This document shows, one piece after another, positions 1 through 24,065 of a stretch of 24,065 bases of DNA. Made by a program: the position numbers and the translations under genes. The notes under the pieces are model-generated. The model did no database searches and had not been told where the DNA came from. It was given only the letters and a program-made list of their open reading frames with translations. This stretch comes from a virus: the IMG/VR virus record IMGVR_UViG_3300010413_000345, positions 1 to 24,065 of that record, one strand, 5' to 3'. Positions within the stretch are counted from its first letter, which is position 1. Each line of letters opens with the position of its first letter.

Positions 1-189
1 GCGGTAATCAGGATGCACCCACGTTCCCTCGATGTGCGGAAGGAACAAAACCACCATGCGCCCAACCACTTCTTCCCCATCAGTTGCCAGTACGACGATG
101 CTGCTGTCAGGACTGAGCGGTACAGCCTCATCCTTCGGCATCCGATCAAGCAGGTCGTATTCCTCGGCCTTGAGAACTTTGATTTCCAA
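1..189 (-). CDS. GNAT-like acetyltransferase, N-terminal part (cut by window edge)
   Basis: The first 63 codons of a gene that runs off the left edge. The start is taken as TTG at 189, because GGAG lies 7 bases upstream and the preceding gene stops one base before it (TGA-A-TTG); an ATG at 194 in the same frame lies closer to the GGAG and is less well spaced. The visible part reads beta-alpha-beta, then GEEVVGRMVVLFLPHIEGTW and VHPDYR. This resembles the central strands of GNAT N-acetyltransferases, where a V-x-P-x-x-R-x-x-G/A segment enters the acetyl-CoA loop. The acetyl-CoA binding part lies outside the window, so the family call is tentative. Phages often carry small GNAT-like genes near tail genes, with unknown substrates. 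Confidence 0.5.
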   Translation of the reverse strand, partial: MEIKVLKAEEYDLLDRMPKDEAVPLSPDSSIVVLATDGEEVVGRMVVLFLPHIEGTWVHPDYR

Positions 190-190
190 T

Positions 191-535
191 TCATTTCTCC
201 AACTCAATCGGGCAACCGTTTTTATTGCTTGGGTCGCCCGGTGTGAAACTTGCTATTGCTATATCCTCAAGGTGCTCGATGAATTTATCAAACTTGGTTT
301 CGTCCATAAGTGCTTTTGCTGAATCTCCGCGCACAAAGAACTGTGTTGTGGTTCCCGCTTCAATCGCTCCTGCACTGTCGCAATAGGCAAAAATGACTTC
401 AACAAGAGGATCGTTGCCCAAAGTGGCGCGAAAGCTGATGATCTTTACATGATCGCTTGTTTTGATAGCGGCCACTCCGGGAGATTCGATATAGGCCGAT
501 TCGTAGCAGTCTACCTGATTCTTAATTTTGAGCAT
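191..535 (-). CDS. Hypothetical protein, 114 residues
   Basis: Unrecognised late-operon protein. It starts at ATG 535 behind an AGGTGA ribosome site and ends one base before the TTG of the GNAT-like gene, so the two are probably translationally coupled. The sequence has alternating short strands (HVKIISFRATL, LVEVIFAYCDS) and no signal peptide or membrane helix. The region around residues 67-95 (FVRGDSAKALMDETKFDKFI) looks helical. Its size and place after the tail genes fit a small accessory or assembly protein, but no function can be given. Confidence 0.7.
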   Translation of the reverse strand: MLKIKNQVDCYESAYIESPGVAAIKTSDHVKIISFRATLGNDPLVEVIFAYCDSAGAIEAGTTTQFFVRGDSAKALMDETKFDKFIEHLEDIAIASFTPGDPSNKNGCPIELEK

Positions 536-538
536 TAT

Positions 539-955
539 TCACCTGATTTCTATATATATTTGACTGTAAAGTTTTCTTAGCTGAATCTTTACTGGCCTAT
601 AACCGCCCGTGTTGATGTCTTGATGCAATGGAGGTTCAGAGGGTCTTGCAGGAAGGAGATAAAACCAGCCCCATCCTTCGATTTTCACCCACAATATGCC
701 ATTCTGACTTACAATCAAAACAGGAGTCTTGATATTGAACTCGATGTTGATATTTTCCTGCCAGAACCAAAGGCAAGGCTTTATCGTAAACCTCCAAATG
801 GAATCCGGTTGCAACCCTCCGGTAATTGCGCCATAGAAATATGAGCCATCATCCATGTGGGCTTCTGCCATGCCTATCCACCCTGAATAATCTTGGGCAT
901 TTGCCTGAATAGAAATGCAAAATAGCAGAATCAATAATGCAATCCATTTTTTCAT
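539..955 (-). CDS. Exported hypothetical protein with Sec signal peptide
   Basis: A 138-residue protein. The N-terminus is a classic signal peptide: two lysines, a hydrophobic core (WIALLILLFCISI) and an A-N-A cleavage site near residue 20. The mature part is rich in W, Y, F and short strands (IWRFTIKPCLWFWQEN, ILWVKIEGWGWFYLL), as in a small beta-sandwich. It starts directly after the stop of the long fibre gene (GAGG, then TAA-T-ATG). A secreted product in the late operon is odd, because virion proteins normally stay in the cytoplasm. It is one of four such proteins in this operon. Role unknown; a periplasmic or surface factor is possible. Confidence 0.7.
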   Translation of the reverse strand: MKKWIALLILLFCISIQANAQDYSGWIGMAEAHMDDGSYFYGAITGGLQPDSIWRFTIKPCLWFWQENINIEFNIKTPVLIVSQNGILWVKIEGWGWFYLLPARPSEPPLHQDINTGGYRPVKIQLRKLYSQIYIEIR

Positions 956-956
956 A

Positions 957-3494
957 TTATGCCTCTGTAGCTAAGTTTATTGCGCTCCCTGTTGGGAAAA
1001 TGACCATTAATCTTACCTTCCCGCCTGAGGTATCCGCGTAAAGTTTTGCGTAATTGGCCAGGTTTGTCACGCTTGCGGCACCATCAGTGTAAAATCCGAT
1101 CCATCTATTAGCCGCTGTGCTCGGATTAACCTTTGTAGGTCTATGCAATTCAATGGTTGTGCTTGATCCTCCCCCTATATAGACATCCCCGCCATCACTG
1201 TATATTGACAGGTTGCTTCCTGCCGTAAATCCGTATTCTCTCACTGTCGCATTGTAAGAATTTCCATCTTCCGTTACTGCAACCATCGCTATACCTACGC
1301 AGTAATTTCTCCGAGCATTTATGGGCTGAGGTATAGTAAAGGATGAAGGCAGGCTTGCTACGTTCATCCACCCAACTATCGGATCTGCAGTCAATGAAAT
1401 CCCACTCGTCGCCCCCTCTTTTATGAATACAGCCATGTGCGTAGCTGGATAAGTCCCTGGGGTATACCCAAGATTGTTTATAGTTACATCACCCTGGTTT
1501 GCAGATTCGGTTTGAGCAACATTCATAGTCATGCCGCTGTTAGGAGCAGCACTCGGCGCAATGTTATTTCTATACTGCTCAGTCTCAAACCAGACCTGAC
1601 CGCCAGCCCAGTCAATCTCTCCGACGCTGGTAGCCGCGTGACTCGTTCCATAGTTTGAAGAAGGCGTGAAGTTCCAAGAATCCGATCCACCGACAACCTG
1701 ACCTGCAACTCCGACGAACTCCGCATAAATCGTCACAGTCACGTTCTTCGAACTCTTAAGCCTGTTCAGCGTGAGCGAGTATGTTCCAGTTGTGGTCGGC
1801 CCCTTCGCCCGGTAGACGTACGTTGCTGTGCCGTCAGTAATGGTGAACGTGAATTGATTACACTTATATGTTCCCTGCGTGTAATACCAATAAAGTACCA
1901 CTGTTGCACTATTATCATCCGGAGTTCCGGCTAGTACATACCTGTCGAGCGAGGATACGCTATTTGAGGGCGCTGTAGTATTCTTTACCTGTTCAAGCGC
2001 AGTCGCATTTGTAATATCGCCGCTTGAAGCAGACAGCCCGGAACAAAACGGCCCCCAACCTTCATCTGCCGATCCTGCTCCATATTTGGCTTCAATAACC
2101 GCCTTAGTCGTTGCGTCGCTAGCTACGCCACTCTGATTGTGCCAGGCTATCCGGCAATATTTTGTCTTGTTTGGCTGTGTAGCTTCAGCATGATTTATCG
2201 GTCCCCAACCTTTTGAGGTATCCACATTGACCGTGAAACTGGCGTCGTCAGCGCCCTCGATGCACACATCATCCAAGGTGTTGTATCCGGTTGCGGGAAT
2301 ATCCCAATGGCCGACAAACTTTCCATTTGCACCTGTAAATGAAAAATTCTGTGGCGCTCCCGGCAAGACAGTATCAGTTGCCCCGCCCGGAAGGTCGATA
2401 GTGTTGAAAGCCGAAGTTACCGCTGAAGCGGAGCTGCGGCCTAAGTGATTCCATACCCAGGCGCGGGCATACCAGTTGGTTCCGGCCGGCAGAGCTATCG
2501 GAATATCCACATATCCCCGGTCCCTCATTTCAGATCCTATGATGTGAACATAAGGGTAGAAGCCAACCAGACTATCAACTTGCTCCATATTTAAGGTGAT
2601 CCGATAAGCATAAGATCCAGAAGGACCAGTATTGACATTCGCCATCCTCAGTTGCGTCTCACTCACCACTTCAGTAACCATCGCTATATTGACATTGGTT
2701 GCAGGACTTCCGGGCCAGGGATCATCGGTGCTCCACATGATCCAATGTCCTATAGCCACACCGGAACTTACAAACGTAGCGGTTGAGTCGGTGAATAAAT
2801 CCGATCCCTGCACCAGACTTCCTTTGTTCGATCCTGGATTGTAAACCGGGCTTGCTTCGGGATTTGTCATACTGCTAGAGGTATGGAATTGAATTGCTGC
2901 TTGCCACAAGCCACGGCAATTACTATGTCCATGCCATGATACCCGTGCGGTCACTTCCCTGTAGTTTACAGTGTCAATATCGTCGGTATTGTAAACAGCC
3001 AGATCCGGCGCATCGGGCACGGCAGAATCGCCCATGCTGTTATCAAGATCAAACTCAACTGTCGAAGAATATGCCCCTTGTCCCACAGGATTTATTGCGT
3101 AACCTCTCGCATAGAAATGTCCCGGAGCGGTAGTAATGAAAGTAAAGATTGCTCTTTGAAGCATCACGCCTGAAAGCTCAAAGGTTTTGACTATGCTTGA
3201 AAAAGCTCCGTCAGTAGCAATATCGGCCTTGATGCTGGTAACATTGCCCCACCCTACCGCTTCAGCGATCAAAGGTGCATGAGCGTTTTCAACTCCAACT
3301 GTGGCTGTGAGCGGTCCTGCTTGAATGACATCGAAGGCCGGGGCTTCCGGCACTTCCCCAACTTCGGGTATGCCGCCAGCTTTGAGTGCCGCGAAAATAT
3401 CTGCGAGGTATCGAAACCAAGGCCGCGACATTAACTTATTGTCACCTTCGAGTACCGGCGTTCTCAGCGGTGCAGGTGAATATCTTGTTGGCAT
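957..3494 (-). CDS. Large tail fibre or receptor-binding protein with fibronectin-III-like modules
   Basis: An 845-residue protein without a signal peptide, placed directly after the gp10-like gene, where P22-type phages encode needle, fibre or tailspike parts. The N-terminus (MSRPWFRYLADIFAAL, about residues 22-37) resembles the short attachment segment common in phage tail proteins. Several beta modules follow with fibronectin-III signatures: an end strand such as YARAWVWNHLGRSSASAV near 345, a similar FYARGYAINPVGQGAY near 128, and PGAPQNFSF near 380. One module carries an inserted domain (about residues 220-300). The C-terminal strand (NYAKLYADTSGGKVRLMVIF) resembles a fibre-tip segment common in environmental phages. 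The start has AGGAAGG upstream. Fibre or receptor binding is inferred from position and fold; no enzymatic motif was seen. Confidence 0.65.
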   Translation of the reverse strand: MPTRYSPAPLRTPVLEGDNKLMSRPWFRYLADIFAALKAGGIPEVGEVPEAPAFDVIQAGPLTATVGVENAHAPLIAEAVGWGNVTSIKADIATDGAFSSIVKTFELSGVMLQRAIFTFITTAPGHFYARGYAINPVGQGAYSSTVEFDLDNSMGDSAVPDAPDLAVYNTDDIDTVNYREVTARVSWHGHSNCRGLWQAAIQFHTSSSMTNPEASPVYNPGSNKGSLVQGSDLFTDSTATFVSSGVAIGHWIMWSTDDPWPGSPATNVNIAMVTEVVSETQLRMANVNTGPSGSYAYRITLNMEQVDSLVGFYPYVHIIGSEMRDRGYVDIPIALPAGTNWYARAWVWNHLGRSSASAVTSAFNTIDLPGGATDTVLPGAPQNFSFTGANGKFVGHWDIPATGYNTLDDVCIEGADDASFTVNVDTSKGWGPINHAEATQPNKTKYCRIAWHNQSGVASDATTKAVIEAKYGAGSADEGWGPFCSGLSASSGDITNATALEQVKNTTAPSNSVSSLDRYVLAGTPDDNSATVVLYWYYTQGTYKCNQFTFTITDGTATYVYRAKGPTTTGTYSLTLNRLKSSKNVTVTIYAEFVGVAGQVVGGSDSWNFTPSSNYGTSHAATSVGEIDWAGGQVWFETEQYRNNIAPSAAPNSGMTMNVAQTESANQGDVTINNLGYTPGTYPATHMAVFIKEGATSGISLTADPIVGWMNVASLPSSFTIPQPINARRNYCVGIAMVAVTEDGNSYNATVREYGFTAGSNLSIYSDGGDVYIGGGSSTTIELHRPTKVNPSTAANRWIGFYTDGAASVTNLANYAKLYADTSGGKVRLMVIFPTGSAINLATEA

Positions 3495-3496
3495 AC

Positions 3497-4945
3497 TTAG
3501 TGCCTTCCTAAAGTCCCGTTAAAATAAGCATCCGTGATTGCGATGTGCGCGTTGCTGGTCGTGTAAAGCTCAAACACTCGATCCTTGCAGGCTCCAAGGC
3601 GATCCCATCTGAAAGGCGTATTGTAATCGCCAGTGAGAACAGTCCGACTCTGTGCAGTGTTATAGGTCTTTCCACCATCATCGGACCATTTAAGATATGC
3701 GGTTATGTCAGCCAATCCCTTCTCAATGTCAGCCTCAAAGCTGTCGTACCGCACTTTCTTGTTTTCATTGGCAAGGTGAGGGGCGCGGCGCAGGCAGCAT
3801 CTTGCCGTCCCTGCATCCGTATTGTAATCGTGGTCCATGATGTAGATGCTGCCGTCTGAGCGAGAGCCTATGAGATTTCGCGCAATTTTTGTATGGCAGC
3901 GGCCAAGAAAAGCATTGTAAGACGCTGGGTCCGCGCCATAACCTGTTTCAAACATCTGGCCGCTGGCAGCATCCCAGGCCCAGGACTTGTTATCCGCAGG
4001 GAAATAAATGTTGTAGAACTGGTGCCCTTCAGACAGATATCCCCAACCGATTGCCGTGGAAGTAGTGTAATGGGCGATAGCCTTCTCAAAAGCATGGTTA
4101 CTGATTCGCTCGATATTGTAGCCATTGCCGCGAACAAGAATGTTCTCGCCAAGGTTGCCGCTTCCAGGCTGCGGGAAGGTAGCCAGCCAGATCGGTTTTC
4201 CGTCGATCTCGCAAAGGGAATCGGGTGCGCGGATCCCGTACGGCATTGTGGCTTCCTGCACGCGCTTGAAAGGAAAGTCGGCGCTTCCATCGTGCCACCA
4301 AATCTCTGTGGTCAAATCTCCAATCATCCATAATTCATTGTGTGTGACCAGCGCAGCAGATAAGTTGTCGATCATGTAATCGGCAGTGTTGTAATCCAGC
4401 GCGTTCCAGGTATCTCCTGAATAAAGATTCGCAATATCGCTGATGTAGAACTTATCCCCATCCACTCCGATTGCAATGAAGAATCCGTTGAGAAAGACAA
4501 TCCGTTTGCCGCTGCTAAGGCCAGTGATGGAGATTAATGATCCCAAGGTATCGTCGATGCAGTAAGGCGTGCTGTTGGATATGAACATGATGTCCGGACG
4601 GCCTACGGCAAAGTACACCGGGGAATTGTTTGAATCCGTGCCGACACTTCCAAGAGAGCTTGGAGTTAATGAACTTGGCACTCCACCCGAATAATTGATC
4701 GTGACTTTATAAAGCGTTGATCCACTCACAACGTACATATAGGTTGCGCCGATGGACATGCCCCTGATCGGCCCACTCCCCACTGTGCCAAGCAAAGACA
4801 GTCCCGGCCGGCTGTGGTAGATCACTTTACTCTTGCCTGTGCCTGATTCGATTATTTCAGGGTACATATTGAGGCACTTCTGGCAATCGGCCAAGGCGCT
4901 ACGGTTCTCATAGGTTGGCCCTATAAATCCGGGTATGGACGGCAT
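3497..4945 (-). CDS. P22 gp10-like tail accessory / packaged DNA stabilization protein
   Basis: A 482-residue protein resembling P22 gp10 (about 470 residues), a hub protein that plugs the portal after packaging and carries the needle and spikes. Similarities I recognise are the N-terminal P-x-N/C-L-N-M-Y/L segment (CQKCLNMYPEII, compare PVNML in gp10), a start rich in repeated short beta strands (MSIGATYMYVVSGSTLYKV), and a middle AIAHYTTSTAIGW region like gp10's RSYTAEEM. The start ATG overlaps the stop of the gp4-like gene by one base (TAATG), so the two adaptors are coupled. Gene order coat, gp4, gp10 matches P22. Confidence 0.85.
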   Translation of the reverse strand: MPSIPGFIGPTYENRSALADCQKCLNMYPEIIESGTGKSKVIYHSRPGLSLLGTVGSGPIRGMSIGATYMYVVSGSTLYKVTINYSGGVPSSLTPSSLGSVGTDSNNSPVYFAVGRPDIMFISNSTPYCIDDTLGSLISITGLSSGKRIVFLNGFFIAIGVDGDKFYISDIANLYSGDTWNALDYNTADYMIDNLSAALVTHNELWMIGDLTTEIWWHDGSADFPFKRVQEATMPYGIRAPDSLCEIDGKPIWLATFPQPGSGNLGENILVRGNGYNIERISNHAFEKAIAHYTTSTAIGWGYLSEGHQFYNIYFPADNKSWAWDAASGQMFETGYGADPASYNAFLGRCHTKIARNLIGSRSDGSIYIMDHDYNTDAGTARCCLRRAPHLANENKKVRYDSFEADIEKGLADITAYLKWSDDGGKTYNTAQSRTVLTGDYNTPFRWDRLGACKDRVFELYTTSNAHIAITDAYFNGTLGRH

Positions 4946-5649
4946 TAAGCGAATCCTCCGGTAAGGTAGTCAAACTCATCCCCACCGCCAACATCCAATT
5001 CACATTCGATTGCGTGGGTGTTGATGTGCTCGAGCAAAACCCGACCTTTCTGAGCGCGGTTGACTATGTTCTGTGTCAATTCCATGCCAAAGTAATCCGT
5101 AAGGCGTTCAGCCAGGTTCCACACAATCGCATCCTCATATCCAGGCTGAAGGGATATATCGCTGCTACTCAAGGCCGTCAGTGCCGCAGGATAAAAAGCC
5201 TCGAAATAATCCGTAACTACAGTCACATAAGGCCAGAAATAGAGCGTTCCATTGGGATAAGTGGGCTTGTAATAGACTTTCCGTGATATGGTAGATTCCA
5301 GACCTCTAACCCTGATTTTTGAATATTCACGGGCATTAATGATATCCATTGGATACCTTACAACCTCTGATCCCACATACATATAATTGGCTGCGTCGAG
5401 GCGAATAGGGCGAGGAGCGGTAAGATTTGCGCCACTGGCTCCGATAGTGTAATAAGTCCGGGCCGTGGCAAATGCGACCTCGCAACTGGTCTGATACGGC
5501 ATGACTAGCCCTTGCGCGTTCCAGAAGTCCAGCATGGCATTTGCTTCTGCTAATCCATCAGTCTGATCGTTGGCATTGATCGTCTGGCCGCCACCAAGCC
5601 GCCCAATGATCTTTAATGCTCTCTCTACTAGATTTACGCCGGTAGTCAT
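4945..5649 (-). CDS. P22 gp4-like head-tail adaptor
   Basis: A 234-residue protein with the features of the P22 gp4 tail accessory family: an N-terminal helical part (NLVERALKIIGRLGGGQTIN), then LAEANAMLDFWNAQGL, a beta part with VYYKPTYPNGTLYFWP, and a helical end containing YEDAIVWNLAERLTDYF. In P22, gp4 binds the portal and starts the tail; it has also been reported to have muralytic activity. It is longer than P22 gp4 (about 166 residues). Its start overlaps the stop of the upstream Cys-rich gene in an ATGA, and its end overlaps the gp10-like start. Confidence 0.85.
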   Translation of the reverse strand: MTTGVNLVERALKIIGRLGGGQTINANDQTDGLAEANAMLDFWNAQGLVMPYQTSCEVAFATARTYYTIGASGANLTAPRPIRLDAANYMYVGSEVVRYPMDIINAREYSKIRVRGLESTISRKVYYKPTYPNGTLYFWPYVTVVTDYFEAFYPAALTALSSSDISLQPGYEDAIVWNLAERLTDYFGMELTQNIVNRAQKGRVLLEHINTHAIECELDVGGGDEFDYLTGGFA

Positions 5650-5975
5650 TTCTTGCCTTTCTTTTTGGCTTTCTTCGGCTTAACAGGAATCGCTTTTGGT
5701 TTTTCTTCTTCCTTCACTTCAGGTTCAGGCTCGATTGCAGGAGGTTCGGCTTCAATTACCACGGGCTGACTCACGGGCTGTTCAACTTCCGGTGGGTAGA
5801 GCAATGGCCTCTCCATTATCGGCATAGGCTTAGATTCCGGTATGCCCTTTGATTTGAACTCCCCGCACCAATCGTTTTCTGCCATGAACTCATGCTTCGG
5901 ATATCGCTTGCAAATCTCTCCTGCGCCATCCTTATACCAAAACCTACAGGTATGGCAGGATATGTCCTTATCCAT
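5646..5975 (-). CDS. Small four-cysteine protein with acidic/proline linker and lysine-rich tail
   Basis: A 109-residue protein. The start is taken as ATG 5975, because AGGAG lies five bases upstream; an ATG at 5990 has no such site. Residues 7-37 carry C-x2-C, C22 and C37 (CHTCRFWYK, then CKRYPK and DWCGEF), the pattern of a small zinc or metal knuckle. A Pro/Glu-rich linker follows (residues 55-95) and the end is strongly basic (KPKKAKKKGKK), likely to touch nucleic acid or an acidic partner. It is coupled by ATGA to the gp4-like gene. Function unknown; a head-completion or DNA-contact role is a guess from position. Confidence 0.7.
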   Translation of the reverse strand: MDKDISCHTCRFWYKDGAGEICKRYPKHEFMAENDWCGEFKSKGIPESKPMPIMERPLLYPPEVEQPVSQPVVIEAEPPAIEPEPEVKEEEKPKAIPVKPKKAKKKGKK

Positions 5976-6023
5976 GTTTTCTCCTCTCATTTGCCGTTAT
6001 AACGGACAAGAAGGGTATTTTAG

Positions 6024-6062
6024 GCAGGGGAAGGGAAGCTAGCAAAGAAACCCTCCCCCTGC
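6024..6062 (-). terminator. GC-rich hairpin after the capsid genes
   Basis: In the 125-base gap between the decoration-like gene and the Cys-rich gene, GCAGGGG (6024-6030) pairs with CCCCTGC (6056-6062), and an inner GGG pairs with CCC across a two-base mismatch, with a 15-base loop. It lies after the coat and decoration genes, where phages often place a partial terminator or processing stem. There is no clear U-run on the minus strand after it, so a transcript stop is uncertain. Confidence 0.4.
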
Positions 6063-6100
6063 GGCCTGACTAGGGAGGTATGTCTAGTCGGCCAACTTGA

Positions 6101-6835
6101 TTAAAACTGCCTGGTCCACTCGATTTCGATATTACCGGTGGCGGTAATCGTCGCTGCGCCAGCCCAAGTGTCTGCGGCGTTCAGGTGGATGGTGTGAGCA
6201 TCGCCTGTATTCCGTTCGAGCTTGGTTGTCACAATGGCGTTCACGGCAGTGCCGGCGCAATCTCCTGCGGTCTGACCCGTAAGGATGTTTTCAAACGTGG
6301 CTGTACCGCTAAGAACCGCTGTAGCACCGGAGGCGATTACCGTACCCACACCAACATCGGGAGTATCCGCATCGCAGGTTGAGCCGCTGCCATAGATTCC
6401 AACGGACATTCGGCAACCCTTGATCTGGATTGCACCAGCGGGAAGGGTATAGAGCTTCTTGCCCATTGCGACGGCTGCGGCTGAAGCTGTGCCGAGCGTG
6501 ATACCGCTGAAGCTAAGTTTAGTGACATGATTTCTGCCATTAACGCTTTCCTCAACGCTTATTCCACTTTCAGGCACTCCTACCGCTTCTCCTGGCGCAC
6601 GATTGAAGTCGGCATGAGGCCCGACCAGAACCAGTGAACCATTTGCATGAGCTTCCTGCTTTCCTTTTAAGCCGCGGAAAAGCCCTATGGTGGTTCCGGT
6701 AATGCTAAGAACCTTGCACTGCTCGTTGTCAATGCACACAGGGTATCCCACGACGAATCCGGTTGCGGAAGCGACGATGATGTTACGATCATTCTTGCTG
6801 ATCGCTGCTGATAAAGTTGTTGCTGTGACAGTCAT
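6101..6835 (-). CDS. Putative capsid decoration or head fibre protein
   Basis: A 244-residue protein directly after the coat gene (13-base gap, ribosome site GGGAGG). Residues 1-75 form a small beta domain of a kind common in phage head and tail proteins (ISKNDRNIIVASATGF, then CKVLSITGTTIGLFRGLKG). The rest is Gly/Thr/Ala-rich and strand-forming, with MGKKLYTLPAGAIQIKGCRM near residue 125 and a C-terminal NIEIEWTRQF. There is no signal peptide. Position and composition suggest it binds the outside of the capsid, but it could also be a minor structural fibre. No enzymatic motif. Confidence 0.6.
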   Translation of the reverse strand: MTVTATTLSAAISKNDRNIIVASATGFVVGYPVCIDNEQCKVLSITGTTIGLFRGLKGKQEAHANGSLVLVGPHADFNRAPGEAVGVPESGISVEESVNGRNHVTKLSFSGITLGTASAAAVAMGKKLYTLPAGAIQIKGCRMSVGIYGSGSTCDADTPDVGVGTVIASGATAVLSGTATFENILTGQTAGDCAGTAVNAIVTTKLERNTGDAHTIHLNAADTWAGAATITATGNIEIEWTRQF

Positions 6836-6848
6836 TTTGGCCTCCCTT

Positions 6849-8090
6849 CTATAACAAGGACGCTACGCGGCAAGCGCAATTCTCTGCGTACAGAGAACCG
6901 AAGCCGAGTAAAACGTCAAATCTGTTAATCATGGTCCGGGTGCGGCCTTCAAACTGTCGGACAAACGAAATTGCCAAACCGGATTTTGGATCCCTTTGCG
7001 TACTGGCAACCTCAACAGCCTTGGGTTCCTCGAGCTTCACGCCGACTAGCGCAAAGGCATCGCGGTTGATCGCAAGACCGTTGATCCCGTATTTGGGACC
7101 AGTGTAAGGGGCCGTTGTTCCCGGCATATTGGTGATTGTGGCCGAAGATCCAACAGGCAGCGCATCAACATTCTGATACGGGCTGTCTGGACCGTAAATG
7201 GCCGGAGCAAAGTAGAGCGTATCCGTTCCACCTGTCAGCGTAAGATCCTGAGTTACGACGAAGTTTTTCAGGTGTCCTACGCTTCTGCGGGTACCAGGGT
7301 TGCAGGCATAGGAGGCGCTGAAGGTGAATACATCGCCTTTCTTCAGAGTTTCCGCTGCGGTTCCTGCAATGCTTACCGAGGTCGCGCCATCGGTCAAGGT
7401 GGTTTGCACTGTGCAGGTATTCTGCAACGTGCCGCAAGTATGCGAATAGAGGCTCACGGACTCATACCACTGGAAGCCACTGGCATTGCCCATCAAACCT
7501 TCTTTGTACTGACGGCTGATCTCGTTTGCAGGATTGGTCAGAGTAGTAAGCTGGCCGGCAATCGTTGAGTGCATTGCAGGGCTTACAATCATCCCTTTTT
7601 CGCCAGGGGTGCAGCCAAGCTCTACAAGCCTTTGACGCGCACTCAGGTAGGTTGAAAGAGCCGTTGGAGTTGTCCCCAAAGCTCCGACGATGTTCGGCGT
7701 ATTGTAATAAGCATACTGAGCGCAGCGGGAGTCGATCTCCTGTTTGATCTGCGCCATAGCAGGCTCAATGTACTCACGCCTTACGATGTCCTCGCCACGT
7801 TCCATGTTCAGTGCTTTGTCCACGGAATCGTAGTCAAAGTCCACGCCGAAAATCTGATCCATAGTTACTGGAACAGTCTTTCGGTCAATGGCTTGAGGAT
7901 CGTAGGTTGTGCCTTCGCGGATTACAAACCGCTGTGGCAACTTGACATAAACCGTTTCACCAACGGCAAAAGCACGCTGATATTCACGGTTCATATCCGT
8001 ATTGAAGAACTGCGCCACTTCGAGCTTGTTGACAAGAATCCTCAAGCTCTCCATCGTGACCCAGGTCACTTTTTGGAAATTGTTAGTCAA
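6849..8090 (-). CDS. Major capsid protein, P22 coat (gp5) family
   Basis: A 413-residue coat protein, close to P22 gp5 (430). The HK97-fold parts are recognisable: N-arm (TMESLRILVNKLEVAQFF), strands with GETVYVKLPQRF, the DFDYDSVDKALNMERGEDI segment, the spine-helix region EPAMAQIKQEIDSRCAQYAY, and the P-domain loop with GMIVSPAMHSTI. An inserted beta domain (about residues 220-310, including LKKGDVFTF and NPGTRRSVGHLKNFVV) corresponds to the P22 I-domain. The start codon is TTG at 8090, with AGGAG six bases upstream; no in-frame ATG fits the conserved N-terminus. It follows the scaffold gene by two bases. Confidence 0.9.
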   Translation of the reverse strand: MTNNFQKVTWVTMESLRILVNKLEVAQFFNTDMNREYQRAFAVGETVYVKLPQRFVIREGTTYDPQAIDRKTVPVTMDQIFGVDFDYDSVDKALNMERGEDIVRREYIEPAMAQIKQEIDSRCAQYAYYNTPNIVGALGTTPTALSTYLSARQRLVELGCTPGEKGMIVSPAMHSTIAGQLTTLTNPANEISRQYKEGLMGNASGFQWYESVSLYSHTCGTLQNTCTVQTTLTDGATSVSIAGTAAETLKKGDVFTFSASYACNPGTRRSVGHLKNFVVTQDLTLTGGTDTLYFAPAIYGPDSPYQNVDALPVGSSATITNMPGTTAPYTGPKYGINGLAINRDAFALVGVKLEEPKAVEVASTQRDPKSGLAISFVRQFEGRTRTMINRFDVLLGFGSLYAENCACRVASLL

Positions 8091-8092
8091 TT

Positions 8093-9130
8093 TTATCTCC
8101 TGTTACTCTCACGGGCGTTCATGGCTGCGATGTAGCGGCCCGGATCACCCGCTTCAAGAGCGGCAACCACTTCATCAGAAGGAGATCCATTTCTCCCGCT
8201 GAAATCCTTTGGGGGTGGCAATGCGCTCGTAATGGTTTTTATGTCAGGAGATTTGGAACCGGCAAACTTGCTTTCAAGTGCTGCCATTTCAAGATTAGTC
8301 TGAGCCGGATTGAGCGCCGCGATGCGCTTTGCCTCTTCAGGGTTCTTGCTCAGGTAGTACAGGATCTTAGCGCCATTATCCGAAAACAGCATGTGCCTGT
8401 CAGTCTGCGGATTAATCGGAACTTCAGGACTAAAAGCCTTGGAGGTCACATCCTCGTAATCGTCATACACAGCCATTGCTTCAGCCGTTCGGCGATCCCA
8501 GGAGTCCTCCTGCTGCTTTTTAGTGGTTTCGGATTGCTTCCTTGCATCCTCCTGTGCGCGTTCCTGGTCCCGGCGCTGCATCTGGTAGGCGGTCATTTCA
8601 TCGCGCCATTTGTCCTTCGCATCGTCGTACTGCTCCCAGGTTTCGTAATCCTCACGATTGGGCTTCACAGGAGCTTGCAGATCGGCAGACTGTTGTGCAG
8701 CGGCAGGCGCAGCCGGTGCTACTTCGCCTTTTCTGAGACTTTCCATCTGCTTCTGCAAAGTTTCAATCTCGGTCCTTAATTCCTTTCTCTGCTTCAACTG
8801 GTCCTGAATGGTCTGAGCAAGCTGGTCAATTCGCTTTTCAGCACCAGACGGTTTCTTGTCCTTTATCTCCTTGCTATCCTTTGCCGCATCCGACGCGGCT
8901 GCGTCTTTAGGGGGTGTACCCTCGGGCTTTACTTCCTTTGTGGGTTCCGCATCCTTACCCTTCGGTTTTGCCTGTTCTCCGGTTTTGAGCCAGTTGTCAT
9001 ACTCCTCCTGAGAATAGCTGGCCAGGTCTTTCACATCCTCAGATTCGGTTGGCTCTACTTCCGTTTGAACTGGCGGTGTTTCTTGTTTCTGATCCGCGGG
9101 TGACGGTGCCGCATTTTGTTCGTCTGGCAT
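8093..9130 (-). CDS. Capsid scaffolding protein
   Basis: A 345-residue acidic, low-complexity, highly charged protein between portal and coat, as P22 gp8 (about 303 residues). Residues 1-110 are disordered and rich in P, E, K and Q. About residues 105-140 form a coiled coil (IDQLAQTIQDQLKQRKEL), followed by an Ala/Gln linker, a second charged helical stretch (EDYETWEQYDDAKDKWRDEM) and a C-terminal helix with ALEAGDPGRYIAAMNARES. In P22 a C-terminal helix-loop-helix binds coat; the basic end here (RESNRR) would suit that. The ribosome site (AAAGGA) sits at the edge of a perfect hairpin. Confidence 0.85.
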   Translation of the reverse strand: MPDEQNAAPSPADQKQETPPVQTEVEPTESEDVKDLASYSQEEYDNWLKTGEQAKPKGKDAEPTKEVKPEGTPPKDAAASDAAKDSKEIKDKKPSGAEKRIDQLAQTIQDQLKQRKELRTEIETLQKQMESLRKGEVAPAAPAAAQQSADLQAPVKPNREDYETWEQYDDAKDKWRDEMTAYQMQRRDQERAQEDARKQSETTKKQQEDSWDRRTAEAMAVYDDYEDVTSKAFSPEVPINPQTDRHMLFSDNGAKILYYLSKNPEEAKRIAALNPAQTNLEMAALESKFAGSKSPDIKTITSALPPPKDFSGRNGSPSDEVVAALEAGDPGRYIAAMNARESNRR

Positions 9131-9139
9131 ACTAAGTCC

Positions 9140-9160
9140 TTTCCAGTGCGCGGCTGGAAA
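9140..9160 (-). promoter_or_regulatory. Hairpin at the scaffold gene ribosome binding site
   Basis: On the minus strand TTTCCAG (9160-9154) and CTGGAAA (9146-9140) form a perfect 7-bp stem with a 7-base loop. The stem ends exactly where the GGA of the scaffold Shine-Dalgarno site begins (9139-9137), so its AAA half is paired. The ATG is at 9130. Pairing could limit scaffold translation. P22 scaffold synthesis is known to be autoregulated after transcription; a link here is inference. Confidence 0.5.
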
Positions 9161-9178
9161 TCTTGTTCGCGCAATAGA

Positions 9179-9217
9179 AAGCCCCTATTTCAATCACAAT
9201 GACCGAAATAAGGGCTT
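9179..9217 (-). terminator. Strong stem-loop after the portal gene
   Basis: Arms at 9179-9191 (AAGCCCCTATTTC) and 9205-9217 (GAAATAAGGGCTT) pair over 13 bp with one G-U pair and a 13-base loop, starting eight bases after the portal stop. On the minus strand it is followed by TCTATT, a weak U-tract. It may be an attenuating terminator or an RNA-processing stem that sets the portal-to-scaffold ratio, which must differ greatly between twelve portal and hundreds of scaffold copies. Confidence 0.6.
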
Positions 9218-9224
9218 GCTGTTA

Positions 9225-11297
9225 TTAAACTTGTTGTTGTCCCTGCTGCTGTCCGGGCGCTTGATTCGGCGCGGCAACAGCATTGATCCTTTGCTGCAAT
9301 TCTGCCTGTTGAGCTTGAAGGGCTGTTTCGTGTGCCATACCTTCCTGCTTGCCCTGGAATCCAAGCAGCGCCTTGAATCTCTCAACATCGGCCTGCAAAG
9401 CTGCAATCAATTCCTTGCTCTCAAGCTCTTTGGTCTTGGAGCGCATTTCCTCACTGAGAGTATTTAACTGCTCTGTCAAAGCCTGTATCAACTGCTGCAT
9501 TTCCATCATCTTCTTGGACATTGACGCAGGGCTTTCCTCGGTCTTGAACTGCTCTGGCTTCAACCGCTCGGCCATTTCCTCGCCGTATATGCCAAGCTGC
9601 TGCATCTTCACGATCAGATCACCGATGAGCGCGAATACTTCAGGGCGGTTGGCAACAATCGCATTAGCGAAGTTTTCAGCCTTCTCACGCTGGCTCTGGA
9701 AGCTCGGACCGATTGAGATTGCAACTCCATGCTCTCCAACGGCAGCCTTGCGAAATACCTGTTCATTGGTTTTCTGGTCAACAACGGGTTCGTTTATCCT
9801 AATAAACTCCCGCTGACCATCTTTCTTCATAATGGGAACATCGCGTGCAGAATCGTAAATCTTTCCGATCATGTTATCCATGATTCGGCCGGCGTGCTCG
9901 AGCGCCACATCGTAATTGTCAATGAAGTGGTAATTACCCTGGTCGCTCTGAGTGTCGAGTGCCTTGATCGCCACACCTGACTTCACTCCTGTTTCAGCGC
10001 GGCCCACGCTTACGTTATACATCCCAAGGGCGCTTTGAATCGCTCTACGGGCTGCTTCACTACTCAACATAAGCGATTGAATCTTCTGCGCAGTCCCTTC
10101 GTAAGTCACTTGCTGCGGTGGTGGCAACTGCTGTCCCTGCGATCCTTCAGTGGTCAGACGATAGTAGAGCACGTTGAAAGGCTTCTTGTTGGCCTGGAAC
10201 CAATCATTTTCAAATCCATCCAACTGTCCTTCTGCGGCGGTCCATGTAACTTTCGGAGCTTGAGCGATGGTTTCAGCTTCAGCCGTCTTTGTGTAGGCGT
10301 AAAGCATTACAGCATCCCGAGCGAGGCGCACAAGCGAAAGCAGTTTCCTCTTTGCACCGTCCCCTTTATCCATCCATATCTCACGGCCAAATACCGGAAC
10401 AATCGGGATCCAGCGGCCCTCCCAGGGATTGACTTGCAGGATCTCAATGCCATTGGTGACGTACTGCACAATGTTTCGTCGCTCCGACATGCGCTCCTGA
10501 AGTATTGGAAAGGCAATACCATTGAACATCACAGCGCCATTCTGGATTGCTCCCTTTTCCAACTGGTCGGCCCATACATTAGTATTTTTCTGCTGATCCC
10601 CTACCCTAAGCAGTTTCGCTCTCTTGGTTTCAACCTTCCAGTAGCCGGCCACCTGAACGTGCTTTTCTTTGATCCAGTGAGGATACTTGGTCTGCATTTC
10701 CGTGGTGAAATCCTTGAACTCGGTCTTGTTTCCGAACTCAGACTGAAACCGCTCTTTGGTGTAATCATCCATTTCAAAGGCAAAAGTCATGTCTGAAGCA
10801 TCGGCCTCTTTGAATCCGGGATCAATGAGGATGGTATTCGGATTAGGAATCCTTTGAATATAAAGCTCCTGGTCGAACGAATCCTCACGAGTGTAGCGTT
10901 TCCCGATCTTGAAGTAACCATAACTTCGCTGGATCGCGTTCTCAAACGCCGTGATATAGGCCGCCTGCCCTCCATCCCCTTCTATCTTCCGGATGATGTC
11001 TGCGTGAAGCTCGGCGGTCTGCTCGTCTGCGCCGCCACCTTCAGGACTGATTTTTACTGCACGCTTATTCTGCCGGATGTTGTTTATCGCCTGATTCGTA
11101 TACTGGTTCAATTCATCAAGAGATAATGCCAGCCGTTTATTCTGTGGATTGTTACGCCGTTCTTTCTCATCCTGGGGCCAGGGATCTCCTGTAACATAAC
11201 GCATGTCGGTATCGCCTTCCTTGCGTATATCGGCCCACTCATCATTTGCGAAATCGAAATTATCTGTTATTTCCTTCAAAAGATCATCGTTTGGCAT
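9225..11297 (-). CDS. Portal protein, P22 gp1 family
   Basis: A 690-residue portal protein, close to P22 gp1 (725). The start is ATG 11297, which overlaps the TAA of the upstream gene (TAATG); an upstream in-frame extension of 54 residues lies inside that gene and is not portal-like. Family features include the N-terminal DEWADIRKEGDTDMRYVTGD, then ALSLDELNQYTNQAINNIRQ, SYGYFKIGKRY, IPNPNTILIDPGFKEAD, and the crown/stem helices near GVKSGVAIKALDTQSDQGNY. The C-terminus is a long helical, Gln-rich barrel (MSKKMMEMQQLIQAL and onward) ending in a Q-rich tail (APGQQQGQQQV). It forms the DNA entry pore at one capsid vertex and docks terminase. Confidence 0.9.
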   Translation of the reverse strand: MPNDDLLKEITDNFDFANDEWADIRKEGDTDMRYVTGDPWPQDEKERRNNPQNKRLALSLDELNQYTNQAINNIRQNKRAVKISPEGGGADEQTAELHADIIRKIEGDGGQAAYITAFENAIQRSYGYFKIGKRYTREDSFDQELYIQRIPNPNTILIDPGFKEADASDMTFAFEMDDYTKERFQSEFGNKTEFKDFTTEMQTKYPHWIKEKHVQVAGYWKVETKRAKLLRVGDQQKNTNVWADQLEKGAIQNGAVMFNGIAFPILQERMSERRNIVQYVTNGIEILQVNPWEGRWIPIVPVFGREIWMDKGDGAKRKLLSLVRLARDAVMLYAYTKTAEAETIAQAPKVTWTAAEGQLDGFENDWFQANKKPFNVLYYRLTTEGSQGQQLPPPQQVTYEGTAQKIQSLMLSSEAARRAIQSALGMYNVSVGRAETGVKSGVAIKALDTQSDQGNYHFIDNYDVALEHAGRIMDNMIGKIYDSARDVPIMKKDGQREFIRINEPVVDQKTNEQVFRKAAVGEHGVAISIGPSFQSQREKAENFANAIVANRPEVFALIGDLIVKMQQLGIYGEEMAERLKPEQFKTEESPASMSKKMMEMQQLIQALTEQLNTLSEEMRSKTKELESKELIAALQADVERFKALLGFQGKQEGMAHETALQAQQAELQQRINAVAAPNQAPGQQQGQQQV

Positions 11298-12172
11298 TAT
11301 CTTCTTAGCCTCGCTCTTCCCGCTGAATTTCCGGCTATGTATTGATAAGCACCTATGTCCCAGGCACTTCCAGAGGGCCTTGCATTTCCTACGGTAGAAG
11401 CCGATCCCGCGCCTACCGTATTGGGCCTGTCGTAACAAAGGGCCGTATATGAAGTGCAATAAGATGTTAGATCCTGTCCGGCCCCAACAATCGGTGATCC
11501 TGCAGGCGGCTTATACACCGCATCCAAATTAGGATTATCGGTTATGCTATTACATTCATTGTCATCATTAGGGCAACCACCGAGATAGGTTTGCCACGCC
11601 GCTAGAGTATCGTATTCTGGCCCTCCTGTGTAATTGGCATAATGGACAAAATCATAATTATTGTTGTAATCCGAAGTGGGGACTGGAAGTGTTATGGATA
11701 ACTTATTAGCATCAACGCAAACATTATTTCTTATGTCCATAGCCTTGCCAGCAAAACAAGCTGCCGTGAATGTCCCTACTACGGTATTGTTCCAAAATCT
11801 GGCATCAGTATTTGTAGCAGACCAAGATACAACGCCATTAGATGGATTTGGAGCCACGCTAGTGTTTAGATACGGGCCAGCGATAAACAGGTTATTATAC
11901 ATAATGGCGTCATCAATGGTCCCGTAATCAAAATGAGCAAATGAGGTTGCGGTTGCCCCCCATTTGCTTCCAGGTGGAAAGTTAGTCCAGTAGAGCATCG
12001 GCCCATGTATGTAATTGTTATACCATTCTGAGTTTGTCAAAGATGAGGATTCCGGATCTGCGTGACCATCGCTATATAGATAGATTCCGTTGGCATGGCA
12101 ATCACTGCTTCCGTTGCTCATCCAATTACCGCCAATTTCTATATCATTGTTATGGATATTTACCTCATCCAT
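11297..12172 (-). pseudogene. Right-handed beta-helix protein, C-terminal part (frameshifted from the gene at 12180-12842)
   Basis: 291 residues that look like the downstream coils of a parallel beta-helix: short repeats with conserved Asn ladders (VNIHNNDIEIGG, YNNYIHGP, YNNLFIAGP, FWNNTVVGTF, IRNNVCVD) and an end with PPAGSPIVGAGQDL and WDIGAYQY, the typical close of pectate-lyase-like secreted proteins. The frame opens without a convincing start, and its codons before MDEV read E-D-D-Q-I, continuing the fold of the upstream frame. Together they would make one exported protein of about 514 residues. The stop overlaps the portal start, so translation of this frame may matter for portal expression. 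Confidence 0.7.
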
Positions 12173-12174
12173 GA

Positions 12175-12192
12175 TTTGATCATCTTCCCCTG
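12175..12192 (-). other. Frameshift site in the beta-helix gene
   Basis: Minus-strand TTC-AGG-GGA-AGA-TGA contains a run of four G (plus strand 12187-12190, CCCC). Removing one G gives R-E-D-D-Q-I-M-D-E-V and joins both halves without a gap. The cause may be a homopolymer sequencing error, a real mutation, or a +1 programmed shift; the sequence alone does not decide. Confidence 0.7.
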
Positions 12193-12842
12193 AACCAGAC
12201 TATGCCAGTAGACGCGTCGGATATATCGCAATCGTGAACGTCTACATATGTTGTTCCTTGAAAATAGATTCCTTTCCCTCCCCCATAAGGCATAGTGTCA
12301 TCGGTTGTGGTCTGGTATTGATGCACATACATAGTTCTTATTGTGAGGTTTTGAACGGTAATATAGGTCGACGTTCCCCACACATAGATTCCAGTCGGAG
12401 AGAGGTTGTTGGTATACCCCGCAATCGCGCTTCCGTTGTCGGTAGCCTGAATTATCCCTACTCCCATGCCATCTACTATAACGTCGTGTTTGTTTGAAAT
12501 TGAAACGAGATTTGTTTGACCGGGAACTTGTATGGTTCCCGGAGCATAACTTTCTCCACAATTAGCCGTATCGCAAAAAGCAAGCGTCACTGGGTTGTGT
12601 GTGCCGCCATCCCCGCTTGCGCCAACAACAACGGCTTGACCGTAAACAAGATTAACGGTTCCGCATATCCAAACAGTATCCCCAGCGGTTACGCCAGACC
12701 AATTCCAAGTATATGCTCTTGCATTGGCACAAGACGTACCATCGCCTGAGCCTGCTGCTGATTCGGCTATATAGTAATCTGCGGCAAATGATGATGAGAC
12801 AAATAAAACCGATAAGAGCATAAAAGCTAAAATATGTCTCAT
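12180..12842 (-). pseudogene. Exported right-handed beta-helix protein, N-terminal part (frameshifted)
   Basis: 220 residues with a clear signal peptide (MRHILAFMLLSVLFVSSSFA, cleavage before ADYYI). The mature start YYIAESAAGSGDGTSCANA is the usual opening of secreted parallel beta-helix proteins, followed by GDTVWICGT, HDVIVDGMGVGI, STYITVQNLTI and TTYVDVHDCDISDAS. The frame ends in a beta-strand turn (GIVWFRGR, stop), and the same fold continues in another frame. The start overlaps the LamG gene stop (ATGA) and has GGAG upstream. Roles of such folds include polysaccharide binding or cleavage (tailspikes, pectate lyases); no catalytic residues can be assigned here. Confidence 0.75.
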
Positions 12843-13684
12843 TGTCCCGCTCCCGTAAGCAGTATAGATGTTCCTGTGCCACCACCGGAAACGTCGTATA
12901 CCCCGTTTCTTATATCATCTATTTCATCATCACTCAGAATATCGTCAAAAACAGCAAATTCATCTATAAGTCCGTTGTGGAAACTAGCCGGAGTTCCGGA
13001 ACTAGACAGACTACCCAAAGTGAATAATCCATCTTCTATGTTTATATTGTTTGTAGCAGTTCCACTGTCATTTTCTGTAGATCCTCCGTCCGTGTAAAGC
13101 CTTGCCGTCCATGCTTTAGTATCGTCCCGGTAAGTAAGGCCAAAGTGATACCAAGTATTGGTCGAGAAAGATTTGTTTGAGAACAGTCCGGTTCCGCTAG
13201 GAATCTGCTCAAAACTAGACCCGCCGTTATAGCCTAGTAAAATATAAAGTTTCTGGTCAGTACTTATATCCCCAAATGCAAAACTTCTTTTGTTTCCAAT
13301 TGAATCCCACTTGCCGAATACATAATGCCCCCCAGTTAAAGTAGTAAATCTGACCCAGAAAGTAACGCTGATTATTTTCTGAGAATCCCCATTCAATAAC
13401 GGAAAATCGGAAATCGTTAGGGCAATATTGGCATCCGTAGAATAAAGAGCCTGACTACTACCACTAGCAAACGCCGCTGAATATGAGCCTTCTTTGTGAG
13501 TTGAGCTTTGCGTTACAGTATTGTAATTGGTCAGAAGGGTATCGTCGTCTGTAAGCTCCTCGCGTGTTAGGGTCTCAAAAAGGAAGACAGCCTTACAATG
13601 GGAGTCGCTTGCAAAATTGTTGGCTGCAAATACAGGGGAGCAAACAAAAAGCAGGCTAAAAATAATGAATAGAAATCGTTTCAT
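12839..13684 (-). CDS. Exported LamG-like (concanavalin A-fold) protein
   Basis: 281 residues. The signal peptide (MKRFLFIIFSLLFVCSPVFA) is followed by a single jelly-roll domain of the laminin-G-like type: AVFLFE at the start, ISVTFWVRFTTLTGGHYVFG in the middle, NTWYHFGLTYRDDTKAWTAR near residue 185, and NGLIDEFAVFDDILSDDEID near the end. The WYHFGLTYR and GLIDEFAVFDDILSDDEI segments are hallmarks of LamG_3 domains, which bind glycans or proteins and usually have no catalysis. The gene is coupled by ATGA to the beta-helix gene downstream and lies 12 bases after the repeat-protein gene, so the three exported proteins are made as a unit. Confidence 0.75.
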   Translation of the reverse strand: MKRFLFIIFSLLFVCSPVFAANNFASDSHCKAVFLFETLTREELTDDDTLLTNYNTVTQSSTHKEGSYSAAFASGSSQALYSTDANIALTISDFPLLNGDSQKIISVTFWVRFTTLTGGHYVFGKWDSIGNKRSFAFGDISTDQKLYILLGYNGGSSFEQIPSGTGLFSNKSFSTNTWYHFGLTYRDDTKAWTARLYTDGGSTENDSGTATNNINIEDGLFTLGSLSSSGTPASFHNGLIDEFAVFDDILSDDEIDDIRNGVYDVSGGGTGTSILLTGAGQ

Positions 13685-13696
13685 GCTAACCTCTAA

Positions 13697-15919
13697 TTAC
13701 TTTTGAACATAAGTTATATATCCCGAAACTCTTGATGTTCCATTTTGAGTTAGGCAAAGAGCGTTTCCACCCGTATTAGTATGGAAGGCTGAAGCTGCAC
13801 CATTGCCCGCCGTAAAACCACCGTTGGCAGCAAAAGACATACCATTTCCTTGTGTTGTGCTTCCAACTACCGCTAGTGTGGATGTTCCGCAAACGCTTCC
13901 AGTGCCTTCAATGAAATTAATTATTTCCGCTGCTGCCCCCACGAGGACAGCCGAACACACATAAATCTTTGTGCTGCCGGATGCGGCCACGAGTTGAGCA
14001 TCGTCAGCCTGACTGACAGCTAAGGTTGTGGAGGCCGTATCACTACAAGGATCTATCGTCGTGGTAAGTAACAACTGATCCGTAGTGAAGTGCAGACCAC
14101 CTTTGTCTCCGTCCTCTATGGCGGTGCGCGACGCCTCATACTCACCGCCAACAAACACCGGATTTTCTCCGGCGTTTATTGCAGAATCTATAGCTGAATC
14201 GTCGGCTTGCGCTCCTGTGCTCGTCACAAGGCGCGTGTATATCGGATGAGTCGCGTCATTCGCAGTGCCCGAACCATCATAAGCGGAAGCCTGTACCACA
14301 AAGGTTCCCGCGTTATCAACTTCTAAAGCAACCCCTCCATCATCAACTGAAATGCTGCTTGAATTATCGTCAATGGAAAGCGTAGAACTTGCATCGTCAA
14401 CGGAAATAGTGTTAGTGATGTCTGTCAGAGTTCCACTTATGGGGAAGGTGCCGCCCGTACCAGTGACGAGTAGGGCGTTGGTGTTGGAGGCGGTATTTTC
14501 CAAGGATACTTCCAACGGATTGCCGGCCACACCGGTTGCGGTTGCGTCAGATTCCTCAAGAGTGACGTATAAACCTCGACTAGCGTTCATCGCCAAGGCA
14601 CCGGCATCGTTATCGTCTACCGTATCCCGGCTAGATCGATAAATTCCAGCTACAGGAGTTGTTGAAGTGGTGCCCACAGTAAAGGCCGAATCATCATTCA
14701 TTGCCGTGCCACCTGAGCCACCGAATGAGGTAATTTGATTGCCGGAACTGTCAACGACCTGCACGGATAATGCTCGTTCTGATCCACGGCTTGCGCTTGT
14801 AAGAGCGTTTCCGGATCCATCCTGAGTCTGACTATTCCATGTGCCTGATTGCGTGGCTGCTACAGTACCATCAACCGTTATGACGTTTCCACCATCATCA
14901 ATCGACAGATCCCCGGAGTTATCGTCCACATGAACAACATTAGTGATCCCGGTCAGAGTGCCATCAATACTGATCGTACTGGCTCCATCGTCGATTGAAA
15001 GAGTGCTGGAATTATCATCGACATGAACCACATTGGTTATACTTGTAAGAGTACCGTCGATTGAGATTGTGGATCCTCCATCATCCACTGAAAGGCTAGA
15101 TCCATTATCGTCCACGGATATAGGGGAGCCACCATCATCTACCGTCAGACTTCCACTTGCATCACCCACTGGCAGGACATTAGCTGTTCCTACCGCCCCA
15201 ATGGTATCGGCGCTTGCCTCGATCATCAGTACCGTGCCTGTAATCGTTGCGTCAGTATCGCCCTCAGTGTATTGGGTGCCACCTCCAAAGGTTGTGATCT
15301 GCGTTCCGGATCCATCGACGAGCTGCACGGATAAAGCCTGTTCACTTCCCCTGGTCGCGCTCGTAAGAGCATTACCGCTTCCATCCTGCATTTGAGCATC
15401 AAGACCACCGGATCCAGCTTTCACAGGCAATCCAGTACCGTCAACCGCACCGGAATTGTACTCGAGTATGTTTGTGTCAACCGTGCCAGTAACCGAAGCG
15501 GATCCAGCCGCATTGTTAGGGCTGGCCTTGGCAAAATTCATCTGCACGGTAATTGTGCCGCTGGTATAAGCCGAGCAGCGCACCCTAACGGATTTCATCG
15601 CGCCGGTATTGACTTGCCAAGCTCCTGCTGCGGTTGCACTTGTGGCCGTCGACAGGGTTCCCGGCACAATGGCTGTAAGAGAAACCCAATTATCGCCGTC
15701 CATCGTCCCTTCAAACTGCACGGTAGCGGTAAAAGTGCCGGAGAGCTGAACACCCATCACGCCGTTATCGCTGATCCGGTCAAATTGAACGCAAGCGCCA
15801 GAAGTTGCACAGGTAGTCCCAGCCGCACTCAAGGTTCCTGAATAACTGGTATCGGCAAAAGCTGGTCCCGCCAGTATCAAGAGCATCATAATTAGGGTTA
15901 AAAGTGATTTTTTCATCAT
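13697..15919 (-). CDS. Exported 740-residue repeat protein with phage structural domains
   Basis: The signal peptide (residues 1-22, cleavage after A-F-A) precedes a beta-sandwich at about 25-135 of a kind found in phage structural proteins (GVMGVQLSGTFTATVQFEGT). A 40-residue unit occurs twice, at about 176-213 and 364-401 (QDGSGNALTSAxRGSExALS in both). Residues 257-350 and 505-535 hold short S-V/I-D-D-G/N-G/S-S repeats. The C-terminal 117 residues (624-740) form a separate beta domain with paired cysteines (KIYVCSAVLVG, GTGSVCGTS, ALCLTQNG). It resembles the stand-alone protein at 19018-19389 and decoration-like domains of other phages. The start overlaps the upstream stop (ATGA), with GAGG upstream. 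A fibre, adhesin or surface decoration is likely; the signal peptide is unexplained. Confidence 0.75.
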   Translation of the reverse strand: MMKKSLLTLIMMLLILAGPAFADTSYSGTLSAAGTTCATSGACVQFDRISDNGVMGVQLSGTFTATVQFEGTMDGDNWVSLTAIVPGTLSTATSATAAGAWQVNTGAMKSVRVRCSAYTSGTITVQMNFAKASPNNAAGSASVTGTVDTNILEYNSGAVDGTGLPVKAGSGGLDAQMQDGSGNALTSATRGSEQALSVQLVDGSGTQITTFGGGTQYTEGDTDATITGTVLMIEASADTIGAVGTANVLPVGDASGSLTVDDGGSPISVDDNGSSLSVDDGGSTISIDGTLTSITNVVHVDDNSSTLSIDDGASTISIDGTLTGITNVVHVDDNSGDLSIDDGGNVITVDGTVAATQSGTWNSQTQDGSGNALTSASRGSERALSVQVVDSSGNQITSFGGSGGTAMNDDSAFTVGTTSTTPVAGIYRSSRDTVDDNDAGALAMNASRGLYVTLEESDATATGVAGNPLEVSLENTASNTNALLVTGTGGTFPISGTLTDITNTISVDDASSTLSIDDNSSSISVDDGGVALEVDNAGTFVVQASAYDGSGTANDATHPIYTRLVTSTGAQADDSAIDSAINAGENPVFVGGEYEASRTAIEDGDKGGLHFTTDQLLLTTTIDPCSDTASTTLAVSQADDAQLVAASGSTKIYVCSAVLVGAAAEIINFIEGTGSVCGTSTLAVVGSTTQGNGMSFAANGGFTAGNGAASAFHTNTGGNALCLTQNGTSRVSGYITYVQK
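14870..15151 (-). repeat. Coding repeats of the SxDDGGS type
   Basis: Residues 257-350 of the 740-residue protein consist of tandem 8-9-residue units such as SLTVDDGGS, PISVDDNGS, SLSVDDGGS and STISIDG. Two longer unit pairs (GTLTSITNVVHVDDNSSTLS and GTLTGITNVVHVDDNSGDLS) show a recent duplication of about 30 residues. The regular Asp/Gly turns suggest a stacked beta shaft, possibly metal-binding. Confidence 0.75.
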
Positions 15920-16116
15920 ATTATCCTCGTTTGACTTCCATTCTTTTCAAGCCGGTATTTCCTTCCGCATCGTTCAATAATGCGTCCAGGCTCAAAAGGA
16001 ACGTAGCCGATTTTATTGATCTTTCCTCGATCATCGTATCCTACCGCCACTGCTATTGAAGGCTTTTCTGGATACCCTTTCTTTGCAAGCGGATCGCCGA
16101 ATCTTTCAATCTTCAT
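15916..16116 (-). CDS. Hypothetical 66-residue protein
   Basis: Small basic protein (MKIERFGDPLAKKGYPEKPS, then AVAVGYDDRGKINKIGYVPF and GRKYRLEKNG), mainly beta by appearance. There is no signal peptide, and no family is recognised. The start ATG overlaps the end of the upstream gene by 11 bases with GGAAAG as ribosome site. The stop overlaps the next start in an ATGA, so it is coupled to the large exported repeat protein. Confidence 0.65.
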   Translation of the reverse strand: MKIERFGDPLAKKGYPEKPSIAVAVGYDDRGKINKIGYVPFEPGRIIERCGRKYRLEKNGSQTRII

Positions 16117-16318
16117 AGTCTTTCCAGTTGTAGCCGCCTTTGCTAAATTCGCCCTTTTTCAGTTTCTTTTTGTACTTTTTTAGTGCCTTGTGGTACTTTG
16201 AAACATAAGGCAGCATCTTGGCTTCATAATATGCCATATCTTTTCCTCGATCCTCTGACTTCATAGAATCTTTATTTATTCCTCGAACTTTGTTAATGAA
16301 ATCCATAACAGAGGACAT
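16106..16318 (-). CDS. Small lysine-rich protein with GGYxWxDYE tail
   Basis: A 70-residue protein starting at ATG 16318 with GGAG seven bases upstream. The first 45 residues look helical (MDFINKVRGINKDS, YYEAKMLPYVSKYHKALKK). The last 21 are a basic-to-aromatic tail (KKKLKKGEFSKGGYNWKDYE plus D) that recurs nearly unchanged at the end of the neighbouring protein encoded at 16330-16512, whose N-terminal part is unrelated. A shared tail on two different small proteins suggests a common docking signal for the same partner. Confidence 0.7.
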   Translation of the reverse strand: MSSVMDFINKVRGINKDSMKSEDRGKDMAYYEAKMLPYVSKYHKALKKYKKKLKKGEFSKGGYNWKDYED

Positions 16319-16329
16319 ATTAAATCTCC

Positions 16330-16512
16330 TTATTCATAATCGCGCCAATCGTATCCACCACGCTTGCGCTCACCCTTCTTCAACTTCTTTTTCTTCTTAT
16401 GCCCAAGCTCGGGATTATCATGAAGCTCACGCTTCATCTTCTCTTTTTCTTCATCGCTCAGTGGTGAAGCGTCTGAAAGTAAATAACGCACTTGTTTCTC
16501 AGTCCACGGCAT
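16330..16512 (-). CDS. Small MPWTEKQ-type protein with GGYxWxDYE tail
   Basis: A 60-residue protein. The start is ATG 16512: AGGAG lies eight bases upstream and the preceding stop is one base away (TGA-A-ATG), while a GTG three codons earlier has no spacing for a ribosome site. The N-terminal part (MPWTEKQVRYLLS, then ASPLSDEEKEKMKRELH) resembles small proteins often seen in phage structural operons, with no known function. The last 20 residues (KKKLKKGERKRGGYDWRDYE) match the neighbour's tail at 15 of 20 positions. Confidence 0.7.
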   Translation of the reverse strand: MPWTEKQVRYLLSDASPLSDEEKEKMKRELHDNPELGHKKKKKLKKGERKRGGYDWRDYE

Positions 16513-16513
16513 T

Positions 16514-16759
16514 TCATTCACTCCTCAAAGCCAATTCGATTGCCAGGGCAGCATCCTTGCGCTTTGCACCGCTTTTCACCAGCATATCCATCACCAAATG
16601 CTGTTTCCACTCTCCCGAATTGGGCTTTTTATCCATTTTCCCGCACAAAACGCGCGCGGCCGGCACTAGATTCAATACTGCCTTCGGAATCGTCACAACC
16701 TGAAACCCACAGTAATTATTCAGGATCCAAATGCACAATTTCTTCACAAAATCTTTCAT
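16514..16759 (-). CDS. Hypothetical 81-residue protein
   Basis: The start is set at ATG 16759, which overlaps the upstream stop (ATGA); a TTG four codons earlier is less likely. The N-terminus has an amphipathic helix (KKLCIWILNNYCGF) and the C-terminal half is helical (GEWKQHLVMDMLVKSGAKRK, then DAALAIELAL). The C-terminal half recalls short phage proteins with a K-x-H-x-V helix followed by LAIE-x-A, seen in many virion operons; I cannot name a function. It has no membrane segment strong enough for a holin. Confidence 0.6.
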   Translation of the reverse strand: MKDFVKKLCIWILNNYCGFQVVTIPKAVLNLVPAARVLCGKMDKKPNSGEWKQHLVMDMLVKSGAKRKDAALAIELALRSE

Positions 16760-18252
16760 AATGGCCCCCAAACCCCTCTCATCGGACTCATTATCGGATA
16801 AGCTGGCACTTCACCATTGATGATCGGAGGATAAGCGGTCAACGTCAAAGCCCGGACCGGCACAGTAATGTAAGTGTCCGTGCCATAACTCACTGTCGGA
16901 GCATAACTGGTCAGCGCCAAGGCCGCCTGCGGTATCTCGATCCACTGATTTGCCGTAACGTCAATCGTAGGAGCATACGCCGTGATCCCCAGGCTCCCAT
17001 TCGGCACCTCAATCCATTGATTCGCTTCCGCGGTAATCGTCGGCGCATATCCTGTAATCGTCAGCCCCGAAGCAGGGACCGTAATTATCGTGCCAGCTCC
17101 CACATCTATCGTCGGAGCGTAAGAAGTCAGAGTAAAACTCGCTGCCGGGATCTCTATCCACTGATTTTCCGTCACGATTGCCGTTGGTACGGACGAACTC
17201 ATGGTAAGGGATGCTACAGGTATCTCGATCCACTGATCTTCAGTGAGGACGATTGAAGGGGCATAATTGGTTATGCTGAAAGCCGCAGCAGGAACCGTGA
17301 TCTTGATTGAAATTCCGATCGAAGGGGCATAGGAAGTCAGCGAGAAGCTGGCATTGGGTATTTCAATCCACTGGTTAGCTTCCGCAATGACTGTTGGAGC
17401 GTATGGAGTGAGGCTAAAGCTGCCGTTTGGTATTTCTATCCATTGGTTCTCGGTTGCCGTAGCTGTAGGCGCGTAAGGTGTCAGCGTAAAAGCGCCGTTT
17501 GGCACCTCGATGAATGTATCTTCAGTAACATCAACGGTTGGAGCGTATCCTGTAATTGACAATGCCGATACTGGCACAGTAACGATTTCATTAGCGGATT
17601 CATAAGGTTTAATGGCAATGGTAATTGCGCGCCAATAGGATGAAGCCGCATAAGTCCAGCTTGTAGGATTTTCATCACCCGCAGAAGCTATTTCTTTGGT
17701 CGCTATTGTCTGATTATGATCGTAAGTATCGCTTCCAGCTTGATCTAAAGTGTTGGAATATCCGCTCGGTGTTCCTGTCGGGCTGGCCGTATCTCCTGAT
17801 TTATGAGCAAAGGTAATAACCCAGGCTCCATTTGTTTGTGTGGTTATCTGGTCAGGATCCGGTGTAGCCGACGAGGTTTCAGACGTAATCACCGGCGTTT
17901 GATCTGATACAGAACCATCTACACCCTGCAAGGCAATAGCAATTCCTGTTGTGTCAGTAGTAGCGGCTCCATCCCCGCTCATTTCCACAGAGCTATCGGG
18001 TATGGCACCCATGACCTTATACCACACACCCATTGACGGACGCTCTGTTGTGCTACCGACAAATGGAGTTACTAATTCAGTCCACCCTGAACTCACCATT
18101 GCAGGGGTAACGCCGTCTACTCTGGGCGCAGATACACACGCAATGACAAGATCACCCTCAACCAAACTCAATCCAGACAGGTTTATGGTGACATTCCCGC
18201 CGTTGTTGGCGAAGGATGATACTGGTGCCGAACCCCTTAAAGTGATTGCCAT
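16756..18252 (-). CDS. Fibre-like protein with eleven 24-residue repeats
   Basis: A 498-residue protein without a signal peptide. Residues 1-217 form a jelly-roll-like beta domain common in phage and bacterial surface proteins (GNVTINLSGLSLVEGDLVIA, WTELVTPF, WYKVMGAIPDSSVEMSG, ending in SSYWRAITIAIKP). Residues 222-483 are eleven tandem repeats of about 24 residues with consensus QWIEIPxxSFTLTxYAPTV and a short linker. Residues 484-498 are a unique tail. The pattern fits a long beta shaft or stack with a globular head. It starts with AAGGCGG upstream of ATG 18252 and is coupled to the 81-residue gene by ATGA. A head or tail fibre is likely; its place between terminase and portal is unusual. 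Confidence 0.7.
   Translation of the reverse strand: MAITLRGSAPVSSFANNGGNVTINLSGLSLVEGDLVIACVSAPRVDGVTPAMVSSGWTELVTPFVGSTTERPSMGVWYKVMGAIPDSSVEMSGDGAATTDTTGIAIALQGVDGSVSDQTPVITSETSSATPDPDQITTQTNGAWVITFAHKSGDTASPTGTPSGYSNTLDQAGSDTYDHNQTIATKEIASAGDENPTSWTYAASSYWRAITIAIKPYESANEIVTVPVSALSITGYAPTVDVTEDTFIEVPNGAFTLTPYAPTATATENQWIEIPNGSFSLTPYAPTVIAEANQWIEIPNASFSLTSYAPSIGISIKITVPAAAFSITNYAPSIVLTEDQWIEIPVASLTMSSSVPTAIVTENQWIEIPAASFTLTSYAPTIDVGAGTIITVPASGLTITGYAPTITAEANQWIEVPNGSLGITAYAPTIDVTANQWIEIPQAALALTSYAPTVSYGTDTYITVPVRALTLTAYPPIINGEVPAYPIMSPMRGVWGPL
16804..17589 (-). repeat. Eleven tandem 72-bp coding repeats
   Basis: Direct reading gives eleven units of 72 bp (one of 66 bp) in the fibre-like gene. 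The most constant parts are an I-x-V/I-P motif and a Y-A-P-T/S motif about ten residues later. Seven units begin with or near QWIE and four with (T/I)xITVP or IVTVP, suggesting two subtypes. Codons differ between units, so the array is old or has been kept by selection at the protein level. Confidence 0.85.
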
Positions 18253-18274
18253 TTAGCCGCCTTAAAAGCTATTT

Positions 18275-18718
18275 CTAGGTGCCACCGGTCAGAGTGAAGC
18301 AGCCCGAAGTGTGCATTTCAACGGTCAAGGAGTTTCCATCAGTGACAGTCACATTCTGAGGGGTATTATCCAATAGGCTTATACACACAAGCGGCTTTAC
18401 CGGAGAACTTACGGTATCGTCGAATATGAAAGCCCTATAGCAGACAATCGACCCTCCTGAAGCCGTGAATACTCCATCATCCGAATCAAACGTGACCGTG
18501 GTAGTAGAGCGCGTCCAGGTTGCCACAAGCGTATCTCGTGCATATCCATTACCGGATACCTCGTTTGTAATGTCGCCTAAGATGGTATGGTTTTCATAAT
18601 CCGGACTATAGGACGAAGTAACCAGACCCATGATGAACGTGTCACCATCAAGGTCGATGGTTCCATCTGCCATGTATTCCCGAAACGTATTGTAAAAGAT
18701 CCAGGCATCAGCTGTCAT
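18275..18718 (-). CDS. Conserved phage structural-type protein, 147 residues
   Basis: The N-terminal FREYMADGTIDLDGDTFIMG and the following TSSYSPDYENHTILGDITNE, then YARDTLVATWTRSTTTVTFD, match a protein type I recognise from many phage and prophage structural regions. It has no assigned function, and is predicted to be all-beta. No signal peptide. The start has AGGAG upstream. It lies between a Zn-ribbon protein and the repeat fibre, so a role as a small virion subunit is plausible. Confidence 0.65.
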   Translation of the reverse strand: MTADAWIFYNTFREYMADGTIDLDGDTFIMGLVTSSYSPDYENHTILGDITNEVSGNGYARDTLVATWTRSTTTVTFDSDDGVFTASGGSIVCYRAFIFDDTVSSPVKPLVCISLLDNTPQNVTVTDGNSLTVEMHTSGCFTLTGGT

Positions 18719-18730
18719 AATTGATAGCTC

Positions 18731-19006
18731 CTAATTGACCTTTGGAAAGGCCGTGATTTTTAATTGCATCTTCAGACCGTGCCATTTGCCGCATACTTCG
18801 CACTTGTGAGGATGGTCGATCTCCGGAACTTTAATCTCCTGCTGCTTTCCATAGCCATGCTTCTCAACGCGAACGAACATATAACCGATCTTGCAGGAAG
18901 GGCAATTTACCCTTGCTCTGAGCGGTTCTACCTGATGAAGCAGCTTAGGATTGTCCACTACTTTCTTCAATGCTGCGTTTGGTACTTTGTTTCCATTGTC
19001 TTGCAT
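18731..19006 (-). CDS. Zn-ribbon-like protein, 91 residues
   Basis: Two CxxC knuckles at about residues 35-38 (CPSC) and 69-72 (CEVC), 30 residues apart, with a basic strand-rich linker (GYMFVRVEKHGYGKQQEIKV) and DHPHKCEVCGKWHGLKM, the pattern of a small zinc ribbon. It has the best ribosome site in the region (AGGAGGT, then ATG). It could bind nucleic acid or be a structural knuckle. It lies just after the decoration-like gene at 19018-19389. Confidence 0.65.
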   Translation of the reverse strand: MQDNGNKVPNAALKKVVDNPKLLHQVEPLRARVNCPSCKIGYMFVRVEKHGYGKQQEIKVPEIDHPHKCEVCGKWHGLKMQLKITAFPKVN

Positions 19007-19017
19007 GAGTCTACCTC

Positions 19018-19389
19018 CTAGACTTCAATGTAATTTATCCCACCAGACACTTGCACTGCACCGCCAAGGTACAGATTCAGTGCCTCCCCTGTTAGAGTCT
19101 CGAAGAAGAAGCAGATCGGACCCCAAGCATCACTCATTCCACCTCCTGCTTTCCATGTCTCTGCCGGCCACAGCTGACTTGCGCCACCAGCAAGGCCGCT
19201 CATCCAGCTTGTCGTAACATCCGAAGCCACGCTAAACTTGATCGCAAGCACTCGGATCTTGAAGCCTGGTACTGCTGCAACGATCTGATTATCCCCTGCA
19301 CTGGCTGCGTCTATCTGCGCTTTCTTCACCTGTCGGAGTACATCATCGATCTCTATGTATTGCTGGCCGCCCTTACTGAGTATTTGCAT
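19018..19389 (-). CDS. Small beta-domain protein, possible capsid decoration
   Basis: A 123-residue protein that follows terminase by three bases, with GGAG upstream. The strand order DNQIVAAVPGFKIRVLAIKF, a middle with WPAETWKAGGG, and the end with FFFETLTGEALNLYLGGAVQ and VSGGINYIEV match a domain often seen in phage structural proteins. The C-terminal 117 residues of the exported 740-residue protein follow the same plan. It has no signal peptide. A decoration or minor virion role is inferred. Confidence 0.6.
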   Translation of the reverse strand: MQILSKGGQQYIEIDDVLRQVKKAQIDAASAGDNQIVAAVPGFKIRVLAIKFSVASDVTTSWMSGLAGGASQLWPAETWKAGGGMSDAWGPICFFFETLTGEALNLYLGGAVQVSGGINYIEV

Positions 19390-19392
19390 TTC

Positions 19393-20718
19393 TTAGCTCC
19401 AAGGTCCAAAGCCGGTTGCTGGCTCATGGTATGGCACATATACTGGCTTCTTAACAGGTTCTTTCCGCACTGAGATAGCGAAATACTGGAAGGCGCTTCC
19501 AGGGTGACTCGCCCAATCGTGCAATGGTTTGTCGTGCTCAACCCCACTCGCCCCTTCTGCCGGCCAGCGGTAGTGTCGAAGCCCATTCAGACCGTCAGCG
19601 CACTTATCTGAATCGAAGTAGCACTGCGGAAAGATCGCCCGTGTAGCCGCAATCTGAGCTTTTATCGTAGTCAATGGCAGTATCACGATCTTATCTGAGC
19701 CGGCAATCTCCCTGGCCTGCTGCTCAATCGTCTTGCCAGTGGCAAGCTGCGGCGCCTTAGCGTCCGGTGGCAGGTGATGCTTGGAATAGACGTATGGCTT
19801 CTCTTGCAGGAGCTTGAAGTGCTGCGCCAGGCTGATTGCTTCCTCTGCTATGTAGTCGATGATATGGTATTCGAACGGGTAGACCTGCACGCACCATATC
19901 GAAGTGAATCGGTCCCCAATGTCCCAAAAGGTTTGCACTGGCTTCGTGCGGTCATAAGGCACTGAGCGCTCCCGGCCGTCCGCGGTAGCTTCCTGCAACT
20001 CCTTAGCGAAGATCGCCCCTTCCACTTGGGTGACAAAGCCGCCCTCGTAAATGTGCTCGAAGGCTTCCGGATCCGTGGCCTTCAAGTGGTCCATGTCCCG
20101 CTGCGCTTCATCCGAGATCCAGAGATTATCACGATAGGAGGTTTTGACTATCTTCAGGCCAGGAGGCGGGTTATTGAATAGAAACTTTATGATCGGATCG
20201 GAGGCCAACTCCGGATTGAAGCTAAACCATATTTCACTTCCGGTCTTGCGGATTGTCGGGATCAGAGTCTCAAGGCTGGTGCGGCTCACTGATTGCGCTT
20301 CCTCCACCCAGGCGCCATCAAATGATTCGTAGGCTTTCAATGCTGTAGCGTCATTTACCAGTGACCGAAGGCCGGCGTAAACAAACCGCGTGTCCTTATT
20401 TCCGGGCGCCTTGCCGTATATGCCGGCAGATTGAATGTCGTAATAGTCCGATAACCCCAGGAGCTTTATTTGGTCACTGAGGACCAGGTGAACGGATTCT
20501 TTGACCGTTTTCATCACCTCGCGGCAACATAGCCACCGGATATTACGCTGTGCACCGTTTATGACAAGCTGGCGTGCCATACTCCAAGTCTTGACTCCGA
20601 CCCGGCCGCCCCACATGGCTTTATACCGATGAGGTTCGGCCAGGAACGCGGAGCACTCAGGCATCTGGATCTGTTTTCTGGATAATTCCTGGGGTTGCAC
20701 TGACATAGATGACATCAA
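19393..20718 (-). CDS. Large terminase subunit (DNA packaging ATPase/nuclease) with deviant Walker A
   Basis: 441 residues. The ATPase part has a Walker A region at residues 37-44 reading GGRVGVKT (usual GGRGSGKS or similar), a Walker B/catalytic segment GAWVEEAQ at 136-142, and a motif III-like IWFSFNPE at 163-170. The nuclease part has TFWDIG (D266), HHLPPDA (D319) and LHDWASHP (D401), the RNase H-like triad positions of this family. It translocates DNA through the portal and cuts concatemers. Two glycines of the P-loop are valines (V40, V42). The start is uncertain: ATG 20718 and 20706 both lie inside the small-terminase gene, and no strong ribosome site was seen. Confidence 0.9.
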   Translation of the reverse strand: MMSSMSVQPQELSRKQIQMPECSAFLAEPHRYKAMWGGRVGVKTWSMARQLVINGAQRNIRWLCCREVMKTVKESVHLVLSDQIKLLGLSDYYDIQSAGIYGKAPGNKDTRFVYAGLRSLVNDATALKAYESFDGAWVEEAQSVSRTSLETLIPTIRKTGSEIWFSFNPELASDPIIKFLFNNPPPGLKIVKTSYRDNLWISDEAQRDMDHLKATDPEAFEHIYEGGFVTQVEGAIFAKELQEATADGRERSVPYDRTKPVQTFWDIGDRFTSIWCVQVYPFEYHIIDYIAEEAISLAQHFKLLQEKPYVYSKHHLPPDAKAPQLATGKTIEQQAREIAGSDKIVILPLTTIKAQIAATRAIFPQCYFDSDKCADGLNGLRHYRWPAEGASGVEHDKPLHDWASHPGSAFQYFAISVRKEPVKKPVYVPYHEPATGFGPWS

Positions 20719-20968
20719 GAGCCGATAACAGGCCGGTGCCGTCCGGGTTGCTGTGCTCGATTGCCTGTCGAGGCTTCCCGTGCAGCCGGTCAGTGAGATA
20801 TTGGAGGGCTGTTAGCCTAATGTGAAGTGATTTTGATTCTAAAATCTCGCGCCAGAGCTTGCGAACGTCGACGGATGCCATTATTTCAGCGGATATGTCG
20901 CGCTCTCTTAGAAGTTTAGGAAGGGGCTTTCTGCCAGCCCCAGGTCTCTTGCCGCCAGGTCCAGCCAT
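20657..20968 (-). CDS. Putative small terminase subunit
   Basis: A 103-residue protein directly upstream of, and overlapping, the large terminase (up to 62 bases, if the large subunit starts at 20718). The start motif GGKRPGAGRKP is a basic AT-hook-like stretch that opens many small terminase-type and packaging-region proteins. A helical middle follows (DVRKLWREILESKSLHIRLT) and ends with LTDRLHGKPRQAIEH, typical of the same group. It would bind the packaging site and recruit the large subunit. The identity rests on position and motif; it is not like P22 gp3 in sequence. Confidence 0.65.
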   Translation of the reverse strand: MAGPGGKRPGAGRKPLPKLLRERDISAEIMASVDVRKLWREILESKSLHIRLTALQYLTDRLHGKPRQAIEHSNPDGTGLLSALDVIYVSATPGIIQKTDPDA

Positions 20969-20973
20969 GATTT

Positions 20974-21147
20974 CTAATTGATTCTCCTGTCTGATAACTG
21001 CTCGTTTTCTGCTTCCTCAAACAACTCGTTTAAAACCTCATCAACCTCGGGGTCATAATCAAAGATGCCGTTTCCTCTTGCTCTGGCATTTGTAATAGCC
21101 TCTGCATATCTCAATATCCAATTTTGATTTGATTTAGGTTTGGACAT
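20974..21147 (-). CDS. Small acidic protein, 57 residues
   Basis: An ORF from ATG 21147 (shared A with the upstream TGA: TGATG) to TAG at 20974, five bases before the small-terminase start. The sequence MSKPKSNQNWILRYAEAITN is followed by RARGNGIFDYDPEVDEVLNE and an acidic helix. Packing, overlap and codon use support a real gene. No family is recognised. Confidence 0.6.
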   Translation of the reverse strand: MSKPKSNQNWILRYAEAITNARARGNGIFDYDPEVDEVLNELFEEAENEQLSDRRIN

Positions 21148-21335
21148 CAGCGAAACATCCCGAAGAAAAGCCGGTTATCATCAAGGATCTTCTTTTGCTG
21201 CACGTATTCACTGAGCGAGATAATCTTGTCATTTGCCGGCCGATGTTTGTAATAATCGCTTTTGTAAGGCCCATAAAGGGCTGATTTAGGGTGTTTATAC
21301 TCAGATTTGAAGAAGGCCAACAGGTTATCAGCCAT
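21147..21335 (-). CDS. Hypothetical 62-residue protein
   Basis: The start is placed at ATG 21335 because it sits one base after the upstream stop (TGA-A-ATG) and AGGAGG lies 12 bases before it. A longer version from 21377 has no ribosome site. The protein (MADNLLAFFKSEYKHPKSAL, then YGPYKSDYYKHRPANDK) is basic and aromatic. No family is recognised. It precedes the terminase genes in the same operon. Confidence 0.6.
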   Translation of the reverse strand: MADNLLAFFKSEYKHPKSALYGPYKSDYYKHRPANDKIISLSEYVQQKKILDDNRLFFGMFR

Positions 21336-21336
21336 T

Positions 21337-21585
21337 TCAGGTGATAGCCTCCTGGGAGCGATGGACGAACTGGACATGAGGGAAGCGCCAACTGTCGACG
21401 ATGCGAATCTCGAAGCCGCCTGTCACCACCCGATCAGGAGTTTTGAACGAATCGGAGCGATTGAGGAACTGCAGCCGGCCGAAGGGATCAAACTCAGCAA
21501 TGCCGCGCCGAACGAAATAACGAGCGCGTTTTTCTGATGTGTAGCTTGACCCGCCCGGCTCCGGGTTCAATATCTCAACAGTCAT
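21337..21585 (-). CDS. Small conserved phage protein near terminase, 82 residues
   Basis: The stretch GGSSYTSEKRARYFVRRGIA, followed by EFDPFGRLQFLN, is a pattern I recognise from short proteins upstream of phage terminases: Tyr-Thr-Ser with a basic helix and a short strand. The function is unknown; DNA or terminase binding is possible. It is the first well-supported gene of the late operon, read from the TTGACA promoter at 21746, and is followed directly by the 62-residue gene. Confidence 0.65.
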   Translation of the reverse strand: MTVEILNPEPGGSSYTSEKRARYFVRRGIAEFDPFGRLQFLNRSDSFKTPDRVVTGGFEIRIVDSWRFPHVQFVHRSQEAIT

Positions 21586-21688
21586 TCGCTTTGCCTTTAG
21601 GGAATAGTTTAGAATAGATCCGCTTTGGGAATGTGTTTTGTTCCGGGGTTTCTCGCATCCCCAGGGCTGCAGGTTTTGAACAGCTCAT
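21575..21688 (-). CDS. Possible leader ORF, 37 residues
   Basis: From ATG 21688 to TGA 21575, overlapping the next start by 11 bases. The peptide (MSCSKPAALGMRETPEQNTF, then PKRIYSKLFPKG) is basic and protein-like, but no ribosome site is clear for the first ATG. An internal ATG at 21658 has GGGG close by. It may be a leader peptide or chance. Confidence 0.3.
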   Translation of the reverse strand: MSCSKPAALGMRETPEQNTFPKRIYSKLFPKGKANDC

Positions 21689-21716
21689 GCAACCGTGTCC
21701 GTATACAAGCAGTTAA

Positions 21717-21746
21717 TTAGTAATCGAAAATTTAATTCTTTGTCAA
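21717..21746 (-). promoter_or_regulatory. Putative late-operon promoter (minus strand)
   Basis: TTGACA (minus strand 21746-21741), 18 bases, then TACTAA (21722-21717), a weak -10. It is the only full consensus -35 on this strand before the terminase operon and lies in AT-rich DNA. Its leader to ATG 21585 is about 120 bases and contains a GGGG/CCCC hairpin. Confidence 0.45.
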
Positions 21747-21783
21747 CATAAATCGCAATTATTAAGAAAAAAGTGTTGTTTTG

Positions 21784-21798
21784 GTGACGTACTGTCAC
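21784..21798. promoter_or_regulatory. Possible operator dyad between divergent promoters
   Basis: GTGAC-GTACT-GTCAC, a 15-base dyad with 5-base arms, midway between the two outward-facing TTGACA boxes. The position suits a regulator acting on both sides. No regulator gene is in the window, and the arms are short, so chance is possible. Confidence 0.35.
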
Positions 21799-21828
21799 AA
21801 TTATTGCCTGTTTTGCTTCATTTTCTTG

Positions 21829-21858
21829 TTGACAGATCCTAAGCGCTTGGGTCATACT
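21829..21858 (+). promoter_or_regulatory. Putative promoter of the rightward operon
   Basis: TTGACA (21829-21834), an 18-base spacer, then CATACT (21853-21858, 4 of 6 match to TATAAT). The predicted start is near 21865, about 30 bases before ATG 21897, which has GGAGG nine bases upstream. Confidence 0.6.
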
Positions 21859-21896
21859 TTCCTTGGTTTTTAATTTCAACTTGGAGGTAACACACT

Positions 21897-22238
21897 ATGG
21901 GCACCTACTACACCAGAAACGCAACCAAGCAGGATATTATAGACGGACTGCTGGCAGACTTCGTTATTCCTGGCTGCCTGAATATCGCAGAACATACAGT
22001 TATTGGGGACAAGCTCTGGCTGGCCGTGGAGCCGGCAGAGGGTGCGCATCCCAAGACCTTCGGCTACATTATGCTTTTCCTTTTGATGGAGAATCCTGGT
22101 TACGGCTGGGGATATAAACCGATTTCCGAGGACATGGGGCCGTGTTACTACGACTGCCCGAAGCACTGGCTCGACATGATACCGGACCCCAAAACCGGAT
22201 ACTCGACCTCCTGGCGCGAGAAAGTGAGGGCTGCATGA
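21897..22238 (+). CDS. Conserved phage/plasmid protein, DUF6927-like
   Basis: 113 residues. The opening YYTRNATKQDIIDGLL and the later NPGYGWGYKPISEDMGPCYY, then DCPKHWLDMIPD and SWREKVRAA, match a family I recall from phages, plasmids and mobile islands, without known function (I believe DUF6927; uncertain). It is the first gene of the rightward operon, with GGAGG and a promoter just upstream. Its stop overlaps the next start (ATGA). Early expression is inferred from position. Confidence 0.65.
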   Translation: MGTYYTRNATKQDIIDGLLADFVIPGCLNIAEHTVIGDKLWLAVEPAEGAHPKTFGYIMLFLLMENPGYGWGYKPISEDMGPCYYDCPKHWLDMIPDPKTGYSTSWREKVRAA

Positions 22239-22444
22239 ACAAATTTAAACTCGAAATCCAGCTTGGAAATGATGCTATGCAGACGTATGGGGACATAGAA
22301 CTGGCATTGCGCCAAGTCTGCCATAGGATGAGAAGGAACTTTAATCCGCTCGAAGTCCCAACAAATAAAACCGGCAACGATGGAAAAATCCTCGACGCCA
22401 ACGGGAACAAAGTCGGCTTTTGGATGGTAGTAAAACCGCTGTAA
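22235..22444 (+). CDS. Small conserved phage protein, 69 residues
   Basis: The start is ATG 22235, overlapping the previous stop by ATGA; an earlier in-frame start lies inside the upstream gene. The N-terminal LEIQLGNDAMQTYGDIELAL resembles a short protein common in phages and plasmids (LGNDAMQT motif), and the end has GKILDANGNKVGFW, a strand-turn-strand. Function unknown. Confidence 0.65.
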   Translation: MNKFKLEIQLGNDAMQTYGDIELALRQVCHRMRRNFNPLEVPTNKTGNDGKILDANGNKVGFWMVVKPL

Positions 22445-22449
22445 TCCCC

Positions 22450-22500
22450 GAGGCCGCGCGCCAGGTCCCGCCGGGCGTTCGGCTCCGCGAATTAACGCGG
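22450..22500 (+). promoter_or_regulatory. GC-rich structured leader before the FlbD-like gene
   Basis: The 71-base gap has an outer bulged stem (GAG-CCG near 22450-22456 with CGGCTC at 22480-22485), an inner CGCC/GGCG, and a second hairpin CCGCG-AATTAA-CGCGG (22485-22500). The two cannot fully form together because they share C22485. It ends six bases before GGAGG, so it may gate translation. A gap with a similar plan occurs at 22961-23029. Confidence 0.45.
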
Positions 22501-22515
22501 GAAATGGAGGTAGAA

Positions 22516-22836
22516 ATGCTTTTGATTAGACTTTACGACATCGACAGAGGATCGGCTATCTGGATAAATGCCGACAAAATCCTATTCATGAAAACCATGC
22601 ACACGCAAGGAAATCTACCCGATTCTTATACTCACATCTGCTTTCCTGATCATTTCTTCAATGTGGCCGAAACTGTTGAGGGAATCCAAGAGGGGATGTC
22701 AACTTCAGGCGGTTCCGCCGGTGCGCACAGAACGGCAAAAATTATTGAGAAAATGGAGGGCAAACTTTTTGTTTGCAATGAATTGTCATTGCGCATGAAA
22801 AGCCCAATTTTTTTTATGCCGCCCGTTGAAGGATAA
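22516..22836 (+). CDS. Small FlbD-like protein, 106 residues
   Basis: The start is ATG 22516 with GGAGG-TAGAA upstream; a longer reading would include the structured leader. The N-terminal half resembles the FlbD family (short proteins of flagellar operons): I-R-L at the start, INADKILFMKTM, then THICFPDHFFNVAETVEGI, matching FlbD's N-P/A-D-L/I-I and V-x-E-T/S-V-x-E/G-I pattern. It has an extra charged segment and a hydrophobic end (KSPIFFMPPVEG). The role in a phage is unknown; the likeness is from memory of the family. Confidence 0.6.
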   Translation: MLLIRLYDIDRGSAIWINADKILFMKTMHTQGNLPDSYTHICFPDHFFNVAETVEGIQEGMSTSGGSAGAHRTAKIIEKMEGKLFVCNELSLRMKSPIFFMPPVEG

Positions 22837-22840
22837 AATC

Positions 22841-22960
22841 ATGCCAGAGCTAGTATTCTGGATGGAGGTCGTACACGTTGCCGTTCTGATCCTGCTCGGT
22901 GGCGCTATGGCTGCCGTCATTATCGGAGCGTACAAGCTGATTAAATCAATACTCGGCTGA
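22841..22960 (+). CDS. Small single-helix membrane protein, 39 residues
   Basis: MPELVFWMEVVHVAVLILLG is followed by GAMAAVIIGAYKLIKSILG: one membrane helix of about 23 residues, a short N-terminal part and a positive C-terminal end. The start is ATG 22841 with AAGGA seven to eight bases upstream, four bases after the previous stop. Such small membrane proteins in early phage operons can act in membrane change or superinfection control, but nothing here decides. It is too small for a typical lysis holin. Confidence 0.65.
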   Translation: MPELVFWMEVVHVAVLILLGGAMAAVIIGAYKLIKSILG

Positions 22961-22966
22961 TCGTCC

Positions 22967-23012
22967 GAGGGGACCGCGCCGGCAGCGGTACGGCCCTCCC
23001 GCATATCAGCGG
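22967..23012 (+). promoter_or_regulatory. GC-rich structured leader, second copy of the plan
   Basis: GAGGG (22967-22971) pairs with CCCTC (22994-22998), inner CCGC (22974-22977) with GCGG (22985-22988). A second hairpin CCGC-ATATCA-GCGG (22999-23012) follows just before GAGAGGAG and the ATG at 23030. It shares CCGAGG...CCGCGC and the six-base-loop hairpin with the leader at 22450-22500, although the sequences differ otherwise. Confidence 0.45.
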
Positions 23013-23029
23013 AGAGAGGAGAATAATAA

Positions 23030-23344
23030 ATGCGATCAGAATACAACGACCCGCAACTTGTCGCAAAGTGCATCCTGGCCCAGCTTGGAGGCAATCAATT
23101 CGTGGCCATGACCGGCGCACGGCAGCTTGTATCGGATTACCACTCGCTGCAATTCGGAGTTGGCCGCAATCATGCCGGCGTAAACAAGGTCCGAATCGTT
23201 CACAACGGCGCTGACCTGTATGATATGTACTGCTACAAGATCCGCAACCTGGAAGTCAAGCTACTCTCCCAGGATGAGGACATATACGCCGAGGATCTGC
23301 GCAAGGTATTTACCGAGCGCACCGGTCTGGACACTCACCTATAA
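23030..23344 (+). CDS. Conserved phage protein, 104 residues
   Basis: The segment GGNQFVAMTGARQLVSDYHS, followed by LQFGVGRN and VRIVHNGADLYDMYCYKIRN, matches a group of small phage and plasmid proteins I recognise without known function (N-x-F-V-x-M-T-G-A motif). It ends with AEDLRKVFTERTGLDTHL, also typical. Start at ATG 23030 behind GAGAGGAG. Probably cytoplasmic and early. Confidence 0.7.
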   Translation: MRSEYNDPQLVAKCILAQLGGNQFVAMTGARQLVSDYHSLQFGVGRNHAGVNKVRIVHNGADLYDMYCYKIRNLEVKLLSQDEDIYAEDLRKVFTERTGLDTHL

Positions 23345-23361
23345 ACCAAAATGGAGGTAAA

Positions 23362-23679
23362 ATGCTAAATCAAGACAGATTAAACCAATTAAAGGAAATC
23401 ATCGAAGTGCAAACCGAACTTTACTACATCGACAAATACGGCATGGCAAATATCGAGGTCCATTTGCCAAGCTGCAAAGTCAAAATTACTCCCGGCAAGA
23501 AATACACTAAAGTGGACCGAGGCGGCTCGGGAATGTATATGATCGACAATGAAACCGGGGTGATTTACGGCATAAAAGCCTATGGCAAGGTTCACAAGGG
23601 GCACACTTACGGAACCCTGGTTACCATAGAGCGGTTTAATTGGGGTGGATATAAAGCCGTCGAAAGGGAGATAGCTTGA
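23362..23679 (+). CDS. Conserved phage protein, 105 residues
   Basis: The centre CKVKITPGKKYTKVDRGGSG, then MYMIDNETGVIYGIKAYGKV and HKGHTYGTL, is a strand-rich block that I recognise from other phage genomes (K-Y-T-K/R-V-D with G-x-I-Y-G-I-K-A-Y-G). Function unknown. The start has GGAGGTAAA-ATG. The stop overlaps the next start by TGATG. Confidence 0.7.
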   Translation: MLNQDRLNQLKEIIEVQTELYYIDKYGMANIEVHLPSCKVKITPGKKYTKVDRGGSGMYMIDNETGVIYGIKAYGKVHKGHTYGTLVTIERFNWGGYKAVEREIA

Positions 23680-23843
23680 TGATCTGCCCACACTGCCTAA
23701 AAGAGATCCCCGACGATCTGCTGGCTAAACACCTGGCCGCAAAGGGAGGAAGGAGCACGTCCGAAGCTAAGAAGCAGGCCGCCCGGATAAACGGTCGCAA
23801 GGGAGGCCACAAACCAAAACCTGCAACACAACCCACCGAATAA
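23679..23843 (+). CDS. Small CxxC protein with RGG/KGG-type basic tail, 54 residues
   Basis: From ATG 23679 (sharing the A of the previous TGA) to TAA 23843. It opens with MICPHC, a CxxC knuckle, and continues with KGGRSTSEAKKQAARINGRK and GG, a basic helix pattern common in small phage and plasmid proteins (A-x-x-G-G-R-x-x-S-x-A-K). Likely nucleic-acid binding; the function is not known. Confidence 0.6.
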   Translation: MICPHCLKEIPDDLLAKHLAAKGGRSTSEAKKQAARINGRKGGHKPKPATQPTE

Positions 23844-23856
23844 GCCTACCACAAAA

Positions 23857-23887
23857 TAGGGGCGGTGCTCAACTGGCCGCCCTCCTA
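23857..23887. terminator. Terminator hairpin between convergent genes
   Basis: GGGCGG (23860-23865) pairs with CCGCCC (23877-23882), with flanking TAG/CTA partly extending the stem, and an 11-base loop. On the minus strand the stem is followed by TATTTTGT, a U-rich tail, so it suits the minus-strand gene best; it may act on both sides. Confidence 0.55.
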
Positions 23888-23889
23888 CC

Positions 23890-24048
23890 TCACAAAGCAT
23901 TAAAAGCTCTTTCAATTCTTTCCAATTCCCTTAAATACTTATTTACAGACATTTTAGCGCTGAATTGTCGCAGCATATATACATTTAGCGCCAGTTCCCG
24001 CAGTTTTCGCCGGCGTGCAAGGATCTTAGGACCTGTCAGTTGTCCCAT
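23890..24048 (-). CDS. Small basic helical protein (start uncertain, near window edge)
   Basis: From ATG 24048 to TGA 23890, 52 residues: MGQLTGPKILARRRKLRELA, then LNVYMLRQFSAKMSVNKYLR and ELERIERAFNAL. Almost all helix. The same frame is open to the window edge (V-F-K-R-T before the Met), so it may be the end of a longer gene. It converges with the rightward operon and is followed by the hairpin at 23857-23887, supporting a real transcript. Confidence 0.5.
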   Translation of the reverse strand: MGQLTGPKILARRRKLRELALNVYMLRQFSAKMSVNKYLRELERIERAFNAL

Positions 24049-24065
24049 CGTGCGCTTGAATACCG

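Follow-up and report, generated by a model that had tools for sequence, protein, structure and literature searches.

Organization of the late operon

The sequence analysed here (hereafter the window) is a virus record of 24,065 bases, the minus strand of which reads as the late operon of a P22-type podovirus. On this strand we found a small terminase-like gene (20657-20968), the gene for the terminase large subunit TerL (19393-20718), an accessory block (11297..19389) and the genes for the portal protein (9225..11297; phrog_156, E 1e-84), a scaffold (8093-9130) and the major head protein (6849-8090; phrog_283), followed by two head-tail genes at 4945-5649 and 3497-4945, the latter matching head closure Hc3 (E 9e-69). 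Downstream lie a tail-fibre-like gene of 845 aa without a signal peptide (957-3494), an orphan gene at 539-955 and a further gene of the operon at 191-535. The labels "small terminase" and "tail-fibre-like" are presumptive, as they stem from gene order and general knowledge without a database match.

In all of the approximately 25 related contigs where both genes were found the portal gene directly follows TerL, whereas in the window the two are separated by 8.1 kb, namely by the accessory block. Within this block, the gene at 18275-18718 matches phrog_644, a family of unknown function common to Caulobacter and Mycobacterium phages, and the gene at 16756-18252 encodes many tandem repeats of the type ENQWIEIPNGSFSLTPYAPTV and has no signal peptide.

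Four genes of the window encode predicted Sec signal peptides

The preliminary description had attributed Sec-type signal peptides to the products of 539-955, 12180-12842, 12839-13684 and 13697-15919. All four ORFs are present on the minus strand and start with ATG. The N-termini were evaluated with a home-made caller combining a weight matrix with rules for the n-, h- and c-regions, which was applied to genes called mechanically on metagenomic contigs and which, calibrated on 24 E. coli signal peptides (sequences from general knowledge), recovered 24/24. The attribution was borne out: the caller was positive for all four proteins (MKKWIALLILLFCISIQANA/QDYS, MRHILAFMLLSVLFVSSSFA/ADYY, MKRFLFIIFSLLFVCSPVFA/ANNF and MMKKSLLTLIMMLLILAGPAFA/DTSY, with predicted cleavage at QANA/QD, SSFA/AD, PVFA/AN and PAFA/DT) and negative for every other gene of the 29-gene greedy set of the window and for all spurious ORFs (0/71). 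Shuffled N-termini passed at a rate of 0.2% overall, and of 0.1-2.9% at the four genes' own composition. Each of the four segments combines a K/R-containing n-region, an uncharged hydrophobic core and small residues at positions -3 and -1, the features of Sec export and cleavage by SPase I.

A lipobox ending in Cys, as in SPase II lipoproteins, was found in none of the four segments, and a lipoprotein reading was rejected on this ground. Likewise, none of the four proteins has a Pfam or PHROG match to a peptidoglycan hydrolase domain; endolysin and spanin readings were discarded for want of a lipobox or domain.

The 138-aa orphan protein encoded at 539..955 on the minus strand, downstream of the tail-fibre-like gene, has no relatives among the viral contigs and no Pfam or PHROG match. 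Its gene is located 10 kb away from, and outside, the cassette formed by the other three, with which it has the signal peptide as sole feature in common. From this signal peptide, the protein is predicted to be exported as well.

Three signal-peptide genes form a cassette, one of them frame-broken

The first gene of the cassette (13697..15919, minus strand) encodes a protein of 740 aa, for which the caller predicts cleavage after residue 22. The protein has a beta-sandwich-like domain at the N-terminus, ISVDDGGSTISID-type repeats and a C-terminal domain ending in ..VSGYITYVQK, the latter matching a homologue in L092 that ends in YIITYVQQ and likewise carries a signal peptide. The AlphaFold model of the 740-aa protein (pLDDT 38) was unusable; the search for related loci returned nothing for it, and isolated phages yielded weak domain matches only.

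The second gene (12839..13684, minus strand) encodes a 281-aa protein with a LamG/concanavalin A-like lectin domain (Pfam Laminin_G_3, E 3e-16) and a signal peptide with predicted cleavage after residue 20. A single relative with 38% identity was detected in L057, located at the end of the contig, with no direct match in isolated phages and no homologue in the four bacterial genomes carrying the beta-helix family described below.

The third gene had been described as the ORF 12180-12842. This ORF begins with a signal peptide (predicted cleavage after residue 20), and its product aligns with 60% identity over residues 13-225 of a 567-aa L078 protein. The ORF 11297..12172, located one base out of frame on the same strand, encodes a product that ends in RPSGSAWDIGAYQY and a short tail and aligns with 52% identity over residues 258-553 of that L078 protein. 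As the two halves correspond to the front and rear portions of a protein that every relative encodes in a single ORF, we conclude that a right-handed beta-helix gene is broken in this record by a one-base indel near 12175-12190, arising from either mutation or assembly error. Hence, 12180-12842 holds as an ORF with a signal peptide but not as a whole gene; it is the 5′ half, continuing as 11297-12172 after the frame break, and the three-gene cassette spans 15919..11297. Programmed frameshifting was set aside, because the relatives all consist of one ORF and because, by eye, re-pairing of the P-site codon before the stop would be poor.

The three genes, which had been taken as adjacent and translationally coupled, are indeed adjacent. 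An overlap exists at 12842/12839 (ATGA), but the genes ending at 13697 and starting at 13684 are 12 nt apart and do not overlap. At its upstream end the cassette overlaps the preceding gene at 15919/15916 (ATGATG).

The cassette occupies a site that is empty in a near relative

The gene upstream of the cassette (15916..16116, minus strand) encodes 66 aa with 47% identity to L002:121-294 (E 6e-11), L002 being the nearest phage relative as judged by the head protein (65% identity). In L002 the stop of this homologue overlaps the portal start. Since the two flanking genes directly overlap there, the site of the cassette is empty in L002, which supports the earlier suggestion that the exported proteins are cargo. 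In the window, the 4.6-kb cassette (11297..15919) fits exactly between 15916-16116 and the portal gene and overlaps both of them; the portal ATG shares bases with the beta-helix stop codon (TAATG). The cassette genes also show a GC3 of 0.37-0.45 as compared to 0.50-0.63 for most head and packaging genes.

Given that the cassette genes overlap or lie at most 12 nt apart, there is no room for a promoter, and promoter-like and terminator-like matches did not exceed those in shuffled sequences. Both observations suggest that the cassette is expressed within the late operon.

The signal peptide is conserved in the beta-helix family and such cassettes recur in phages

The rule for signal peptides was passed by 11/13 phage members and 3/4 bacterial members of the beta-helix family, as compared to 0.2-5% of their own shuffled N-termini. 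The rule-failing members in L062 and L081 appear signal-peptide-like by eye, and the L092 beta-helix protein starts like a lipoprotein. In the family the signal peptide ends beside the first beta-strand. The preliminary description had named homologues without the N-terminal segment as evidence against export. For the beta-helix protein this objection does not apply, as 11 of the 13 phage members have the segment by rule and the other two by eye. For the 740-aa protein the picture is divided: the segment is present in L092, L094, L095 and L100, and the shared domains occur without it in L069, L070, L071 and L099.

In contigs related by major capsid protein (MCP) or TerL, 7/799 ORFs carry signal peptides, compared with 42/293 in phage contigs carrying the beta-helix family (Fisher p 1e-18), the latter set having been chosen for this family, which itself makes up approximately 12 of the 42. 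Runs of 2-6 consecutive signal-peptide genes were present in L059, L062, L063, L066 and L089, L063 having a run of six as judged by eye. Several of the phage contigs with the beta-helix family contain marker proteins, namely a portal in L061 (phrog_146), an adaptor in L062 (phrog_332), a head protein in L063 and L092 (phrog_371), a head closure protein in L064 (phrog_578) and terminases in L068 (phrog_38) and L066 (phrog_2). By these markers, the phages have unrelated heads, with unrelated portals, MCPs and terminases.

The cassettes of L092 and L095 resemble that of the window. Both comprise a 740-aa-protein homologue with the C-terminus ITYVQQ, a further signal-peptide protein whose domain is unrelated, and a beta-helix protein; nearly all of these cassette proteins have signal peptides. 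In L095 the homologue of the 740-aa protein starts with TTG, has a clear signal peptide and overlaps the preceding gene (TTGA). Signal-peptide genes of other kinds were encountered as well: L094:7823-10627 encodes a 934-aa protein with a weak match to a GH30 beta-sandwich (E 0.005), on a contig with several further signal-peptide genes, and L065:945-7112 encodes a phage-contig protein of 2,055 aa with a signal peptide, upstream of further such genes.

The closest homologue of the beta-helix protein, in L078, carries a signal peptide, and its contig has been assigned to a Paceibacterota MAG. Used as a query, this homologue gave no direct match in isolated phages, and the profile of the family had no sequence match in the PDB. 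Among the sampled bacteria the family is rare (4/297 and 2/287 genomes). Several exported beta-helix copies, including the closest relative of the window gene (52-60% identity), are encoded on the Paceibacterota-MAG-assigned contig at L078:8795-11662 and L076:144-1898.

Cysteine parity in related phages points to export independently of the N-terminus

Exported proteins that form disulfides tend toward an even number of cysteines, and one study of exported DsbA substrates reportedly uses the same criterion. Cysteine parity thus provides a test for export that is independent of the N-terminus. In 15 phage contigs with the beta-helix family, the mature signal-peptide proteins showed even:odd cysteine counts of 29:6, compared with 62:82 for the other ORFs (p 2e-5); when each sequence cluster was represented by a single protein, the ratio was 23:3 (p 4e-5). 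The window's own counts are mixed, with 12 cysteines over both beta-helix halves, the remaining three proteins having 7, 1 and 1. Thus, cysteine parity in the related phages indirectly supports that products of this type of cassette are really exported.

Relation to virion proteins and to polysaccharides

The beta-helix proteins gp49, gp53 and gp54 of Cellulophaga phage phi17:2, annotated as structural or tail-region proteins, lack a signal peptide; their assignment to the virion derives from similarity to phage phi4:1. The start of gp49 (MEYFVDGNITSSGDG) corresponds to the point following the cleavage site of the window protein (ADYYIAESAAGSGDG), and a 942-aa structural protein of phi17:2, equal in length to gp49, ranked second among the fold matches in the viral library. 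Taken together with the signal peptides, their conservation in the beta-helix family and the cysteine parity, this difference supports the earlier proposal that the late proteins are exported.

A model of the L078 homologue (pLDDT 63) matched GH136 lacto-N-biosidase (E 2e-6), the PL9 pectate lyase Pel9A, the HK620 tailspike and AlgG; as the TM-scores are low, we claim the fold class only. Pfam Beta_helix was above the cutoff in L078 and below it in the window half. From the model, the protein shares the right-handed parallel beta-helix with the tailspikes and depolymerases of HK620 and similar phages, which are likewise encoded with structural genes. However, known tailspikes begin with a virion-binding N-terminal domain and have no signal peptide, whereas in the window the helix starts directly after a signal peptide predicted to be cleaved.

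In the bacterial homologues L074 and L081, the neighbouring genes resemble, by sequence, glycosyltransferases, polymerases and flippases. These exported beta-helix proteins near polysaccharide genes share with the window protein the signal peptide, the domain order and an end of the type RPxSGxWDIGAYQY but are, unlike it, chromosomal and not phage-borne. An action of the cassette proteins outside the cytoplasm is well supported, and polysaccharide is their likely target.

Discussion

We consider it probable that the region 15919..11297 represents a horizontally exchanged late cassette, encoding Sec-exported carbohydrate-acting or adhesive proteins within the head operon of a P22-type podovirus. 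In this model the three products would leave the cytoplasm through the host Sec pathway, and, as infection draws to its end, the beta-helix, LamG lectin and repeat/beta-sandwich proteins would bind to polysaccharide or cleave it, whether in the periplasm, on the cell surface or in the surrounding medium. Clearing extracellular polysaccharide might promote release and spread of the progeny; alternatively, receptor sugars might be masked or destroyed, such that progeny would not re-adsorb and rival phages could not superinfect. A decoration of virions after lysis would be a further conceivable benefit. Since the window already has a tail-fibre-like gene that lacks a signal peptide (957-3494), the cassette products do not seem to be ordinary virion parts.

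A different interpretation would be that they are receptor-binding or decorating virion parts, which travel through the periplasm, acquire disulfides there and associate with the virion only during or after lysis. They share their folds (beta-helix, LamG, repeat fibres) with tail spikes and fibres, the cassette is located among head genes and expressed late, and related domains without signal peptides are of the virion type in other phages (L070, L099 and gp49 of phi17:2, annotated by similarity to phi4:1). However, the window has a tail-fibre-like gene lacking a signal peptide, the cassette is missing at the same site in L002, and to our knowledge no tailed phage assembles appendages via export. 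We therefore regard this interpretation as unlikely. Rather less likely still is its generalization, namely that a class of tailed phages builds part of the virion coat outside the cytoplasm by means of Sec export, periplasmic disulfides and binding at lysis.

The exported lectin and beta-helix proteins might serve specifically in superinfection exclusion or receptor masking by binding to the host surface late in infection. Predicted export and lectin-type domains would fit such a role, and phage-encoded exported exclusion factors are an established kind. The known exclusion proteins, however, are usually expressed early or from the prophage and are small lipoproteins or membrane proteins, and expression restricted to the late phase would be ill-timed for exclusion. 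In our view, a role confined to exclusion is hence improbable.

The bacterial origin of the closest beta-helix relative (L078, 52-60%), the broken frame of this gene and the deviating GC3 could also be accounted for if the cassette consisted of recently acquired bacterial genes for exported proteins, which decay without a function in the phage. We consider this quite improbable, since the other two cassette genes have open reading frames, several unrelated phages carry similar cassettes in which signal peptides are conserved and cysteines paired, and the frame break may be an assembly or strain-level indel. An assembly chimera of host and phage DNA, conceivable for a metagenomic record with its closest beta-helix homologue on a bacterial contig, is very improbable in view of the overlapping or near-abutting coding junctions on both sides, the flanks matching L002 and the occurrence of similar cassettes elsewhere, for instance in the phage contigs L092 and L095.

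If the region is an exchanged cassette for secreted proteins, as we favour, it has partial counterparts among known systems. Lys44 of the Oenococcus phage fOg44 and the SAR endolysins are late phage proteins exported by Sec (PMC6116005). The window proteins likewise are late phage products with predicted Sec export, but Sec-exported endolysins are enzymes of peptidoglycan lysis, whereas the window proteins carry lectin, beta-helix and repeat domains and occur in sets. Our literature search, with subscription papers mostly outside its reach, returned exported endolysins and did not turn up any description of a late operon with a signal-peptide cassette. Phage moron, lysogenic-conversion and superinfection-exclusion genes resemble the cassette in encoding exported accessory products and in the empty site in a relative, which in the present case is the syntenic site of L002. 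However, morons usually have their own promoter, whereas the cassette is coupled inside the head operon without space for one, and a promoter and terminator of its own were not found.

Late operons of tailed phages are usually read as lists of virion parts, and the spike-like proteins they encode receive "tail fibre" as their default annotation. If cassettes of this type are secreted, many tail-fibre annotations in metagenomic phages would be wrong, and a programmed secretome, directed at the polysaccharide that surrounds the dying cell, would be part of late infection. The contrast within the same domain, with a signal peptide in the window and none in the virion-annotated proteins of phi17:2, together with cysteine parity, renders this notion testable at scale.

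Several signal-peptide proteins, encoded by the cassettes of L058, L059, L061-L064, L092 and L095 and by window gene 12839-13684, end in glycine/hydrophobic tails such as SVTIK, GVTIQGVTIQ, SGPTVQAGPTVKQ, LLTLGVGR and ILLTGAGQ. These short tails look like a common C-terminal motif, perhaps for anchoring or trimerisation.

Follow-up and report, generated by a model that had tools for sequence, protein, structure and literature searches.

An accessory-gene slot between terminase and portal in a clade of uncultured P22-like phages that may export parts of the virus surface

Results

We found that, in one clade of environmental, uncultured P22-like phages, the interval between the large terminase (TerL) and portal genes serves as an accessory-gene slot whose length and content vary between relatives. 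Accessory genes in the virion region of this clade carry predicted signal peptides far more often than those of other P22-like loci. Judged from its gene sequences, this clade may send virus-surface parts through the host secretion machinery.

Structural genes and borders of the block

The window, that is, the whole stretch of DNA analysed here (24,065 bases), is a virus record classed as linear. Its minus strand carries a P22-like podovirus structural module, with portal, coat, scaffold and gp10-type closure protein present in order (phrog_156, phrog_283, phrog_8865, phrog_578). The complete run of TerL, portal, scaffold, coat, head-tail adaptor and gp10-type closure protein has the same order as in P22-like (Lederbergvirus-type) genomes, but in the clade described here as much as 7.9 kb of accessory genes lies between TerL and portal. 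In the window the portal does not directly follow TerL, the gap being 7,934 bp when measured from the portal start of the ORF tool. That start (11459) was rejected as too early; the conserved portal starts at 11297 with an ATG that overlaps the preceding gene's stop codon. The slot and its two borders, all on the minus strand, comprise the following features:

9225 to 11297, minus strand: portal protein, downstream border of the slot (phrog_156, 9.8e-85; start overlap)
11297 to 12172, minus strand: second half of a probable beta-helix protein (291 aa), in another frame, from the frames at the junction
12180 to 12842, minus strand: first half of the probable beta-helix protein (220 aa), with signal peptide (PF13229, 18.9 bits, below cut-off)
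12839 to 13684, minus strand: 281-aa protein with signal peptide and LamG (concanavalin-A-like lectin) domain (PF13385, 3e-16)
13697 to 15919, minus strand: 740-aa protein with signal peptide (heuristic call) and N- and C-terminal beta domains (975-aa homologue in locus L143, 4.7e-38)
15916 to 16116, minus strand: 66-aa protein (homologue in locus L132, 47% identity, 2.2e-10)
16106 to 16318, minus strand: 70-aa protein with YNW-type C-terminus (ORF; likeness to pre-portal genes by eye)
16330 to 16512, minus strand: small gene with YDWR-type C-terminus, of a pre-portal family of clade members (matched by eye to L159 and L162)
16514 to 16771, minus strand: small ORF, 85 aa by the ORF tool (ORF only)
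16756 to 18252, minus strand: 498-aa fibre-like protein with C-terminal repeats (matches in Gordonia phage records and a homologue in locus L156)
18275 to 18718, minus strand: 147-aa phrog_644 protein (1.3e-26; 42% identity to L156)
18731 to 19006, minus strand: 91-aa protein with four Cys, zinc-ribbon-like by eye (weak L156 homologue, 7e-4; phrog_9369, 3e-4)
19018 to 19389, minus strand: 123-aa protein without signal peptide, predicted beta jelly-roll (domain in common with the C-terminus of the 740-aa protein)
19393 to 20718, minus strand: TerL, upstream border of the slot (phrog_3717, 5.9e-51)

The sequence-only reading had described an 8-kb block of ten or more genes here, adhesin-like and all coupled on the same strand, with a large beta-protein content and three signal peptides. 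The block is real: about 7.9 kb separate TerL from portal, and we counted 12 ORFs in the interval (the small ORF at 16330-16512 included), all on the minus strand. Most of these ORFs are coupled or closely spaced. The interval does contain adhesin-like beta-proteins, and three of them have signal peptides, called with a home-made heuristic, not SignalP. By eye, the small genes of the window resemble those of L159, L161 and L162.

The interval as a variable slot of one clade

A single-protein portal scan for relatives found none, and relatives were recovered instead with a portal profile scan. We surveyed 156 non-redundant P22-like loci having both TerL and portal, 49 of them in the window's portal clade (at least 400 bits) and 107 outside it. 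The median gap was 1,289 bp in the clade versus 28 bp in the other loci, with clade membership set by cut-off (capsid identity 44%, portal 400 bits) and rows that are not independent. Gaps of at most 100 bp occurred in 62 of the 107 loci outside the clade, which agrees with the earlier claim that TerL and portal are adjacent in P22-type phages, and in only 2 of the 49 clade loci; thus, the interval is normally filled in the clade by small genes that differ per locus. This contrast makes the slot a property of the clade, of which the window, having the largest gap of all 156 loci, is the longest example. The gap of L237 (the contig of L156) measured 5,415 bp.

A composite block

The block had also been read as one inserted host-interaction module. 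Comparisons with L132, L143 and L156 speak against this and show it to be composite. Its presence as core genes in every close relative, named beforehand as an argument against that reading, is not what the comparisons show. Insertion as one module was rejected because part of the TerL-side set recurs in L156, the portal-side signal-peptide genes are absent at the corresponding junction of L132, and relatives of parts of that set lie after the capsid gene in L143.

The TerL-side set consists of the 123-, 91-, 147- and 498-aa proteins, all without signal peptides. L156 has homologues of the last three, with their order unchanged, in its own TerL-portal interval, where two signal-peptide genes different from those of the window precede them. 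A domain HMM of the 123-aa protein matches the 740-aa protein of the window at 4.7e-28; its AlphaFold model (pLDDT 79) gave an unspecific fold search, with a best PDB Z score of 7.0. The 147-aa type was found in 217 phage records and is present in many mycobacteriophages and Caulobacter phages. The 498-aa protein has seven pattern-matched repeats, mostly spaced 24 residues, and matches 6 Gordonia phage records annotated as minor tail protein (best 4e-16) as well as a 779-aa protein of L156 (5e-16). This set would supply an ordinary virion fibre or decoration protein.

The portal-side set comprises the three products with Sec-type signal peptides, namely the 740-aa protein, the LamG protein and the split beta-helix. 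Searching viral contigs directly with the 740-aa protein returned no relative, and tblastn in phages one short match. Relatives of its N-domain were found, one of them behind a signal peptide in the slot of L230, and the 975-aa homologue in L143 likewise has a signal peptide. The LamG domain scored well above the curated cut-off of Laminin_G_3 (PF13385; 60.3 versus 27.6 bits), and tblastn of this protein in phages gave no match. The 220-aa and 291-aa ORFs look like a single beta-helix gene broken into two halves that lie in different frames. The score for PF13229 is 18.9 bits for the first half and 24.8 bits for both halves as one (514 aa), each below the cut-off of 25.9. The split gene may be inactive. 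A PDB sequence search with the read-through protein gave a single chance match. The three signal-peptide genes were not found together in any other locus.

In relative L132 (coat 65% identical over the query, portal 41%), the portal start is directly overlapped by a homologue of the 66-aa gene, and the junction therefore lacks the three signal-peptide genes. In L143 (coat 66% identical), the 975-aa homologue and a 467-aa signal-peptide protein are located between the capsid gene and the gp10-type gene; the latter is a beta-helix by eye only, and Pfam gave no match. The locations in L143 and L230 indicate that parts of the portal-side set move among sites in the virion run. Such differences among relatives, together with the empty junction of L132 and the frame break in the beta-helix gene, would suit recently acquired host or phage genes of no settled role, drifting through permissive gaps, with the split gene decaying. 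We regard this as the least probable of the explanations considered, given that signal-peptide genes recur in 12 of 49 slots and that the signal-peptide family after the capsid gene is long-lived.

Predicted signal peptides across the clade

The three N-termini of the block were positive in our heuristic, with n-, h- and c-region. The heuristic also called 2 of 729 core proteins and 249 of 20,000 random N-termini, which gauges its false calls. As the first rule had missed clear cases (L229, L230:4964-5776), it was loosened for the virion-region counts, which cover accessory ORFs of at least 80 aa and include 4 kb downstream. With this rule, 49 of 292 virion-region accessory ORFs of the clade had a signal peptide, versus 3 of 355 in the other P22-like loci (Fisher 1e-14). 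Outside the virion region the counts were 21 of 351 and 24 of 797, respectively. Slot genes with signal peptides were present in 12 of the 49 clade loci and in none of the 107 others. The window has a fourth signal-peptide gene, outside the block:

539 to 955, minus strand: 138-aa protein with signal peptide, downstream of the tail genes (heuristic call)

Several signal peptides of the relatives precede virion families. These are an 821-aa protein of L155 (tail spike phrog_7458, 3.4e-15; PF12708, 2.3e-10), a 409-aa protein of L227 (tail fibre phrog_6202, 1.8e-11), a slot gene of L246 (virion structural protein phrog_2804, 3.6e-9) and the gene after the capsid gene in L156 (head phrog_673, 3.6e-33). 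Signal peptides before spike, fibre, structural and head families favour surface parts of the particle that are exported and added at lysis. The phrog searches gave no virion-family match for the three signal-peptide proteins of the window, which counts against that explanation.

A family after the capsid gene with and without signal peptides

The gene directly after the capsid gene belongs in many loci to one family, which is represented in the window by:

6101 to 6835, minus strand: 244-aa gene immediately following the capsid gene, with no signal peptide in the window and with one in relatives elsewhere (family comparison)

We scored this position in 52 of 63 clade loci, after setting aside 9 that lie at the edge of a contig and 2 that lack an ORF of 90 aa, and found 28 genes with and 24 without a signal peptide under the first rule. 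All 28 signal-peptide genes and 10 of the 24 others form one family. Alignment of 14 members shows the signal peptide as an extra N-terminal stretch before the alignable domain. A tree of the 52 rows, based like the cysteine counts below on the first, stricter rule, needs 10 changes of the signal-peptide label, at least 7 of them on starred branches, a count inflated by L229, by out-of-frame picks (e.g. L197, L208) and by 14 rows of non-family genes. The domain behind the signal peptide of L162, as modelled (pLDDT 80), resembles virion proteins: the fold matches were the JBD30 baseplate and the VP1 capsid (Z 10.6 each), the GP4 portal-tail complex (10.2), the Chi tail tip (9.7) and the Mystique tail tube (9.2).

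The versions without signal peptide speak for a role that a cytoplasmic protein could also perform. They were retained at the same place, which is one of the points against proteins of the host envelope, made late or in lysogens, exported and staying on the infected cell without ever entering the virion, where they would mask receptors, exclude other phages or make the cell sticky. The position of the genes within the virion run weighs in the same direction, as does the finding that relatives have signal peptides ahead of tail-spike, tail-fibre and head-type families. An envelope role would, in turn, suit the typical signal peptides and secreted-type domains, and cellular secreted proteins include LamG and beta-helix domains. 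A slot protein of L246 (9238-9900) looks by eye like an outer-membrane barrel, with no Pfam match, and fits envelope change rather than virions. On balance we consider the envelope explanation less likely than not, and rank it below the joining of virions by exported proteins.

Cysteines in the candidate exported proteins

Signs that the signal peptides may be used are indirect. The mature Cys count was even in all 24 signal-peptide members of the capsid-adjacent family, and in 5 of the 10 Cys-bearing members without signal peptide. The C-domain of the 740-aa type has four Cys columns in the window, L143 and L195 (signal peptide of L195 read by eye), which are absent in 5 of 5 stand-alone rows; the N-domain has a Cys pair in 5 of 6 signal-peptide rows, absent in the sole row without. 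The read-through beta-helix has 12 Cys (5 in the first half and 7 in the second).

This tracking of signal peptides by Cys evenness and Cys columns in two families bears on the view that the proteins are not exported at all, their N-termini serving assembly or membrane contact at infection, or going unrecognised, on ordinary cytoplasmic virion fibres. The virion families behind the N-termini are as that view would have them. The Cys patterns speak against it, and so does the recurrence of an N-region, a hydrophobic core and AxA-type ends over unrelated proteins; we hold it to be improbable.

Other Cys counts weigh against export followed by joining of the virion. Evenness does not extend beyond the capsid-adjacent family (9 of 17 signal-peptide proteins outside it, no excess), and the mature 740-aa and LamG proteins of the window have 7 and 1 Cys. 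In addition, L174 has no signal peptide and still has the Cys pair of L156.

Discussion

The best explanation, which we put forward with somewhat less than even confidence from gene content and predicted signals, is that the clade exports adhesin or decoration proteins, often disulphide-bonded, that join the virion at lysis. In the window, two sets of surface-type beta-proteins occupy the slot. The host Sec system would use the signal peptides of the portal-side set, and the 740-aa, LamG and beta-helix proteins would fold outside the cytoplasm, the first and last probably with disulphide bonds. All three may bind polysaccharide or surface ligands. Once lysis mixes periplasm and cytoplasm, they would attach to virions, and the particle would stick to more. 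A broader proposal for the clade is more tentative. Some of its virion surface would be produced beyond the cytoplasm, fibre, spike and decoration proteins being Sec-exported, oxidised and added at lysis, and a given gene would acquire and lose its signal peptide over time.

The accepted view is that tailed phages assemble their particles in the cytoplasm. If adhesin, spike and decoration genes do carry working export signals, there would be either a second assembly compartment or a remodelling of the host surface from the virion operon. Because the capsid-adjacent family occupies one position both with and without a signal peptide, it allows a direct test of this question.

Comparison with known systems and possible host

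Accessory spike genes among head genes are already known. Phage DSL-LC05 (OR003940) has annotated pectate-lyase and tailspike genes inserted among its head genes; they lie between portal and scaffold, unlike the genes of the slot described here. Pantoea WceF is a secreted bacterial enzyme with a tailspike-like fold, and thus a beta-helical tailspike-type protein bearing an export signal (PMC7949094). It differs in being a bacterial gene with a Tat signal, whereas the clade has phage virion-region genes with Sec-type signals. In the two phage reports consulted, export signals belong to lysis proteins (PMC3556154, PMC3765740); the SAR endolysin and Rz1 of JG068 likewise are phage proteins using host export, but they act in lysis and are not adhesin-like or virion-type (PMC3765740). 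Our search of the open-access literature, outside which most subscription papers lie, turned up no report of virion proteins with Sec signals.

Finally, a relative of the capsid protein (53% identity) was present in one Acidobacteria MAG contig, and matches were found in 2 of 396 Acidobacteria genomes, one of them the genome of that same MAG contig.

Interrupted genes in the window and its relatives

The probable beta-helix gene, which lies just before portal in the window, is split over two frames at positions 12172-12180, and its second half opens with an ATG of its own, 7 bases past the stop of the first half. This split could stem from re-initiation, from a frame-shift or from an error in sequencing. 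Among the compared P22-like loci, TerL of L230 is made up of two ORFs (2003-4664) with approximately 1 kb between them; this interruption could be an intron, an intein or an insertion. Two or three ORFs were found in place of an intact portal gene in L170 (4472-6828) and L189 (649-2779). The latter (PKUY01000259.1), a 5.4 kb contig of an Acidobacteria MAG, carries the sole capsid gene of the clade, i.e. of the uncultured P22-like phages grouped with the window by portal and capsid similarity, found in the genome collection searched.

Other proteins of the window and the compared loci

A C-terminus of YDW/YNW type marks a family of small pre-portal proteins, matched by eye, that comprises two proteins of the window (16330-16512 and 16106-16318) and members in L159, L161 and L162. 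The window also encodes a phrog_644 protein of unknown function (18275-18718), whose relatives occur in 217 phage records, chiefly of mycobacteriophages and Caulobacter phages. Signal peptides were predicted, with a heuristic rule on N-termini, in a fibre-like protein of the non-clade locus L012 (18799-20103) and in a protein of the variable TerL-portal interval of L246 (9238-9900); the latter had no match in Pfam or PHROGs, and by eye only it has the look of an outer-membrane beta-barrel.
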